DNA from: Flavobacteriales bacterium
Lineage (GTDB): Bacteria; Bacteroidota; Bacteroidia; Flavobacteriales_D; Crocinitomicaceae
Assembly (NCBI GenBank): GCA_022361195.1
Contig: JAKSBJ010000223.1
Coordinates: 1 to 64,000 of the forward strand
Reading direction: 5' to 3'
DNA: 64,000 nucleotides
Position 1 is the first letter of the stretch. Each line of letters opens with the position of its first letter. The notes beneath the pieces were generated by a model. That model worked only from the letters and a program-made list of their open reading frames with translations, made no database searches and was not told the DNA's origin. Positions 1 to 64,000 of the stretch are shown piece after piece. The position numbers and the translations under genes were made by a program.

Positions 1-573
1 ACGATCTCCCGTTCCGGTATCACCCCATACGTCGCTCAAGATCTCTTCTCTTCTAAAAACCTTTTCAGGAATGCTCATTAAGAGTGCCAATAACTCAAAT
101 TCTTTTTTGGGTATAATGGTCTCTTTACCTTCTTGAAAAACTGAAAAACGCTCGGGATTAATACTAAGCCCAACCTCCGAGGTAGGTTCTTCATATTTGG
201 AAATTCGCTCCAACAGAACCTTTACTTTGTGCATCAGAATTTTGATTTTAACTGGCTTCACAACATAGTCGTCAGCCCCAGCTCGATACCCGGCAACTTG
301 TGAGTAATCTTCACCCCTGGCCGATAGAAAAATAATGAGGGTGTTTCGTAAAATAGCCTTCTTTCTCAACTGCTCACACACCTCAATCCCATCAATGTCT
401 GGCAACATCACATCCAATAAGATAATATGGGGACGTTTATTAATGGCTTGTTCAATCGCTGACTCCCCGTCATAAGCCTTTGAAACGCGCATTCCGGTCT
501 TTTCAAAATTGTACGCCAACATGTCCACGATGTCCTTTTCATCATCGACAATCAATATCTTTTTTCCCTCCAT
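1..573 (-). CDS. PhoB/OmpR-type response regulator, C-terminus cut by window edge
   Basis: Two-component transcription factor. The 191 visible residues start at the ATG at 573 with a receiver domain: acidic pair D10-D11, phospho-acceptor D54 in the ILLDVMLPD motif, and K106 in the VKPVK motif. A winged-helix DNA-binding domain begins near residue 130 and runs off the left edge. It is a close paralogue of the regulator at 10916-11605, sharing the RGEDYSQ(V/I)AG motif. No kinase gene lies in the window. The gene is divergent from the TonB receptor at 772, and the shared gap carries 11-bp TTAA repeats. This suggests that it, or its paralogue, is the phosphate regulator and may control itself. 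The family is clear; the phosphate role is inferred. Confidence 0.93.
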   Translation of the reverse strand, partial: MEGKKILIVDDEKDIVDMLAYNFEKTGMRVSKAYDGESAIEQAINKRPHIILLDVMLPDIDGIEVCEQLRKKAILRNTLIIFLSARGEDYSQVAGYRAGADDYVVKPVKIKILMHKVKVLLERISKYEEPTSEVGLSINPERFSVFQEGKETIIPKKEFELLALLMSIPEKVFRREEILSDVWGDTGTGDR

Positions 574-602
574 TTATCTTTAATTCTAATCAGTTGAGTT
601 GC

Positions 603-610
603 CAAAATTA
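603..610 (-). promoter_or_regulatory. Putative -7 box of the response regulator promoter
   Basis: On the minus strand this reads TAATTTTG, a match to the Bacteroidota -7 consensus TAnnTTTG. It lies 30 bp upstream of the ATG at 573. The TTAA repeat array at 633-701 begins directly upstream of it, which would allow autoregulation. Confidence 0.5.
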
Positions 611-630
611 TGGAGGATACTTTCATTAGA

Positions 631-704
631 CATTAAGGCTTTATTAATGCATAGTTAAGTTTTAAATTTTCCAATGTTAATTTAATATTAAGTCATCTTA
701 ACAT
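631..704. promoter_or_regulatory. Pho-box-like tandem 11-bp repeats
   Basis: TTAA cores start at 633, 644, 655, 677, 688 and 698, so successive cores are 11, 11, 22, 11 and 10 bp apart. The last repeat reads CTTAACAT. PhoP of Bacillus binds TTAACA-like repeats and cyanobacterial SphR binds CTTAACCT-like repeats, both with about an 11-bp period. The array sits between the divergent regulator at 573 and the TonB receptor at 772 and could act on both. Periodicity is seen directly; the identity of the binding protein is inferred. Confidence 0.65.
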
Positions 705-746
705 TTTGATAATCCTCTATTGCTTAATTGAAGAAAATCACTGACC

Positions 747-755
747 TACCTTTGC
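747..755 (+). promoter_or_regulatory. Promoter -7 box of the first TonB receptor
   Basis: TACCTTTGC matches TAnnTTTG, with a TTG at 728-730 sixteen bases upstream as a weak -33 element. Transcription should start near 761, so the in-frame TTG at 763 is an unlikely start codon and the ATG at 772 is preferred. The same 9-mer precedes the Na+/phosphate symporter at 13002, and in both cases a CTTAAC repeat lies 50 bp upstream. Confidence 0.6.
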
Positions 756-771
756 CAAAAAATTGGTAGAT

Positions 772-3699
772 ATGAAATCGATTGTTTTGTCAATGTTAAT
801 TTTTTGCTGTTCTGCAATGGTGCATGCAAACTCATTGATGGATGGTGCCGGAGACGGAACCGTTGAAGGAAAAGTCTTCAAATTGGAAAATGAACAACAA
901 CAACCATTGGGGTTTGTTTCTGTTTATGCCATTGAAGCGCAAGTTGGTACTAAAACAGATTTTGATGGTAATTACCGTCTATCTCTTCCGGCAGGAGACC
1001 ACCATATTATCTTTAGATCGGTAGGTTTGGTTGCTGACACCGTTTTGGTTCATATTACTTCTCAGGAAGTATTTAGTCAAAATATCGAGTTGAGAGATAA
1101 TAAGACCTTAAAGAAAGTTGAAGTCTTTAAGAAAAAAGACGTTGATGATCCAGGAGATGTTACTACCGCAAAAGAAACTCGTGAAGACGATAAGGTAACT
1201 ACTAAAAAAACTAAAAAACAAATTGAAGCAACTGGTTCAAGTGATTTGAGCGAAGCTGCTACTAAAATGACAGGACTTTCTACAGTTGGTTCTGTATTAT
1301 ATGTAAGAGGATTGGGGGACCGTTATAATACGGCTTACTTAAATGGACTTCCTGTTCCTTCACCAAACCCTGATTTTAGAGTTATTCCTTTAAGTACATT
1401 CCCAACTGACATTATTCGATCAGTTTCTGTATCTAAAGTAATGTCGGCTGAATTGTACGGAGATTTCTCAGGTGGTGCTTTCGATATCACAACTCGAAGC
1501 TATTATGAAAAACCAACTTTAAAAGTTTCACTTTCTACTGGAGTTAATACACAAACTACTTTCAAAAACTTTAAAACGTACAACGGAGGTAAATTTGATT
1601 ACTTTGGAATGGATGATGGAACGCGTTCTATCCCATCAGAAGTAATTGCGAATTCAAAACCTGGAGCCTATCCTGGAATTAATACTATCTTCCCAAATAG
1701 CTTATATGAATCTGTTGAAGGACAAACTACTCGTTTTAATGATAACTACAACTTCAACATTTTAAATAAAACAGCTCTTCCTAATTCAGGATTCTCAATT
1801 ACAGGTGGAAACTTCTTTCCTACTACTAAAGCAAAAGATAAATCGTCAGGAGTTGGATTCATCGCATTGTTAAATCACGATTATTCATCACGTTACTCTA
1901 ACGGATCAATCAAAAACATCAATGCTCAAAGTGAAGAAAGATTAAACTACGATTTTGAAAAGTGGAATGTGAGTACTTCTACAACAGGTTTATTAAGTCT
2001 TTATTTCAGAATTAATCCTGAGCACAACATCACCGTTAATTCATTGTATGTAAATACATCAAATGATGAAACTCGTGAAACCTGGGGATCACATTTTGAT
2101 TATGTAGATAAAATTTACTCACGAAGATTAACTTATGTACAAAGCTTCCTAAACTCAAATCAAATTATTGGAACGCATAAGTTCTTAAACCATAAAGATG
2201 ATAAGAACTTTAGCCGTTTAATTGTTGATTGGAGAGGATCATACAGTTTAACTGGAAGCCAGGAGCCTGACAGAAGACAATTTGTTGCTTTTTACAGCGA
2301 AGGTGAAGAAAATGATACTGAGCATTATACGCTTAACTTCATTGACAGAAATGAAAACCACCGTTTCTTTAGTCAATTAAAAGAAACTGAAATTGCTGCT
2401 AAAGGAAATATCAAATTTGTTTTGAAATACAATGAGGAGAAAAACAAATATGGTTCGGTAAAAGCAGAAGAGATCATTAGTATGAATGTTGGAGTTGATT
2501 ACAAGAACAAAGTAAGAGATTTTGACTACAAACAATTTAACTATGTAGTGAACCAGGTAGCACAAGACAATGTAGATAACATTAATATTTATGACATTGA
2601 TGCTTACTTAAACTCGGAGGTTCATGATGAAGGTGGTTTCTACATTCAGGAAGTAGCTAACTTTGGTTCTTCTTATCGTGCAGACTTGTTGGTGAGTAGC
2701 TTCTATGGTAACTTAAAAATGAAATTTGGGAAATTGGAAATTATTCCTGGAGTTCGTTACGAAAGCGCTTATCAGTCGGTAACTAACCGTAACCAACAAT
2801 CGCCAAGTGATATTGACCGTACTGTAGTAGAACAAGGAAGTTTATTACCAAGCTTCATCTCTAAATTACAAATGGGAGAAAAGAACTTAATGCGTTTTGT
2901 ATTTAGTAAAACGCTAACTCGTCCTAAATTCAACGAATTGGCTCCATTCCAGTACACTTTATATTTCGCTGGTGCTAAAGCTCAAGGAAATCCTGAATTA
3001 CAAAACGGATCTAACTACAACTTTGATGTACGTTACGAGCGTTATCCTAAACCAGGAGAGATGATCACTGTTGGAGCATTCTATAAATATTTAGATTCTC
3101 CTATCGAGCAAACACAATTAGCAACTGCCAGTGGACAGTTAATGAGTTTTGCTAATGCAGATGTTGCTCATGCTGCTGGAATTGAGTTTGAATATGTACG
3201 TAGCTTATCATTCTTGGTAAGTAAGGCAAAAAGAGATAGCTCTGCTTTAAAATACTTCGGATTAGGTTTCAATGCAGCTTATATGTTTACACAAGTTAGA
3301 ATTGATACTACACAAGGTGGAACAATCAACACGAATAACATTCGTCCACTAGAAGGAGCATCACCTTACTTAATCAACTTTGATATTCGTTACGAAAGAG
3401 ATTTTAAAGAAGCAAAGAAAAAATACTTAGTAGCTCTTGCTTATAATGTATTTGGTCCAAGACTTTTCTCAGTGGGTAGTAACGGAATTGGAGATCAATA
3501 TGCTCTTCCAGTAAACACTTTAAACTTTATTGCCAAAGTTGAGTTCAATAAAAAACTAAGCATTGGTTTAAAAGCTAAGAACTTGCTTAACCCAAATATC
3601 AAAATTGTACAAGAAGATCGTGTAAATGACGGTTACCTCAACGTAAGCGAATTCCGAAGAGGTATTGATTTAAGCTTCTCGGTTGGGTACAGCTTCTAA
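772..3699 (+). CDS. TonB-dependent outer-membrane receptor 1, putative phosphate-stress uptake
   Basis: Energy-coupled outer-membrane transporter of 975 residues. A signal peptide (about residues 1-22) is followed by a carboxypeptidase-regulatory-like beta-sandwich (about 33-115), a charged linker rich in Lys and Asp, a plug domain with the YVRGLGDRY motif, and a beta-barrel ending in an aromatic-rich strand with terminal Phe. The ATG at 772 is chosen because the TTG at 763 would lie at the predicted transcript start. A second receptor of the same subfamily lies at 5229, and a lipoprotein follows each one. Tandem Pho-like boxes upstream suggest induction by phosphate starvation, so the substrate may be an organophosphate or a phosphate chelate. 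The substrate is not shown by the sequence. Confidence 0.93.
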   Translation: MKSIVLSMLIFCCSAMVHANSLMDGAGDGTVEGKVFKLENEQQQPLGFVSVYAIEAQVGTKTDFDGNYRLSLPAGDHHIIFRSVGLVADTVLVHITSQEVFSQNIELRDNKTLKKVEVFKKKDVDDPGDVTTAKETREDDKVTTKKTKKQIEATGSSDLSEAATKMTGLSTVGSVLYVRGLGDRYNTAYLNGLPVPSPNPDFRVIPLSTFPTDIIRSVSVSKVMSAELYGDFSGGAFDITTRSYYEKPTLKVSLSTGVNTQTTFKNFKTYNGGKFDYFGMDDGTRSIPSEVIANSKPGAYPGINTIFPNSLYESVEGQTTRFNDNYNFNILNKTALPNSGFSITGGNFFPTTKAKDKSSGVGFIALLNHDYSSRYSNGSIKNINAQSEERLNYDFEKWNVSTSTTGLLSLYFRINPEHNITVNSLYVNTSNDETRETWGSHFDYVDKIYSRRLTYVQSFLNSNQIIGTHKFLNHKDDKNFSRLIVDWRGSYSLTGSQEPDRRQFVAFYSEGEENDTEHYTLNFIDRNENHRFFSQLKETEIAAKGNIKFVLKYNEEKNKYGSVKAEEIISMNVGVDYKNKVRDFDYKQFNYVVNQVAQDNVDNINIYDIDAYLNSEVHDEGGFYIQEVANFGSSYRADLLVSSFYGNLKMKFGKLEIIPGVRYESAYQSVTNRNQQSPSDIDRTVVEQGSLLPSFISKLQMGEKNLMRFVFSKTLTRPKFNELAPFQYTLYFAGAKAQGNPELQNGSNYNFDVRYERYPKPGEMITVGAFYKYLDSPIEQTQLATASGQLMSFANADVAHAAGIEFEYVRSLSFLVSKAKRDSSALKYFGLGFNAAYMFTQVRIDTTQGGTINTNNIRPLEGASPYLINFDIRYERDFKEAKKKYLVALAYNVFGPRLFSVGSNGIGDQYALPVNTLNFIAKVEFNKKLSIGLKAKNLLNPNIKIVQEDRVNDGYLNVSEFRRGIDLSFSVGYSF

Positions 3700-3726
3700 A
3701 ACAGACAATACATACACATTATATAT

Positions 3727-3748
3727 AAGGGCCTTCGGGCCCTTTTTT
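3727..3748 (+). terminator. Rho-independent terminator after receptor 1
   Basis: A 7-bp stem (AAGGGCC / GGCCCTT) with a TTCG tetraloop is followed by a T run. It separates receptor 1 from the lipoprotein that follows, which has its own promoter. Confidence 0.85.
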
Positions 3749-3763
3749 CATTTATGAACTCAA

Positions 3764-3853
3764 TGTTAAGTTGAGTTTTAAATTTTTTAATGTACTTCTA
3801 ACAAACATATAACCCCAGCGTAATTGTCCCTTAATCCCTCCGCTAGATATTTG
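3764..3853 (+). promoter_or_regulatory. Pho-box-like array and promoter of lipoprotein 1
   Basis: Cores of the form nTAA fall at 3766 (TTAAG), 3787, 3798, 3809, 3820 and 3831 (CTTAATCC), with an 11-bp period from 3787 onward. The last repeat ends just before GATATTTG (3846-3853), a near match to the -7 box with G for the first T. The same arrangement occurs upstream of lipoprotein 2: four repeats, then 6 bp, then GATATTTG. The predicted leader is about 39 nt. Confidence 0.6.
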
Positions 3854-3897
3854 TACCAACAAAAATTAATTCTAAATAATTAAACGAAACAAAAAAA

Positions 3898-5127
3898 ATG
3901 AAAACTTCAATATTTTCAATAATGCTGTTGGCTGGAGGTTTGGCATTTGTCAATACTTCATGTAAAAAAGGTTGTACTGATCCTGATGCATTAAACTACG
4001 ATGCTGATGCAAAGAAGGACGATGAGTCATGCGTTTTCCCACCGGTTGACACAACTGATGAGAATATCGTTAATGTTACTTCTAACATTACTTCTAACAC
4101 AACTTGGGAAACTGGTAAGTGTTATGTATTAACTACTCGTATTGCTGTTACTTCTGGAGCTACTTTAACTATTGAGCCAGGTGTAATCGTAAAAGGTGAA
4201 GCTGGTTCAGGAGCTAACGCTACTGCTTTAATCATCGCTCAAGGAGCTAAGATCATGGCTGAAGGAACTGCTACTCAACCTATCATCTTCACTTCTGTTG
4301 CTGATAAAATTCAACCAGGACAAATTGCTTCACCAAACTTATCTACTGACTTAGATGGTCTTTGGGGAGGTCTTATCATCTTAGGAAAAGCTCCTATCTC
4401 TGCTGATGCTGCTTCAGTTCAGATCGAAGGTATTCCACCATCAGATGCTAACGGACTTTACGGAGGATCAGAAGCTGCTGATAACTCAGGTGTTCTTAAA
4501 TATGTATCTATCCGTCACGGTGGAGCTAACATCGGAGAAGGAAACGAAATCAACGGTCTTACTTTAGGAGGTGTTGGTTCTGGAACTACTATCTCTTACG
4601 TAGAGGTTATCGCTAACCAAGATGATGGAATCGAGTTCTTCGGTGGAACTGTTGACGTATCTAACGCAGTTGTTTGGAACGCTGGTGACGATGCTTTAGA
4701 CACTGACCAATCATGGGCTGGTACTTGTTCAAACTTCATCGTTATCAACCCAGGTGACGAATGTATGGAGTTAGATGGTGCTGAAGGTGCAATGGAAGCT
4801 ACTCACACTTTCGTAAACGGATCAATGTCTGCTGATAAAGGTGATGGATTGGTTGATTTGGATGATAACACTATCTGTGATCTTTCAAACATCTACTTCT
4901 TCAACTTATCTGCTGGACAAGATTTCGATCTTAACCCTGCTGGATTGTCTTTAGCTACTTGTCAAGCTACAATCCCTGACGGAGAAGCTGTAACTGATTA
5001 CTTCACTGACGGAACTGATGCTGCTGTTACTACTGTAGCTGCTGGAGCCAACACTGTAGGTGTAGATGTATCTGCATTCAACACTTGGTCTTGGGCTGCT
5101 ATCGACGGAGCTTTATCAGACTTCTAA
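3898..5127 (+). CDS. Beta-helix surface lipoprotein 1 with a Cys-rich module
   Basis: A 409-residue lipoprotein. The signal peptide ends at a lipobox with C22. Next comes a short acidic module with a GCTDP start and an ESC end, a Cys-rich unit common in marine Bacteroidota surface proteins. The remainder is parallel-beta-helix-like (GATLTIEPG, AQGAKIMAEG, GVGSGTTI, DDGIEFFGG repeats). Close homologues are often labelled multidrug transporter in databases, but nothing here resembles a transporter. It lies between two TonB receptors and is probably their surface-exposed partner. Codon use is strongly skewed to ATC, AAC, TTC, GCT and ACT, unlike its neighbours, which points to very high expression. 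Exact function is unknown. Confidence 0.88.
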   Translation: MKTSIFSIMLLAGGLAFVNTSCKKGCTDPDALNYDADAKKDDESCVFPPVDTTDENIVNVTSNITSNTTWETGKCYVLTTRIAVTSGATLTIEPGVIVKGEAGSGANATALIIAQGAKIMAEGTATQPIIFTSVADKIQPGQIASPNLSTDLDGLWGGLIILGKAPISADAASVQIEGIPPSDANGLYGGSEAADNSGVLKYVSIRHGGANIGEGNEINGLTLGGVGSGTTISYVEVIANQDDGIEFFGGTVDVSNAVVWNAGDDALDTDQSWAGTCSNFIVINPGDECMELDGAEGAMEATHTFVNGSMSADKGDGLVDLDDNTICDLSNIYFFNLSAGQDFDLNPAGLSLATCQATIPDGEAVTDYFTDGTDAAVTTVAAGANTVGVDVSAFNTWSWAAIDGALSDF

Positions 5128-5156
5128 GAAGAGACAAAATATTAAATGAACGAGGA

Positions 5157-5194
5157 AACTCGCAGGTTGACAAATTGGATTCCTGCGAGTTTTT
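5157..5194 (+). terminator. Terminator or attenuator between lipoprotein 1 and receptor 2
   Basis: A perfect 10-bp stem (AACTCGCAGG / CCTGCGAGTT) with a 15-nt loop is followed by T residues. No clear promoter lies between it and the next ATG at 5229, so receptor 2 may depend on read-through. That would give much lipoprotein and little receptor from one transcript. Confidence 0.75.
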
Positions 5195-5228
5195 CAGCTA
5201 ATAAAAGCTACTTAATAGTAATAAAACG

Positions 5229-8138
5229 ATGAATATGAAGTCTATACTAAATCTATGCATGAAGCTCTTTTTTGTGCTTCTAAGTTGTTCTTCAACCTTC
5301 GCTCAAGACCAGGATGGATATATTCGAGGAACTGTTTTTGACGGAACTTCGGGAGAGACAATCCCAATGGCGAAAGTTTATGTAAGCGGAACTCAATACA
5401 GAGCTAAAACGGATCTGGATGGAAAAATGAACATCAAAATTCCGGCCGGTACTTACGAACTTAAGATTGCCGCTTTGTTGAAAGACACAATGACCATTAC
5501 AGGGGTTGAAGTAAAGGCAGGAGAAGCAACTGTGCTAGATGATATCGTTATGACCGATAGTAGCAACACCTTTGACGTCGTTATTGTCGACGCAGAACGC
5601 ATCACCAACACAGAAAATGCAATGCTAAACATCCGTAGGATGTCTTCTCATCCTATTGATGCAATTACATCGGAGCAATTTAGAAAAACTGGTGACCCAA
5701 CAGCTGCAGGAGCCCTTAAAAGAGTTCCGGGAGTTTCCCTTGCAGGTGGAAAATACATCTATGTAAGAGGATTGGGTGACCGCTATAACAAAACCACTTT
5801 AAACGGAACGGATATTCCAGGTTTGGATCCGGACAGAAACTCCATTCAAATGGACATCTTCCCTACTTCTGTTTTAGGAAATATTGTGGTTCATAAATCC
5901 TTTGTAGCCGAACTTCCTGCCGATTTCACGGGAGGAGTGGTTGACATAGGTTTAAAAAGTTTCCCAGATAAAAGAAACAGAGGAATTTCAGTTGGATTGG
6001 GATACAATCCTTCTTTCCACTTTCAAAGTGATTATTTAACTTATGATGGTGGTAAACTGGATTTTTTAGGTTTTGACGACGGAACACGTAAAATTCCAGT
6101 TGAAACTTATATTCCTTTCTTCTCTGAAGCTGTAAGTGATCCTAACGGACAAGACGGACAGCGTTACAAACAAATCCTCGAAAGCTTTAATCCTACTTTG
6201 GCTGCCTACGAAACACGCAGTTTAATGGACTTTAGTATAGGAGGTTCTTTTGGGAATCAAATCAAGAAAAAGAAAGTTACTCTCGGTTACAATACCGTAA
6301 TTTCATATAAAAACAGTACTGACTTTTACCGTGAAGCTCAATTCAGCCGATATGGTTTATCGGGTGATGCCAGCGAAACAGAAATGCAGGAACGTGAATT
6401 GCAAGTTGGTAAATATGGTGCCAACAATGTTTTATTAAGTGGTTTGGTTGGTTTTGCCATCAAAACACAAAAAACAAAAATGTCATTAAACGTTCTTCAT
6501 TTACAAAATGGTGAATCAAAAGCCGGTATTTTCGATTATTCAAATGCTGATCAGGGAGCTATTTTTTACGGATTCCAACACAACCTGGAGTACAGCCAAC
6601 GATCGTTGACAAATGTTATGCTTAATGCTAAACATCGTTTTGCTGAAACAGGATGGGAATTTGAATGGAAAGTTTCTCCTACACTCTCTCTAATCACTGA
6701 CCCGGATATCCGATTTACTCGTTACGAAAATCGTGATGGAGATTTCTGGATTTCGACAGAAACAGGATTCCCTGAGCGAATTTGGCGTGAATTACAAGAA
6801 CAAAGCATTAACGGTGTTGCACATGCTACCAAAGAATTTAAATTCGCTAAACGTAAAGCGAAATTCAAATTTGGTGGAGGTCATACTTATAAGCAAAGAG
6901 ATTTTGTTGTTCGAAACTTTGCTTTAAACATCAGAAACGTTCCTTTAACTGGAGATCCTAATGAATTGTTTTTACCAGAAAATATTTGGCCATTACATGG
7001 AGATCCAACTTCGGGAACAACGTACGAAGCTTCGTTCCTACCATCTAACCCTAATCAATTTAGCGCTAACATTCAAAACACAGCAGCTTATGTTGCTACT
7101 GAAATTAGCCCACTTAAAAAAGTAAGAGCGATTATTGGGGTGAGAGTTGAAAACTATGTTCAACGTTACACTGGTCAGGATCAATTAGGTGTAAATGTTT
7201 TGGATAATGACAAAGTATTAAATGATTTGGGGATTTTCCCATCAGCTAACTTTGTTTATACTATTAGTGATATTCAAAACTTACGCTTTTCTTACGGAAA
7301 AACAGTTGCTCGACCTTCGTTCAAAGAGCTATCGTATGCTGAGATTTACGATCCAATTACCGGACGTATCTTCGTTGGTGGTTTATTCCGTGATGCCAAT
7401 GACCTGGCAGGAGTTGAATACTGGGATGGAAACTTGACCAAAACCGATATTCATAACTTTGATGTGCGTTGGGAAATATTCCCATCAAGAGGACAAACAA
7501 TCTCTTTTAGTGCATTCTATAAAAAGTTCTTTAACCCAATTGAAATTGTTCAATTTGCTACCCAAGCTGGTTCTTACCAACCAAGAAACGTAGGAGATGG
7601 ACAAGTAATTGGAGGAGAAATTGAGATTCGCCAAAGTCTTAAAGTCTTAGCAAAATCATTAGAGGACTTTACCTTTAACTTGAATGTGACTTTAACTGAA
7701 TCAAGAATTGAGTTTAGCCAAACAGAATACGATAGCCGTGTTGAGAATGCCAGGGAAGGACAAACAATTGGTCAGTACAGAGACATGGCCGGTCAGGCTC
7801 CTTATGTCATCAACAGTGGATTGTCATACAACGGTGGTGAAAAAGGATTCTGGCAGGGATTAGAAGCGGGTATCTTCTATAACGTTCAAGGACCAACTTT
7901 ACAATTTGTAGGTATCGTTGACCGACCTGATATTTACTCGGTACCTTTCCATAGTTTGAACTTCAATGCGAACAAAACTTTTGGAAAAGACGGTAAGTTC
8001 AGACTTGGATTTAAAGTATCCAATATCTTAAACGATGATAAAGAAGCCGTATTTAAATCATTCCAGGCTTCTGATCAATACTTCTCAAGATTATCTCCTG
8101 GAACTTCAATGAGCTTAAAGTTCAGCATGAATTTCTAA
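5229..8138 (+). CDS. TonB-dependent outer-membrane receptor 2
   Basis: A 969-residue receptor of the same subfamily as receptor 1. It has a signal peptide (about residues 1-25, cleaved after TFA-Q), a carboxypeptidase-regulatory-like domain (about 30-110), a plug with the identical YVRGLGDRYN motif, and a barrel whose final strand ends in FSMNF. The plug loops differ clearly from receptor 1 (LDPDRNSIQMDIFP against PNPDFRVIPLSTFP), so the two may accept different ligands. The gene follows lipoprotein 1 by about 100 bp with a hairpin between and no obvious promoter. It is followed by strong terminators and then lipoprotein 2. An alternative start is the ATG two codons in. Confidence 0.92.
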   Translation: MNMKSILNLCMKLFFVLLSCSSTFAQDQDGYIRGTVFDGTSGETIPMAKVYVSGTQYRAKTDLDGKMNIKIPAGTYELKIAALLKDTMTITGVEVKAGEATVLDDIVMTDSSNTFDVVIVDAERITNTENAMLNIRRMSSHPIDAITSEQFRKTGDPTAAGALKRVPGVSLAGGKYIYVRGLGDRYNKTTLNGTDIPGLDPDRNSIQMDIFPTSVLGNIVVHKSFVAELPADFTGGVVDIGLKSFPDKRNRGISVGLGYNPSFHFQSDYLTYDGGKLDFLGFDDGTRKIPVETYIPFFSEAVSDPNGQDGQRYKQILESFNPTLAAYETRSLMDFSIGGSFGNQIKKKKVTLGYNTVISYKNSTDFYREAQFSRYGLSGDASETEMQERELQVGKYGANNVLLSGLVGFAIKTQKTKMSLNVLHLQNGESKAGIFDYSNADQGAIFYGFQHNLEYSQRSLTNVMLNAKHRFAETGWEFEWKVSPTLSLITDPDIRFTRYENRDGDFWISTETGFPERIWRELQEQSINGVAHATKEFKFAKRKAKFKFGGGHTYKQRDFVVRNFALNIRNVPLTGDPNELFLPENIWPLHGDPTSGTTYEASFLPSNPNQFSANIQNTAAYVATEISPLKKVRAIIGVRVENYVQRYTGQDQLGVNVLDNDKVLNDLGIFPSANFVYTISDIQNLRFSYGKTVARPSFKELSYAEIYDPITGRIFVGGLFRDANDLAGVEYWDGNLTKTDIHNFDVRWEIFPSRGQTISFSAFYKKFFNPIEIVQFATQAGSYQPRNVGDGQVIGGEIEIRQSLKVLAKSLEDFTFNLNVTLTESRIEFSQTEYDSRVENAREGQTIGQYRDMAGQAPYVINSGLSYNGGEKGFWQGLEAGIFYNVQGPTLQFVGIVDRPDIYSVPFHSLNFNANKTFGKDGKFRLGFKVSNILNDDKEAVFKSFQASDQYFSRLSPGTSMSLKFSMNF

Positions 8139-8141
8139 GAT

Positions 8142-8193
8142 AACTATCTGATAAGATAGTTAAAACTCATGGGTATTACCCATGAGTTTTTTT
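8142..8193 (+). terminator. Tandem hairpins terminating receptor 2
   Basis: A 7-bp hairpin (AACTATC / GATAGTT, 8142-8161) is followed by a perfect 12-bp stem (8162-8173 with 8179-8190), loop TATTA, and a run of seven or more T. The second hairpin is a textbook intrinsic terminator. Confidence 0.88.
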
Positions 8194-8227
8194 GTGCCAT
8201 AAATCAGCTTTTTTTACCCCCGATTAA

Positions 8228-8342
8228 TATTAAGTTTTTGTTAAGCTCGATTCTACAACTGTAAATCAGTAGTTTACGATTCAAGATTAATAAACAATAA
8301 ATGTTGCAATAACTTTTGCTTAACATAGAGAGCGGATATTTG
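8228..8342 (+). promoter_or_regulatory. Pho-box-like repeats and promoter of lipoprotein 2
   Basis: TTAAG repeats at 8230 and 8241 are 11 bp apart. A second block has nTAA cores at 8287, 8297, 8309 and 8320, the last reading CTTAACAT. The promoter is GATATTTG at 8335-8342, with TTTG at 8315-8318 as a possible -33. The block from 8285 to 8342 matches the spacing seen at 3796-3853 upstream of lipoprotein 1: repeats at 15, 26, about 37 and 48 bp before the -7 box. The predicted leader is about 36 nt. Confidence 0.6.
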
Positions 8343-8377
8343 CAACGAGTAAATAAAAAATTAATCTTTCTAAGAAA

Positions 8378-9727
8378 ATGAAATCAATAAAGAAAACGTT
8401 GCCGCTTTTATTAATAGCTGTGGGTGTAGGTTTTACTTTTACTGCTTGTAAGAAAAAAGGATGTACTGATCCTAACGCAACAAACTTTGATCCTGATGCG
8501 AAAAAAGATGATGGAACATGTATGGTTCCTACTGCAACTTGGTATGAAGATGTTACATACAACGGAGAAGCTTATCGTCAGGTAACAGGAACAATTACCG
8601 AAGACCAAACAATGGATGCTTCACACAACTGGTTATTATCAGGAGGAGTTTTTGTTGGTAACGGAGCTATTTTAACAATTGAAGCTGGAACTAACGTTTA
8701 TGCTGCGGATGATGGAACAACTGCTTTTCTTTCAGTTCTTCAGGGAGGAAAAATCGAAGCTTGTGGTACTGCTACTGAGCCTATCGTATTTACTCCAGTA
8801 AAAGATAATCCAGCTCCTGGTGACTGGGGAGGAATTATCATTAACGGATATGCTCCTATTAACACGGGGACAACTGCTGAAGGAGAAGGTGGAACTGGAA
8901 CTTACGGAGGAACTGATGCTGCTGATAATTCAGGGTCACTTTGTTACGTAAGAGTTGAGTACGCTGGTAAAATTTTAGGAACGGACAATGAGTTGAATGG
9001 ATTCTCATTTAACGGAGTTGGTTCTGGAACTACCCTTCACCACTTACAAGCTCACTTAGGATCGGATGACGGTTTTGAGTTCTTTGGTGGAACAGCTTCT
9101 TTAAGATATGCTGTATCAACAGGAAACCAGGATGATTCTTTTGACTGGACTCACGGTTGGACTGGAAACGGACAGTTCTGGGTAGTTCAACAATCTACCG
9201 GAGGTGGAGACAGAGGAATTGAAGGTGATAACAACGGAGATAACAATGCTGCTACTCCAATGACAAACCCTACACTTTCTAATCTTACACTTATTGGTGC
9301 TGATGATGGAGATGCATCTAATCAAGGAATGAAATTAAGAGAAGGAATGATGGCTAACATCTACAACGCTGTTGTAACTGGATTCCCTAAAAGAGGAGTA
9401 CAAGTTGAGCATGATGTTACAATCACTAATCTTGAGAATGATGACTTAACAGTAAACAACTCAATCGTTGATAATGTTGATTCATTTGTTTACACAACAT
9501 CTGCAGGAGCTGATGCAATGCCTACTAATACTTTTGATTTAGCCGCTTATAACAACCAAATTGCTACAGATGGTTCATTGGTAGGATTCTTAAGTGGATT
9601 TACTGGTGTTAGCACAACTGGAGCATTTGATCCTACAACTTTAGGTTCGTGGTTTGAAGCTGCAACTTACATTGGTGCAGTTGACGGTTCAAACAACTGG
9701 ACAACTGGATGGACAGTTGGATTGTAA
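8378..9727 (+). CDS. Beta-helix surface lipoprotein 2 with a Cys-rich module
   Basis: A 449-residue paralogue of lipoprotein 1. The lipobox FTAC places the lipidated Cys at residue 24. It is followed by the same short module (GCTDPNATNFDPD to DGTC) and then beta-helix repeats such as GAILTIEAG, GDWGGIIING, YGGTDAADNSG, GVGSGTTL and DDGFEFFGG. The C-terminal third diverges from lipoprotein 1. It completes a duplicated receptor-lipoprotein unit. The anchor and shared regulation suggest capture of a phosphorus-containing ligand, or a structural partner to the receptor. No catalytic motif is visible. Confidence 0.88.
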   Translation: MKSIKKTLPLLLIAVGVGFTFTACKKKGCTDPNATNFDPDAKKDDGTCMVPTATWYEDVTYNGEAYRQVTGTITEDQTMDASHNWLLSGGVFVGNGAILTIEAGTNVYAADDGTTAFLSVLQGGKIEACGTATEPIVFTPVKDNPAPGDWGGIIINGYAPINTGTTAEGEGGTGTYGGTDAADNSGSLCYVRVEYAGKILGTDNELNGFSFNGVGSGTTLHHLQAHLGSDDGFEFFGGTASLRYAVSTGNQDDSFDWTHGWTGNGQFWVVQQSTGGGDRGIEGDNNGDNNAATPMTNPTLSNLTLIGADDGDASNQGMKLREGMMANIYNAVVTGFPKRGVQVEHDVTITNLENDDLTVNNSIVDNVDSFVYTTSAGADAMPTNTFDLAAYNNQIATDGSLVGFLSGFTGVSTTGAFDPTTLGSWFEAATYIGAVDGSNNWTTGWTVGL

Positions 9728-9759
9728 GAAACAATTTTTTAGACAATAAGATAGAGAGG

Positions 9760-9788
9760 TCCCTCTGCTTCGGCAGGGGGATTTTTTT
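9760..9788 (+). terminator. Terminator of lipoprotein 2
   Basis: A 9-bp stem (TCCCTCTGC / GCAGGGGGA, one G-T pair) with a TTCG loop is followed by seven T. The T run overlaps the stop codon of the convergent ctaA. Confidence 0.85.
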
Positions 9789-10827
9789 ATGCCTTCTTAG
9801 CTCTAAAACTATAAATAGAAATAAGAACAGCGCTCAATAACACAACTGCCCCTAGTTGGTGAACAACTCCCAGGAATATCGGTGTCAAATTAACAATGGT
9901 CAATACCCCTAAGGTAAACTGAATAATGAGGGCAATGAACAAAAACAAAAGACCTTTTCGTTGAAGAGAGGTCAAAGACATCTTAAGTCCTTTTAAGAAA
10001 AGAAAGATAACCATTACAGCCACTATAACTGCAATCCAACGGTGCATAAACTGAACCACAAAAGGTGATTCTAAAAAGCTAATAAATCCGCTTTTACCAA
10101 TAGCCTCTTCTATGGCATATGGTACCCAATCATCCCCCATTTTAGGGAAAGTAGGATAAAACTTCCCGGCTTTTAATCCAGCCACAAAGGCTCCATAGAT
10201 AATTTGTAAACTCACCACTCCAAACAAAGTATAGAGTAATTTTCTCACCAAACTATCTCCTTCTGTCTTCTCCGCCCGCTCGGGATACAACAAGCCCATA
10301 GCAGTCCATAACAAATAACCAAATAATAAAAGTGCTGTACTCAAATGAAGGGCCAATCGATAATGACTCACATCTGGCCTATCAACCAAACCACTCTTCA
10401 CCATATACCAACCAATAAAGCCTTGCAGACCTCCTAAAAAGAAAATGATAATGAGCCTTAATCGTAACTTTTTATCCTTTAGTTTACCCCGAATTAAGAA
10501 AAAAAGGAAAGGAACTAAAAACACAACTCCTATTACCCTACCAAGCAAACGGTGATAAAATTCAGGCCAATAAATTTGCTTAAACTCTTCAAGATTAAAA
10601 TCGTAATTCCGTTTAATATACTCGGGAGAGGTTTTATACTGTTCAAATTCTTGAATCCATTGTTGGTCTGACATAGGAGGAAGCCAACCTGTAACGGGTT
10701 TCCAACTGACCATGGATAAACCAGAATGAGACAAACGAGTATAACCACCTAAAATGACCATACTTACTACCAAAAAGGCACCTATAAGTAACCAATAAGC
10801 AACGGATTTTGAGACCTTATCATTCAT
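9787..10827 (-). CDS. ctaA: Heme A synthase (COX15/CtaA)
   Basis: Integral membrane enzyme that oxidises the C8 methyl of heme O to a formyl group, giving heme A for aa3-type cytochrome oxidase. About eight hydrophobic segments are visible, with the four conserved His motifs: EFYHRLLG, SHYRLALHL, FMHRWIA and VVHQLG. The N-terminal GGYTRLSHSGLSM motif is typical of the COX15 group. An ATG at 10848 would add seven residues, but a -7-like box (TAAATTTG, minus strand, 10843-10836) overlaps that extension, so the ATG at 10827 is preferred. The partner heme O synthase is not in the window. Confidence 0.93.
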   Translation of the reverse strand: MNDKVSKSVAYWLLIGAFLVVSMVILGGYTRLSHSGLSMVSWKPVTGWLPPMSDQQWIQEFEQYKTSPEYIKRNYDFNLEEFKQIYWPEFYHRLLGRVIGVVFLVPFLFFLIRGKLKDKKLRLRLIIIFFLGGLQGFIGWYMVKSGLVDRPDVSHYRLALHLSTALLLFGYLLWTAMGLLYPERAEKTEGDSLVRKLLYTLFGVVSLQIIYGAFVAGLKAGKFYPTFPKMGDDWVPYAIEEAIGKSGFISFLESPFVVQFMHRWIAVIVAVMVIFLFLKGLKMSLTSLQRKGLLFLFIALIIQFTLGVLTIVNLTPIFLGVVHQLGAVVLLSAVLISIYSFRAKKA

Positions 10828-10915
10828 AAGAAGCACAAATTTAGCCATTATTCTGGCACGACTAAATCACTTCTTAAACCAATTGATTGAGGAAAATGTT
10901 TGGTTGGTTGATAAA

Positions 10916-11605
10916 TTACTCCTCGAATTTATACCCAACTCCTTTTACCGTTTTAATGAATCGTTCACCAATTTTCTCCCGCAACTTACGGATATGAACA
11001 TCAATGGTACGATCACCTACAATAACCTCAACACCCCATACGCGACTCATAATTTCATCACGGTGAAACACTTTGCCAGGTTTAGACATGAGTAGGGACA
11101 ACAATTCAAACTCTTTTCGTGGAAGGTAAACTTCTTTACCTCTCAGGTAAACCAAATACCGTTCTTGATCTATTTCGAGTTCTTTTTCAACAGCCTTTTC
11201 TCCTTGTTCAGAAGCAGCTTTACCACCTCCACTTTCCTGTCTTCTCAATATTGCAGAAATACGGCTAATCAACAATTTTGGTTTAACCGGCTTGGTGATG
11301 TAATCATCGGCTCCAGCTTCAAAACCGGCAATTTGTGAATAATCCTCCCCACGAGCGGTAAGGAAACAAATCATGGTGCCTTTAAGCTCCGGAATATTCT
11401 TGAGCATTTCACACGTCTCAATTCCATCCATTTCTGGCATCATCACATCTAACAAAATGAGGTCGGGATTGCTTTCGGCTGCGATTTCAACACCGCGTTT
11501 TCCATTCTCGGCTTCTAATACAATGTAGCCTTCTTTCTCCAAATTATATTTAACGAGAAGCCGAATGTCCGGTTCGTCGTCAATGATCAAAATTGTCTTC
11601 TTCAT
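10916..11605 (-). CDS. PhoB-like response regulator
   Basis: A 229-residue OmpR/PhoB-family transcription factor. The receiver domain has acidic D9-D10, phospho-acceptor D53 (LLDVMMPEMD) and K105 (TKPVK). The winged-helix domain (about 135-229) contains the PRKEFELL and RTIDVHIRKLR motifs typical of the PhoB/KdpE group. It starts 37 bp after the aquaglyceroporin stop, so it may be co-transcribed with arsC and that gene. It is paralogous to the truncated regulator at 1-573. Which of the two binds the TTAA repeats cannot be told from sequence. No sensor kinase is adjacent. Confidence 0.93.
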   Translation of the reverse strand: MKKTILIIDDEPDIRLLVKYNLEKEGYIVLEAENGKRGVEIAAESNPDLILLDVMMPEMDGIETCEMLKNIPELKGTMICFLTARGEDYSQIAGFEAGADDYITKPVKPKLLISRISAILRRQESGGGKAASEQGEKAVEKELEIDQERYLVYLRGKEVYLPRKEFELLSLLMSKPGKVFHRDEIMSRVWGVEVIVGDRTIDVHIRKLREKIGERFIKTVKGVGYKFEE

Positions 11606-11642
11606 CTAGAGATAAAAATAAGGAAAAGATTGCTCTTTACGA

Positions 11643-12383
11643 TTAAGAAAACCGAAAAATTCTGGAACAGATTGCAGCAAGTACCGCTCCTAAAAATGGT
11701 GCTGCCACATAAACGGTTAACCATCCGTATTGAGGAAGGTCAAATGCCGTTCCTTGCCATCCACTCAAAAATGAAAATAAACGAGGAGCAAAATCACGCG
11801 CAGGATTAATACCACATTGAGTATATGGAGCAATGAGAATTATTAAAATTCCCACCAACACACCAATTAAAATCGGATGAAGTCTCTCCGATCCCAGCTT
11901 AACTTTGTCCAACGAAAAAATGAATAAAATCAAAACAAACGTTCCTCCTCCTTCCAATAAAAAAGCTCCAAAAGTTGAAAAACCAAATAAAGCTTTATTA
12001 GCAGGATTGGGATAAAATTCCCCAAAAATCATGGCTGTTTGTTCGGTCAAATTATTTCCCTCTTGTAAAACAATAGCATTTGAAAAAATCAAATACACCA
12101 AAACCGCCGCCAAAAATGCTCCGACAAATTGCGCCGGAAGGTAGATGAAGAATTGACGAAAGGTGATTTTACCACGAAACAAAAAAGCTAAACTAACAGC
12201 CGGATTCAAGTGACTGTGGGACCATTTTTGAGAAGCATAAATTCCCAAACTAACTCCAATGGCCCAAATTGCAGCAACCGCATACAAATTTAGGGCATTG
12301 TATAAAACCGCAACGGCAACCGATGAGGTTCCAATGGCTACCAAAACAAAAGTTCCTATTACTTCTCCTAAAAAAGAGCGCAT
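11643..12383 (-). CDS. Aquaglyceroporin, probably an arsenite channel
   Basis: A 246-residue MIP-family channel with six membrane helices and both NPA boxes, LNPAVSL and INPARDFAPR. The Asp after the second NPA (NPARD) is the mark of aquaglyceroporins, which pass small uncharged solutes such as glycerol and As(OH)3. The start is 3 bp from the arsC stop, so the two form an operon. In Sinorhizobium an aquaglyceroporin (AqpS) replaces the ArsB pump next to ArsC and lets arsenite leave passively. The same role is inferred here. A glycerol facilitator is the alternative, but no glycerol gene is nearby. Confidence 0.85.
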   Translation of the reverse strand: MRSFLGEVIGTFVLVAIGTSSVAVAVLYNALNLYAVAAIWAIGVSLGIYASQKWSHSHLNPAVSLAFLFRGKITFRQFFIYLPAQFVGAFLAAVLVYLIFSNAIVLQEGNNLTEQTAMIFGEFYPNPANKALFGFSTFGAFLLEGGGTFVLILFIFSLDKVKLGSERLHPILIGVLVGILIILIAPYTQCGINPARDFAPRLFSFLSGWQGTAFDLPQYGWLTVYVAAPFLGAVLAAICSRIFRFS

Positions 12384-12386
12384 CTC

Positions 12387-12800
12387 TTACAAATTCGCTT
12401 CAACAAAGTCTGAACAAAACTGTTCTATTTCGCGAATAGTAGCTCTAAAAGCCACCGCTATCTCCTCCTCGGTTCCTTCAACTTTTGATGGATCACTAAA
12501 GTTTTGATGCATTTTTTTAGCGGTTGATGGAAAAACTGGACAACGCTCATTGGCATGATCACAAACCGTAATCACAAAGTCAAAATTAACGTCCTCATAT
12601 TCTGAAACGAGGTTAGAAGTATGATGCGAGATATCCAAACCGTATTCGGCTAAATATTTAACTGCATTTGGATTTAAACCATGTGTTTCAACCCCAGCAC
12701 TCCAAATCTGTGCTCGTTCTTGTGCAAACTTTTCCAAAAAGGCATGAGCCATTTGACTTCGACAGGAGTTTCCCGTACACAATACCAGTATTTTTTTCAT
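12387..12800 (-). CDS. arsC: Arsenate reductase, thioredoxin-coupled (LMW-PTP fold)
   Basis: Cytosolic enzyme of 137 residues that reduces arsenate to arsenite. The P-loop CTGNSCRSQ holds catalytic C8, and C80 and C87 sit in VCDHANERCP. This matches the Cys10-Cys82-Cys89 relay of the S. aureus pI258 ArsC and excludes an ordinary tyrosine phosphatase. It is the first gene of an operon with the aquaglyceroporin and is divergent from the Na+/phosphate symporter, the likely entry route for arsenate. A -7 box (TAATTTTG, minus strand, 12827-12820) lies 19 bp upstream of the ATG. No ArsR gene is visible. Confidence 0.93.
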   Translation of the reverse strand: MKKILVLCTGNSCRSQMAHAFLEKFAQERAQIWSAGVETHGLNPNAVKYLAEYGLDISHHTSNLVSEYEDVNFDFVITVCDHANERCPVFPSTAKKMHQNFSDPSKVEGTEEEIAVAFRATIREIEQFCSDFVEANL

Positions 12801-12819
12801 TTTAAGAAATTATCTATCG

Positions 12820-12827
12820 CAAAATTA
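12820..12827 (-). promoter_or_regulatory. Putative arsC promoter -7 box
   Basis: TAATTTTG on the minus strand fits TAnnTTTG. A TTAA lies just upstream at 12831-12834. The predicted leader is about 13 nt. Confidence 0.45.
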
Positions 12828-12950
12828 CGATTAAAGTAAATATAAGCCATCATTTTTTTCTTATTTACTCATTTTTCGTCTCCTTCAAGAACTCAAAACT
12901 ACTGAAACCTCCCATTTTTAGTAACATTCAGAACTATTTTCCCAACATCA

Positions 12951-13010
12951 ACTTAACGTAAGTTTAATATAAAAAAACGATTAACAACATCATAATTAAG
13001 CTACCTTTGC
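12951..13010 (+). promoter_or_regulatory. Pho-box-like repeats and promoter of the Na+/phosphate symporter
   Basis: TTAA cores lie at 12953 (CTTAACGT) and 12964, 11 bp apart, with further TTAA at 12981 and 12996. The -7 box is TACCTTTGC at 13002-13010, identical to that of TonB receptor 1. In both promoters the C of the CTTAAC repeat is exactly 50 bp before the first T of the box. A symporter of phosphate is the expected member of a Pho regulon, so this site supports reading the arrays as Pho boxes. Confidence 0.6.
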
Positions 13011-13033
13011 ACCCCATATATAATAGGGTAACT

Positions 13034-15475
13034 ATGCTTAAAAAGATCGGGATTTTTACTGCCCTCCTTTTTTCATTTTCTGTTCTTGCCACAGAAGATA
13101 TTACAAGTCCAATAGATTCTTTGTCAGAATCTGTTGAGAGCCAATCAAGAGTTGAATCTGAAGTACTCCTCGAAGGAGTTTCTTTTTCATTTGAAAATGA
13201 CAAAGACACCAACACGCTGGTTCCGTTTGAATATGGAAGTTTAGAAATAAGTTGGAAGGGAATTTCAGAATCGTATCCTCATAAGGCTATTCGTTACCGT
13301 GAAATTGGAACTAAAAAATGGAGTTCCAAATCCTTTGAGCATACTGACTCTATGCTGGTTTTGGAAGGCTTAACCGAAAACTTACTTTGGGAATATCAAT
13401 TGGGAAGTGGAAGCAGTAAAAAGAACATTGAGTATTCAGAAACCATTCACCATTTTAATACCATTAGTTACTCTATTTTCTCTGGAAATAATTCAGCCAA
13501 AGGAAAAACGGAAGGGGTTAAAATCAGCTGGGCTATTGCACCGGGAAAGATTTCTCAAATTTTAGAGGTATACCCTAAAGCAACTTATATTTTAAAGTAC
13601 AACACAAAAATTGGTGCCGATCAGCATAAGAATGACAGCACAATGTCACATTGGGAAAAAGTTAAGGCTATTCCAATTATGAATACCGTTTCCCATGAAA
13701 TTAAGGAGCTCACAGGAGGTGAAAAATACGTTTACAAAGTTGGTTTAGATTTAGGAGATCAGATTATTTGGTCGAAAAAAGGAAAGTTTGAAACAGAACG
13801 TGCCTGGGGACTTTTTAAAACCCTTTTCTTAATTGGAGCTTTAGGTTTATTCATTTACGGTATGAAAGTAATGAGTGAAGGTTTGCAACAGGCAGCTGGA
13901 TCGAGATTAAGAAACATGCTGGGAAAGATTACCTCTAACCGTTTTAAAGGGGTTATTACAGGATTTGGAATTACTTCTGTCGTTCAGTCCTCCTCCGTCA
14001 CCACGGTAATGGTGGTAAGTTTTGTAAATGCTGGACTAATGACCCTAAAACAGTCCGTTGGAGTAATGATGGGAGCCAATATTGGAACCACCATGACGGC
14101 CTGGCTAATTTTAGTTTTTGGATTTAAGGTTGACATTGCAGCTTACGCCTTTATTTTAATGGCTTTTGGAGCTCCTCTCTTATTTATTAGTCGTGGAAAA
14201 GCTAAGGCTTGGGCCAATGTAATTATTGGTTTCTGTCTTTTGTTTATGGGGTTAGCAGCATTAAAAGATGCAGTTCCAACGCTTAGTGCAGATTCGGCTT
14301 TAGTACAGTTTTTTGTTGAATACAAAAACTCTGGTTTCCTCGGAACCTTGATGTTTGTAGGATTGGGAACCTTAGTTACAGTAATTATTCAATCCTCATC
14401 AGCAGCGATGGCTTTAACTATGACAATGGTTGCAGGAGGTGTACTTCCGTTTGAAGTTGCAGCAGCCATGATTTTAGGAGAGAACATTGGTACAACGATT
14501 ACAGCTCAATTAGCCGCTTTGATTGGTAATGTTCATGCAAAAAGAGCGGCTCGAATCCATGCTTTCTTCAACTTAATTGGAGTTTGTTGGGCAGTTATTG
14601 CTTTCCACTTCTTCTTGGATGGGATTGCTTATTTCATGGAGAAAAATCCGTTTAAAGATCCAGAGGCAGCCAATCTAGGTATTGCTATCTTCCATACTAC
14701 CTTCAATATTGCCAACGTAATTCTATTGATTTGGTTTGTTCCAAGATTAGTTTCTATGGCCGAAAAGAGTGTTCGTTCACGCGGATCGGCAGATGAAGAG
14801 TTTAAATTGGACTACATTGGAACCGGGATGATGGGAACGCCTGATTTATCAATTCTTGAAGCTAAAAAAGAGATCGCCAAGTTTGGTAAACTAACCACCC
14901 GAATGTCTGGCTTTACCCAAAAGCTATTGACCGAACAAAATGTAAAAGCCAAAAACAAACTACGATCTAAAATCTCCAAATACGAGGAGATTACTGACCG
15001 GGTAGAGATTGAGGTTGCCAATTATTTAGCCAAAGTATCCGAAGGAGAAATGTCTGAAGAAACGGCAAGACGCGTTCGTGCAATGAACTCTATTGTAAAT
15101 GATTTGGAGCGAATTGGGGATGTTTTCTATCAAATGTCTAAAGAGATCGAACGAAAAGACGAAAGAAAGATTTATTTCTTACCTGAACAACGTTCGAGCA
15201 TGATGGAGATGTTTGGTTTAGTTGATAAGTCTTTTGAAATTATGGTGGCTAATCTTGAGGCTGATTGGGGTGGAGTATCCATTAACGAAGCGCTAGAAGC
15301 TGAAAGAAACATCAACTTTAAACGCGATCAAATGCGTAAAGAGCATCTTGAAAACCTCAACAAAAAAGGATTCAACATGCAATCGGGAATGGTTTTCAAT
15401 AACCTCTTCTCATCTTGCGAGAAAATTGGAGATCACATTATCAATGTATCGGAAGCTATCGTAGGAGAGATTTAA
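13034..15475 (+). CDS. Na+/phosphate symporter with periplasmic FnIII-like domain and PhoU-like tail
   Basis: An 813-residue transporter of the NptA/type II Na-Pi family that imports inorganic phosphate with sodium. The signal peptide is at residues 1-20. Two fibronectin-III-like beta domains (about 40-255) precede the membrane part. The inverted transporter repeats carry the QSSSVTT (about 317) and QSSSAAM (about 452) signatures. A cytoplasmic helical tail (about 610-813) resembles PhoU. Family members without the extension are usually near 540 residues. The ATG at 13034 is used because an in-frame TTG at 13007 lies inside the promoter box. Tandem TTAA repeats upstream suggest phosphate control. 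The role of the extracytoplasmic domain is unknown. Confidence 0.92.
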   Translation: MLKKIGIFTALLFSFSVLATEDITSPIDSLSESVESQSRVESEVLLEGVSFSFENDKDTNTLVPFEYGSLEISWKGISESYPHKAIRYREIGTKKWSSKSFEHTDSMLVLEGLTENLLWEYQLGSGSSKKNIEYSETIHHFNTISYSIFSGNNSAKGKTEGVKISWAIAPGKISQILEVYPKATYILKYNTKIGADQHKNDSTMSHWEKVKAIPIMNTVSHEIKELTGGEKYVYKVGLDLGDQIIWSKKGKFETERAWGLFKTLFLIGALGLFIYGMKVMSEGLQQAAGSRLRNMLGKITSNRFKGVITGFGITSVVQSSSVTTVMVVSFVNAGLMTLKQSVGVMMGANIGTTMTAWLILVFGFKVDIAAYAFILMAFGAPLLFISRGKAKAWANVIIGFCLLFMGLAALKDAVPTLSADSALVQFFVEYKNSGFLGTLMFVGLGTLVTVIIQSSSAAMALTMTMVAGGVLPFEVAAAMILGENIGTTITAQLAALIGNVHAKRAARIHAFFNLIGVCWAVIAFHFFLDGIAYFMEKNPFKDPEAANLGIAIFHTTFNIANVILLIWFVPRLVSMAEKSVRSRGSADEEFKLDYIGTGMMGTPDLSILEAKKEIAKFGKLTTRMSGFTQKLLTEQNVKAKNKLRSKISKYEEITDRVEIEVANYLAKVSEGEMSEETARRVRAMNSIVNDLERIGDVFYQMSKEIERKDERKIYFLPEQRSSMMEMFGLVDKSFEIMVANLEADWGGVSINEALEAERNINFKRDQMRKEHLENLNKKGFNMQSGMVFNNLFSSCEKIGDHIINVSEAIVGEI

Positions 15476-15536
15476 TAATTTCTCCTATTTGGATACTCTT
15501 TTTTAGAGCTAGATTAGCCCGAAATAAGACTTGGGG

Positions 15537-16208
15537 TTAATACGAGACTTCGGCAACAGTTAAACTGCTTAAAAAGGCTGAAAAAGAATCTGCGAGTTTA
15601 ATGAATGGGATTCTGTCAACAGCAAATTGAGCTTCTTCATTTTCTGTTCCCTCCTGAACTGAATTGAGATTGTATTCGTCCAAAATTTTATTGGTTTTGG
15701 ATTCATAATAATCTCCACTGCCAAAAGCAGGATTAAACCATTGGGAAAAGTAGAAATATACTGCCCCATAATCTTTCTCATGCAAACTAATGCACAACAA
15801 ATCTCCAGCAGTTGGATGGGTACACAGAGCAATTGCCATCATTCCTTTTGGCAGAACATCAAAATCATTATTCAAACGATCATTGGCTCTTACCAATTTT
15901 GGGAATTGACGACCATTTTCGGACTCAGAAGATTCGTCTGAAACAGGATGTCCAAAGAAAGCATACAAACCAGGAGTCCAATCTTTTTCTCCATCTTTTA
16001 AGGGTGTTTTAAAAACAACCTCCTCTTTATGTAAATCATGATCCGTTCCCTGAATATGACCTGGAACGACAAAACCGCCATTGTTCTTTTGTAAAAACTC
16101 ACGGTAATCATCGGGGAAATGGAGATAGCCAAATTTCTCTGAAAGGGTTTCTTCTAGTTCTCTGATCTCAGATTCACCAAGTTTAGCAAGTGAATTGATT
16201 AATTCCAT
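15537..16208 (-). CDS. SMI1/KNR4 (SUKH) family protein
   Basis: A 223-residue soluble protein with a SMI1/KNR4 fold. Supporting features are an N-terminal helix with ELEETLSEKFG, the FPDDYREFLQKNNGG motif, the central GLYAFFG and the AIALCTHPTAGDLLCISL strand pair. SUKH proteins are often immunity proteins of polymorphic toxin systems but also act as stand-alone regulators. No toxin gene lies beside it. It is 16 bp downstream of the S41 protease and convergent with the phosphate symporter. Partner and role cannot be assigned. Confidence 0.8.
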   Translation of the reverse strand: MELINSLAKLGESEIRELEETLSEKFGYLHFPDDYREFLQKNNGGFVVPGHIQGTDHDLHKEEVVFKTPLKDGEKDWTPGLYAFFGHPVSDESSESENGRQFPKLVRANDRLNNDFDVLPKGMMAIALCTHPTAGDLLCISLHEKDYGAVYFYFSQWFNPAFGSGDYYESKTNKILDEYNLNSVQEGTENEEAQFAVDRIPFIKLADSFSAFLSSLTVAEVSY

Positions 16209-16224
16209 TTTACTTTAAAACGAC

Positions 16225-17844
16225 TTACTTTTTGTCCATTAATTTAGAAACAAGTGATTTCCCTGAGCGGAATTCATCCAAAGCTCGTTGTACATCCAAA
16301 TCGTCCTCAACGTAAACAGAATAATACCCATCATCTGCCCATACATGACGAGCAATTTCAGACTTGATTCTGTTTTTAATTACTGAGCGTGAAGTAACAA
16401 TATCATAAGGATTTTCATCAACTCCTAAGGTAACTGCATAAGCAATGAACGACTCAAACATATTAGCGTTCACTTTAAAATTGCGACGGAACTTTTCAAA
16501 ATTAGTAAGGTTATTACGCTCCTTATCCAGGTAAGTAATAGCAAAATGGTTAAATACCTGAGCATAGTATAGCTCCGTTAAATAATAAGACGCCCCAGCT
16601 GTATCATTGGGAATAAATAAATCAGGATAAATTCCACCCCCACCATAAACAGTTCGGCCTGCAGGAGTTTGATATTTTAAGGATTCATCTACTTTAATAC
16701 TATCCTCATTCATCAACTCTCCACTCTCAAAACGATCAATATAATCATGCTCATAATCCACTCCATCTCCATATGGTTTTTGAATACTTCGACCTGTTGG
16801 AGTATAATAACGTGAAATGGTTAAACGCAAAGCCGAACCATCTGTCAACTCCTCCTGATCCTGCACTAATCCTTTTCCGAAAGATCGCCGACCCATAATC
16901 AAACCACGATCATTATCCTGAATAGCTCCTGCCACAATTTCACTGGCCGATGCCGATAAAGAATTGATCAAAATAATCACTTCTGTATCCTCCAAAATAC
17001 CTCTCGAAGTAGAATAGTAATCTTCCCTTGGTCTTTTTCTTCCCTCTGTATAAACAATCAATTTACCCGACTCTAAAAAGTGATCGGCAATGTCAGTAGC
17101 AGCAAACATTAATCCACCACCATTATTTCGAAGATCAAAAATGAGTTTTTTCATTCCTTTCCCCTTCAACTTTCGGGCGGCCTCTTCAAATTCTTCTGAT
17201 GAATTGTAGGTGAAACTGTTTAGCTTAATAAAACCAACGTCATCTGTTAACATAATGGCCGCATCAATCGAACTCACTGGAATAGTACCGCGAGTAATGG
17301 TTAACATCTCAGTTCCTTCACCTCTCTTAACTTTAACCTTTACCTTAGATCCTGCTTCACCTTTAAGTAATTTCATCACCTTTTCGTTGGTCAAATCCCC
17401 TTCAGAAATATCTTCTCCATCCACCTCAATTAAGCGATCTCCTGCTAACATCCCAGCTCGCTCAGATGGTGAACCGGGTAATACATGTGTTGCCACCAAA
17501 GTATCATGATGAATTAAAAACCGAATTCCAACTCCACCGAAATGGCCATCCAACTGCTCATTAACCCGATCTAAATCTTTAGCCGGAATATAAGCCGAAT
17601 GCGGATCGAGCTCGGTAATCATCCCTTCAATTGAACTTTCAATCAACATTTCATGATCAACCGAATCAACATACTTGTTTTCGATCATCTCCAAAATCGT
17701 ATTGAACTTACCGGTATTTTCGGTAATCGGACTTCCTCCCCCCTGAGGAACAAACATTGTTCCCAACCAAACTCCCAATGCCAGGGTAACTCCCAATAAC
17801 AATGGCACTAAATAAAGCGTTGATTTATTTGTATTATTCTCCAT
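16225..17844 (-). CDS. C-terminal processing protease, S41 family with PDZ domain
   Basis: A 539-residue periplasmic serine protease anchored by one N-terminal membrane helix (about residues 10-30). The PDZ domain covers about 95-185. The catalytic dyad is S299 (in SASASEI) and K324 (in SFGKG), spaced 25 residues as in E. coli Prc and CtpA. The GGVGIRF and DLRNNGGG motifs are present. The C-terminal 170 residues form an extra helical region usual in Bacteroidota homologues. It begins one base after the dCMP deaminase stop, so the two are co-transcribed. It probably trims or degrades envelope proteins. Confidence 0.93.
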   Translation of the reverse strand: MENNTNKSTLYLVPLLLGVTLALGVWLGTMFVPQGGGSPITENTGKFNTILEMIENKYVDSVDHEMLIESSIEGMITELDPHSAYIPAKDLDRVNEQLDGHFGGVGIRFLIHHDTLVATHVLPGSPSERAGMLAGDRLIEVDGEDISEGDLTNEKVMKLLKGEAGSKVKVKVKRGEGTEMLTITRGTIPVSSIDAAIMLTDDVGFIKLNSFTYNSSEEFEEAARKLKGKGMKKLIFDLRNNGGGLMFAATDIADHFLESGKLIVYTEGRKRPREDYYSTSRGILEDTEVIILINSLSASASEIVAGAIQDNDRGLIMGRRSFGKGLVQDQEELTDGSALRLTISRYYTPTGRSIQKPYGDGVDYEHDYIDRFESGELMNEDSIKVDESLKYQTPAGRTVYGGGGIYPDLFIPNDTAGASYYLTELYYAQVFNHFAITYLDKERNNLTNFEKFRRNFKVNANMFESFIAYAVTLGVDENPYDIVTSRSVIKNRIKSEIARHVWADDGYYSVYVEDDLDVQRALDEFRSGKSLVSKLMDKK

Positions 17845-17845
17845 C

Positions 17846-18265
17846 TTATATATCCTTAATCTGCATAACTTCTATGCCATATTCTTCTAAAAAATCTACC
17901 CCCGAAGTATCTTTATACTTATCACGATAAACTACTCGTTTAATTCCAGATTGAATAATTAACTTGCTACATTCTTTACAAGGCGAAAGCGTAATGTATA
18001 AAGTAGCCCCATGAGCACTTTGAGTAGATTTAGCCACTTTTAAAATGGCATTAGCCTCAGCATGCAGCACAAACCATTGCGTATCTCCATTTTCATCCTC
18101 ACACTTATTCAAATAACCTGAAGGTGTTCCATTATATCCATCCGATATTATCGCATTATCTTTAACAATTAATGAACCGACTTTTTTACGTTCACAATAA
18201 GATAATTTAGCCCATTCGGCTGCCATTCTAAGGTAGGCAATGTCGTATTTTTGCTGTTTATTCAA
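17846..18265 (-). CDS. dCMP/cytidine deaminase family protein (ComEB-like)
   Basis: A 139-residue zinc deaminase that probably converts dCMP to dUMP for thymidylate synthesis. Zinc ligands and catalytic Glu are in HAE (68-70) and PCKEC (95-99). The nucleotide-contact motif DGYNGTPSG is at 42-50. The start is a TTG (18265-18263), since no ATG is available upstream in frame and homologues begin at the same place. A minus-strand -7 box (TAACTTTG, 18293-18286) lies 20 bp upstream. The gene is the first of a two-gene operon with the S41 protease. Confidence 0.9.
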   Translation of the reverse strand: MNKQQKYDIAYLRMAAEWAKLSYCERKKVGSLIVKDNAIISDGYNGTPSGYLNKCEDENGDTQWFVLHAEANAILKVAKSTQSAHGATLYITLSPCKECSKLIIQSGIKRVVYRDKYKDTSGVDFLEEYGIEVMQIKDI

Positions 18266-18391
18266 TGTATTATGGTAAAAACGAACAAAGTTAGTAATGT
18301 CACATTCTGAATTTACTAAATATCCTTAATTTTTTGAATCAAAATAGTGTTAAGTGGAAGAAAGTACTGATAACACCATACCAAAAGTAAA

Positions 18392-19108
18392 TTACCGCTT
18401 ACTGCTGAGACCGTATTTCAAAATGCACCAAATGGCTCTAAAACCATCTTTCCAGCCAATTTTCTTTCCTTGCTCTTCGGAACGAGCATTGTAAGAAATA
18501 GCAACCTCAGCCCATTTTAACTTTCGGTTTTTAGCAAGTTTTGCCGTAATCTCAGGCTCAAAACCAAAACGCTGTTCTACCAAATTGAGCGACTTAAATT
18601 CATCCGTTGGAACCAGTTTATAACAAGTTTCCATATCCGTAATTCGAATACGAAAAATGGTATTGGACAAACGCGTCAAAAAAGAATTGGCCCAATTGCT
18701 CATGGTTGATCCTCCTTTGAATCCTTTTTTAAGGAAGCGCGAACCATAAACAACATTTGCCTCGGTATAAAGTACCTTCTCTAACAAAAGGTTAATCTCT
18801 CCCGGATCTAATTCCAAATCAGCATCCTGAATGATTGTATAATCTCCCTCCGCTTTTTGAATTCCAGTATGAATGGCTCCACCTTTCCCTAAATTCACTT
18901 CATGACGAATCAGCTGAAAGTTAGGATTTGAAATTTTCTCTAGACTTTGTCGAATCATTTCATTACTCTCATCAGTAGAGCAATCATCAACAATTATCAC
19001 CTGTTTCTTTACTCCATTAATTAATTCCAGAACATTGATGGTCTCAATAACACTAGAAATAGTTTTTCCTTCGTTGTAAACCGGAATAATAATGGAAAGG
19101 CGATTCAT
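18392..19108 (-). CDS. Family 2 glycosyltransferase, polyprenol-phosphate sugar transferase type
   Basis: A 238-residue GT-A enzyme. The N-terminal strand SIIIPVYNEG, the DDCSTD donor site and the QDADLELDP metal site (DxD-like) are conserved, as is KGGAIHTG. It resembles dolichyl/undecaprenyl-phosphate mannose synthases of the DPM1 type. No C-terminal membrane helices are present, so it is the soluble form. The product, a lipid-linked sugar, would feed protein or envelope glycosylation. The acceptor and sugar are not determined by the sequence. It is transcribed alone, divergent from rsgA. Confidence 0.88.
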   Translation of the reverse strand: MNRLSIIIPVYNEGKTISSVIETINVLELINGVKKQVIIVDDCSTDESNEMIRQSLEKISNPNFQLIRHEVNLGKGGAIHTGIQKAEGDYTIIQDADLELDPGEINLLLEKVLYTEANVVYGSRFLKKGFKGGSTMSNWANSFLTRLSNTIFRIRITDMETCYKLVPTDEFKSLNLVEQRFGFEPEITAKLAKNRKLKWAEVAISYNARSEEQGKKIGWKDGFRAIWCILKYGLSSKR

Positions 19109-19229
19109 TGGAACAAATGTAACTTTCTTTAAGATGTAATTGACTTCTTTGTCCGATTATTCATCACAAACTTTTGTTCAGAGAAAAGAAGTTGTCATAG
19201 TAAATTTGGCTGCATCCAATATTCTTCCC

Positions 19230-19237
19230 TACTTTTA
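19230..19237 (+). promoter_or_regulatory. Putative rsgA promoter -7 box
   Basis: TACTTTTA fits TAnnTTTn, with TTTG at 19205-19208 twenty-one bases upstream as the -33. It leaves only 11 bp to the proposed CTG start at 19249. Confidence 0.45.
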
Positions 19238-19248
19238 CGAAAAAAAAG

Positions 19249-20187
19249 CTGAAAAGAGGCACTGTCATAAAATCAACCGGAAGTTGGTATAAGGTTCAGG
19301 ACGAAAACAATCAAATTTGGGATTGCAGAATTCGTGGAAAGTTCAGAACATCCGGAATAAAATCAACCAACCCCTTAGCTGTAGGAGATGAAGTTGAATT
19401 TGAAGAGGAAGGAGAAAATGGCTTGATTACCTCTATTTTAGAACGGCAAAATTACATCATTCGCCGATCGGTAAATTTGAGTAAGCGCTCTCATATCCTA
19501 GCTGCCAATATTGACCATGTTTATTTATTGGTAACCGTTGCGGCTCCTCAAACTCAAACTGGATTCATTGATCGGTTTTTAGTCACGGCTGAGGCTTATC
19601 ATATTCCCATTACCATTTTGTTTAACAAGATTGATCTTTGCAATGAAGAGCAAATGGCTCGATTAGAACGACTACTTAAACTTTATTCGGATGTCGGTTA
19701 TCGTTGCAAAACTATTTGTGCTAAGCGTAAAGACTCTGTCGCATTTTTGAAAGATGAGATTAAGGGTAAAAAAGTGATGTTTGGTGGACACAGTGGTGTT
19801 GGAAAATCTACTTTAGTGAATTCACTGGATGAAAATTTGCACCTTAAAACCGGTGAAATTTCAGAGCAGCATTTATCCGGTCAGCATACTACCACTTTTG
19901 CCGAAATGTTCCCACTCCAATCAGGTGGATATATTATTGACACACCTGGAATCAGAGCTTTTGGTTTAATTGATTTTGACAAAACCGAACTCTCTCATTA
20001 TTTTTTGGAAATGCGAGAGGTTTTAGCCGATTGTAAATTCAACAACTGTCAGCACATTAGTGAGCCTCATTGTGCAGTGAAGACGGCTGTGGATGAAGGT
20101 GAAATTGATCCTGAGCGTTACATTAATTACTTAAACATCATGGAATCGGACGAAGAAGAAGTTTATCGTCGGGACATTTATAAATAA
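19249..20187 (+). CDS. rsgA: Ribosome small-subunit-dependent GTPase A, apparent CTG start
   Basis: A circularly permuted GTPase of 312 residues that checks maturation of the 30S subunit. An OB-fold comes first (KSTGSWYKV, DCRIRGKFR), then the permuted GTPase domain with NKIDLC (G4), GGHSGVGKST (G1) and DTPGIRAFG (G3), and a C-terminal zinc knuckle (CKFNNCQHISEPHC). The open frame begins after a TAA at 19201 and has no ATG, GTG or TTG before 19423, which would remove the whole OB-fold. Homologues start with M-K-x-G about eight residues before STGSWY. In this sequence that position is CTG AAA AGA GGC, so CTG at 19249 is the likely start. A sequencing error is the alternative. Confidence 0.88.
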   Translation: MKRGTVIKSTGSWYKVQDENNQIWDCRIRGKFRTSGIKSTNPLAVGDEVEFEEEGENGLITSILERQNYIIRRSVNLSKRSHILAANIDHVYLLVTVAAPQTQTGFIDRFLVTAEAYHIPITILFNKIDLCNEEQMARLERLLKLYSDVGYRCKTICAKRKDSVAFLKDEIKGKKVMFGGHSGVGKSTLVNSLDENLHLKTGEISEQHLSGQHTTTFAEMFPLQSGGYIIDTPGIRAFGLIDFDKTELSHYFLEMREVLADCKFNNCQHISEPHCAVKTAVDEGEIDPERYINYLNIMESDEEEVYRRDIYK

Positions 20188-20193
20188 TTTTTC

Positions 20194-20646
20194 ATGAAGG
20201 TTGTTATTCAGAGAGTGGCGGAAGCCAGCGTGAGTATTGAACAAAAGATAGAGGGACAAATTGGTAAAGGATTGCTCATTTTACTTGGAATTGGCCTAGA
20301 AGACTCACAAGAAGATATCGATTGGCTTTGTAAGAAAATTGTTAATCTCAGAATTTTTAGTGATGATGAAGGTTTAATGAACTTGTCTATTGGTGATGTT
20401 GAGGGAGATGTCCTTTTAATTAGTCAATTTACCCTTCATGCAAAAACAAAAAAAGGAAATCGCCCTTCTTACATCAAAGCAGCTCCACCCGAATTGGCCA
20501 TTCCTCTCTACGAAAAATTCATTGAGCGATTGAGCACTGAACTAGGTAAAAAAATTCAAACCGGTGAATTTGGAGCGAACATGCAAGTCAGCTTAATTAA
20601 CGACGGTCCGGTAACAATTGTCATTGATACGAAACAAAAGGAGTAA
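20194..20646 (+). CDS. dtd: D-aminoacyl-tRNA deacylase
   Basis: A 150-residue enzyme that hydrolyses D-amino acids (and glycine) mischarged on tRNA. Both family signatures are present: SQFTLHAKTKKGNRPSY in the middle and the cross-subunit Gly-cisPro-like motif region NDGPVTI near the C-terminus. Length is normal for the family. It starts 6 bp after rsgA stops, so the two form an operon, giving a small ribosome and tRNA quality-control pair. Confidence 0.95.
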   Translation: MKVVIQRVAEASVSIEQKIEGQIGKGLLILLGIGLEDSQEDIDWLCKKIVNLRIFSDDEGLMNLSIGDVEGDVLLISQFTLHAKTKKGNRPSYIKAAPPELAIPLYEKFIERLSTELGKKIQTGEFGANMQVSLINDGPVTIVIDTKQKE

Positions 20647-20669
20647 AACCTTCGTATTTTTAGCTGTAA

Positions 20670-21674
20670 ATGCCCAAAGTCCTCATCATACGATTTAGTT
20701 CGATTGGAGATGTTGTTTTAACTTCTCCCATTGTTCGTTGTATCAAACAGCAGATTAAGGATGTGGAGGTGCATTATATCACCAAAATTCAACACGAGCA
20801 AATCGTAGAGAATAATCCTTATATCGACAAGGTTTATACCATCGAAAAGGAGGAGCTTCATATGGCCCTGCGAGAGATGAAAAAGGAAAACTATGACTAT
20901 GTTATAGATTTGCACAATAATCTTCGCTCAGGACGCTTAAAAAGAGCTTTAAGGGCCAAATCATTCTCTTTTCCCAAGCTCAACCGTAAAAAGTTTCTCC
21001 TTACCGCTTTTAAAATAAACAGTTTGCCCAAAGATGTACATGTGGTAGATCGCTACTTTGAAACGGTTAAAAAGATTGGAGTCAAAAATGATTTGGAAGG
21101 ATTGGACTATTTTATTCCAGCCGAAGACGTTATCGATATCTCCAAATTTGGAATTAAGAAAGACTTTGTGGTTTTTTCGATTGGAGCCAAATTTGCTACG
21201 AAAAGAATGCCCGTAGAGATGATCATTGAAATCATTAAGCAAATTAATAGCCAGGTGGTTTTAATGGGCGGATTAGTAGATGTGGAACGAGCCGAAGAAA
21301 TTCAGAAGGTTTGTCCTCAGGTGATTAATTTATGCGGAATTCTTAAGCTCAATAAAACGGCATCTGTTCTCAAGCAAACACAAAAGGTTGTTTGTTTTGA
21401 TACCGGACTCATGCACATTGCATCAGCTTTTAAAAAACCTATTGTCTCTATATGGGGAAATACCGTGACGGATTTAGGAATGTATCCGTACATGCCTTCA
21501 CATCAAGATCGTTTTTCAGTACATGAGGTTGAAGACCTTTCGTGTCGTCCGTGCTCAAAAATTGGATACAAAAAATGCCCCAAAGGGCATTTTAAATGTA
21601 TGCGTAATCAGGATATCGGAGCCATTGTTTCAGATATCAACAAAGGGCTTTCTTCCGTTCCTGAAGAATCTTAA
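20670..21674 (+). CDS. Family 9 glycosyltransferase (heptosyltransferase-like)
   Basis: A 334-residue GT-B enzyme of the ADP-heptose:LPS heptosyltransferase family. It opens with KVLIIRFSSIGDVVLTSP, the acceptor-side signature of GT9. The donor site near the C-terminus has CFDTGLMHIASAF and PIVSIWGNT. A Cys cluster, CRPCSKIGYKKCPKGHFKC (about residues 293-311), is a common GT9 feature in Bacteroidota. It should add a sugar to lipid A core or another surface glycan. It follows dtd by 23 bp and overlaps the convergent lipoprotein gene by 4 bp. Confidence 0.9.
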   Translation: MPKVLIIRFSSIGDVVLTSPIVRCIKQQIKDVEVHYITKIQHEQIVENNPYIDKVYTIEKEELHMALREMKKENYDYVIDLHNNLRSGRLKRALRAKSFSFPKLNRKKFLLTAFKINSLPKDVHVVDRYFETVKKIGVKNDLEGLDYFIPAEDVIDISKFGIKKDFVVFSIGAKFATKRMPVEMIIEIIKQINSQVVLMGGLVDVERAEEIQKVCPQVINLCGILKLNKTASVLKQTQKVVCFDTGLMHIASAFKKPIVSIWGNTVTDLGMYPYMPSHQDRFSVHEVEDLSCRPCSKIGYKKCPKGHFKCMRNQDIGAIVSDINKGLSSVPEES

Positions 21675-22237
21675 TAATTCAAATCAAATACTCCGTCAGT
21701 AATTGAAATTCCGCTTGGATCACAATCATTGTTAATTAAGTCCATTTGAAATGATCCTGAAACGATTTGTGCAATTGTATCCACTTTTGTGATCGTTAAA
21801 GCACCAGGAGCTGATGGATTATGGTAATAGTGTCCACAACCTCCAGCTGCAGGATTAAAATCTAAATAACCATATACCTTGTTATGCTCAACTGTCATAA
21901 TGTAGGTCAATGGTAAATCAGGAGTTTGGAAAATTCCACTTCCGTAAATCTTGATTCGCTCAAAATTATTGTGGCTCAAATCTTGTCTAACGGCTGTCAG
22001 GTAAAAATCACCTGTTCCTTTATCGTAAGTTCCGTCCACAACCACTTCTGCACTATCGGTATCCGCATTTTTTGCTACCCATAATTTTCCATCAACATTA
22101 CACCCAAAGGTATTTGCACCTACAGTTGTTGCTGCCGGCATTACATCTGGCTCAACAGTCTCAACAGGTTCGTCGTCTTTACAAGCTACAAATAAAAGTG
22201 CAATAGGAAGTATATAGAATATTTTTTTCATTTTCAT
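21671..22237 (-). CDS. Secreted lipoprotein of unknown function, DUF6252-like
   Basis: A 188-residue lipoprotein. The frame extends 17 codons further, but MKMKKIFYILPIALLFVAC is a complete lipoprotein signal, so the ATG at 22237 (or 22231) is the start. Lipidated Cys is followed by KDDEP, an acidic stretch like known Bacteroidota surface-export signals. The body is a beta-sandwich-like domain with GCNVDGKLWVAKNAD, similar to DUF6252 proteins. Two internal Cys in AAGGCGHYYHN and NNDCDPS may pair. Function unknown. Confidence 0.78.
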   Translation of the reverse strand: MKMKKIFYILPIALLFVACKDDEPVETVEPDVMPAATTVGANTFGCNVDGKLWVAKNADTDSAEVVVDGTYDKGTGDFYLTAVRQDLSHNNFERIKIYGSGIFQTPDLPLTYIMTVEHNKVYGYLDFNPAAGGCGHYYHNPSAPGALTITKVDTIAQIVSGSFQMDLINNDCDPSGISITDGVFDLNY

Positions 22238-22336
22238 CAAATTTGAACCAATCAAATGTACATATTTCTTTCGAAATGTCCTTTTCATCTTTAATACGGG
22301 CCTGCGATTTAAAAAGTTGTCCAGCCCTTTTGAATT

Positions 22337-22849
22337 TTATTTGGCAAAAAGAGCCTTGAGTTCAGTGGCAGCATCAGGTTCCATTTTTCCAGCCAATATT
22401 AAACTCAATTGTTTTCGGCGTAAGGCGGCATCATAACGTCGTTGTTCCTCCTCCGTTTCAGGTTCAATAGGCGGCACCTCTACCGATTTTCCTTCTTTAT
22501 TCACAGCCACAAAGGTGTAAATTGCTTGATTACTCATCTTTGACTCTCCGGTTTCCCGATCCTCCACCGAAACATCAATGACCACCTCCATAGACGAACG
22601 AAACGCCCGAGAAACTTTTGCCTCCAAAGTAACAAAGGCACCTAAATCAACCGGAATATCAAAAGAGACATGATTGACTGATGAAGTAACCACAACCTGT
22701 TTAGCATGACGATGAGCAGAAACTGCTGCAATTTCATCCATCCAGGCCAACAACGCCCCTCCAAATAACTTCCCTAAAGTGTTAGTCTCATTGGGTAAAA
22801 CAACCTTAGTGGTAATCGCCAGAGATTCTGATGGTTTTTTCGCTTTCAT
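22337..22849 (-). CDS. Acyl-CoA thioesterase, hotdog fold
   Basis: A 170-residue single-hotdog thioesterase of the YciA/BACH type, which hydrolyses acyl-CoA to free fatty acid and CoA. Catalytic region: NTLGKLFGGALLAWMDEIAA, with the Asp of WMDE as general base. The hotdog helix is followed by HVSFDIPVDLG and the VEVPP extension typical of this subgroup. It is transcribed alone. The C-terminal 35 residues are helical and charged. Confidence 0.9.
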   Translation of the reverse strand: MKAKKPSESLAITTKVVLPNETNTLGKLFGGALLAWMDEIAAVSAHRHAKQVVVTSSVNHVSFDIPVDLGAFVTLEAKVSRAFRSSMEVVIDVSVEDRETGESKMSNQAIYTFVAVNKEGKSVEVPPIEPETEEEQRRYDAALRRKQLSLILAGKMEPDAATELKALFAK

Positions 22850-22883
22850 ATTCCAAAGTTAGGCTTATCCCACCAAAGGAGCC

Positions 22884-22917
22884 ACAAAAAAATCCCCCAA
22901 TCAAGGATTGAGGGATT
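22884..22917 (-). terminator. Terminator of the PpiD-like gene
   Basis: Inverted repeat AATCCCcCAATC / GATTG-AGGGATT with an A run (T run on the minus strand) on its left side. It closes the minus-strand gene at 22943. Confidence 0.8.
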
Positions 22918-22942
22918 CTTTATTTTGAATTCTAAATAATTA

Positions 22943-25165
22943 CTAACCTTGAATTTCGATTCTTCGGCGGTTATCTTTAACCTCTGCCTTTTCTCTTAAG
23001 GCCTTAATTACTCCACTATCGGCAGAACCAACACGGGCAATTTTGAGGTTTTCACGATCAATCGAATAATCTGTTGTTGGTACCGCTTCAGTTTCTCCTT
23101 CAACAATAACAACATAAACTCCTGCATTTCCTTTAATAGGAGTCGTCATTGAACCAACTGGAATATCTGTAAACAATTTACCAATTACCTCTGGCTCGTT
23201 TCCTCCACCACCTTGAATAGAGTTAAATCCGAAAGCAACTTCAGCTTGTAAAATAGTTCCGTTTTTAACTGCTGCAGCAACATCCGTCAAACCTTTTTTG
23301 CCAGACATTTGCTCAATTAAGTAATTCGCTTTTTTGTCTTCTAAGGCTGGATTTCTCATTTGCTCTTTTACATCTTCAAACTCAGGAGCACCTTCTTCAA
23401 TAATATTTGACAAGAAAGCTACAACATATTTATCTCCATCTAAAATTGGATCAGAAATATCTCCTTCTGAAGCATTTTTATTGAAAGCAAATTTCATTAA
23501 TCTATCCGGCTCTTGTAATCCCATTACATATTTTTGCTCCATCCAAATTCGGCTGCTTTGCCAAACTTTTGAACTGTCTTCAGCCGCTCGGTGGAATGCA
23601 GAATCACCTTCCATTTCAGATACCTCGAAAATGAAATCAAATACTAATTGCTCCATTTCCTTTAACGTATTTTCACTTGGCTTAACCGTTTTTGAAACTA
23701 CCGCTAAAGCAGGGATTTTACGTTCCGTTCTTCCCAATACTTCCACAATGTGGTAACCGTAAGTTGTTTTAACCAATTGCAATTGTCCAATAGCTCCTTC
23801 AAATGATGCATCATTAAACTCAGGTACCATTCGCCCTTCGTTAAACCATTTGTACTCACCACCATTTTCAATTGATCCCGGATCGTCAGTGTACTTCTCA
23901 ACCATTTCAACGAAATTATCCTTCTCGTTGATTACGGCCATAATACTATCAGCTTTTGCTTTTGCTTCTTCTTCAGTTCGAGTAGCATCAATGTTCACCA
24001 AAATATGTCTTACCCAAGCCTGAAGCTCAGTCTCAACCTTAGTAACTTTAGCAATTGCCACTTCGCTTCCATAAGCAAATGGTCCAACAACCTGACCAAC
24101 TTCAGCTTCTTGCATCATTTCATCTGCTACAGCAGGGTATTGATGATTCCCCATGAAGTTGTCAAATACAAACTGATCTCCACTTCCATAACGGAAGAAA
24201 GCCGAGTCAGAATTGAAATTCCCTTCACTGTGCTGAGCCATAAAAGCTAAGTTATTGTCTGTTGCCTCGAATTGAGTTTTGAGTCTATCCATCTCATTTT
24301 TCAATTCTTCCTGATCGAATTCAGTAGCATAAATTGGGAAAGTGATGAAATCAACATCTCTTGACTCCTCCTGCTCATATTTCTTTTCATCCTTATGCTC
24401 ATCATAGAACGCTTTAATTTCGTCATCCGTTACTTCCATCTCATCTGGAGCGATGTCAGTGTAACGACCTACAACGAATTTAATTTGCTTCTTCTCATTA
24501 GCAGCATAATATCTGTCTTTAGCTTCAAGGCTGTTCACAAACAAACCTCTTTTAATCATCGTCACATACTTATCTGCCTTACGAACATCTTTTAATTCTT
24601 GCTCAAAATCACTCCATTGTTCACGAGCTAATAACCAGTTTTCTCTGTCAGCCTCATTGTCCGGCTCAACCTCCAAACGGTTAATGAAATTACGAACTGA
24701 ATCTTTTGAGAAAGCTCCTAATTTGTCACGGAAAATTGGAATATCCATTACCCATGCGTGAACGTGGTTTCCGTGAATCATGTCATTTAACTCATCAACA
24801 GTACAGGTAATTCCAACCTTGTCAAACTCTCTGTTCATTAAGTCTCTTCTCACTACCTCATTAAATGCCTGATTTTGCGAGTTTGACTTTGCACTCTCTT
24901 CCATTTCAGGAGTCCATTGCTGAGGATTTGGAGACATTGACTGTTGCTGAAAGAAGGTTTGCTTTTCTCTTTGTAAGTAAAGATCCGTCAACTCTTCATA
25001 CTCTTCTTCGTCAATTGGTTCTCCGTAGATGGTTCCCATATCCAAACGCTCAACCTCATCTCCTCCACTCTTCATAAAGTCTGTAAAAATGAAGGCCAAC
25101 ATAGCCGCACCAATCACAATAAGGAGTAATACTGAGTTTTTCTGAATTTTTCCAATTACCGCCAT
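22943..25165 (-). CDS. Membrane-anchored peptidyl-prolyl isomerase/chaperone (PpiD/SurA type)
   Basis: A 740-residue periplasmic folding factor. One membrane helix (residues 12-30) is followed by a SurA_N-like helical region (about 60-250) and a parvulin domain with RHILV, DDPGSIENGGEYKWF and TTYGYHIVEV (about 375-480). A second, degenerate parvulin-like segment occupies the C-terminal third. This is the usual Bacteroidota PpiD architecture. It probably helps outer-membrane and secreted proteins, such as the receptors and T9SS cargo of this window, to fold in the periplasm. It is divergent from pdhB. Confidence 0.92.
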   Translation of the reverse strand: MAVIGKIQKNSVLLLIVIGAAMLAFIFTDFMKSGGDEVERLDMGTIYGEPIDEEEYEELTDLYLQREKQTFFQQQSMSPNPQQWTPEMEESAKSNSQNQAFNEVVRRDLMNREFDKVGITCTVDELNDMIHGNHVHAWVMDIPIFRDKLGAFSKDSVRNFINRLEVEPDNEADRENWLLAREQWSDFEQELKDVRKADKYVTMIKRGLFVNSLEAKDRYYAANEKKQIKFVVGRYTDIAPDEMEVTDDEIKAFYDEHKDEKKYEQEESRDVDFITFPIYATEFDQEELKNEMDRLKTQFEATDNNLAFMAQHSEGNFNSDSAFFRYGSGDQFVFDNFMGNHQYPAVADEMMQEAEVGQVVGPFAYGSEVAIAKVTKVETELQAWVRHILVNIDATRTEEEAKAKADSIMAVINEKDNFVEMVEKYTDDPGSIENGGEYKWFNEGRMVPEFNDASFEGAIGQLQLVKTTYGYHIVEVLGRTERKIPALAVVSKTVKPSENTLKEMEQLVFDFIFEVSEMEGDSAFHRAAEDSSKVWQSSRIWMEQKYVMGLQEPDRLMKFAFNKNASEGDISDPILDGDKYVVAFLSNIIEEGAPEFEDVKEQMRNPALEDKKANYLIEQMSGKKGLTDVAAAVKNGTILQAEVAFGFNSIQGGGGNEPEVIGKLFTDIPVGSMTTPIKGNAGVYVVIVEGETEAVPTTDYSIDRENLKIARVGSADSGVIKALREKAEVKDNRRRIEIQG

Positions 25166-25260
25166 TTCAAAAATTTCTTTATTTTAAGAATCTGCGAATA
25201 TAATCCTAATCCCTTAAAAAAGAAAATCCTGATCTATTTATTTCTCCTTTAAAATAAGGC

Positions 25261-25289
25261 TCTGCAAAAAGATTCATCAATTTTGCAGA
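25261..25289. promoter_or_regulatory. 9-bp inverted repeat upstream of pdhB
   Basis: TCTGCAAAA at 25261-25269 and its exact reverse complement TTTTGCAGA at 25281-25289 flank an 11-nt spacer. No T run follows, and it lies between two divergent start sites, 28 bp before the pdhB -7 box. A dimeric regulator site is more likely than a terminator. Confidence 0.5.
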
Positions 25290-25316
25290 TCGGTTGGCAA
25301 TCAAATCAAATATTTG

Positions 25317-25324
25317 TAGATTTG
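25317..25324 (+). promoter_or_regulatory. pdhB promoter -7 box
   Basis: TAGATTTG, an exact match to TAnnTTTG, with TTGG near 25294 about twenty bases upstream. The predicted leader is about 18 nt. Confidence 0.55.
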
Positions 25325-25348
25325 GCGAGCAATTTTAGAGATCATTAA

Positions 25349-26326
25349 ATGAAAACAGTTCAGTTCAGAGAAGCATTGCGTGAGGCAATGTCAGAAGAAA
25401 TGAGAAACGATGAAAGCATTTTCCTTTTAGGAGAGGAAGTTGCGGAGTACAATGGTGCGTATAAAGTATCGCAAGGAATGTTAGATGAATTCGGAGACAA
25501 AAGGGTGATTGATACCCCGATTGCCGAATTAGGTTTCTCTGGAATTGCAGTTGGTGCTGCTATGAATGGTTTAAGACCAATTGTTGAGTTCATGACCTGG
25601 AACTTTGCAATTTTGGCAGCAGATCAAATTATTAACTCGGCGGCAAAAATCCTTCAAATGTCCGGTGGACAAATCGGATGTCCGATTGTTTTTAGAGGAG
25701 GAAATGGACAAGCTGGGCAGTTGGCAGCAACTCACTCACAGAGTTTTGAAGCTTTTTATGCTCACGTTCCGGGATTAAAGGTTATCACACCATCAAATCC
25801 TTATGATGCAAAAGGTTTATTAAAATCAGCAATTCGTGACAATGATCCTGTGGTTTTCCTCGAATCTGAAAAAATGTACGGAGACAAAGGAGAGATTCCT
25901 GAGGGAGAATACATTATTCCAATTGGAGTAGCAGATATTAAGAGAGCTGGAACAGATGTTACTATTGTAAGTTTTGGTAAAATCATTAAAGAAGCTCATA
26001 AAGCAGCTGAAGAATTGGAGAAAGAAGGTATTTCATGTGAAATTATCGACTTGAGAACTATTCGTCCAATTGATTATGCAGCCGTTGTAGAATCTGTTAA
26101 GAAAACAAACCGCTGTGTTGTAGTTGAAGAGTCATGGCCGTTAGCATCTATCGCTTCGGAAATTGCTTATCACTTACAAAACTATGCTTTCGATTATTTG
26201 GATGCTCCTGTAAAACGAGTAATGCAATCGGATACACCATTCCCTTTCAGTCCGCCATTAATGGCTGAAGCATTACCAAATCCAGCTCGAATTATTGCTG
26301 CTGTAAAATCAGTTTGTTACAAATAA
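25349..26326 (+). CDS. pdhB: Pyruvate dehydrogenase E1 component, beta subunit
   Basis: A 325-residue subunit that, with E1-alpha, decarboxylates pyruvate using thiamine diphosphate for acetyl-CoA formation. It has the TPP-binding pyrimidine domain (LLGEEVAEYNGAYKVSQG with the conserved Glu), DTPIAELGFSGIAVGAA, and the transketolase C-terminal domain with EESWPLASIASEIA. Length and motifs are those of pyruvate E1-beta rather than the branched-chain enzyme, though the two are close. The alpha subunit and E2 are not in the window, which is usual in Bacteroidota. Confidence 0.93.
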   Translation: MKTVQFREALREAMSEEMRNDESIFLLGEEVAEYNGAYKVSQGMLDEFGDKRVIDTPIAELGFSGIAVGAAMNGLRPIVEFMTWNFAILAADQIINSAAKILQMSGGQIGCPIVFRGGNGQAGQLAATHSQSFEAFYAHVPGLKVITPSNPYDAKGLLKSAIRDNDPVVFLESEKMYGDKGEIPEGEYIIPIGVADIKRAGTDVTIVSFGKIIKEAHKAAEELEKEGISCEIIDLRTIRPIDYAAVVESVKKTNRCVVVEESWPLASIASEIAYHLQNYAFDYLDAPVKRVMQSDTPFPFSPPLMAEALPNPARIIAAVKSVCYK

Positions 26327-26389
26327 GCTCTTTTTTACTTCCTTTTTGTTTTTGGGAGATTTAAGGTAAATTTGTTTGAAGCTCAAGCT

Positions 26390-27301
26390 TTGAAGAAATT
26401 ATTCCTCATACCCGTCTTATGCCTCTTTATTCAGGAGAGTTTTGGTCAATCTTTTTTTGAACCAGCTGATTCTTTGAATAAAAAAAGGGCTATTGGAGTT
26501 AGTGCTGTTAACACTTCGCTTTGGGCTGGAACCATTATTTCCCTTAATTATGTTTGGTATCAGGATTTTGAAAAGAGTAAATTCCACACCTTTAACGACG
26601 GTCACGAATGGTTGCAAATGGATAAGGTTGGTCATGCACTGACTTCTTGGAATTTTGCTCGTGTTGCCGGAGGATTATACGAATGGAGCGGCGTTGAACA
26701 TAAAAAGGCGGCTTTAATTGGAACGGCTTTTAGTGTGGGATACATGACCACCTTTGAGTTTTTGGATGCTTACAATGTAGACTGGGGCTTTTCATGGTAT
26801 GACATTGGTGCTAATACCGCTGGTTCTTTACTTTATTTTGGACAGGAGTATTTTTGGAATGATCAAAAATTCAAACTCAAATTTTCCTTTCACAATTCAG
26901 GATTGGCCCAACATCGCCCAAATGTTTTGGGAAGTGATTTTCCAAGCCGAACCCTTAAAGATTATAATGGACAAACCTATTGGTTGAGCTTTAATCCCAT
27001 CTCTTCCTTTAAAACTGATAGTAAAATTCCAAAATGGATCAATTTATCATTGGGATATAGTGTCAACGACCAATTGATTGGAGATGGTGGAACTTACATT
27101 ATTCAACAAGCCAATGGCGACCAGCTAACCTTTGAACCTTATCGTCAATGGTTCCTGTCGTTTGATATTGACTTTGAAAAAATCCCAGTAAAATCGAAGG
27201 CGCTTAAGGTGCTATTCAGAACCATTAACATTGTTAAAGTTCCTTTTCCTGCTCTTGAATTATCGAGAGGAAAACTAAAATTGAATCCACTTTATTTTTG
27301 A
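26390..27301 (+). CDS. DUF2279 family exported protein
   Basis: A 303-residue protein with signal peptide (KKLFLIPVLCLFIQESFGQ). The DUF2279 core has QMDKVGHALTSW (about residues 80-92) and a hydrophobic hairpin, followed by a C-terminal beta-rich part. The start is set at the TTG of 26390, because a -7 box (TAAATTTG) at 26367-26374 covers the upstream TTG at 26372. Function unknown; the family is common in Bacteroidota outer-membrane fractions. The 3' end overlaps the convergent gene by 10 bp. Confidence 0.82.
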   Translation: MKKLFLIPVLCLFIQESFGQSFFEPADSLNKKRAIGVSAVNTSLWAGTIISLNYVWYQDFEKSKFHTFNDGHEWLQMDKVGHALTSWNFARVAGGLYEWSGVEHKKAALIGTAFSVGYMTTFEFLDAYNVDWGFSWYDIGANTAGSLLYFGQEYFWNDQKFKLKFSFHNSGLAQHRPNVLGSDFPSRTLKDYNGQTYWLSFNPISSFKTDSKIPKWINLSLGYSVNDQLIGDGGTYIIQQANGDQLTFEPYRQWFLSFDIDFEKIPVKSKALKVLFRTINIVKVPFPALELSRGKLKLNPLYF

Positions 27302-27771
27302 TTCATTGCACGAATTTTGCTAAGCTGGTCTGCTTTTTGAACTTCTATTTTTAGGTCATCGACTGAACGACTGAGGGAATAATTTGCTACAAATTGTAAA
27401 CCATCTACATTCTCTTTTCCACAAAACCCACTATAGCTAATAGAAGTTACTTTTATTTTTATCAAATTCTCCCCTATAAACCTATAATCTCCATTTACCG
27501 AAGTAAAACAGTCATTACCACATGGTGCACGATAGTAGGTAGAAAAAGTATTGTCCTCGAATTGAATGAAATTACCCCAGTGCATTTGTCCATCTGCAAC
27601 AAACTTCTCAAAAGAGTATTGTCCTACTTCTTCGCTTTCAAAAGGAACATCAGAGCATTTCCATTCAGTACCTTTTAAATAGTTCTCATAAGACACATTT
27701 TTACGCGTCTCTGTGCTATTATTTATTCCAAAACTCATTATGGAACTTAAAAGAAAAACGATTGCATTCAT
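27292..27771 (-). CDS. Small exported protein, unrecognised
   Basis: A 159-residue protein with a weak N-terminal signal (about residues 1-15, hydrophobic). The body is predicted beta-rich and lipocalin-like in pattern: it begins with LKGTEWKCSD, has QFEDNTFSTYYR and ends in a positively charged helix. Four Cys (WKCSD, APCGNDC, GFCGK) could form two disulfides. I do not recognise the family. It is alone between the DUF2279 gene and dusB. Confidence 0.6.
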   Translation of the reverse strand: MNAIVFLLSSIMSFGINNSTETRKNVSYENYLKGTEWKCSDVPFESEEVGQYSFEKFVADGQMHWGNFIQFEDNTFSTYYRAPCGNDCFTSVNGDYRFIGENLIKIKVTSISYSGFCGKENVDGLQFVANYSLSRSVDDLKIEVQKADQLSKIRAMNQK

Positions 27772-27821
27772 AAGCCTTGTTTTTCTTCAGTACAACGTTT
27801 AGCTAAAAAGGTTCAGAAAAT

Positions 27822-28820
27822 TTATACGAGAGGAGAAACGTCAGAGAAATTCTCAAGGATTTCTTCAAAGATTCCTTCGATCTCCTCCAGATCCATGCTG
27901 GTGACCAAACGAGTTCTATACTCCTTAAAGTGAGGAATGCCTTTAAAATAGTTGGTATAATGACGTTTCATTTCATTAATTCCCAAAATCTCACCTTTCC
28001 ACTTCAATGACATCTCAAGATGTTCACGAGCCATGTCCACCCTTTCCTTCACCTTTGGTATTGGAAGATGTTCACCCGTTTTGATATAATGTTTGATTTC
28101 GTTAAAAATCCATGGATAACCAATCGCAGCCCTTCCGATCATAACGCCATCTACTCCATATCTATTTTTATACTCAACTGCCTTTTCAGGTGAATTGATG
28201 TCTCCATTTCCAAAAACCGGAATTTTCATTCGTTGGTTATTCTTCACTTCTGAAATCAAAGTCCAGTCGGCTTCACCTTTGTACATTTGTTTTCGGGTAC
28301 GACCATGGATAGAAATAGCCTCAATTCCTACATCCTGTAATCGCTCCGCTACGTCTACAATATATTTGGTATGATCATCCCATCCCAAACGTGTTTTTAC
28401 CGTAACCGGCAAATGCGTCCGTTTTACAATTTGGGCTGTCATCTCCACCATTTTGGGAATATCTTGCAATATTCCAGCACCTGCTCCTTTACAAGCCACT
28501 TTTTTTACCGGACAACCATAATTGATATCAATGACATCTGGATTGGTTTTCTCCACAATTTCAGTGGTACGAATCATGGACTCGATGTCATGCCCAAAAA
28601 TTTGAATTCCAATGGGGCGTTCGTATTCGTAGATATCCAATTTTTGCACAGACTTAGCTGCATCCCGAATCAGCCCTTCCGACGAAATAAACTCGGTATA
28701 CATCATATCCGCCCCATGCCTTTTGCACAATGCACGAAAAGGAGGATCACTGACATCTTCCATCGGCGCCAGTAAGAGCGGGAAATCGCCCAAATCAATA
28801 TCTCGAATTTTTATACCCAT
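27822..28820 (-). CDS. dusB: tRNA-dihydrouridine synthase
   Basis: A 332-residue FMN enzyme that reduces uridine in the D-loop of tRNA using NAD(P)H. The TIM barrel holds PMEDVSDPPFR at the N-terminus, the catalytic Cys C103 in DINYGCPVKKV, KTRLGW, and the FMN phosphate site in GNGDI and GVMIGRAAIG. A helical RNA-binding domain follows. The frame opens with a GTG five codons earlier, but the ATG at 28820 fits homologues. It belongs to the DusB clade. Confidence 0.93.
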   Translation of the reverse strand: MGIKIRDIDLGDFPLLLAPMEDVSDPPFRALCKRHGADMMYTEFISSEGLIRDAAKSVQKLDIYEYERPIGIQIFGHDIESMIRTTEIVEKTNPDVIDINYGCPVKKVACKGAGAGILQDIPKMVEMTAQIVKRTHLPVTVKTRLGWDDHTKYIVDVAERLQDVGIEAISIHGRTRKQMYKGEADWTLISEVKNNQRMKIPVFGNGDINSPEKAVEYKNRYGVDGVMIGRAAIGYPWIFNEIKHYIKTGEHLPIPKVKERVDMAREHLEMSLKWKGEILGINEMKRHYTNYFKGIPHFKEYRTRLVTSMDLEEIEGIFEEILENFSDVSPLV

Positions 28821-28880
28821 CTTATTTTCGACCACAAAAATAGGAACAATCTAACGATGCCAAAAACTTCACAGGCTAAA

Positions 28881-28915
28881 ATAAAAAAAGATGGCCCGCA
28901 AAAGCAGGCCATCTT
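28881..28915 (-). terminator. Terminator of the PorP/T9SS operon
   Basis: A 9-bp stem (AAGATGGCC / GGCCATCTT) with an A run at 28883-28889, which is a T run on the minus strand. It closes the operon ending at 28939. Confidence 0.85.
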
Positions 28916-28938
28916 CGCAATACTTTTATACTGTCTTT

Positions 28939-29967
28939 CTAGTGAATCAGCGGATTTGAAAGTGATCGTCCACCAAATGTCATTTTCCATCTTAGGAAAA
29001 ATTCCATGGCTCCAACACCATTCGTTGCTACCGTTAAACCAGAAAGGTTTAAATCGTAGTTAGCTCCAATTCCCAATCCACCAAACTCAATAATCATATT
29101 CGCCATTACAGCATCTCTAGTACGGTAATAAGCACCTAAACCAAAATGAATTTCATCGAAATGCCCTGTCGATCTAGAAGCACCTCTCAAGTTCCATCTG
29201 AAGTTTGAACCTAATGTGATTTCTTTATTTGGTCCTTGAACAAAAGCCATAAACGCCGGTAGAATTGAAACTCCCATTTGCGTTTTATACTCAAACTGTC
29301 CGTGAAGGGTAAGCTTACGGTATAATCTGTCATTGTCATTGTAATAACCAATACGTTGCTTACTCAAATGATGTCCAGCTAAACCTAAACTCACACGGAA
29401 CTCTCTGCTTAAATTGGCATACCAGAATACCCCGGCAGAAATATCAAAAGCAGTAATATTAGCTCCTGCTACCGCAGCACCTTCATTAGATGAAATTCCC
29501 TGATTAAACTGAATTCCGTTCCATTGATTATCCCAGGTTAAACCATCAGTCGTTAACGTACGTTGGTAAAATCCTGGTTGTAGTCCAATTGCAAAGTGAT
29601 TATCTCTTCCTACCTCAATGGCGTAGTTAATTGGAACTGTTAAAACGTTTGTTTGAAAGTTTGAAGCCCCAGCAGCATCGTTAAAGAAATTAACTCCAGC
29701 TCCCATAAAACTTCCGTTTTCAAACATTCTCCAATCTACCGATCCGGAAATAGTTCTAAATGGCTCATCGGACAAAGTCATCCATTGCATTCTAAAGTTT
29801 GTGAAAGCCTGTAAATGGGCTTCATGAAATCCTGCCGCTGCAGGGTTTAGGTACATTGGACTTTCAGCAAACATACTAAAGTGCTTATCTTGTTGTCCAA
29901 AAGAAGTTATCGAAATTCCCAATCCGATAACTAAAGCTCCTATTGTCTTTTTCATAATTCTCATCAT
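28939..29967 (-). CDS. PorP/SprF family outer-membrane protein
   Basis: A 342-residue outer-membrane beta-barrel protein of the type IX secretion accessory family. It has a signal peptide ending SFGQ, then the family start QDKHFSMFAESPMYLNPA, and repeated amphipathic strands to the end. SprF in Flavobacterium is needed for surface display of SprB, and PorP-like proteins are coded next to type-B cargo. Here the gene begins 1 bp after such a cargo gene stops, so the two form one operon and probably a cognate anchor-adhesin pair. The ATG at 29955 is an equally good start. Confidence 0.93.
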   Translation of the reverse strand: MMRIMKKTIGALVIGLGISITSFGQQDKHFSMFAESPMYLNPAAAGFHEAHLQAFTNFRMQWMTLSDEPFRTISGSVDWRMFENGSFMGAGVNFFNDAAGASNFQTNVLTVPINYAIEVGRDNHFAIGLQPGFYQRTLTTDGLTWDNQWNGIQFNQGISSNEGAAVAGANITAFDISAGVFWYANLSREFRVSLGLAGHHLSKQRIGYYNDNDRLYRKLTLHGQFEYKTQMGVSILPAFMAFVQGPNKEITLGSNFRWNLRGASRSTGHFDEIHFGLGAYYRTRDAVMANMIIEFGGLGIGANYDLNLSGLTVATNGVGAMEFFLRWKMTFGGRSLSNPLIH

Positions 29968-29968
29968 T

Positions 29969-31870
29969 TTATCGGACTAATGTTGTGTTACCTTTTTGAA
30001 TTCCCCCACTTCCATTGACGAAGCTGTATTCCAGCACCCAGACAAACACGCCTGGATTTTCGTTTCTTCCTAAATAGGTTCCATCCCAACCAATTCTTTG
30101 TTCTTGTGTTTCAAATACCTTTTCGCCGTATTTGTTATATACCTTGAAGTTCATTTTTGTAATACCTACTCCCTTAACGTACAACACATCGTTGTTTCCG
30201 TCACCATTTGGAGAAAAGGCCGTTGGAACCCCAATTCCTTCAATGAAGTTTACTTTTACTGAAACCATATCCGTTGCCTGACAACCGTTGGTATCAGTTA
30301 CCGTAATAGTATAAACAGTGTCAAACTGTGGACTTGCGTATGTTACTGGGCAAGTAGGACAATCTACATAATAATCTGGCGTCCACCAGTAACTCAGGTC
30401 ATCAATTGTATCATTTGCGATTAGCTCAGCTGCTCCACCCAAATCAATTGTAGTGTCACGTTCAGCTGTTACCTTAGGTGAAGTAAATACCGTGATTGTA
30501 TTTGTTGTAGAAGAAATTTGCCCTGCAGCATCTTCAACAGTTAATTGAATATCAAACTCTCCGTCTGAATCAAAACATACCTCTGGATTTTGCTCGGTTG
30601 ATGTATTTGGAGTTGCTCCACCACCAAAATCCCACAACCATGTTGTAGGGACTCCGCTAGTTGTATCTGTTATAGTAATACATTGTCCTACACATGTAGG
30701 GTCCGGGAATTCAAATCCGGCAATAAGTGGAACACAATCCACAACAGTTACTGTTACACTAACATCTGCTGTACATCCGTTAGCATCTTCTCCCGTTACC
30801 GTATAAGTTGTTGTTGCTGTTGGTGAAAAAGGAACTCCATTTGTAACTCCACCATCCCAAGTGTAAGTAACACCACCAGCGGCAGTAAGAATTACCTGAT
30901 CTCCATTACAAATTACATCAGAAGGAGTAGCTGTAGCCGTAATTGGCGGTGGAGGAAGAACCTCAACAACTACTACTGTATCATCTGTACCATCTGCATC
31001 TGTTACACTCAAAGTTACATTGTACATTCCTGCTGCTGGCCATGAAACATCATGTGGACCTGGTCCTGTAGCAGTAGCCGGTGTACCACCGTCAAATGTC
31101 CAGTCATAAGTTGCTGGAGGGTTAACGGTAGAAGCGTCTGTAAAACGAATCACCTCATCAATACAAACCGGAGGCGCGGGCATCATCGTAAATTCAGCCG
31201 TTGGCTCTGGAGTTAAAGCCGTAATTCTTAAGTTATCAACTGCTATTGAGGGATCAGTAGCAACTAAGTCATCTACATTTTGCCAAACAAAACCAATTCT
31301 CAAATTTGTAATTCCTTCTGCATCGGCAGGTAAAGCGTAAGTATTATTTTGCCATAAGCCTTGCTCTGCACCTGTGCAAGGACCTCCACAACAAGCTGAA
31401 ACCAGCGTTGGAGCTAACGAAGTCCATGATCCACCACCATCATTACTATAAAATAACTCACAGTAGTCAGATCCTCCTCCAAACCCAATCATATCAAATG
31501 AAAGTGATAAAGTTGTTTCTCCTACGGTTGAAATATCTGGAGTTTCTGCTCGTCGGTTTGTAGTCGTGTTTCCACCTCCAGCTTCGGCATAAGCAGCTCC
31601 CACATCTCCTACTGCACTATTTGATGAAATATGCAAAGTTTGGTCACCTGGTCCACAAGCTGTTCCACACATACCTGCTCCTACTCCTTCTTCCTGACAA
31701 GAGACATACCATTCGTTTGGTAGTAATCCTTCGGCTCCTAGAACCGTGTTAATTGTCCAGGTAGGTGCTCCCGTATTAAAATCTTCTACGAATAGCACTG
31801 TTTGACTAAAAGCAGTGTTCGCAAGCATCAACACGTTTAAACAGAGCAAACTAAGTACTGTTTTTTTCAT
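29969..31870 (-). CDS. T9SS type-B sorting-domain surface protein with PKD domains
   Basis: A 633-residue secreted protein. The signal peptide ends at AFSQ. A jelly-roll-like N-domain (about 25-215) holds a Cys-rich loop (CGTACGPG, ACCGGPC). Two PKD-type domains (about 225-305 and 385-465, the second with WLWDFGGG) and an Ig-like segment follow. The C-terminal 85 residues are the gliding-motility type-B domain: PTAFSPNGDGNNDVLYVKG, then YNKYGEKVFE and GWDGTY. It leads an operon with the PorP/SprF gene. A -7-like box (TATCTTTA, minus, 31909-31902) lies 31 bp upstream. It is likely an adhesin. Confidence 0.9.
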   Translation of the reverse strand: MKKTVLSLLCLNVLMLANTAFSQTVLFVEDFNTGAPTWTINTVLGAEGLLPNEWYVSCQEEGVGAGMCGTACGPGDQTLHISSNSAVGDVGAAYAEAGGGNTTTNRRAETPDISTVGETTLSLSFDMIGFGGGSDYCELFYSNDGGGSWTSLAPTLVSACCGGPCTGAEQGLWQNNTYALPADAEGITNLRIGFVWQNVDDLVATDPSIAVDNLRITALTPEPTAEFTMMPAPPVCIDEVIRFTDASTVNPPATYDWTFDGGTPATATGPGPHDVSWPAAGMYNVTLSVTDADGTDDTVVVVEVLPPPPITATATPSDVICNGDQVILTAAGGVTYTWDGGVTNGVPFSPTATTTYTVTGEDANGCTADVSVTVTVVDCVPLIAGFEFPDPTCVGQCITITDTTSGVPTTWLWDFGGGATPNTSTEQNPEVCFDSDGEFDIQLTVEDAAGQISSTTNTITVFTSPKVTAERDTTIDLGGAAELIANDTIDDLSYWWTPDYYVDCPTCPVTYASPQFDTVYTITVTDTNGCQATDMVSVKVNFIEGIGVPTAFSPNGDGNNDVLYVKGVGITKMNFKVYNKYGEKVFETQEQRIGWDGTYLGRNENPGVFVWVLEYSFVNGSGGIQKGNTTLVR

Positions 31871-32251
31871 GAGTTCAAGATTAGATGATAGTCAATTCCG
31901 GTAAAGATACTCAACTTTCCGAAAATTGAAACAGTTTTGTTCTATGTCTTATAACGTTCATCATCTTAAATGGTTGACTAGGATCCCCTAAAATTTGAGC
32001 TATTAACGACATTCTGAAACAACTTTTCCGGTCTGTTTTGTTTTTTGAGGCAATTTACTACGCCACAATCTTTAAGGCTTAGATTTCCAAAATTCATTAT
32101 AGTTTTCTCAAATTTTGCAGATTAAGAGAAAACCCATACTTTTGCCTCGCAAAATTTGTATGACCTTGCGGGCAGGTAAAAAACAGATAATTAGTCCCGC
32201 TCTTTAACTTTCCGTACATATAGTATAGCGAAAGGCTTAAAAACTTAAAGA
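31871..32251. other. Intergenic region, 381 bp, with divergent promoters
   Basis: It holds the minus-strand promoter of the T9SS protein (31902-31909) and the hppA promoter at 32114-32144. I see no open reading frame, tRNA or strong hairpin in the rest. Confidence 0.5.
32114..32144 (+). promoter_or_regulatory. hppA promoter
   Basis: TTTG at 32114-32117, a 19-bp spacer, then TACTTTTG at 32137-32144. This is the full Bacteroidota consensus and the best core promoter in the window. It leaves a leader of about 100 nt before the ATG at 32252. Confidence 0.7.
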
Positions 32252-34534
32252 ATGAAAGAACTAATGATTTATGCTCCAATCGTCCTTGCAGTAATTGGAC
32301 TTCTTTACATGTTTATTAAACGAAGTTGGGTAATTAAACAAGACTCAGGCGATGGGAAAATGCAAGAAATTTCAAAATACATTTACGAAGGAGCACTTGC
32401 TTTCTTAAAAGCTGAATATCGTCTTTTGGCGATTTTTGTTGTTATTGCAGCAGCAGCTTTAGGAGTTATTGCTTACGTTGTTCCTACAACGCACATTTTA
32501 ATCATTCCTGCTTTCCTTATTGGAGCGATTTTCTCGGCATTGGCTGGAAATATTGGAATGAGAATTGCGACACAATCAAATGTTAGAACAACACAAGCAG
32601 CTCGTAAAAGTTTACCAAACGCATTAAAAATCTCTTTTGGAGGTGGAACTGTAATGGGATTAGGAGTTGCAGGTTTAGCTGTATTTGGCTTGAGCTTGTT
32701 ATTCGTAATTTTCATGAACTACTTCGTAGCTGGAAGCACTCCTTCAGTTGATGAGATGACAATCATCTTAGAAGCTTTGGCTGGGTTCTCTTTGGGAGCT
32801 GAGTCTATTGCACTTTTTGCTCGTGTTGGTGGAGGTATTTATACCAAAGCAGCAGACGTTGGTGCTGACCTTGTAGGTAAAGTTGAAGCTGGAATTCCAG
32901 AAGATGATCCAAGAAACCCTGCAACAATTGCAGATAACGTTGGTGATAACGTTGGTGACGTTGCCGGAATGGGAGCGGACCTTTTTGGTTCTTACGTTGC
33001 TACAGTGCTTGCAGCAATGGTATTAGGAAACTACGTAATCCGTGACATGGGCGGAGATTTATCTTCAGAAGGGTTTAACGGAATTGGACCTATTTTACTT
33101 CCTTTAGTAATTGCCGGATTGGGGATCATTTTCTCAATCATTGGAACTCTATTGGTGAAAATCAAAAACAATGATGCTAAAGAACCTCAAGTACAAAAAG
33201 CTTTGAACTTAGGAAACTGGACATCGATTATTTTAACAGCTATTGCTTCTTACTTCTTAATTGATTTCATGTTACCAGAAACAATGAAGATGTCTTTCTT
33301 TGGAGAAGGAATCAAAGATGTTTCAGGACTTAGCGTATTTGGAGCCGTAGTAGTTGGATTGTTGGTTGGAGGATTAATCTCTTACTTTACAGAATACTAT
33401 ACTGGATTAGGTAAAAAACCTATCCTTGGAATTGTTCAAAAATCATCTACCGGAGCAGCAACTAACATTATTGCTGGTTTAGGTGTTGGGATGATCTCGA
33501 CTTTCTCTTCTATTTTATTATTTGCTGCTGCAATTTGGGCTTCTTATGCTTTTGCCGGATTCTACGGTGTGGCAATCGCTGCTTCAGCAATGATGGCGAC
33601 AACAGCTATGCAGTTAGCAATTGATGCTTTTGGACCAATTGCTGATAACGCTGGTGGTATTGCAGAAATGTCTGAATTGCCAGAAGAGGTTCGTGAAAGA
33701 ACAGATATTTTGGATTCAGTTGGTAATACAACTGCTGCTACTGGAAAAGGATTTGCGATTGCTTCAGCTGCCTTAACTGCTTTAGCTTTATTTGCGGCCT
33801 TTGTAACTTTTACAGGTATTGATGGAATTAACATCTTTAAAGCTCCGGTTTTAGCGATGTTGTTCGTAGGAGGTATGATTCCAGTTGTATTCTCGGCATT
33901 AGCAATGAACTCTGTAGGTAAAGCGGCTATGGAGATGGTAAAAGAAGTTAGAAGACAGTTCAAGTCTATCCCTGGTATTATGGAAGGTACAGGAAAGCCT
34001 GAGTATGGAAAATGTGTTGACATTTCAACAAAAGCGGCTTTGAGAGAAATGATGCTTCCAGGTGCTTTAACTATCTTGTTCCCATTAGCAATTGCATTTA
34101 TTCCACTTGCGTTTGGAATGGAAAATAAAGAGATTGCAGAGATGTTAGGAGGATATATGGCTGGTGTAACAGTAAGTGGTGTACTTTGGGCTATTTTCCA
34201 AAACAATGCTGGTGGTGCATGGGATAACGCTAAAAAATCATTCGAGGCAGGTGTTGAAATTGATGGACAAATGACGTACAAAGGTTCAGATGCTCACAAG
34301 GCTGCTGTAACTGGAGATACTGTTGGAGATCCATTCAAAGATACTTCGGGACCTTCAATGAACATCTTAATTAAACTAACTTGTTTGATTGGATTGGTTG
34401 TTGCTCCAATTTTGGGAGGTCACACTTCCGGAGATCATGCTGAAAACACTGTTGAAGAAACAACTATCGAAAATAATACAGCTGAGGCTGAGTCAACGAT
34501 TGACTACACAGATGTGGTTAAGGCCGATATGTAA
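32252..34534 (+). CDS. hppA: Membrane-bound ion-pumping pyrophosphatase, K+-dependent type
   Basis: A 760-residue integral membrane pump that couples hydrolysis of pyrophosphate to H+ and/or Na+ export. About 16 membrane helices are visible. The substrate site is [19 protein letters not shown] (near residue 216), with a second Asp-rich motif toward the C-terminus ([11 protein letters not shown]). [10 protein letters not shown] has the Ala and Gly that mark K+-dependent enzymes, instead of Lys and Thr. Some K+-dependent Bacteroides enzymes pump Na+ as well as H+. The acidic tail after residue 725 is extra and poorly conserved. Confidence 0.94.
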
Positions 34535-34558
34535 TTTTCGGATTTATGATATACAAAA

Positions 34559-34587
34559 AAGCCCGGACGTTGTCCGGGCTTTTTTTA
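34559..34587 (+). terminator. Bidirectional terminator between hppA and cysS
   Basis: A perfect 10-bp GC-rich stem (AAGCCCGGAC / GTCCGGGCTT), loop GTT, with an A run on its left and seven T on its right. It can stop transcription of both convergent genes. Confidence 0.9.
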
Positions 34588-34603
34588 TGTTGTTTACTTT
34601 TTT

Positions 34604-36067
34604 CTAGTTAAGAGACCAGCTAGCTCCTTCTTTAGAATCTTTAATGTTGATTCCGGCATCTGATAACTTGTCTCTAATTAAATCAGAGGTAGTCCAATCC
34701 TTTTGCTCACGAGCATTTTTTCTAATTTCCATGATAATCTCCATGGTAGCTTCTAAAACAGCGTTATCGCCAGCTTCAACAGTTTGTAAGCCCAATACAT
34801 CAAAAATCATCGCACCCATCGTATCAGACAACTTTTGAAGGTCTGACTTGCTAATTGTAGCTGAACCATCCTTGATCTTATTTATCCAATTAACTGCCTC
34901 AAACATTTTGGCAATTAAAACTGGTGTATTAAAATCATCATTCATGGCTTCATAAAAAGAAGCAATCAGGGCATCAACATCCTCTGAGCTTTCATTTGAT
35001 GTTTTCAAAGCAACTAAATCAGCATACGCCATCATTAGCTTATTAAAGCCTTTCTCAGAAGCTGTAAGAGCATCTGAAGAAAAATCTAACATTGAACGGT
35101 AATGTGCCTGCATCATGAAGAAACGGACCACCATAGGGTCGTAAGCTTTTTCAAGCACATCATTTTCTCCACTAAACAGTTCGGCTGGTAATAAGGTATT
35201 TCCAGTTGACTTACTCATTTTTTTACCGTTGAGTGTTAACATATTTGCATGTAACCAATATCTCACCGGATTAACGCCTGTAGTAGCCGTAGCCTGCGCG
35301 ATTTCACATTCATGATGCGGAAACTTTAAATCCATTCCCCCTCCGTGAATATCAAACTGGTCACCGAGGTATTTAGTTGACATAGCTGTACATTCTAAAT
35401 GCCATCCGGGAAAACCAATACCCCAAGGACTTGGCCATCGCATAATATGCGTTGGAGAAGCATTTTTCCACAAAGCAAAATCCAACCGTCCTCGTTTTTC
35501 ACTTTGTCCATCCAGTTCACGTGTATTAGATATTAAGTCCTCAATTTTTCGTTTGGACAAGATTCCATAATCATGCTTCTCATTGTATTTCTCAACATCA
35601 AAATAAACCGAGCCATTGCTCTCATAAGCCAATCCGTTATCAATGATAGTTTTAATGATCTCAATTTGCTCAATAATGTGACCTGTTGCTGTTGGCTCTA
35701 TACTTGGAGGAAGAGCATTAAACTGCCCCATCACCTTTCTAAAGTCAACGGTGTAGCGTTGAACAATCTCCATCGGCTCTAACGCCTCCAAACGAGCCTT
35801 TTTTGCAATCTTGTCTTCCCCTTCATCCGCATCACCTTCCAGATGCCCGGCATCGGTTATATTTCGGACATACCGTACTTTATACCCAAGATGGCTCAAG
35901 TAACGATAAATCATATCAAATGAAATAAAGGTTCGACAATTTCCAAGATGTACATCACTATATACGGTAGGACCGCATACATACATTCCTATTCGTCCTT
36001 CGTGCAAAGGCTCTAGTTTTTCTTTTTCGCCTTTTAGGCTATTGTATAGAAACACTTGATTATCCAT
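34604..36067 (-). CDS. cysS: Cysteinyl-tRNA synthetase
   Basis: A 487-residue class I synthetase that charges tRNA-Cys. The N-terminal [18 protein letters not shown] supplies the first zinc Cys and the HIGH-like HLGN motif. The remaining zinc ligands are in GWHLECTAM and [18 protein letters not shown] is the second ATP signature. The C-terminal DALR-like helical domain is complete. Length is normal. Confidence 0.96.
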
Positions 36068-36136
36068 CTATTTTAAAATTGCTTTTTATTGACTTCAAAA
36101 ATAATACTTTCTTATGCTCTGCTTTCTACTAAGCCA

Positions 36137-36169
36137 TAAAAAAACCCTGACAAAAATTTGTCAGGGTTT
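36137..36169 (-). terminator. Terminator of the YwqK-type gene
   Basis: Perfect inverted repeat, AAACCCTGACAAA with TTTGTCAGGGTTT, and a T run on the minus strand. Confidence 0.85.
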
Positions 36170-36212
36170 CAATTTTATCCTTACAATCAAATTTGATTAC
36201 TATTCAAAGAAT

Positions 36213-37142
36213 CTAGTTTAATTGTCCATCCGAGTGGTACTTACCATCTTTCCAAACTTCAATTTTTAGAAGGATACCATCGGCATCGTATTTATAAAGT
36301 TTACCGTCCCAAAGTTTACCGCTCTTGAACTCTCCGTCCATCCACAACTCATCGTTGTCATTGTAAACCTTGTTATAACTATTCGGCTTAAATTTCTTAC
36401 CATTCTTCGTTTTTCCGCTCGCTCCACTTGGTGCACTAGGAGAAGAAGTGGTGGTTGTCGTTGTTGTTGTACTACCTCCATCAGGATCAACTGCTGGATT
36501 TACCATTTCTTTCTCTTCCTTACTTTGAACGGTTCCATCAGCTCCATAAACAATCACTTCCTTTACATCTCCATTTGGATAGTATCTAGTGGCAGTTCCC
36601 GTAGTAACTCCGTTTTCCTTATTGTATTCAAACTCTTTAACTCCGTTAGGATACCACATAGTTACTTTACCATGCTCTTTACCGTCATCATTAAAGGTTT
36701 TTTTCTGTTGAATTTGTCCGTTAGGGTGATAAGTTTTGAAAACCTCAACTTGTTTACCTGCGTAAAATTTACCTTCTTCTTTTACAATTCCGGTATCGTA
36801 ATACTTGGTATAAGCTCCGTTAGGTCTGTTATTAACATATTCACCTTTCAACCTAGGTGTTTTACCATCCTTGTGGTATTTAATCCAGGTTCCGTTTTTA
36901 CGACCGTCAACATAAGGACCTTCTTCGATTCGTCCTTCTGCAGGATAACCCTTTTCCGGCTTCATACTCCCCCATATAATCCACATTCCTACCGGTTGCC
37001 CCTTATCATTTTTTGCATTAGGAGCATCCTCGGGCTTCACTCCTTCCTGTTCAATTCTTGTAGGTGTATCGACATTACCAACAGGTGACGCAAAACTAAG
37101 GGCGGGTATTACGAAAGTCAACGTTGCTAAAAATCTTTTCAT
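36213..37142 (-). CDS. YwqK/MORN-repeat exported protein
   Basis: A 309-residue protein with a signal peptide (residues 1-18). At least six MORN-like units of the form YYxxGxxKxEG or YHPNGQIQ cover residues 50-205. A Thr/Ser-rich linker (residues about 228-240) follows, then a last MORN-like pair. This is the group called YwqK antitoxin in databases, although most members have no toxin partner. It stands alone. A shorter lipoprotein paralogue lies at 45808-46263. Likely a structural envelope protein; function not established. Confidence 0.82.
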   Translation of the reverse strand: MKRFLATLTFVIPALSFASPVGNVDTPTRIEQEGVKPEDAPNAKNDKGQPVGMWIIWGSMKPEKGYPAEGRIEEGPYVDGRKNGTWIKYHKDGKTPRLKGEYVNNRPNGAYTKYYDTGIVKEEGKFYAGKQVEVFKTYHPNGQIQQKKTFNDDGKEHGKVTMWYPNGVKEFEYNKENGVTTGTATRYYPNGDVKEVIVYGADGTVQSKEEKEMVNPAVDPDGGSTTTTTTTTSSPSAPSGASGKTKNGKKFKPNSYNKVYNDNDELWMDGEFKSGKLWDGKLYKYDADGILLKIEVWKDGKYHSDGQLN

Positions 37143-37266
37143 ATTCAGTTGGTTGAAATTGGCAAGTTACAAGATAGGAAAATATTGTTACCAGAGAAAA
37201 AAAATTCGATAAACCGACCGATTTTGAAGACTAATAATTTTTTTACCGTCAATTCTCCTTTTTCAA

Positions 37267-38217
37267 CTAGTCGTGAACCTCTGTTAAAACGTTGTCAAAC
37301 ATGATTTTAGCAGTCGATTCCAAATCGTATTCAGGATTCCAACCCCAATCAGTTTGTGCAGCTGAATCGTCAATACTTCCTGGCCAGGAGTCGGCAATTT
37401 GCTGTCTAAAGTCAGGATTATACTCTATTGTAAAGTCCGGATTTAATTTTTTAACTGCTTCGTAAATTTCTTTAGGTGTAAAAGAAATCCCTGCAAGGTT
37501 ATAAGACGAACGAATTTTTATAGAATCGTCAGGAGCTTCCATTAAATCAACCGTCGCTCTGATGGCATCAGCCATATACATCATTGGTAATGCCGTATCT
37601 TCTTTCAAAAAGCAGCTAAACGGCTCATTTTTCTTTGCCGAATAGAAAATATCTACAGCATAATCAGTTGTTCCACCTCCTGGTAAAGTAGTATACGATA
37701 ACAATCCCGGATAGCGAATCGATCGAACATCTACTCCATATTGATTGGCATAATATTCACACCATCTTTCTCCAGCCAATTTACTAATTCCGTAAACTGT
37801 TGAAGGCTCCATAATGGTTAATTGTGGTGTGTCTTTTTTGGGTGTAGTTGGACCAAAAACGGCAATTGAACTCGGCCAAAAAACCTTCTTAATCACACCT
37901 TCTTTTGCAAGATTTAAAACATTGAATAGTCCTTCCATATTCAGTTTCCAGGCAAACTCGGGATTTTTCTCTGCTGTTGCAGAAAGAAGAGCCGCCAAAA
38001 GGTAAACCTCTTTAATCTCGTGCTTTGCAACAATCTCTTTCAAACGCTCATTATCCATCACATCCAACACTTCAAAAGGACCTTCGCCAGACAAGCCCGA
38101 TTGTGGCTCTCTAATATCTGAAGCAACAGTTGAATCTGCTCCAAATCTTTTTCTCAGTTCAACAACCAATTCGCTTCCAATTTGCCCTCCGGCTCCAATA
38201 ACGAGAATCTTTTTCAT
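37267..38217 (-). CDS. L-threonine 3-dehydrogenase, SDR (epimerase-like) type
   Basis: A 316-residue NAD-dependent enzyme that oxidises threonine to 2-amino-3-ketobutyrate. It is of the extended short-chain dehydrogenase type known from Flavobacterium frigidimaris, not the zinc type. It has the Rossmann motif GAGGQIGSE at residues 8-16, and the catalytic Tyr-Lys in STVYGISKLAGE. PSSIAVFGP supplies the Ser and SIRYPGLLS the substrate loop. A general NAD-dependent epimerase is the alternative. A minus-strand -7 box (TATTTTTG) lies at 38302-38295. Confidence 0.88.
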   Translation of the reverse strand: MKKILVIGAGGQIGSELVVELRKRFGADSTVASDIREPQSGLSGEGPFEVLDVMDNERLKEIVAKHEIKEVYLLAALLSATAEKNPEFAWKLNMEGLFNVLNLAKEGVIKKVFWPSSIAVFGPTTPKKDTPQLTIMEPSTVYGISKLAGERWCEYYANQYGVDVRSIRYPGLLSYTTLPGGGTTDYAVDIFYSAKKNEPFSCFLKEDTALPMMYMADAIRATVDLMEAPDDSIKIRSSYNLAGISFTPKEIYEAVKKLNPDFTIEYNPDFRQQIADSWPGSIDDSAAQTDWGWNPEYDLESTAKIMFDNVLTEVHD

Positions 38218-38357
38218 GTTAATTTTCTTGCTTTAGTTTTTTGTTTTAAGGGATTTTGCAATTGTCCAAATCCCACTGATCAACGTGGTTTTTACAAAAA
38301 TATATTTATTTCGATGATGGCTGACCAAGGTCATGTAAAAAAATGCATCAGATTCAG

Positions 38358-38365
38358 TATCTTTG
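38358..38365 (+). promoter_or_regulatory. Putative promoter -7 box of the tyrosine-degradation operon
   Basis: TATCTTTG matches the consensus and leaves a long leader of about 140 nt before the ATG at 38513. In the rest of this 295-bp gap I see only the divergent promoter of the threonine dehydrogenase. Confidence 0.45.
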
Positions 38366-38512
38366 TTAAGCGCCTAACAGAAAACGGGATGTTCACAATT
38401 TTTGATCATTTATTAATTCTGCTGAAGTTTCTTATCAAAAGAAACCCGGAATGAATTTGCTTTCTACCTAATTAAGAGAGCGAAAAAATAAATTCATTTA
38501 ATAAAATCAACT

Positions 38513-39670
38513 ATGCCTAGATATCATAAATTGGGGAAGATTCCTCATAAACGACATACGACCTTCCGTAAAGAAGATGGCTCTTTATTCCATGAACAAT
38601 TATTTGGAACGATTGGCTTTGACGGAATGTCATCATTAATGTACCATCATTACCCTCCAACGCAAGTTTTGGAGATTAAGGGACAAAAAGACATCGCACC
38701 TAAAATTGCTCAGGCTAAAAACCTAAAAGCAATGAGTTTTGCTGGTTTTAATGTGGAAGCAGAGGACGATTTCCTAGACAGTAGAAAAATTGTTTTGGTG
38801 AACTCGGATTGTAAAATTGCCCTCTCCGCACCAAAGAAATCAATGACTTCTTATTTCTACAAAAATGTAGATGCTGATGAGGTTATTTTCATTCATCGCG
38901 GAACAGGAACATTGCGCACCCAATTGGGAAATATCCCTTTTAGCTATGGTGATTATTTGGTTATTCCACGAGGAATGATTTTTCAAATCGATTTTGACAG
39001 TGAAGACAACCGTTTGTTCATTGTTGAGTCAACTCACCCAATTTATACACCAAAACGTTACCGAAACTGGTTTGGTCAATTGTTAGAACACTCTCCTTTC
39101 TGTGAGAGAGACATTCGTGTACCGGAAGAACTAGAGACACACGACGAAATCGGTGAATTCAACGTGAAAATCAAAAAGGAAGATGTGCTGTACGATTATA
39201 TGTACCGTTCTCATCCGTTTGATATTATTGGTTGGGATGGATATAATTATCCATACGCATTTTCAATTCACGATTTTGAACCAATTACAGGACGTGTTCA
39301 TTTACCACCTCCTATTCACCAAACATTTGAAACATCGGCCTTTGTAATTTGCTCATTTGTTCCACGTTTGTACGATTATCATCCAGAAGCAATTCCGGCT
39401 CCGTACAACCACAGTAACATTGATTCAGACGAGGTTTTATATTATGTGGATGGAGATTTCATGAGCCGAAATAACATTGAGAAGGGGCAAATTACTTTGC
39501 ACCCGGCTGGAATTCCACATGGTCCTCACCCAGGAACTTATGAAGGTTCCATTGGCAAAAAGGAAACTTTAGAATTGGCTGTAATGGTTGATACTTTTAA
39601 ACCTTTACAAATCACAGAAGAGGCATTAGGCCTTGAATTTGGCGATTATCATAAATCGTGGCTACATTAA
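38513..39670 (+). CDS. hmgA: Homogentisate 1,2-dioxygenase
   Basis: A 385-residue non-heme iron enzyme that opens the ring of homogentisate to maleylacetoacetate in tyrosine breakdown. Two cupin halves are visible: the first with FIHRGTGTLRTQLG, the second with the iron-site regions HLPPPIHQTFET, PYNHSNIDSDEVLYY and LHPAGIPHGPHPG. Its length is shorter than the eukaryotic enzyme but usual for Bacteroidota. It is followed at 30 bp by hpd, which makes its substrate. Confidence 0.93.
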   Translation: MPRYHKLGKIPHKRHTTFRKEDGSLFHEQLFGTIGFDGMSSLMYHHYPPTQVLEIKGQKDIAPKIAQAKNLKAMSFAGFNVEAEDDFLDSRKIVLVNSDCKIALSAPKKSMTSYFYKNVDADEVIFIHRGTGTLRTQLGNIPFSYGDYLVIPRGMIFQIDFDSEDNRLFIVESTHPIYTPKRYRNWFGQLLEHSPFCERDIRVPEELETHDEIGEFNVKIKKEDVLYDYMYRSHPFDIIGWDGYNYPYAFSIHDFEPITGRVHLPPPIHQTFETSAFVICSFVPRLYDYHPEAIPAPYNHSNIDSDEVLYYVDGDFMSRNNIEKGQITLHPAGIPHGPHPGTYEGSIGKKETLELAVMVDTFKPLQITEEALGLEFGDYHKSWLH

Positions 39671-39700
39671 AAACAACCCTAATTTTTAATACTTAGTATT

Positions 39701-40858
39701 ATGGAAATAAAAAACTTAAAAGATCTTCAAAATACCGAATACGGTCTAAATAAATTATTTGACGAAGCAGAGGATTTTCTTCCTTTAATGGGAACAGATT
39801 ACGTTGAACTTTATGTTGGAAATGCAAAGCAATCAGCTCATTTCTACAAAACAGCATTTGGTTTTCAATCAGAAGCTTATGCTGGTTTGGAAACTGGTGT
39901 TCAAGACAGAGTTTCTTACGTATTAAAACAAGATAAAATTCGATTGGTTTTAACAACTTCTTTGGTTGAAGGAGGAGAAATCAACGAACACATTAACAAG
40001 CACGGTGACGGTGTAAAGGTTGTTGCTCTTTGGGTACCAGATGCTACTAAAGCATGGGAAGAAACTACAAAAAGAGGAGCAAAATCGTTCATGGAACCAA
40101 GACGAGAGGAAGATGAACACGGTTTCATCGTTCGTTCGGGAATTCACACTTATGGTGAAACAGTTCACATTTTTGTTGAGCGTAACGAATACAATGGTGT
40201 ATTCATGCCTGGCTATAAAAAGTGGGAATCTCACTATAATCCGGAGCCAGTTGGTTTGAAATTTATCGACCACATGGTGGGGAATGTTGATTGGGGACAA
40301 ATGAACAAATGGTGTGAGTTTTACGCCAAAGTAATGGGATTTGCTCAAATCATTTCGTTCGACGACAAGGATATTTCTACTGATTACACGGCATTAATGT
40401 CTAAAGTAATGAGTAATGGAAACGGACGAATCAAATTTCCGATTAACGAACCGGCAGAAGGAAAGAAAAAGTCGCAAATTGAAGAGTACATCCAGTTCTA
40501 CAATGGAGCAGGTGTTCAGCACATCGCTGTAGCTACAGATGACATTGTTTCAACGGTTAGTGCTATGCGTGACAGAGGAGTAGAATTCCTTTACGTTCCT
40601 GAAAATTACTATGAAGATATTTTGGAGCGAGTTGGAGAAATTGACGAAGACATTGAGTTGTTGAAAAAGCACGGGATTTTGATTGACCGTGATGACGAAG
40701 GGTACTTATTACAGCTATTTACAAAACCTGTAGTTGACCGTCCTACTATGTTCTTTGAAATTATTCAACGAAAAGGAGCTCAATCTTTCGGAAAAGGAAA
40801 CTTTAAGGCTTTGTTTGAGGCTATTGAAAGAGAACAAGAGAATAGAGGTACTTTGTAA
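39701..40858 (+). CDS. hpd: 4-hydroxyphenylpyruvate dioxygenase
   Basis: A 385-residue iron enzyme that turns 4-hydroxyphenylpyruvate into homogentisate. It consists of two vicinal-oxygen-chelate domains. The iron ligands are His in FIDHMVGNV, His in GVQHIAVAT and Glu in FFEIIQRKG. The C-terminal gate helix with GNFKALFEAIE is intact. It is second in a two-gene operon with homogentisate dioxygenase. Confidence 0.95.
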   Translation: MEIKNLKDLQNTEYGLNKLFDEAEDFLPLMGTDYVELYVGNAKQSAHFYKTAFGFQSEAYAGLETGVQDRVSYVLKQDKIRLVLTTSLVEGGEINEHINKHGDGVKVVALWVPDATKAWEETTKRGAKSFMEPRREEDEHGFIVRSGIHTYGETVHIFVERNEYNGVFMPGYKKWESHYNPEPVGLKFIDHMVGNVDWGQMNKWCEFYAKVMGFAQIISFDDKDISTDYTALMSKVMSNGNGRIKFPINEPAEGKKKSQIEEYIQFYNGAGVQHIAVATDDIVSTVSAMRDRGVEFLYVPENYYEDILERVGEIDEDIELLKKHGILIDRDDEGYLLQLFTKPVVDRPTMFFEIIQRKGAQSFGKGNFKALFEAIEREQENRGTL

Positions 40859-40879
40859 TAAGAATAAGTCTATAAATCT

Positions 40880-40912
40880 AAAACGGCGGTCCAAAAAGGA
40901 TCGCCGTTTTTT
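40880..40912 (+). terminator. Terminator of the hmgA-hpd operon
   Basis: Inverted repeat AAAACGGCGgTCC / GGAtCGCCGTTTT with AAAAA loop, ending in a T run. Confidence 0.85.
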
Positions 40913-40965
40913 ATGCTTCGAACTAGAATTCTAAAAATAAGGACACTCTCAAAGTATTCGAAAAC

Positions 40966-40998
40966 AAAAATCCCGCTCCATGTTGAAGCGGGATTTTT
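40966..40998 (-). terminator. Terminator of the YceI gene
   Basis: A 12-bp inverted repeat (AAAAATCCCGCT / AGCGGGATTTTT) with a 9-nt loop. It can act in both directions and closes the minus-strand gene at 41023. Confidence 0.85.
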
Positions 40999-41022
40999 TA
41001 TATTCAGACAGTTCTAATTAAC

Positions 41023-41640
41023 TTATTCCATTCCTACAATAGTCGCAGAAATTCCGATGTTAGCATCGTGTCTTTCTTCTTCTGGCTTCTCAGCAGCTTC
41101 TGTTGTAAAGAAACCTAGCTCAGACATATCAATTGTAAAATCAGATACGTTCAATGTGTTTCCATCAACAGTTGTTTCAGCTTCAACAGCCATTTCTTTT
41201 CCAACAACGTTTACAGAACCATAAACGATTCCTTCTTCGTGACTGTCAAAAGTAAATTCAGCCGTAGCAAAGTTTTCGATGTCAAAAAAGTCAGGAGCCA
41301 TTAAATGTCCCTGTAACTTCTCAGAACCATCACCAACCTCAACTGAAGCCATGTTGATTGTCATTGATCCACCTGTGATAGCGTCTCCTTCTACAGTAAA
41401 TTCACCACCTGTAGCTTTTACCGTACCAAAGTGATCTTTTTCTCCACCGTCAAAGTTATTCCAGTTAATTACTGTATTTGCCGTATCGATTGTATAAGTC
41501 ATAACTACTACTTCCTCTTCAACTGTTGCAGTTGAATCAGATGCGTTAGCCTCATCTCCGTGTCCTTCTTCTTCCCCTCCTCCACATGAAGCCAACATTA
41601 ATGCTGCTATGCTAAGTCCGAAAAAAATTTTCTTTTTCAT
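41023..41640 (-). CDS. YceI family lipoprotein
   Basis: A 205-residue lipoprotein with lipidated C19 followed by GGGEEE, an acidic surface-export-like sequence. The lipocalin-like YceI domain (about 45-205) binds isoprenoid or other amphiphilic ligands in characterised members. Motifs seen are TVINWNNFDGG, LMAPDFFDIENFATAEFTF and the final ISATIVG strand. It stands alone between terminators. Confidence 0.9.
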   Translation of the reverse strand: MKKKIFFGLSIAALMLASCGGGEEEGHGDEANASDSTATVEEEVVVMTYTIDTANTVINWNNFDGGEKDHFGTVKATGGEFTVEGDAITGGSMTINMASVEVGDGSEKLQGHLMAPDFFDIENFATAEFTFDSHEEGIVYGSVNVVGKEMAVEAETTVDGNTLNVSDFTIDMSELGFFTTEAAEKPEEERHDANIGISATIVGME

Positions 41641-41805
41641 TTTTAAATTAAATTATTTGTTTAAACAACAAATGTATAAAATTCTTTAAAAATGCCTCCC
41701 TGTGAAGTGAAAGTTTAACAGAAAAATCACATTGCACACTAGCGGATGAACAAAGCGTTGTTTATTAGCTCCTTTTTTTATCTGAAATTGCATATCAAAT
41801 ATTTC

Positions 41806-41813
41806 TACTTTTA
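41806..41813 (+). promoter_or_regulatory. Putative ftsX promoter -7 box
   Basis: TACTTTTA ends 6 bp before the ATG at 41820. The transcript is therefore expected to begin at or next to the start codon. Confidence 0.45.
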
Positions 41814-41819
41814 CCTGAA

Positions 41820-42704
41820 ATGACGAATCGAAACAAATACGCCAAAAGAGGGCTAAAAACAGCCTATGTTTCTACGATAGTAGGAATTGTAATGGTGCTT
41901 TTTATTGTTGCCGTGGTTTCCTGGTTTGGATTAGGATTGAGCCACTTAAAGGACAGTAAAATTGAAAGCTTTGAAATTGATCTGTTTTTTGATGAATCCA
42001 TTAATGACGTTGAATTAGGGTTGATTGAAATCGAAATTGAGAAAAAACCATACACACACACTGCCAATTATCGTTCGTCGGACGAAGCATGGGATATCAT
42101 TAAAGAAGAAGTTGGAGGAGATAGTACCTTATCCATTATAGATAATCAAAATCCCATTAACCAGTCCATCATTATGACCCTGGAGAAGGAGTATTTTTCA
42201 GAAGATAGTATGCAGGTGATAGAGAAAGAACTTTTTCATGAATACAGTGGATCATTATTGGAAATATCCTATCCAGAAGAAATTTTTGCCGACTATAATA
42301 AGAATCTTCAACGGCTCGTTTATTTCGTCTTACTCATCGCACTTATGTTATTATTCATTGCCATTGGTATGATTAATAATACCATTCGCTTAGCCTTATT
42401 CTCAAAACGTTTTCTCATTAAAACCATGCAATTGGTAGGAGCCACTCCCCGTTTCATTCGTCGTCCTTTTATTTGGAGTGCGATAGGACAAGGATTTATT
42501 TCCGGACTTATTGCCTCTACTATGGTTTTAGGATTTATTGTGATTTTAGAAAAGTACAATCCATTATTTTTGGAAATGACAGATATGAAGTTATTTCTGA
42601 TTGTTTTGGCAGGTATTGTTGCTTTTGGAATCTTAATTACGGTTACGTCAACCTATCTTGCTTTAAGGAAATATCTTCGATTGAAGTTAGATAATTTATA
42701 TTGA
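41820..42704 (+). CDS. ftsX: Cell division ABC-transporter-like protein FtsX
   Basis: A 294-residue inner-membrane protein that, with ATPase FtsE, activates cell-wall hydrolases at the septum. One helix (about 20-40), a periplasmic domain (about 45-160) and three further helices with the FtsX-permease fold are visible. The cytoplasmic loop LVGATPRFIRRPF (residues about 204-216) is the FtsE-contact region. It starts the conserved cluster ftsX-DUF3098-uppP-truB. ftsE is not in the window. The M23 peptidase at 62550 is a possible downstream target type, but no link is shown. Confidence 0.93.
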   Translation: MTNRNKYAKRGLKTAYVSTIVGIVMVLFIVAVVSWFGLGLSHLKDSKIESFEIDLFFDESINDVELGLIEIEIEKKPYTHTANYRSSDEAWDIIKEEVGGDSTLSIIDNQNPINQSIIMTLEKEYFSEDSMQVIEKELFHEYSGSLLEISYPEEIFADYNKNLQRLVYFVLLIALMLLFIAIGMINNTIRLALFSKRFLIKTMQLVGATPRFIRRPFIWSAIGQGFISGLIASTMVLGFIVILEKYNPLFLEMTDMKLFLIVLAGIVAFGILITVTSTYLALRKYLRLKLDNLY

Positions 42705-42741
42705 TTACCTTTGGGATTCCGTTGAGCAAAAAAATGACATT

Positions 42742-42984
42742 ATGAGTATAGATAAAAAGAAATTTGTATTTGGTTCTGACAATATCAAGTTGATCATTGT
42801 TGGATGTGTCGTTACACTCATCGGTTTCTTTTTAATGATTGGAGGAGGATCAGAAGATCCAAACGTATTTAAGGAGGAAGAACTCTTTAGTCCAATCAAA
42901 ATTACCTTGGCACCACTTTTAGTTATTGGTGGTTACGGAATCGTAATTTGGGGTATCATGAAAAAAAGTAAAGTACAGAAATAG
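42742..42984 (+). CDS. DUF3098 family small membrane protein
   Basis: An 80-residue protein with two membrane helices (about 18-36 and 55-71) and a short loop between them (GGGSEDPNVFKEEELFSP). The family is found almost only in Bacteroidota, between ftsX and uppP, and has no known function. The spacing of 37 bp from ftsX and 9 bp to uppP indicates an operon. Confidence 0.85.
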   Translation: MSIDKKKFVFGSDNIKLIIVGCVVTLIGFFLMIGGGSEDPNVFKEEELFSPIKITLAPLLVIGGYGIVIWGIMKKSKVQK

Positions 42985-42993
42985 TCATAGCCC

Positions 42994-44052
42994 ATGGGCA
43001 TTTTTGAAGCTATAATTCTTGGTGTAATTCAAGGATTAACAGAATTTTTGCCTGTTAGTAGTAGTGGGCATCTTGAATTGGCAAAAACCATTTTTGGTGA
43101 CGAATCCGTTGGTCAGGAAAGTATGCTAATGACGGTGGTTCTCCACTTTGCAACAGCTCTGAGTACGGTCGTTATATTCCGCAAAGAAATCTTAATCATC
43201 TTTAAGGGACTTTTCCAATTTAAGTGGAATGAACACACTCAATTTTCTGCAAAAATTATTCTCTCTATGATTCCGGCTGCCTTAGTTGGAGTTGTTTTTA
43301 AGGATGAAATTGAGTCCCTTTTTGGAGGACAAATAGTCTTAGTGGGATCTATGCTACTGTTAACTGGAGTTCTTTTATTCTTAGCCGATAAGGCTAAAAA
43401 CACTGAGAAGGAAGTTGGTTTCATGCAAGCTTTACTCATTGGAATATCTCAAGCTATTGCCATTTTACCAGGAATTTCACGTTCAGGGGCAACAATTTCA
43501 ACTTCAGTTTTGCTGGGGATTGATCGAGAAAAAGCTGCTCGATTTTCCTTTTTAATGGTAGTACCTCTCATTTTTGGAGCCATGGCTGTGGATACTAAAA
43601 AATTCATGGATGTCAACCAAATTGAAAATCTTTCGGAAGCCGAGCGTACTACAGAAATTATGGTGGAGTTGGAAAAGGATGAAATCATTACTCCAACCGA
43701 GAGTAAACTTATTCATCCGGTTATGTTCACCAAAGAATTAGATTGGTCGGCTTCCAAAGTAAAAGGTGAAACACAATCTCAAAGCATCAACGATCAATTT
43801 GTTTCCGGGCTAAAGGAGAAAGGCTTGAGTGAAGAAAAAATCGAACTCATACAAGAGCATGAACTGGCTCAGGTACGTCCATTATCAAAACCTGGTGTCG
43901 CAGCTTTATCTGCCGGATTTATTTTTGCCTTTTTAACGGGTATATTTGCTTGTACCTGGATGATTGGCTTAGTAAAACGAGCCAAACTCAAATATTTCTC
44001 ATTTTACTGCTTTGCAGTAGGTGTTATCGCCATTGTTTGGTCAATTATATAA
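42994..44052 (+). CDS. uppP: Undecaprenyl-diphosphatase with a ~90-residue insertion
   Basis: A 352-residue membrane phosphatase (BacA type) that recycles the lipid carrier of peptidoglycan synthesis. Catalytic motifs are QGLTEFLPVSSSGH (residues 13-26) and PGISRSGATIS (159-169). The usual length is about 265. The difference is a hydrophilic insertion at about residues 205-298, rich in Glu, Lys and Ser, between two late membrane helices. The frame is intact through it. The truB ATG follows at once. Confidence 0.92.
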   Translation: MGIFEAIILGVIQGLTEFLPVSSSGHLELAKTIFGDESVGQESMLMTVVLHFATALSTVVIFRKEILIIFKGLFQFKWNEHTQFSAKIILSMIPAALVGVVFKDEIESLFGGQIVLVGSMLLLTGVLLFLADKAKNTEKEVGFMQALLIGISQAIAILPGISRSGATISTSVLLGIDREKAARFSFLMVVPLIFGAMAVDTKKFMDVNQIENLSEAERTTEIMVELEKDEIITPTESKLIHPVMFTKELDWSASKVKGETQSQSINDQFVSGLKEKGLSEEKIELIQEHELAQVRPLSKPGVAALSAGFIFAFLTGIFACTWMIGLVKRAKLKYFSFYCFAVGVIAIVWSII

Positions 44053-44778
44053 ATGCAGGATTTGAAAAAATACGATTTTGTAGCAGGAGAAGTTTTGCTC
44101 GTTAACAAACCTTTGCACTGGACTTCCTTTGATGTGGTGAATAAACTCAGGTACACCATTAAACACCGTCTTGGATTAAAGAAAATTAAGGTTGGACATG
44201 CCGGAACACTAGATCCTTTGGCAGATGGTCTTTTGATCATTTGTACAGGAAAAAAAACGAAGGAAATTGAGGGGTTTATGGGACTTACCAAAGTTTATTC
44301 TGGAACCATTACTTTAGGGGCCACTACTCCTTCCTACGATTTAGAAACGGAAATTGATCAAACCTTTTCTATCGATTCACTTACCGAAGAACAAGTTCAG
44401 AAAGCAGCACAAGAAATGGTTGGTGAAATGGATCAATATCCGCCCATATTTTCAGCTAAAAAAGTTGCGGGTAAAAAAGCTTATGATTTTGCCCGAAAGG
44501 GGCAGGAAGTAGAACTCAAGCCCAAACGAATCACCATTAACCAATTTGATTTACCCCAAATTAAGCTTCCAGAAGCTAATTTTATTATTGAATGCTCCAA
44601 AGGAACCTATATCCGAAGCATTGCGCATGATTTGGGGAAATCCCTGAATAACGGTGGACATTTATCCGCCTTGAGAAGGGAGAAAATTGGCGAATTTTCG
44701 TTAGCAGAAGCCCGTTCATTGGAAGAATGGATTGAGCTGATTCAAACCTCTGACCACATTAAAATTCCAGTCAATTAA
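44053..44778 (+). CDS. truB: tRNA pseudouridine(55) synthase
   Basis: A 241-residue enzyme that makes pseudouridine 55 in the T loop of tRNA. The catalytic Asp is D54 in GHAGTLDPLADGLL. VYSGTITLGATTPSYDLE and the later YPPIFSAKKVAGKKAY and CSKGTYIRSIAHDLG motifs are complete. The C-terminal PUA-like part is reduced, as is usual in Bacteroidota. The start codon directly abuts the uppP stop, implying translational coupling. Confidence 0.95.
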   Translation: MQDLKKYDFVAGEVLLVNKPLHWTSFDVVNKLRYTIKHRLGLKKIKVGHAGTLDPLADGLLIICTGKKTKEIEGFMGLTKVYSGTITLGATTPSYDLETEIDQTFSIDSLTEEQVQKAAQEMVGEMDQYPPIFSAKKVAGKKAYDFARKGQEVELKPKRITINQFDLPQIKLPEANFIIECSKGTYIRSIAHDLGKSLNNGGHLSALRREKIGEFSLAEARSLEEWIELIQTSDHIKIPVN

Positions 44779-44811
44779 GATAATTTAATGCCGTTTGTTC
44801 GCTACGACTGC

Positions 44812-44819
44812 TATCTTTG
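44812..44819 (+). promoter_or_regulatory. Putative promoter -7 box of the polyprenyl synthase
   Basis: TATCTTTG followed by C ends 6 bp before the ATG at 44826, so the mRNA should be leaderless or nearly so. The in-frame TTG at 44817 lies inside this box and is rejected as a start. Confidence 0.5.
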
Positions 44820-44825
44820 CATACA

Positions 44826-45803
44826 ATGGTCTCCGTTAGCGATATAAAAGCCAACGTATCTGATGAAATGAAAATCTTTGAAGAGAAATTCAAAGATTCC
44901 ATGAAATCAGAAGTAGCTCTCTTGGATAAAATCACCCACTATATTATCAAGAGAAAAGGGAAGCAGATGCGCCCAATGTTTGTCTTTTTAACAGCCAAAA
45001 GCATTCATAATAAGGTAGAGGAAGAAACTTATATTGCAGCTTCTTTAATTGAACTTTTACATACCGCTACATTGGTTCACGATGATGTGGTAGATGATGC
45101 TAACGAACGCAGAGGATTCTTTTCTGTAAATGCACTTTGGAAGAATAAAATTGCCGTTTTAGTTGGTGATTATCTGCTTTCACAAGGGTTATTGCTTTCT
45201 GTAAACAACAATCAGCACAAGCTTTTGCAAATTGTTTCTAATGCCGTTAAGGAGATGTCCGAAGGAGAGTTATTGCAAATTGAAAAAGCCCGAAAACTAG
45301 ACATCACCAAAGAGGTTTATTTTGAAATAATCCGTCAAAAAACAGCTTCCTTAATTTCATCTTGTTGTGCTGCAGGAGCAGCCTCGGTTACAGATGATTC
45401 AGAGACCATTGAGACCTATAAGCGCTTTGGAGAACTAGTGGGTATCGCTTTCCAAATTAAAGACGATATTTTTGATTACGGCAGTTCAGAAAAAATAGGT
45501 AAGCCAACCGGAAATGACATCCGAGAACGTAAAATGACATTGCCACTGATTCATGCTTTACAAACAGCCAGTAAAGAAGTAAAACATGAACTAATCAATA
45601 TTGTCAAAAATCATAACGAAGAGCCTAAAAAGATTAAAAAAGCCATTCAGCTCGTTATTGATTCCGGTGGAGTTCAATATGCTCAGGAAGAAATGCTGAA
45701 AATAAAAGATCAGGCTCTGGAACTCATCAAAGATTTTCCTGAAAATGATGCTAAAAAAGCATTAATTGGATTAGTAGAATATACCGTTTACCGTGAAAAA
45801 TAG
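44826..45803 (+). CDS. Polyprenyl diphosphate synthase
   Basis: A 325-residue trans-prenyl transferase that extends farnesyl diphosphate with isopentenyl units, most likely for the menaquinone side chain. First Asp-rich motif DDVVD at 86-90, second DDIFD in FQIKDDIFDYG. GKQMRPMFV supplies the Lys-Arg diphosphate site. Small residues before the first Asp motif indicate a long-chain product. The gene has its own -7 box, and the stop is 4 bp from the ATG of the YwqK-type lipoprotein. Confidence 0.92.
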   Translation: MVSVSDIKANVSDEMKIFEEKFKDSMKSEVALLDKITHYIIKRKGKQMRPMFVFLTAKSIHNKVEEETYIAASLIELLHTATLVHDDVVDDANERRGFFSVNALWKNKIAVLVGDYLLSQGLLLSVNNNQHKLLQIVSNAVKEMSEGELLQIEKARKLDITKEVYFEIIRQKTASLISSCCAAGAASVTDDSETIETYKRFGELVGIAFQIKDDIFDYGSSEKIGKPTGNDIRERKMTLPLIHALQTASKEVKHELINIVKNHNEEPKKIKKAIQLVIDSGGVQYAQEEMLKIKDQALELIKDFPENDAKKALIGLVEYTVYREK

Positions 45804-45807
45804 AAAA

Positions 45808-46263
45808 ATGAAACTTTTTTTGATCAGTCTTTGTTCCACCTTACTTTTCTTTTCTTGTGAATCTAAAGAAGAGACCAACGAAGGAGGTGCAATCATTGAA
45901 ACCTCTTTTGAGGCAGACAGTACAGAAAATACTGAAGAAATCACCCAAAATGAGAATCAAAATGCCACATTGGAAGTTGTTCCTGGCGGTGACCACCGTG
46001 AATACCATCCTAATGGAGAATTGAAAATTGAGGGACAATACGATGATAATGGCTTGCGAACCGGACTTTGGATTTCCTATTATGACACCGGAATAAAATG
46101 GAGTGAATCTTACTATGTTGCCGGTAAAAAAGATGGGCATAACCTCAGTTTTTTTCCTAACGGAAAGGTTCGTTATTTGGGTGAATACAATGATGATCAA
46201 AAAATTGGAGAATGGAAGTTTTACGATGAAGAGGGTAATTTGACCCAAACCGAAAATTTCTAA
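45808..46263 (+). CDS. YwqK/MORN-repeat lipoprotein
   Basis: A 151-residue lipoprotein with lipobox FFSC (C17) followed by ESKEET, then a Glu/Thr-rich linker and three MORN-like units (residues about 70-145: REYHPNGELKIEGQYDDNG, YYDTGIKWSESYY, FFPNGKVRYLGEY). It is a short relative of the protein at 36213-37142. The ATG at 45808 is used instead of a GTG at 45793 that overlaps the previous gene. It is probably co-transcribed with the polyprenyl synthase. Function unknown. Confidence 0.82.
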   Translation: MKLFLISLCSTLLFFSCESKEETNEGGAIIETSFEADSTENTEEITQNENQNATLEVVPGGDHREYHPNGELKIEGQYDDNGLRTGLWISYYDTGIKWSESYYVAGKKDGHNLSFFPNGKVRYLGEYNDDQKIGEWKFYDEEGNLTQTENF

Positions 46264-46627
46264 TTTTTTGCCGTCTGAAAGGTGACCTTTTCACTTCTTT
46301 TCCATTCAGCTTAAACGCTCATTGGAATTTTCTTAAAAACACATTTCATCAAAAACTGCTCAAAATGTTTCTGAATTTGAAACGTTAGAAGTAACAGAAT
46401 GTCAAATTTTTATTGGGCTTCCAGTCAACTAAACACTGTTTGGGAACGTCTATAAAAAACCGAACAATCAACCATTTTGTCCGTATACGAGATTATATGG
46501 ATTAAAAAGTTGATTTTTAGTACATTTGAAAGAATGCAGCCCATTGGAAATGAGTAGAGGGGAAATTTAGTTTAAAGTGGGTGCAACCTATATTTAAATC
46601 GACGCATCAGTAGGAAGCGTCAAGACG
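46264..46627 (+). other. Intergenic region, 364 bp, with promoter and leader hairpin of the surface protein
   Basis: A short near-palindrome (AAAGGTgACCTTT, 46278-46290) may help end the previous operon. TACATTTG at 46521-46528 is a likely -7 box, giving a leader of about 93 nt. A stem GACGC / GCGTC (46601-46605 with 46617-46621) presents an AGGA sequence in its loop just before the ATG. No gene is visible. Confidence 0.45.
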
Positions 46628-49600
46628 ATGAAACATATATTATTCCTCATATTCACCCTTGGACTCACCAGTTCGGTCCTTGCCCAGAATGAAATCTGGA
46701 TGCGACCTAATATGGGACAGTGGCATGATAATGTTGAGTATCGTATTTCCATTCCGGGTGGTTTTATGTATTTGGAGAAAGGTGGATTCACCTATCAACT
46801 TTCCAATTTTGGTCATCATTACGACCATGGCCACGGTCACGATCACGATCATTCGGCAGAAGAATCGGAAGAGTATAAAGAACATGTTGTCAAAACTCAG
46901 TTTGTTGGAGCCAATCCAAGTCCGCTTTTAGAACATTCAGAAGAATCTCCATTTTATGAAAATTACCTCATCGGAAATGATCCGTCCAAATGGGTTTCAA
47001 ACTTAAGGTTGTATGAGGAAGTAGAATATTTCAATTTGTATGATGATATCGACCTTCACCTCTACCAGACAAACGGTACTTTGAAGTATGATGTTATTGT
47101 TCATCCTGGAGCTGATCCTTCTACATTTGTCGTAGAATATGAAGGACACGACAACATTAAGCTAAAAGGAGGAATCCTTTACATACAGACTTCTTTAGGA
47201 TCTATTATTGAAGGAAAACCTCAAGCCTTTCAGACAATTGGTGGAATTAAACAAAAGGTAAATTGTCAGTACAAATTAGTGGGTAATCAAATGCACTTTG
47301 TATTTCCAGAGGGTTATGATGAATCTGTTGATTTGATTATTGATCCTGAATTGTCCTTTTCAACCTTTACAGGTTCAACCGCAGATAACTGGGGAATGAC
47401 TGCTTGCCCGGATGTTGACCAAAAACTAATTGCAGCTGGAATTGTATTTGCAGCTGGATATCCGATTAGTGCTGGTGCTTATGATGGAAGTTTTGGTGGG
47501 GGACAGGTTGACATTGGTTTAACCAAATTTACTGCAGACGGAAGTGGTGTTGTTTACTCAACTTATATCGGAGGAGCCGGCACCGAAACACCGCATTCAA
47601 TCATCGTCAACGACGCCAATGAACTGTATATGCTTGGTGCAACTTCTTCTAGTAATTTCCCATTGGGGAGTTCTCCATACGACGGATCATTTGGAGGTGG
47701 AATTCCAGTTACCGTAAGTGGAATTAGCTTCCCGTCAGGTTCTGACATCTTTGTATTTAAACTCAATGCTGCAGGAACCACTCCTCTGGGAAGTACCTAC
47801 CTTGGTGGAACCAATAACGATGGTATATCTACCGGGGACAATGTAGCCTTTAATTATGGCGATATGCTGAGAGGTGAAATTATGTTAGATGATGCCTCAA
47901 ATGTATATATCACCTCCGTTTCAAACTCTTCAAACTTTCCTGTTGTGGGTGGATTTGATGCCACATTGGGAGGTCCACAAGATGCAATTGTTGCAAAACT
48001 TAACAGTGGATTATCCGCCTTGCTCTGGAGTACTTATTTAGGAGGTACAGGCTTAGAGTCTGGTAACTCAGTTCAATTAGCCTCTAACGGAGATATTTTT
48101 GTAGGTGGAGGTACAACCAGTTCTAACTTACCTAACACCAGTGGACAGGTAAACCCTTCGTTCATGGGTGGAATAACGGACGGTTATGTATATCGTTTTT
48201 CAGCTCCTACTTACGGTTCACCAATTGGAACTTATGTCGGAACCTCGGACTATGACCAAACTTATTTTGTTCAGCTAGACATTGACGATTATGTTTACCT
48301 CTACGGACAAACTCGAGGAACTTACCCAATTAGTGGTGGGCCATACAATAATCCTAACAGTGGGCAATTCCTACACAAAATGAGTAATGACCTTTCTTCT
48401 ACGGAATGGTCATCCAGCTTTGGAGCCAGTTCTGGAAACGAAGAGCTTTCTCCCACTGCTTTCTTAGTAAGTGATTGTTTTGAAATTTATATTGCAGGAT
48501 GGGGAGGAAACACCAATTCATCTAACTCTTCGGCTGTCAATAGCTCTTCAAGTGGAATGCCAATTACGGCTGACGCTTACCAATCTACGACAACAGGTAA
48601 CAATTTTTATTTGGCGGTATTCACTGCCGATATGGATGATATAAAATACTCAACCTATATGGGAAGTACTACTTCCAATGACCATGTAGATGGAGGAACA
48701 AGTCGATTTGACAAACAGGGAGGAGTTTACCATGCCGTGTGTGCTGCTTGTGGAGGAGGAGCTTTCCCTACTACACCTGGAGTTTATTCTGAAACTAACG
48801 GAAGTGCAAATTGTAATATGGCTGGTTTCTTGTTTGAATTGTCAAAAATTGAAGCTACGCTGGGAGTTGCATCACCTGTAGTATGTATTCCGGACCCAGT
48901 AATATTTGATAACGACTCTGAAAATGGAAATGCCTATTTCTGGGATTTTGGCGATGGAAGTGGAACTTCAACCGCCTTTGAACCTACTTATTATTACACC
49001 GAACCAGGTGACTATACGGTTATGCTGATTGTTTCGGACACAAGTGGTTGTTACGAGCCTGATACAGCTTATATTGATGTTACTATCGAGCTAGCTGAAG
49101 CTGAGGCCGGAGCTTTAACAGATACTATTTGCCCGGGTGATGCCGTTGAATTATGGGCCATTGGAGGTTCATCTTACTCTTGGGGGCCAGCAGATGTTTT
49201 GGACGATCCTACATCTGCCAATCCGGTAGCCGTTATTTACGAGGAAACCACATTTACGGTGAATGTAGAGAGCGAATGTGGAACCAGTGTTGTAGAAGTT
49301 ACGGTTTATGTATTTGATGCCAGTGGTGAAGCCTTTGGCGATACAGCCATTTGTGTGGGAGGAAGTGCAGATCTCTTAGCTACAGGAGGAGAAAGTTATT
49401 CCTGGAATCCGCCTGAAAGTCTCGACGATCCAACCAGTCCTAATCCGGTTGCCAGTCCTCCATTAACAACTTATTACGATGTTACTATCACCACTTCGGA
49501 TGGATGTATCATCAAAGACACAATTCGCGTTTGGGTAGATCAAGATATTCCTTACCCTTCTTTGATTGATGAAATAACAATTTGTAAAGGAGATAACATT

Positions 49601-50500
49601 CAAGTTACCGCAGGAGGAGCAACCGATTATTTATGGAGTCCAGATTATAATATAAGTGATGTCACGGCCTACAATCCGACTATTTGGCCTCAAGTGGACA
49701 CTTCCTATTCGGTGATCTTTTCCAATGCTTGTGGATCGTCTTATGATACATTAGATGTTTATGTCATCGATCTTCAAGCAACTGTATCGAACGACACAAC
49801 TATTTGTCCGGGAACAGCTGCTACTTTATGGGCTAGCGGAGGGCTTTATTACTCTTGGTCACCAAGTGGTAACCTCAGTGCACCAAAAGATTCTATAACG
49901 GAGGCTCGTCCTTGGACATTTACAACCTATACGGTTATTGTAACGGATGAATATGGATGTACGGATGAGGAATCGGTGAATGTATTTACCTATGACTTAC
50001 CAGAAATTAAAGTTTCTCCTAATGTATATGCAATTCAAGGGGACACGGTTCAAATTTGGGCTGAAGGAACAGGAATTATTAGCTGGGATCCTCCATACAA
50101 TATAAGTTGCATTAAATGTGATGAGCCGTACGTTTGGCCTGAATATGAACAAACCTATACAGCTACCGTTACTGATGAAAATGGCTGCAAAGTTTCAGCT
50201 CCGGTTACAGTTTTGTTTGATCCTTTGATTTATGTTCCAAATGCCTTTACACCAAATGGAGATTCACACAACCACTTCTTTAAGGCCATTGCAAGTAATA
50301 TAAATGAATTTGAAATGCTGATTTTTAACCGTTGGGGAGAAATTGTTTGGCAAGCCGATGATTTAGATGACCAATGGGATGGTACAATCAACTTAACAGG
50401 TGTTCTTGCTCCTGATGATGTCTATGTTTGGCAAATTCAATACCAAGACCTCAAAGGAAACAAAGAGGAACTAAGAGGACATGTGGTTCTATTAAAATAA
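46628..50500 (+). CDS. Large T9SS type-B surface protein (DUF7948, SBBP repeats, PKD and Ig-like domains)
   Basis: A 1290-residue secreted protein. The signal peptide ends at LAQ (20). A DUF7948-like domain (about 21-245) contains a His-rich patch with seven His at 63-75. Beta-propeller-like SBBP repeats (about 250-750, for example YSTYIGGAGTE and LWSTYLGGTGLES) follow. A PKD domain (WDFGDGSG, about 765-845) and five Ig-like repeats of about 80 residues (each beginning near TICPG or TICKG and ending with a TYT or YDV strand) come next. The type-B sorting domain starts at VPNAFTPNGDSHNHFF. It is likely a long adhesin or structural surface fibre. No PorP-like partner is adjacent. Confidence 0.9.
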   Translation: MKHILFLIFTLGLTSSVLAQNEIWMRPNMGQWHDNVEYRISIPGGFMYLEKGGFTYQLSNFGHHYDHGHGHDHDHSAEESEEYKEHVVKTQFVGANPSPLLEHSEESPFYENYLIGNDPSKWVSNLRLYEEVEYFNLYDDIDLHLYQTNGTLKYDVIVHPGADPSTFVVEYEGHDNIKLKGGILYIQTSLGSIIEGKPQAFQTIGGIKQKVNCQYKLVGNQMHFVFPEGYDESVDLIIDPELSFSTFTGSTADNWGMTACPDVDQKLIAAGIVFAAGYPISAGAYDGSFGGGQVDIGLTKFTADGSGVVYSTYIGGAGTETPHSIIVNDANELYMLGATSSSNFPLGSSPYDGSFGGGIPVTVSGISFPSGSDIFVFKLNAAGTTPLGSTYLGGTNNDGISTGDNVAFNYGDMLRGEIMLDDASNVYITSVSNSSNFPVVGGFDATLGGPQDAIVAKLNSGLSALLWSTYLGGTGLESGNSVQLASNGDIFVGGGTTSSNLPNTSGQVNPSFMGGITDGYVYRFSAPTYGSPIGTYVGTSDYDQTYFVQLDIDDYVYLYGQTRGTYPISGGPYNNPNSGQFLHKMSNDLSSTEWSSSFGASSGNEELSPTAFLVSDCFEIYIAGWGGNTNSSNSSAVNSSSSGMPITADAYQSTTTGNNFYLAVFTADMDDIKYSTYMGSTTSNDHVDGGTSRFDKQGGVYHAVCAACGGGAFPTTPGVYSETNGSANCNMAGFLFELSKIEATLGVASPVVCIPDPVIFDNDSENGNAYFWDFGDGSGTSTAFEPTYYYTEPGDYTVMLIVSDTSGCYEPDTAYIDVTIELAEAEAGALTDTICPGDAVELWAIGGSSYSWGPADVLDDPTSANPVAVIYEETTFTVNVESECGTSVVEVTVYVFDASGEAFGDTAICVGGSADLLATGGESYSWNPPESLDDPTSPNPVASPPLTTYYDVTITTSDGCIIKDTIRVWVDQDIPYPSLIDEITICKGDNIQVTAGGATDYLWSPDYNISDVTAYNPTIWPQVDTSYSVIFSNACGSSYDTLDVYVIDLQATVSNDTTICPGTAATLWASGGLYYSWSPSGNLSAPKDSITEARPWTFTTYTVIVTDEYGCTDEESVNVFTYDLPEIKVSPNVYAIQGDTVQIWAEGTGIISWDPPYNISCIKCDEPYVWPEYEQTYTATVTDENGCKVSAPVTVLFDPLIYVPNAFTPNGDSHNHFFKAIASNINEFEMLIFNRWGEIVWQADDLDDQWDGTINLTGVLAPDDVYVWQIQYQDLKGNKEELRGHVVLLK

Positions 50501-50524
50501 CCCCATTATACAATCAGTATAAAC

Positions 50525-50558
50525 AAAAAAAGAAGGACCTATTGGTCCCTCTTCTAGT
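50525..50558 (-). terminator. Terminator of nbaC
   Basis: GGACC-TATT-GGTCC stem (50535-50548), extended by AGAA and TTCT with a small bulge. An A run on its left gives a T run on the minus strand. Confidence 0.75.
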
Positions 50559-50581
50559 ATCTTTTTGGTACGAGCCTGAAC

Positions 50582-51118
50582 TTATTCGTCCGTGAAACGT
50601 GGATCCGTTTCCATTACATGACCACAATTAGTGCAGGTTCTTAATTCTTTCGAGTTATAGAACTCTCTGAATCGAGGTTGAAAGTCTTTTTCCACGTTGG
50701 TTAAATCAAAATAAGTATCGTGCAACTTGGTATTACAATTGTCACAAAACCACATTAAACCATCTTTGTTAGAAGTTCCTTTTCGTACTCGTTCAACAAC
50801 AAGTCCAACAGAGTTTGCAGGTCGAACAGGATTGTGAGGAATCTTTGCTGGTAGCAAGAACATATCCCCTTCTTTAATCTCTACTTTACGTGCCTTTCCA
50901 TCTTCCTGAATGGTTACAACAATATCCCCTTCTAATTGATAAAATAACTCTTCCGTCTCGTTATAATGATAATCTTTTCGAGCATTTGGTCCACCCACTA
51001 TCATTACAATATAATCTCCCGATTCTGTATACAGATTCTTATTGGAAACGGGTGGTTTTAATAAATCCCGGTTATCATCAATCCACTTTTTCAAATTAAA
51101 AGGTCCTGCTATTGCCAT
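50582..51118 (-). CDS. nbaC: 3-hydroxyanthranilate 3,4-dioxygenase
   Basis: A 178-residue cupin enzyme of the kynurenine route from tryptophan. It opens the ring of 3-hydroxyanthranilate, and the product can become quinolinate for NAD. Iron ligands are in DYHYNETEELFYQLEG (His and Glu) and PHNPVRP (His). The C-terminal CDNCN and CTNCG pairs form the rubredoxin-like second metal site. The frame is open 40 codons further upstream, but homologues start at MAIAGPFNLKKW, so the ATG at 51118 is used. No other kynurenine gene is in the window. Confidence 0.94.
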   Translation of the reverse strand: MAIAGPFNLKKWIDDNRDLLKPPVSNKNLYTESGDYIVMIVGGPNARKDYHYNETEELFYQLEGDIVVTIQEDGKARKVEIKEGDMFLLPAKIPHNPVRPANSVGLVVERVRKGTSNKDGLMWFCDNCNTKLHDTYFDLTNVEKDFQPRFREFYNSKELRTCTNCGHVMETDPRFTDE

Positions 51119-51142
51119 GGCTTCATTTTTTTGGGGTAAGTT

Positions 51143-51174
51143 AATAAAAAAAGAGGGAGGCTTTCGCCTCCCTC
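51143..51174 (-). terminator. Terminator of the GEVED surface protein
   Basis: A 9-bp stem (GAGGGAGGC / GCCTCCCTC) with TTTC loop and a T run on the minus strand. It lies between the surface-protein stop and the nbaC start. Confidence 0.85.
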
Positions 51175-51197
51175 CCTTAAAAAAATGACATTCAAAA

Positions 51198-53246
51198 TTA
51201 CTTAAGAATAAGTCTGAATGTTTTTTCAGTATTCTCATTGAATACTTTCACCAAATATAATCCTGATTCTTTTCCTTCCAAAGAAATTTCAGTAACATTT
51301 GATCCATTAATTGCATTCAATTCAGAAGTAATAATACGTCCTGTTACATCCATTAACTGGTAACTGTAAACTTCATCAGAACCATTGTTTGAGATGTAAA
51401 CTAAACCTTCAGTAGGGTTAGGATAAACCGCTAGGTTATCAAATCCAACTTCATCCAATGATAAGTAGTTACAAGCACCAACAGTTACAACAACCTCTGA
51501 AGTATCGTCAGCACAAACTCCATTGGTAGCAATATATTGGTAAGTATAAGTTCCTTCAGCTCCTGCAATTACAGATGAACTAGTTAATGAAGTTCCCGAA
51601 GGATCTAACCATGTACCACCTAAATCAACTGATCCACTCAAAGCAGAAAGAAGATCAAATGGTTGGTTTTGACATACAGTCAATGCACCATCGTTTCCAG
51701 CGTTTGGAGCACCAAATACCGTAATTGTTCCAACAGCAGAGTCAGTAGAACATCCACCAACAACTACATAGTCTAAGCTATAAGTTCCGTCAGCCAATGT
51801 AGAAATGTCCATCATTGAACCAGAAACTAACAATGGATTTGCATCAAATGTCCATGTTCCGAAGTTCTCACCTGGAGTAATAACAGTGTTCATATCAACT
51901 GTTCCGTCTAATCTACAAACATCCATTGTTCCGTCAGTACTTGGAGCAGGATCACAAACGTTTACACAAACTTCGTCAATGAAAAGTCTCCATCCGTCCA
52001 ATCCACCAGCAGGAATATGCCACGCAAGGTAAACATCACCAGTGAAAGCACTTAAGTTAATTGTAGTATCCAAGTACTCTGTATTGTCATAACTGTTTAA
52101 GTACATCAAAGTATCTGTAAAGTCAGCAGGAAGACTTCCTGTAGTTGACAATAACAACTCAAAGTCGTTTGGTTCGAAAGAACTGTTAACTCTGTACCAG
52201 AAGTTTAAAACTTCATTTCCAGTCAATGTTAAGTTTGGAGAAATTAACCAGTCGTCATTCGCTCCTCCGTTAAAGTCAGTGTTGATATTAGCACACTCAT
52301 CTCCCATAAAAGGTGAGAATGTGTAATCCATATCCCATGCATCAGCATCTCCATTTTCGTTTAACACTGTCCAACAAGCTTGAGTTGTTGACTCACTGTC
52401 AAAACTCTCGCAAAATGTTTTTCCTTCGATAGCTAAACAAGGAGTGTTGAATGTAAGTGGCCCGTACCAAGCAGAAGTATCGCCAGGTCCGCAGATAGCT
52501 CTTACATAAACATCATAAATAGTGTTGTCCATTAAACTTGAGATAGTATCTGGATTATCAGTAGTTGTAAATGGAGATCCCATTCCTGGAGTAAATCCAG
52601 TTAAACCGTAATCAACTTCCCACTCAGTTTCTCCTCCACCTGCAGTCCAACTGAAGGCAGCAGAATCAACTGTCAAATAATCTAATGTTAATCCTGAAGG
52701 ACCAGGGCAGTCTGAACCACCTGAAATATCGATTGAGAAATCAATAACAGATCCCCAGCTATAAGAACCACAAGGATCAAGTGGAGCAGTTCCACCTTCC
52801 CATTGCATAACTCTCATTCTGTGTGTTCCATTCAAAGCAAATTCAGGAACTGTGAAAGAGTAAGATTGTGCATCAGTACCTCCTGAGTAAGTGTAAGAAG
52901 CTACTGATTCACCTGGTTCAAATGACATACTTCCGTCAAAATCGATCCAGATTTCACATACGTTAGCATAAGTTCCACCACAAGTACCCCATGTTACATC
53001 AATGTCATAAGTGTTACCTGCAATAACGTCAGCTACTTGAGCAGTTTGATCTTCAACTCCGGTGATTCCACCACCACCACCTCCGGCACATCCGGTGTAG
53101 CTAATGTTTGTCGTCTCTCCGGTAAGATCTACCGCTTCTGTGTTCGTATCAAATGTACTTGTTGGTCCACCTCCGGTGCAATATTGCCCGTATGAAGTAG
53201 CCCCCAAGAACAAAAGACCGAACGTCTTGAGTAAATTTTTCTTCAT
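51198..53246 (-). CDS. T9SS type-A secreted protein with GEVED, FnIII and jelly-roll domains
   Basis: A 682-residue secreted protein. A signal peptide (about residues 1-20) is followed by a GEVED domain (about 70-175, with WIDFDGSMSFEPGE), an FnIII domain (about 180-270) and a choice-of-anchor J/MAM-like jelly roll (about 270-430, CFNC-type start CESFDSEST). Two Ig-like segments follow. The last 78 residues are a type-A sorting domain (VYPNPTEGLVYIS, DVTGRII, GLYLVKV). Type-A domains are cut off as the protein is linked to surface lipopolysaccharide. Its promoter shares an 18-bp element with that of the next gene upstream. Confidence 0.9.
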   Translation of the reverse strand: MKKNLLKTFGLLFLGATSYGQYCTGGGPTSTFDTNTEAVDLTGETTNISYTGCAGGGGGGITGVEDQTAQVADVIAGNTYDIDVTWGTCGGTYANVCEIWIDFDGSMSFEPGESVASYTYSGGTDAQSYSFTVPEFALNGTHRMRVMQWEGGTAPLDPCGSYSWGSVIDFSIDISGGSDCPGPSGLTLDYLTVDSAAFSWTAGGGETEWEVDYGLTGFTPGMGSPFTTTDNPDTISSLMDNTIYDVYVRAICGPGDTSAWYGPLTFNTPCLAIEGKTFCESFDSESTTQACWTVLNENGDADAWDMDYTFSPFMGDECANINTDFNGGANDDWLISPNLTLTGNEVLNFWYRVNSSFEPNDFELLLSTTGSLPADFTDTLMYLNSYDNTEYLDTTINLSAFTGDVYLAWHIPAGGLDGWRLFIDEVCVNVCDPAPSTDGTMDVCRLDGTVDMNTVITPGENFGTWTFDANPLLVSGSMMDISTLADGTYSLDYVVVGGCSTDSAVGTITVFGAPNAGNDGALTVCQNQPFDLLSALSGSVDLGGTWLDPSGTSLTSSSVIAGAEGTYTYQYIATNGVCADDTSEVVVTVGACNYLSLDEVGFDNLAVYPNPTEGLVYISNNGSDEVYSYQLMDVTGRIITSELNAINGSNVTEISLEGKESGLYLVKVFNENTEKTFRLILK

Positions 53247-53297
53247 TTCTCTGTGTTTTTTTTTAAACTATGGATTAATAAATTGTTAAAATCAAAT

Positions 53298-53327
53298 CAA
53301 AACTAGACTGAATAATTTAAACAACAA
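53298..53327 (-). promoter_or_regulatory. Promoter of the GEVED surface protein
   Basis: On the minus strand TTG (53327-53325), 19 bp, then TAGTTTTG (53305-53298). The predicted leader is about 45 nt. Confidence 0.6.
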
Positions 53328-53366
53328 TCAATAATTCGATGAACTGCATTTTTTAATCGACATATG

Positions 53367-53384
53367 ATACTGATCGGTATATAA
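53367..53384. promoter_or_regulatory. Shared T9SS-gene promoter element, copy 1
   Basis: ATACTGATCGGTATATAA contains the inverted repeat ATAC-N6-GTAT. It lies 62 bp upstream of the -7 box. A copy with 16 of 18 identical bases lies at 56092-56109, at the same distance from the -7 box of the neighbouring T9SS type-A gene. Confidence 0.6.
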
Positions 53385-53390
53385 AAAAAT

Positions 53391-53402
53391 ACGTTTAAAC
53401 GT
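53391..53402. promoter_or_regulatory. Perfect 12-bp palindrome
   Basis: ACGTTTAAACGT is its own reverse complement. An 11 of 12 match (AAGTTTAAACGT) lies at 56211-56222 upstream of the sister gene. Confidence 0.4.
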
Positions 53403-53541
53403 GCTTTTATAGATAAAACACACACAACACACCTCAATAACAGATAGTTACAAGAAAAACCTATTCGAAAAACCCTATTAAAAAGCGAGGAGAAAAGCAT
53501 CAAAAACACCTAATCTAAACAGTTAAAGCCTGTTTAATCCA

Positions 53542-53572
53542 ACAAAAAAACCCCGGCAAAAATTTGCCGGGG
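53542..53572 (-). terminator. Terminator of the SprB-repeat surface protein
   Basis: A perfect 10-bp stem (CCCCGGCAAA / TTTGCCGGGG) preceded by an A run, which is a T run on the minus strand. Confidence 0.88.
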
Positions 53573-53604
53573 CTGTTTCAACTAAAAAGAATTATTTATG
53601 ATCC

Positions 53605-55986
53605 CTACTGCTTAACAACTTTGGTAGTTGTCATGCTTTCGCCGACATAAATATTGATAAAGTAAATTCCTCTTTCAAGCTCTGAGAAATCAACTGTCGT
53701 TATATCCTTTCCTCCAAGAGTCATGTTGGTAATAACTCTTCCTGAAGCATCCGTTAACTCAGCTCTTGCATTTTCATCAAGAATAGAAGTTGACTGAATG
53801 TTTAACACATCACTAGTTGGGTTAGGATAGATATTGAAAAGGTTTTCCAAATCCTCAACTCCTAACTGGCTGTGTACCTCAATTGTTAAAGTAGAGTAAC
53901 ATCCGTTTGTATCGGTAACAACTACAGTATAAGTACCTGCATCCAATCCAAATTGATCTTCAGTATCATCATTGTCTCCAGTTCCATCATTATCCCAATC
54001 AATAGTGAACGGGAATGCAGCACCATAAACCAATAGATCGATGTATCCGTCAGAACCGAACATTACGTCAGAACTAGTTGCTGAAATTACTGGAGTAGGT
54101 AAAGTAGAAACAAAAGCAGTATCCGAAGAAGGACATCCTAATGAATCAACAGCGTCTACATAGTAAGTTCCACCAGTTGTGATACTAATTGTTTGTGTAG
54201 ATTCTCCAGTATTCCAAGAGTAAGACTCAAATGTACCTGAAGCCATAAAGTCATTTGGATTACCTTCACAAATTGTGATATCATCGATGTTTACAGGAGC
54301 ACTTTCGTTAATAGTTACATCCAATGTTTGAACACACCCGATACCATCTTCAACAGTTAAAGTGTAAGTTCCTCCCAATACAGAAGTTGTATCAGTAGTT
54401 GCACCTGTATCCCAAGAATAAATGTAGTTGTATGGAAGTTCAACAGAACAATTCTCGAAACGGGCAATTGGTCTGTTTGCCGACGTTCCGGTAATTGTAC
54501 TTGTTCCACAAACTGTAGCGTTATCCGCTCTATAGTACACAACAGAGGTATATCCTGAAGGTTCAACAGTCATCGTTGGGTTGTTTGTAAATGCAGAGTT
54601 ATTAAAGCAAGTCTCGACAATTAATGCGTCTGTTCCGTTCCAGTAGAATGGAGTATCAAATGTAAACCAGTTCCAACCAGTTGTAATTGTGATATCAGCT
54701 GGAGCTAATACCTCAACTGGAGAATCATTGTTAAAAGCAGTTAATACTGAATCTCCCGCAGGAGCACATCCCATTTTGATAGTCCAGCTGCTCAATGCAG
54801 TTGCTGCACTTCCTAAACTTTCAACGAAGAATGCCATTCCAGAAATGTTTCCTGGCTCAACACCAGCAGATAATAAGTCATAAGCACTATAAGAAATTTG
54901 GTGTCTAGTTCCCCAGTACCAGTTTCCTAGTGGTGATGGATATTGTGTTCCACCAACCCCAAATTGAGAAGCAACAACTGTATCAACCTGAACTGAATCA
55001 ACAGCACCAGAACATCCATAAGTAGACAATCCACAGTCAATTGCAGCTGGAACACCACCAGTAATTGAATCAATTACCAATAATCCCATACTATCTGTAC
55101 AAATCCATTCAGTTGGAGTGTGAGCAAACAACTCTAATGCAGTTGTAGCTAAAGTATCGAAAACCTCTCCACAAACAATTACTGTATCATCAGCTGCATC
55201 AATCATAGTACAGCAATAAGTTCCAGCACCTACACCAGAAAGTGTAGATAATGTATCTGCTGGGTCACCTGTATCCCACTCGAAAGTAACAGGCTCAATA
55301 GCGTACTCATAAGCAACCGTTAATGATCCATTTGCATCTCCAAAACAAGTAACATCTTCGATACTAGCAACAGAACCGTTAAATACAGTTTCGAAAACAT
55401 TAAAATCATCGATTGCCATATCACTTGTAAAACTTGTTCCAGTATTCGCTACAATACGAAATTGTACAGAATCATTTCCAGAAAGGAAAGTAATATCTGA
55501 AACACTTGTTTGCCAAAGGTCAACGTTATCTGTAAATGGAGCTACTAACTCTGTCCAAGCATCAGCCATTCCAGTTCTGTAGTCTACAGACATTGTACCC
55601 ATAGTTGCACCTAGCATGTGGTAAGCAAAATTCATTTCCATCCCACTCGTCGCTGTAAAATCAAACCATGGAGTTTCCAAATTCCGGACGTCATTTGAGC
55701 AACCTGAAGTCTCAGTATACATATAGCGTCCCGAAGCCGTTCCTGGATTGAAATCTACCCCAGGCCCTGTTCCACCTGAACCTGTTCCACCAAAATCTGC
55801 TGACCAGTCGTTACCATCTGAAAGATCGTTGTTCCAACCTGCAGCTACCATTACATACCCTCCACACGAAGTTGAAGATCCTTCTCCCTCGAAGTCTTCA
55901 TTGTACGGAAAAGTACTAATGGCCTGTCCCATTGCAATTGACCCTGCAAAGAGCCCAACTGCACCGATTAGTAATTTTTTCATCAT
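53605..55986 (-). CDS. T9SS type-A secreted protein with SprB-like repeats
   Basis: A 793-residue secreted protein. A signal peptide (about 1-20) precedes a jelly-roll/MAM-like N-domain (about 25-195, FPYNEDFEGEG). An SprB-type repeat begins at DVTCFGDANGSL (about 205-275). A second jelly-roll-like domain (about 330-510) and two further short SprB/Ig-like repeats with SWDTGATTDT and SWNTGESTQT follow. The type-A sorting domain starts at NIYPNPTSDVLNI and ends in TKVVKQ. SprB-type repeats are typical of gliding adhesins. It may be co-regulated with the gene at 51198 through the shared promoter element. Confidence 0.9.
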   Translation of the reverse strand: MMKKLLIGAVGLFAGSIAMGQAISTFPYNEDFEGEGSSTSCGGYVMVAAGWNNDLSDGNDWSADFGGTGSGGTGPGVDFNPGTASGRYMYTETSGCSNDVRNLETPWFDFTATSGMEMNFAYHMLGATMGTMSVDYRTGMADAWTELVAPFTDNVDLWQTSVSDITFLSGNDSVQFRIVANTGTSFTSDMAIDDFNVFETVFNGSVASIEDVTCFGDANGSLTVAYEYAIEPVTFEWDTGDPADTLSTLSGVGAGTYCCTMIDAADDTVIVCGEVFDTLATTALELFAHTPTEWICTDSMGLLVIDSITGGVPAAIDCGLSTYGCSGAVDSVQVDTVVASQFGVGGTQYPSPLGNWYWGTRHQISYSAYDLLSAGVEPGNISGMAFFVESLGSAATALSSWTIKMGCAPAGDSVLTAFNNDSPVEVLAPADITITTGWNWFTFDTPFYWNGTDALIVETCFNNSAFTNNPTMTVEPSGYTSVVYYRADNATVCGTSTITGTSANRPIARFENCSVELPYNYIYSWDTGATTDTTSVLGGTYTLTVEDGIGCVQTLDVTINESAPVNIDDITICEGNPNDFMASGTFESYSWNTGESTQTISITTGGTYYVDAVDSLGCPSSDTAFVSTLPTPVISATSSDVMFGSDGYIDLLVYGAAFPFTIDWDNDGTGDNDDTEDQFGLDAGTYTVVVTDTNGCYSTLTIEVHSQLGVEDLENLFNIYPNPTSDVLNIQSTSILDENARAELTDASGRVITNMTLGGKDITTVDFSELERGIYFINIYVGESMTTTKVVKQ

Positions 55987-56022
55987 TTAAGTTATTTATT
56001 TATATGTTGTGTTAAGGACCTC

Positions 56023-56053
56023 CAAAGCTAGCTGTATTTATTTGATACACAAG
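56023..56053 (-). promoter_or_regulatory. Promoter of the SprB-repeat surface protein
   Basis: On the minus strand CTTG (56053-56050), 19 bp, then TAGCTTTG (56030-56023). The predicted leader is about 31 nt. Confidence 0.6.
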
Positions 56054-56091
56054 CCTTTATTCGATAAACCAATGAAATTACTCGACTGAAC

Positions 56092-56109
56092 ATACTAATT
56101 GGTATATAA
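56092..56109. promoter_or_regulatory. Shared T9SS-gene promoter element, copy 2
   Basis: ATACTAATTGGTATATAA, with inverted repeat ATAC-N6-GTAT, lies 62 bp upstream of the -7 box. It differs from the copy at 53367 at two positions, both in the spacer of the repeat. Confidence 0.6.
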
Positions 56110-56407
56110 TTGTTTCGACGAATGGCCGTTTTTTGAAGACAAAAATTAAACAACTGATTTACAGACACTTATTTCAACTAACAAATTAAGCGGTTAAGCT
56201 ACAGATGTCAAGTTTAAACGTTTTAGAAAATAACATGGATAAAATCCATGATGACCTGCCAAAAATAGTGTCGGTCTGTTAAAAAAGGGAAGCTAATTGT
56301 TTTTCTCTTAACATCTTATGGTTTTTCACGATTAATTAGGCCTAACAGCTCGCTTTTTTCGATAAAACTGATTTTATTTTTCATTAATACTAAATTTGTA
56401 CTCAAAC

Positions 56408-57199
56408 ATGCTTATGAATCTAAATTTAACAGGAAAAACAGCCATTGTATGCGGAAGTACACAAGGCATTGGACTGGCTGCTGCTCAACAATTAGCACAA
56501 CAAGGTGCATCAATTATTCTCATTGCCCGAAACGAGCAAAAGCTTATCGATGCACAAGGAAGTTTGGATCAATCGGCCAATCAAAGTCATACTTATATGG
56601 TTGCTGATTTTTCAAACCCACAAAGTTTAGAGGAAAAGTTAGCTTCTTTCTTGAGTGACAAATCGATTGAAATTTTGATCAATAATACGGGTGGACCAGC
56701 AGGTGGGCCTGTAAATGTAGCTGGTCTAGATGAATTTCGTTCGGCCTTTGAACAACACTTAATTTGTAATCATGTTTTAGTTCAGGCTGTAAAAGAAAAG
56801 ATGAAGTCGGCGGGATATGGTCGAATTATCAATGTTATTTCTACTTCAGTTAAACAACCTCTCCCAAATCTTGGAGTATCAAATACTATTCGAGGAGCTG
56901 TAGCCAATTGGAGTAAGACATTGGCTAATGAATTGGGTGAATTTAACATTACCGTGAATAATGTTTTACCTGGTGCAACGGATACTGTTCGTTTAAAATC
57001 AATCATTGAAAATAAGGCAGCTAAAACTGGACGTTCTTATGAAGAAATTTTAACAGAAATGAGCAATGCTTCTCCAATGAAACGAATCGCAAAACCAGAA
57101 GAGGTTGCCAATGCTATTGGTTTTCTTGCATCACCGGCTGCGAGCTACATTAACGGGATAAACGTTCCTGTTGACGGAGGACGAACTAAAAGCCTTTAA
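56408..57199 (+). CDS. Short-chain dehydrogenase/reductase (FabG-like)
   Basis: A classical SDR of about 263 residues using NAD(P)H. The cofactor motif is GSTQGIG near the N-terminus, followed by NNTGGPAGG. The catalytic Ser-Tyr-Lys triad is altered: in STSVKQPLPNLGVSNTIRGA the position normally held by YxxxK reads NTIRGA, so the usual Tyr is not evident. PGATDT and the C-terminal NGINVPVDGG are intact. The substrate is unknown. A -7 box (TAAATTTG, 56391-56398) ends 9 bp before the ATG at 56408. The ATG at 56414 is an equally good start. The end overlaps the convergent gene by 4 bp. Confidence 0.85.
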   Translation: MLMNLNLTGKTAIVCGSTQGIGLAAAQQLAQQGASIILIARNEQKLIDAQGSLDQSANQSHTYMVADFSNPQSLEEKLASFLSDKSIEILINNTGGPAGGPVNVAGLDEFRSAFEQHLICNHVLVQAVKEKMKSAGYGRIINVISTSVKQPLPNLGVSNTIRGAVANWSKTLANELGEFNITVNNVLPGATDTVRLKSIIENKAAKTGRSYEEILTEMSNASPMKRIAKPEEVANAIGFLASPAASYINGINVPVDGGRTKSL

Positions 57200-59859
57200 T
57201 TTCTGGTTCCAGAACCATTCATCATAGCATCATATGCTGATTGGTGGATTCTTTTACGGATACCGTATTGATAAATACGGTTATTCACCTTTGGGTGCAC
57301 TCGATTAGAAAGAAAAACATATATCAGTTCTGATCTTGGATCAATCCAAATACAGGTACCTGTAAATCCGGTATGCCCATAAGTTGCTAAAGAAGCAGAA
57401 TCAGCACAGCCATAACCTGACGAAGTTATGGTGGGTTTGTTCCAGCCTAAACCACGATGCGAATTATCCTGACGACTTGAAAATTTATTGACTGTTTCGG
57501 ATTTTAGGTAACGTTTACCATCATAGATTCCTTCATTGAGAAGCATTTGAGCCAAAATAGCCAAATCATTTGTCGTTGAGAACATCCCAGCATTCCCAGC
57601 AATCCCGCCATGTAAAGCTGCGTTGGGGTCATGAACATGCCCTTGTAAAAGTTGCTTTCTCCAATAACTTTCATCCTCGGTAGGCACAATTTGATCTTTA
57701 CTAAAATGACGCAATGGCTTATATCGACTATGTTCCATCCCCAAAGGTTTATAGTAAGTATTGTACAAATATTCTACAAATAGATCTTTGTCTTCATAAA
57801 AGTCATCCGATTGGGTAAAATCATACTTGCGACGATTAGTGGTGATGATACTTTTAAAGAAAAAGTAAAGTGAATTCATCGAAACATCACTGTAATTATA
57901 CGGTTTCGTCTTATCCAACCAAATAGAATTGAGTTTTAACCACATTGAATCCTGATATTCCTTTTCCATATAAAAATTCTCCGCCACCTCAACTTTATAA
58001 ACAGAGTCTGGAATATCACAATAGTATTTATCAAATCGATTTACCTTCTCATTAGTATACAACATGTAATCAATAATAGGGAAGCCCGATGGCAAACCAC
58101 TTTTGTGAATAAACAATTCCTGAAAGGTGATGTTACGGATCGTACTTGGATACCTGAGATAATCCTTTAATGAATCAGGCTGATACATGTAAAGACTATC
58201 TCCCAAATGGTAAGATTCCATTTCATAAAGTTTCATCCCAATCATAGTCGTAGCCACGACTTTTGTCAAAGAGGCTAAATCGTACATGGATTCTTCGGTC
58301 ACCAACTTTTTTCGTTCGTAAGAATGATGTCCAAAAGACTTATCATAAATGATACAATTGTCTTTTGCGATTAATACCTGACAGCCGGGAAAAGCTCTAC
58401 CGTTCATTGCCTGTTTAACTGCCCAATCAATTCTCGCCAAAGTATCTCTGTCCAGGCCAACGAACTCAGGAATGGTACGAGCAAGTTTCGAGGGCTGAAT
58501 TTTCTTCCCCTTATACAAACTATCCGTTGTATAAAAATCCCCCTCCATGCTAATTCTACCTGCCATTTGTTGTCCAAGGAGAGTATAGTCGGTATGTTTT
58601 GAATGTGGGTAAAAAACCAGATTTGGTAAAGCTTTTAATTTGTCGAAATGCTCAGGATTAGAAAAACAAACTACTGTGTTTTTATCCTGTTCTAATTTAG
58701 AAAGCACTTTTAGCACCTCATTATCCGTCGTATCATTTAAACAAATGACTTTAGGATCGGCAGATGAAATTAGTTTTTCGACAAAGGCAACATTGAGTTC
58801 CTTTTTATAGGTTGAGATATTTAAATCCCGCTTAACCTTTGGTAATATTTTGACCTTTTCTTCGGCATAAATAGAAAATCGTTTTTTAAAGGGGATTAGC
58901 TTTCCTTTATTGGAAATTAATGCCGTTGACTTTTGCTGCAAATTAGATCGGACATATTTTAGTTCTGAATCAAAATTTTGTTCGACTGACGTAGGTGTTC
59001 CCATTTTGCTTTTCAACTGTAAAATACGCTTGGTGCTCTCTTCAAATACTTCGCCCGACATTTCGGCATTCCAACTTTTATAAGGATCACCAGCATCGAG
59101 TTTATAAAAAAGTAAATCGGCACCTCCTGCCAACAGTGGATTTACTGACTCCGTTGAAGCATCCACCAAAAACAATCCCTTAAATCCCCCCGATTTTCGT
59201 ACTTCGGCCAGTTGTATGGTATCATACACACTCAAATTAAGCTGAAGAATATGATCGATATACCTCATATCATCAAAAAAGCGATCGTAATCCTCTTTCA
59301 GTTTAGTATCTGAATAATGCCGAACCAATGGGAAAATTTGTTTTTTATGACGAACAGAATCTAACCATGATTGATATTTTGGCGTCCACTTATAATTGGT
59401 TTGAAAATCGACCAGGTTAAATCCTGCTTTGGAAAAAACGGAGATATAGTCCATCGATTCAAGCTTGGGATTACTCTCCCAATAAGGATAATGAGAAAGT
59501 TCTAATTGATCAAAATAGTTTGCATGGATAAATGGCTGAATGATGTCCAGGGTATCCAATCGTTTTTTTAAACGAGCAATACTGTCCTGTGACCAGTTAT
59601 CAAACTTTAACCCCCCGGGCTGATTTTCAACGATCCAACTGCCTAAGCTATCCAGATTATCCTGATAAAGATCGGGAACCTCAATAATCAGGTGTTGATA
59701 ATACCTTTCTTTCTCCGATATAGTCCCAAAGATTGAGTCAGTCCAAACTTGCCCTTGTTCTGGGGGTGTAGTTACTACAGCATTTTCTTCTTCGCCACCA
59801 CAGGCTATTAAGAAAAGAGTTACTGATAAATAGGAGATTATTTTTTTAATACGATGCAT
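57196..59859 (-). CDS. Lipoprotein fusing a degenerate GH3-like domain to a serine hydrolase (beta-lactamase fold)
   Basis: An 887-residue lipoprotein (LIAC, then GGEEE). The N-terminal half (about 30-300) has a GH3/NagZ-like order ending in GGFKGLFLVDAS and LLAGGADLLFYK, but the KHFPGHG catalytic motif of NagZ is missing. A linker region (about 300-460) follows. The C-terminal half is a class-C beta-lactamase-like hydrolase with SLTK (about 530), YSD (in NYSDVSMNS) and YGHTGFTG (about 827), so that half looks active. Fusions of this kind occur in Bacteroidota. A role in peptidoglycan turnover is plausible but unproven. A -7 box (TACATTTG, minus, 59891-59884) precedes it. Confidence 0.85.
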   Translation of the reverse strand: MHRIKKIISYLSVTLFLIACGGEEENAVVTTPPEQGQVWTDSIFGTISEKERYYQHLIIEVPDLYQDNLDSLGSWIVENQPGGLKFDNWSQDSIARLKKRLDTLDIIQPFIHANYFDQLELSHYPYWESNPKLESMDYISVFSKAGFNLVDFQTNYKWTPKYQSWLDSVRHKKQIFPLVRHYSDTKLKEDYDRFFDDMRYIDHILQLNLSVYDTIQLAEVRKSGGFKGLFLVDASTESVNPLLAGGADLLFYKLDAGDPYKSWNAEMSGEVFEESTKRILQLKSKMGTPTSVEQNFDSELKYVRSNLQQKSTALISNKGKLIPFKKRFSIYAEEKVKILPKVKRDLNISTYKKELNVAFVEKLISSADPKVICLNDTTDNEVLKVLSKLEQDKNTVVCFSNPEHFDKLKALPNLVFYPHSKHTDYTLLGQQMAGRISMEGDFYTTDSLYKGKKIQPSKLARTIPEFVGLDRDTLARIDWAVKQAMNGRAFPGCQVLIAKDNCIIYDKSFGHHSYERKKLVTEESMYDLASLTKVVATTMIGMKLYEMESYHLGDSLYMYQPDSLKDYLRYPSTIRNITFQELFIHKSGLPSGFPIIDYMLYTNEKVNRFDKYYCDIPDSVYKVEVAENFYMEKEYQDSMWLKLNSIWLDKTKPYNYSDVSMNSLYFFFKSIITTNRRKYDFTQSDDFYEDKDLFVEYLYNTYYKPLGMEHSRYKPLRHFSKDQIVPTEDESYWRKQLLQGHVHDPNAALHGGIAGNAGMFSTTNDLAILAQMLLNEGIYDGKRYLKSETVNKFSSRQDNSHRGLGWNKPTITSSGYGCADSASLATYGHTGFTGTCIWIDPRSELIYVFLSNRVHPKVNNRIYQYGIRKRIHQSAYDAMMNGSGTRN

Positions 59860-59898
59860 TGGCTATCAGACAACTATCCGAAGCAAATGTAATATCAT

Positions 59899-62316
59899 TT
59901 AGCGGAGAATAGCTATGGTTCCGGTAAATTCGTGCGGGATTTCTTCCATATCCGTAATTCTCGCCTTCCACACTACAACATCGTCCGACACCAAATGCCC
60001 ATCAATACTACCATCCCATCTAAAATCAGGATTAGTTGTTTCGTAAATCAAATCTCCCCAACGGTTAAAGATTTGGAAAAGGAAATCTGTACTTCCAATA
60101 ACACTTACTTTGTACGTATTGTTAAATCGACTATTGTCTGGCGTAAATGCATTTGGAGCATAGAAATAAAACTCCGGCTTGATATAAATTTGTTTAGTAG
60201 CCGTATCTGTACAACCAATTTCATTAAAGGCAACCAGCGTTACATCATACCAACCTTCTGAATCGTAGGTTGTTAATGGTGAATGTAAATCAGAGAAATC
60301 TCCATTACCAAAATCCCACCACCAGGCTACATCTCCCTCAGAAGTATTGAAGAAACTAACTGGTAAGTTTTCCATCGGTTTTTCAGTAAGAACATTAAAG
60401 CTTGCATTTGGCCGAACTACCTCTACAGTTGTTGATCCTTTTATATCATAGGTGTGACATGCATCCTCAACCGAAACTGTATAAGTTGTAGTATAAGACG
60501 GACTCACATTAATATTAGACGTAGTTTCTCCGGTTTCTAACCAGTAATACGTATAATCTCCTAAACCTTCTGTTGCAATTACCCAGATTTCTGCAGTGTC
60601 ACCGGGGCAAATTAGTTGATCAGGACTCATTTCAAGTTCCAAAACCGTAGCTGTTACCGTCACTGTTACTTCTCCCTCAATGGTTGATCCACAACCATCT
60701 GTTACCACAACGGTATAAGTTGTTGTAACCATTGGAGATACATTAGCTGTTGGGCCTACCGAAACAGTTGTACCTGCTTCGTTTGTCCATTGATAACTAT
60801 ATGTTCCTTCTCCACCCGAAACCTCTACAGCAAGAACATTTGGAGTATTTGGACATAAAACCGTTATATCAGGAGTTGTATTGATTACCAAAGGCGGATA
60901 ATCCGGAACATTCACCGTTGCACTTACGGTAACTGGAATTCCAATACAAATGTCATTAACAGTTACAGAATAATCTGTAGTAACAGCAGGATTTACCGTA
61001 ATGGAAGGAGTTGTTTCCCCATTATCCCAATCATAGGTATAATCTGGTAATCCACCCGAGACAACTGCAGTTAAAACTGCATCGTCCAATGGGCAATAAA
61101 CATCAGCGTCTGCCACCGTCACTGTTAGTGGATTTACATCCTGAATGTTAATAGTTGTTGATAAAACATCTGAATCTCCACAAGGATCTGGTGCGGTTAC
61201 CTGAACGATTAATGACTCCAAACCTTCTGTTAATAGATCTGAATATATTTCAATATCGAAACTTACTGTTGCCACTCCAGCTGGGAAAGTCACCGACGGA
61301 GGTAAAGCTTCGTAATCTACCCCTTCAGTTGCTGTACCAGCAGCATTTATTGGAAGAATTACTTCTTCCGAAATGTCCGATCGGCTAATGGTAAATGTCG
61401 CTGTTTCACATCCTTCTGCTGCTGTTGTACCATCATCAAAACCATTTAAGTCCAAATCGGCATCAATATCAAAAGAAGGAATCGCATCTAAACTATTAGC
61501 TTCTAAGAAAATTCCTGAATCGTATGAACCATCACCTGCATCGGCAATAGCAATTTTAAGGTGATACGTTTCACCACAGGTTACTTCAGCCAAAGCTGTA
61601 ATTACCACTGTAAAACCGTCGTACTGAATGTAGTAATCACTATCCATTTCGGGTGAATCATCCCCATCACCATTTTCAACGTAATAAGCACAATTTTGAC
61701 ATGGCCCCGAATTAGTTGGCCCATTATTGACATTATCAATGGATACAATTCCTCCACCTCCTGGAATTTGTGCCATATTATAATCTCCAGCAAAACCAGG
61801 ACCTGAGATAAAGAAAGCAAATGCATCGTTAAATCCTCCGTCAACAAACTCAGGATATTCTTCCGACGCAAAAACATAACGGAATGAAACCGTATCATTT
61901 TGTGGGACAAAATCAAACTCTAAAACAGCTGCATTATACGTATCACTCCCAGCCAAAGCAGTAAGCGGTCCGTATCCTGGATACTCATTATCCAATCCAG
62001 CTCCACCACTGTTATTTGGTCCATGAGGTCCTTGTGGTTCACTAAACAAACCTCCCGAACTAGTATTTAAAACCGTTCCTGTGGTTAACAAAATCCCTTC
62101 ATTCAACCCAAGATTAGTTGAAGATCCGTCAAAATAACCAATTGCCTCAGGAGAGCCGGTATAAGTAACTCCAGAAACAGCTACCCCGCTTCCAACCAAA
62201 ACATCCTCCACTAGATCAGTAGGTGACATTGAGGTAGAAGTTACCAGTTGTGCAGAAGAGTTAATTGCAGTCAAAAATGCTGCACTAACTAATCCTATTT
62301 TGAGCCATTTCGTCAT
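59899..62316 (-). CDS. T9SS type-B protein with choice-of-anchor L and Calx-beta domains
   Basis: An 805-residue secreted protein. A signal peptide ends at SSAQ. A choice-of-anchor L domain (about 25-270, with FVFASEEYPEFV-like core RYVFASEEYPEF) is followed by a Calx-beta-like domain (about 285-390, GVDYEALPPSVTFPAG). Three Ig-like repeats of about 85 residues and a PKD domain (WWWDFGNGDFSD) come next. The type-B sorting domain begins at APNAFTPDNSRFNNTYKV. A -7-like box (TATCTTTA, minus, 62423-62416) with CAA twenty bases further up gives a leader of about 94 nt. It is probably an adhesin. Confidence 0.9.
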   Translation of the reverse strand: MTKWLKIGLVSAAFLTAINSSAQLVTSTSMSPTDLVEDVLVGSGVAVSGVTYTGSPEAIGYFDGSSTNLGLNEGILLTTGTVLNTSSGGLFSEPQGPHGPNNSGGAGLDNEYPGYGPLTALAGSDTYNAAVLEFDFVPQNDTVSFRYVFASEEYPEFVDGGFNDAFAFFISGPGFAGDYNMAQIPGGGGIVSIDNVNNGPTNSGPCQNCAYYVENGDGDDSPEMDSDYYIQYDGFTVVITALAEVTCGETYHLKIAIADAGDGSYDSGIFLEANSLDAIPSFDIDADLDLNGFDDGTTAAEGCETATFTISRSDISEEVILPINAAGTATEGVDYEALPPSVTFPAGVATVSFDIEIYSDLLTEGLESLIVQVTAPDPCGDSDVLSTTINIQDVNPLTVTVADADVYCPLDDAVLTAVVSGGLPDYTYDWDNGETTPSITVNPAVTTDYSVTVNDICIGIPVTVSATVNVPDYPPLVINTTPDITVLCPNTPNVLAVEVSGGEGTYSYQWTNEAGTTVSVGPTANVSPMVTTTYTVVVTDGCGSTIEGEVTVTVTATVLELEMSPDQLICPGDTAEIWVIATEGLGDYTYYWLETGETTSNINVSPSYTTTYTVSVEDACHTYDIKGSTTVEVVRPNASFNVLTEKPMENLPVSFFNTSEGDVAWWWDFGNGDFSDLHSPLTTYDSEGWYDVTLVAFNEIGCTDTATKQIYIKPEFYFYAPNAFTPDNSRFNNTYKVSVIGSTDFLFQIFNRWGDLIYETTNPDFRWDGSIDGHLVSDDVVVWKARITDMEEIPHEFTGTIAILR

Positions 62317-62549
62317 TTTCTTCTTCTTTCTATGCTCCAGTCGGTTTTATGATTTACTTCCCCTACTCTTTTTAAAAAATTTCAGGTTTTTAACATTTAG
62401 CTAGTTTAACTACGTTAAAGATAGGCAAATAGTTGTTCACAAACAATCAAAAATTTTGCCAAAAGTGTCTCTTATTGAGTTAACTCCATCATTTGAAGTT
62501 TTATTGCACTACAAATCCGAATTTATTCCCTTAAATTCGCATTTTACAA

Positions 62550-63404
62550 GTGAGTGAGACGTCAAAAATAAAATCCTGGTACAATCGAATAAGGGAAAAA
62601 CACAAATTAACCTTTATCAATGATTCTACTTACCATGAAAAATGGAGTTTTCGTCTTTCTTCCCTCAACTTGCTTACACTTTTGTTCTTTTATACCATCA
62701 TTGTTATCATTTCCTTGTTTTTGCTACTTCGTTACACACCTCTTTCAGGCTTAGTGGGCGGACAAAGTGACCATGTAAGTCCAGAGCAAGTTCAACAAAA
62801 CTCTTTAATGATTGATTCGCTTTACGAACAAACCAATTCCCGTCAAATGTATTTGGAGGACTTATATCATATCCTCAACGACGAACCTTTCAATGATAGT
62901 ACCTACAACAAAAATGATAATCACCTAGATGAAAACTATTCTCCTGATTTTTCTAAAAACAAGGAGGATTCGCTTTTGCGTTTGAAGATAGAAAATGGTA
63001 GTCAAACTATTGAGTCGGATAACAATTCAGCCGACTATGAGTTTTTCTTTGCACCTGTTAAGGGAGTTGTTTCTCAATCATTCAATGCTCAAAAGAAGCA
63101 TTTTGGGGTGGATGTAATTACCAAAAAAGACGATCCTATTGTGGCTTGTTTGGATGGGACCGTGATTTTAAATGGGTGGATGGCTTCAGAAGGAAATATT
63201 TTAGTGATTCAGCATTCTAGTGAACTCATTTCTGTTTACAAACATTGCTCTCAAACACTCAAAAGAATGGGGGAAACTGTTACAAAGGGAGACCCTATTG
63301 GAATTGTAGGGAATAGTGGTGAAAATACCTCCGGGCCACATTTGCATTTTGAATTGTGGAAAAATGGAAAGCCAATCAATCCACAGGAGTTCATCAGTTT
63401 TTAA
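62550..63404 (+). CDS. M23 family peptidoglycan metallopeptidase, membrane-anchored
   Basis: A 284-residue LytM-type endopeptidase that cuts peptidoglycan cross-links. One membrane helix (about 43-62) anchors it, and a low-complexity Asn/Asp linker (about 75-165) follows. The catalytic domain (about 168-284) has all zinc ligands: HFGVD (His and Asp) and HLHF. SQSFNAQKKHFGVDV and GNSGENTSGPHLHFE are typical. The start is GTG at 62550. FtsEX-type activation is possible in principle, but no coiled coil is visible. Confidence 0.92.
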   Translation: MSETSKIKSWYNRIREKHKLTFINDSTYHEKWSFRLSSLNLLTLLFFYTIIVIISLFLLLRYTPLSGLVGGQSDHVSPEQVQQNSLMIDSLYEQTNSRQMYLEDLYHILNDEPFNDSTYNKNDNHLDENYSPDFSKNKEDSLLRLKIENGSQTIESDNNSADYEFFFAPVKGVVSQSFNAQKKHFGVDVITKKDDPIVACLDGTVILNGWMASEGNILVIQHSSELISVYKHCSQTLKRMGETVTKGDPIGIVGNSGENTSGPHLHFELWKNGKPINPQEFISF

Positions 63405-63490
63405 GTTTCTGCTATAATTGAAGCACTTTTATCCTCCGTTTTACATTTTGATTGATTACTTTTGGACTCTTATTCATTTTGGTGTACTAA

Positions 63491-64000
63491 ATGTGGTTTA
63501 AACTTTCGCAATTCATCTTACGAAACCGGATTTTTATTCTTGGTTCAATACTAGGAATCACTGTCTTTCTTGCATACTTTGCGATTACTAATATCAAAAT
63601 TGACAATAAGTATGGTACCATGCTTCCGAAAGATTCGGAACCAAAGCGTAACTATGAATTGTTAAAGAACTCATTTGGTTCGAGCGAATCACTTTTGATT
63701 TTTGCCATCCAAACCGAAGATTTATACACTTTAGAGAAGTTTAGTGCCTGGTATGAATTTGGAGAAAAAATAGCTGAATTTGATGCTGTTGATTCCGTTT
63801 TCTCAGAGGCTCACCTCTATGACATCCATAAGGACACGGAAGAAAAGAAATTCTTCTTCAATCAAGTTGTCAAGCAAAAGCCACAAAGTCAGGCCGAAGT
63901 TGATAGTTTAAAACAAATCATTCGAGGAAATCCATTTTACGATGGCCTTTTATACAACAAGGAGACGAATGCTTCTTTGATGATGTGTTTTATTTCGGAA
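63491..64000 (+). CDS. RND/MMPL family membrane transporter, N-terminal part
   Basis: The visible 170 residues start at the ATG at 63491 and run off the right edge. A first membrane helix (about 12-32, ILGSILGITVFLAYFAI) is followed by NIKIDNKYGTMLPKDSE and a periplasmic porter-like domain with FGSSESLLIFAI. This layout is that of MMPL-type RND proteins, which export lipids or hopanoids in other bacteria. A -7 box (TACTTTTG) lies at 63457-63464. Confidence 0.85.
   Translation, partial: MWFKLSQFILRNRIFILGSILGITVFLAYFAITNIKIDNKYGTMLPKDSEPKRNYELLKNSFGSSESLLIFAIQTEDLYTLEKFSAWYEFGEKIAEFDAVDSVFSEAHLYDIHKDTEEKKFFFNQVVKQKPQSQAEVDSLKQIIRGNPFYDGLLYNKETNASLMMCFISE

Follow-up and report, generated by a model that had tools for sequence, protein, structure and literature searches.

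Genes and candidate operators of the locus

The window analysed here, comprising the whole 64,000-nucleotide stretch of DNA, carries near its start two TonB-dependent receptors (TBDT), two predicted beta-helix lipoproteins (LP), two PhoB-like response regulators, an arsenate reductase, a MIP channel and a Na+/phosphate (Pi) symporter, interspersed with predicted Pho boxes and -7 elements:

1-573, minus strand: PhoB1, PhoB-like response regulator (Pfam Response_reg and Trans_reg_C), C-terminus cut by the contig start
603-610, minus strand: -7 element of the PhoB1 promoter, Bacteroidota type (pattern TAnnTTTG), TAATTTTG
630-659, minus strand: two weaker overlapping predicted Pho boxes facing PhoB1 (matrix: 630-648, 11.5 bits; 641-659, 10.8 bits)
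674-692, minus strand: main predicted Pho box of the divergent PhoB1/TBDT1 operator, CTTAATATTAAATTAACAT, 19.3 bits, the window's best
697-715, plus strand: predicted Pho box facing TBDT1, CTTAACATTTTGATAATCC, 12.2 bits
747-754, plus strand: -7 element of TBDT1, TACCTTTG
772-3699, plus strand: TBDT1, TonB-dependent receptor with CarboxypepD_reg and plug domains (Pfam)
3752-3770, minus strand: predicted Pho box before LP1, CTTAACATTGAGTTCATAA, 16.2 bits
3819-3837, plus strand: weak predicted Pho box beside the LP1 -7 element, CGTAATTGTCCCTTAATCC, 7.9 bits
3846-3853: -7 element of LP1, GATATTTG
3898-5127, plus strand: LP1, predicted beta-helix lipoprotein with lipobox TSC and GCTDP motif
5229-8138, plus strand: TBDT2, TonB-dependent receptor (Pfam), partner of LP1 by gene order in a relative (L042)
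8227-8245, minus strand: predicted Pho box before LP2, CTTAACAAAAACTTAATAT, 18.5 bits
8308-8326, plus strand: predicted Pho box beside the LP2 -7 element, AATAACTTTTGCTTAACAT, 13.7 bits
8335-8342: -7 element of LP2, GATATTTG
8378-9727, plus strand: LP2, predicted beta-helix lipoprotein (AlphaFold), natural partner of TBDT1
10916-11605, minus strand: RR2, canonical PhoB-type response regulator (NCBIfam, tree)
11643-12800, minus strand: MIP channel and ArsC, an arsenate reductase of the thioredoxin type, collinear with RR2 (Pfam/NCBIfam)
12941-12970, plus strand: two overlapping predicted Pho boxes of NptA (12941-12959, 13.6 bits; 12952-12970, CTTAACGTAAGTTTAATAT, 15.4 bits)
13002-13009, plus strand: -7 element of NptA, TACCTTTG
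13034-15475, plus strand: NptA, Na+/Pi symporter with C-terminal PhoU domain

The original prediction had placed a Na+/phosphate symporter behind one of these promoters, and NptA bears it out, with Na_Pi_cotrans and PhoU domains and a match to NF037997 above its cut-off. Both of the PhoB-like regulators it named are present, but they differ in kind. The best NCBIfam model for RR2 is the Bacteroidetes PhoB NF053854 (215.6 bits), and in the phylogenetic tree RR2 clusters with PhoB genes located beside PhoR. PhoB1 belongs to a diverged paralog clade, which recurs across several genomes from this family with no kinase adjacent and is set apart in the tree from PhoB genes adjoining PhoR. Both RR2 and the cut PhoB1 (149.8 bits) fall below the curated NF053854 cut-off of 270 bits. 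A PhoR ortholog is encoded in the genome, unlinked to the locus. A search of the phage collection with ArsC added nothing.

The receptors and lipoproteins had been paired as TBDT1 with LP1 and TBDT2 with LP2, a pairing that the gene order of relatives does not support. Five genomes from the family encode a TBDT1 ortholog (55-61%), LP2 follows TBDT1 in relatives, and an LP1 ortholog (62%) lies within an LP1-TBDT2 unit of L042. Judged by this order, the natural units are TBDT1 with LP2, beside PhoB, and LP1 with TBDT2, as an inserted cassette. The two lipoproteins share 36% identity, and neither matched any Pfam family. The AlphaFold model of LP2 (pLDDT 87) consists almost entirely of beta strands; a fold search with it returned only weak beta-helix matches, and a sequence search of the PDB with LP2 gave no hit. 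The receptor/lipoprotein pairs fall outside the SusCD/PusCD type: the SusC model TIGR04056 gives TBDT2 23 bits against a cut-off of 368 and does not match TBDT1, and the lipoproteins, having no Pfam match, are not recognised as SusD. PhoB adjoins TBDT-LP in many Bacteroidota, and a phoB gene adjoining a TBDT paired with a lipoprotein of predicted beta-helix fold was found both in the window and in relatives.

Definition, position and distribution of the repeat

Motif discovery de novo, using only promoters from other genomes, yielded CTTAACATTnACTTAACAT, an 11-bp direct repeat with a log-likelihood of 176, compared to 82-99 in shuffles. In the four intergenic regions of the window, five TTAA pairs are spaced at 11 bp, against 0-2 for each other spacing from 5 to 23, and the sites comprise at least two direct repeat units with this period. 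Scanning ~128,000 window positions with the outside-genome matrix, many of whose training promoters are orthologs of the window promoters, gave as its best four sites 674 (minus, 19.3 bits), 8227 (minus, 18.5 bits), 3752 (minus, 16.2 bits) and 12952 (plus, 15.4 bits), one in each of the four promoters for which TTAA-core repeats had been predicted; the fifth-ranked site (14.5 bits) is intragenic. CTTAAYN6TTAAYAT, a pattern designed after the sites had been seen, occurs three times in the whole 5.4-Mb genome, each time in these promoters.

The predicted details fared less evenly. Each word cited earlier is there (CTTAACAT at 697 and 8319, CTTAACGT at 12952 and CTTAATCC at 3830). At TBDT1, LP1 and LP2 it is the minus strand that carries the strongest sites, which read CTTAAY. 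The 11-bp period holds for the TTAAs at 633, 644, 655, 677 and 688, with the one at 698 off the grid, and it fails at 3766, 3778, 3787 and 3831, where the TTAA spacing is not 11 and the minus-strand box at 3752-3770 is the better dyad.

The sites occupy recurrent positions relative to the -7 element. At NptA and TBDT1 the plus-strand box sits some 50 to 32 bp before this element: box 697-715 spans -50 to -32 from the TBDT1 element, the same place as the NptA box, whose start falls at -50 to -48 in the window and four relatives. Counted from the TBDT1 element, the main box of the divergent operator spans -73 to -55, in the window as in seven relatives (one of which has -72 to -54); box 641-659 spans -49 to -31 from the element of PhoB1, and the plus-strand boxes at LP1 and LP2 lie 27 to 9 bp upstream. 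For ArsC-MIP-RR2, considered as a further possible Pho target, the box is 114-143 bp away from the -7 element and faces NptA, with no box within 110 bp on the ArsC side. The stretch before TBDT2 (5128-5228) contains no site in the matrix scan (best 3.8 bits), so that five genes are served by four promoters.

Beyond this genome, we searched 299 genomes of the order for the strict form of the repeat, without gene bias. The search returned 17 occurrences, against none for the reversed control; Pi transporters (PiT, NptA), the Pi-selective porin OprP and phoB/phoBR loci account for 13 of them, placing the box upstream of Pi transport and phoB genes. The strict pattern had been adopted because loose dyads (CTTAAYN2-9CTTAAY) showed no 11-bp enrichment in the window genome (4/28). 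Loose versions of the repeat were likewise not enriched genome-wide over the reversed control, which is a poor one for them since TTAA and AATT backgrounds differ.

The connection to phosphate genes is reciprocal. A matrix built from five NptA/PstS promoters ranks LP2, NptA, PhoB1|TBDT1 and LP1 all within the window's top five, and box 8308-8326 comes first or second under Pi-transporter-promoter matrices. A matrix built from receptor/lipoprotein promoters in turn matches PstS (21 bits), DUF47-PiT (20-24 bits) and NptA. In one genome (L176) PstS carries four tiled boxes and adjoins PhoBR-TBDT-LP, and in another (L222) PhoB, LP, TBDT and NptA are clustered. The original expectation that the repeat would mark phosphate genes stands in relatives, between Pi-transporter and receptor/lipoprotein promoters. 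A general match at phosphatase genes is not supported: phoA has no box in this genome, and none was found at the phoA of the three genomes checked. No pstS was found here (no PF12849 match). Separately, a purple-acid-phosphatase-like gene in one relative is preceded by CTTAATAGAATCTTAAC, ~95-111 bp before its start.

LP promoters of distant Bacteroidota, taken alone, yielded an unrelated low-complexity motif instead of the repeat, so we do not extend the claim to all LP homologs; those of Bacteroides and Poribacteria showed no clear box. In Gammaproteobacteria, the LP homologs have Pho boxes of the E. coli type, their mean best match being 10.9/14 versus 9.05 for other genes (p = 6e-8).

Predicted phosphate control and alternative explanations

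The repeat is very probably a Pho box of the PhoB type with SphR-like letters, its copies being predicted docking sites of the phosphate-starvation regulator. We consider it highly likely that the four promoters carry Pho boxes (CTTAAC-N5-CTTAAC) that switch on both TBDT/lipoprotein units and NptA under low Pi. In the proposed mechanism, phosphorylated PhoB, most likely RR2 and possibly also its paralog at 1-573, would dock on these head-to-tail 11-bp repeats when Pi is scarce; from the plus-strand box just upstream of TAnnTTTG the bound dimer could recruit RNA polymerase, and the opposite-strand copies would make the PhoB1-TBDT1 intergenic region an operator acting in both directions. The outer-membrane pairs TBDT1-LP2 and LP1-TBDT2 would be co-induced with the inner-membrane NptA. 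The surface beta-helix lipoprotein would probably capture or help process a phosphorus compound, the receptor would import this compound or the freed phosphate, and NptA would then bring Pi into the cell. The predicted role of the units in PhoB-controlled phosphorus acquisition is supported, in silico by the reciprocal matrices and the strict sites, and by the induction reported for a matching gene arrangement in Flavobacterium johnsoniae.

Glycan binding is common among beta-helix lipoproteins, and the receptor/lipoprotein units might instead serve carbohydrate or metal uptake, sharing a regulator with NptA by happenstance. We find this unlikely: the fold does weakly resemble polysaccharide lyases and alginate epimerases, and Lidbury et al. 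also proposed glycan binding, but in the matching F. johnsoniae loci both lipoproteins and receptors show tight induction on Pi depletion and none by N or Fe (PMC8115612), the Caulobacter lipoprotein ElpS, which that paper places in the same family, is specific to Pi starvation and linked to phosphatase activity (PMC2996285), and the gammaproteobacterial homologs carry Pho boxes.

Quite unlikely, too, is that OmpR/PhoB-family sites here answer a non-phosphate signal, with PhoB1, for instance, sensing redox, arsenate or another cue and merely sharing targets with NptA. The separate, kinase-less clade of PhoB1, the presence of ArsC and a MIP channel between RR2 and NptA, and the likeness to the ArcA motif noted for that of Riemerella PhoP (PMC9603813) would fit such a signal. 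Against it, strict sites lie at Pi transporters, OprP and phoB/phoBR across the order, even in genomes with a single PhoB and its PhoR, PstS bears four tiled copies, and the ArsC side lacks a nearby box. Chance occurrence in these AT-rich regions, where TTAA is common and looser repeats lack genome-wide enrichment, is already refuted, to a negligible probability, by the top four matrix sites, the 17 versus 0 strict sites and the conserved spacing to the -7 element.

Bacteroidota are abundant in Pi-limited soils and waters, yet no operator for their phosphate response turned up in the literature examined. With a consensus in writing, the Pho regulon would become predictable in thousands of genomes, and receptor/lipoprotein pairs now annotated as unknown would gain a functional class. 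A wider proposal seems to us evenly poised between right and wrong: that CTTAAC-N5-CTTAAC, so far undescribed in this role, is the general Pho box across Flavobacteriales and perhaps across most Bacteroidota, and that TonB receptor and beta-helix lipoprotein form a cross-phylum phosphorus-scavenging module whose PhoB control was kept while the letters shifted between CTGTCAT (Gammaproteobacteria) and CTTAAC (Bacteroidota).

Comparison with known phosphate systems

The literature examined contained no account of this predicted docking sequence in the phylum. The closest arrangement is the F. johnsoniae PUSIV/phoBR locus Fjoh_0542-0546, encoding OprP, PhoR, PhoB, TBDT and lipoprotein FII (Lidbury et al., PMC8115612), where Pi depletion raises the TBDT Fjoh_0545 by log2 8.0 and FII Fjoh_0546 by log2 9.9. 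In both loci PhoB neighbours a TonB receptor that precedes a lipoprotein of pectin-lyase fold, homology being drawn from the published description and gene order, and in genomes related to that of the window OprP also adjoins NptA. Unlike that locus, for which the main text of PMC8115612 describes no operator, the present one has PhoR unlinked, PhoB duplicated, a second LP1-TBDT2 cassette, and NptA and ArsC-MIP linked. Caulobacter ElpS, which PMC8115612 counts among the relatives of FI-FIII, is a surface lipoprotein made exclusively under Pi starvation (PMC2996285), and its release involves a T2SS-dependent step.

Within the same order, Riemerella anatipestifer PhoP has a DAP-seq core TTTAACA, EMSA-tested and autoregulated, with a TonB receptor as one tested target (PMC9603813); it has the TTAACA core in common with the repeat. 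Its sites are reported to be very widespread (583 peaks), it is cast as a virulence regulator, and the accessible part of that report offers no description of the repeat architecture at Pi genes.

The E. coli PhoB box, with CTGTCAT in 11-bp units (PMC4415409), likewise presents two 11-nt direct repeat units to a PhoB-family regulator, binding being predicted in the present case; its letters differ, and most boxes described here are found between 50 and 30 bp before the -7 element instead of directly taking the place of the -35. The predicted likeness to the cyanobacterial SphR box CTTAACCT, of 8 bp plus a 3-bp linker (PMC1906773), is upheld by the common CTTAAC core and the 11-bp head-to-tail period. 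The boxes described here differ from it in belonging to another phylum with a TAnnTTTG-type -7 element, in needing no third repeat, in their extended consensus CTTAACAT, and in having copies on both strands.

Gene content around the repeats

The window covers the opening 64 kb of contig C153 in a 5.4-Mb draft genome, probably of the order Flavobacteriales. The genes at issue are ordered from left to right as follows:

1-573, minus: PhoB-like regulator (PhoB1), cut by the contig end
772-3699, plus: TonB receptor TBDT1
3898-5127, plus: predicted beta-helix lipoprotein LP1
5229-8138, plus: TonB receptor TBDT2
8378-9727, plus: predicted beta-helix lipoprotein LP2
between LP2 and NptA, all minus: CtaA, RR2 (PhoB-like response regulator, 10916-11605), MIP channel, thioredoxin-type arsenate reductase (ArsC)
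13034-15475, plus: NptA, a Na+/Pi symporter carrying a PhoU domain

The MIP and ArsC genes (11643-12800) run in the same direction as RR2 and away from NptA; they likely form an arsenate-detoxification pair beside the transporter by which arsenate would enter. MIP genes also lie close to NptA in loci L041, L042 and L043, and a methyltransferase gene after NptA in L043 may be ArsM-like. Elsewhere in the window (28939-31870, 46628-50500, 51198-55986 and 59899-62316) are large secreted proteins in which adhesin-like domains recur and the C-terminus apparently carries a sorting domain; one of them adjoins a PorP/SprF-like gene.

The repeat motif and phosphate genes

The original prediction described TTAA-core repeats with an 11-bp period at four promoters (PhoB1|TBDT1, LP1, LP2 and NptA) as Pho-box-like. 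All the repeat words it quoted are present at the positions given, and the four intergenic regions hold five TTAA pairs at 11-bp spacing, versus at most two at any other; the period is inexact in places, since the TTAA at 698 does not fit the 11-bp grid and those at 3766-3831 have other spacings. Motif search with ZOOPS-EM was performed on both strands of 65 promoters, all taken from other genomes (those of orthologs of TBDT1, LP, NptA and PhoB1, plus named Bacteroidota LP homologs), with 12 dinucleotide shuffles as control. The resulting motif, CTTAACATTnACTTAACAT, reached an LL of 176 (shuffles, 82-99), and the 24 syntenic promoters on their own yielded 159 (65-73). Scanned over the window, this outside-trained matrix placed its top four sites one at each predicted promoter, and none before TBDT2.

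Some of the promoters share ancestry, and the motif score is inflated accordingly; the recurrence of the motif at unrelated Pi genes is independent of this kinship. A matrix built from five NptA and PstS promoters, none found via the motif, has LP2, NptA, PhoB1|TBDT1 and LP1 within its first five matches in the window, and a receptor/lipoprotein-promoter matrix scores DUF47-PiT and PstS promoters at 20-24 bits. Across 299 genomes of the order there are 17 occurrences of the exact repeat CTTAACATN3CTTAACAT and none of its reversed control. Thirteen of these sites lie at OprP|NptA (3), OprP|DUF47-PiT (3), DUF47-PiT|DUF2490 (1) or PhoB|LP loci (2), or directly behind PhoB-PhoR and before a transporter-like gene matching no Pfam family (4); the other four adjoin genes for a TonB receptor, a Lamin-Tail-Domain protein, a GEVED-like protein and a phage-like product. 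Kinship is only partly removed from this count, the 17 sites coming from 10 genera and the 13 Pi/PhoB-linked ones from six. A looser pattern drawn up post hoc, with the sites already seen (CTTAAYN6TTAAYAT), matches the window's genome only three times, each time at one of these promoters; five relatives give nine matches, six of them at Pi-transporter or PhoB/TBDT1 promoters.

The PhoA promoter of the window's genome carries no box, and PF12849 (PstS-type), present in 13 of 14 control genomes, has no match there; the Pho regulon of this organism may therefore be small, and the genome may rely on NptA for Pi. In locus L176 (7947-8201), four overlapping boxes in exact 11-bp steps, the most regular operator among those examined, precede pstS and adjoin PhoBR-TBDT-LP. 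In another family of the order (L188, L189 and L222), PhoB, a MORN-type protein, a CarboxypepD protein, LP, TBDT and NptA form a single cluster.

Promoter geometry, regulators and receptor/lipoprotein units

Distances here are counted from TAnnTTTG, the -7 element of Bacteroidota. The window and seven relatives share a main TBDT1 box at -73..-55, with a 1-bp shift in one relative; for NptA, the start of the box falls between -50 and -48 in the window and in four relatives. A second TBDT1 box occupies the plus strand at -50..-32, and the divergent PhoB1/TBDT1 operator therefore includes RTTAAG-N4-CTTAAY. A separate -7 element serves PhoB1, and boxes lie at -82..-64 and -49..-31 relative to it, an arrangement that suggests autoregulation.

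The original prediction placed the receptor/lipoprotein pairs under PhoB control. In the tree, RR2 groups with PhoB genes adjoining PhoR in other genomes, and a 100/100 branch separates PhoB1 from them; we therefore infer that RR2 more probably serves as the PhoB of this organism, and that PhoB1 may act as a second. The PhoR ortholog (53%) lies on contig C318 (L205, 49415-50449) behind gldE/gldD-like genes, a position away from phoB that this kinase occupies in six genomes of the family. Locus L042 has an extra, degenerate-looking response regulator on a very long branch (10461-11132), between TBDT1 and LP1.

In relatives, LP2 follows TBDT1, with PhoB1 (or the sole PhoB) divergent from TBDT1, and LP1-TBDT2 stands as a separate unit in L042. 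In the window this LP1-TBDT2 cassette is inserted between TBDT1 and LP2, which regroups the originally proposed pairs as TBDT1 with LP2 and LP1 with TBDT2. A TonB receptor adjoins the lipoprotein in most of 80 loci, including those of Bacteroides, Poribacteria and Gammaproteobacteria. The predicted LP2 fold is mostly beta with good confidence (pLDDT 87), and its best PDB matches, all weak, are beta-helix enzymes. Upstream of 15 gammaproteobacterial homologs, the E. coli-type Pho box match averages 10.9 of 14, versus 9.05 for other genes of the same loci (p = 6e-8).

Comparison with known systems

The gene system is already known in kind, since the F. johnsoniae phoBR locus has been described as holding a TonB receptor and the lipoprotein FII (Lidbury et al., PMC8115612). 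Pi depletion raises that receptor by log2 8.0 and FII by log2 9.9, with no induction by N or Fe limitation (PMC8115612). The operator is unnamed in the main text of that study, where neither 'Pho box' nor 'motif' occurs, and no Bacteroidota Pho box was found in the open-access literature searched. The core obtained by DAP-seq for Riemerella PhoP is TTTAACA (PMC9603813), in agreement with the motif found here, whose letters also resemble SphR's CTTAACCT (PMC1906773).
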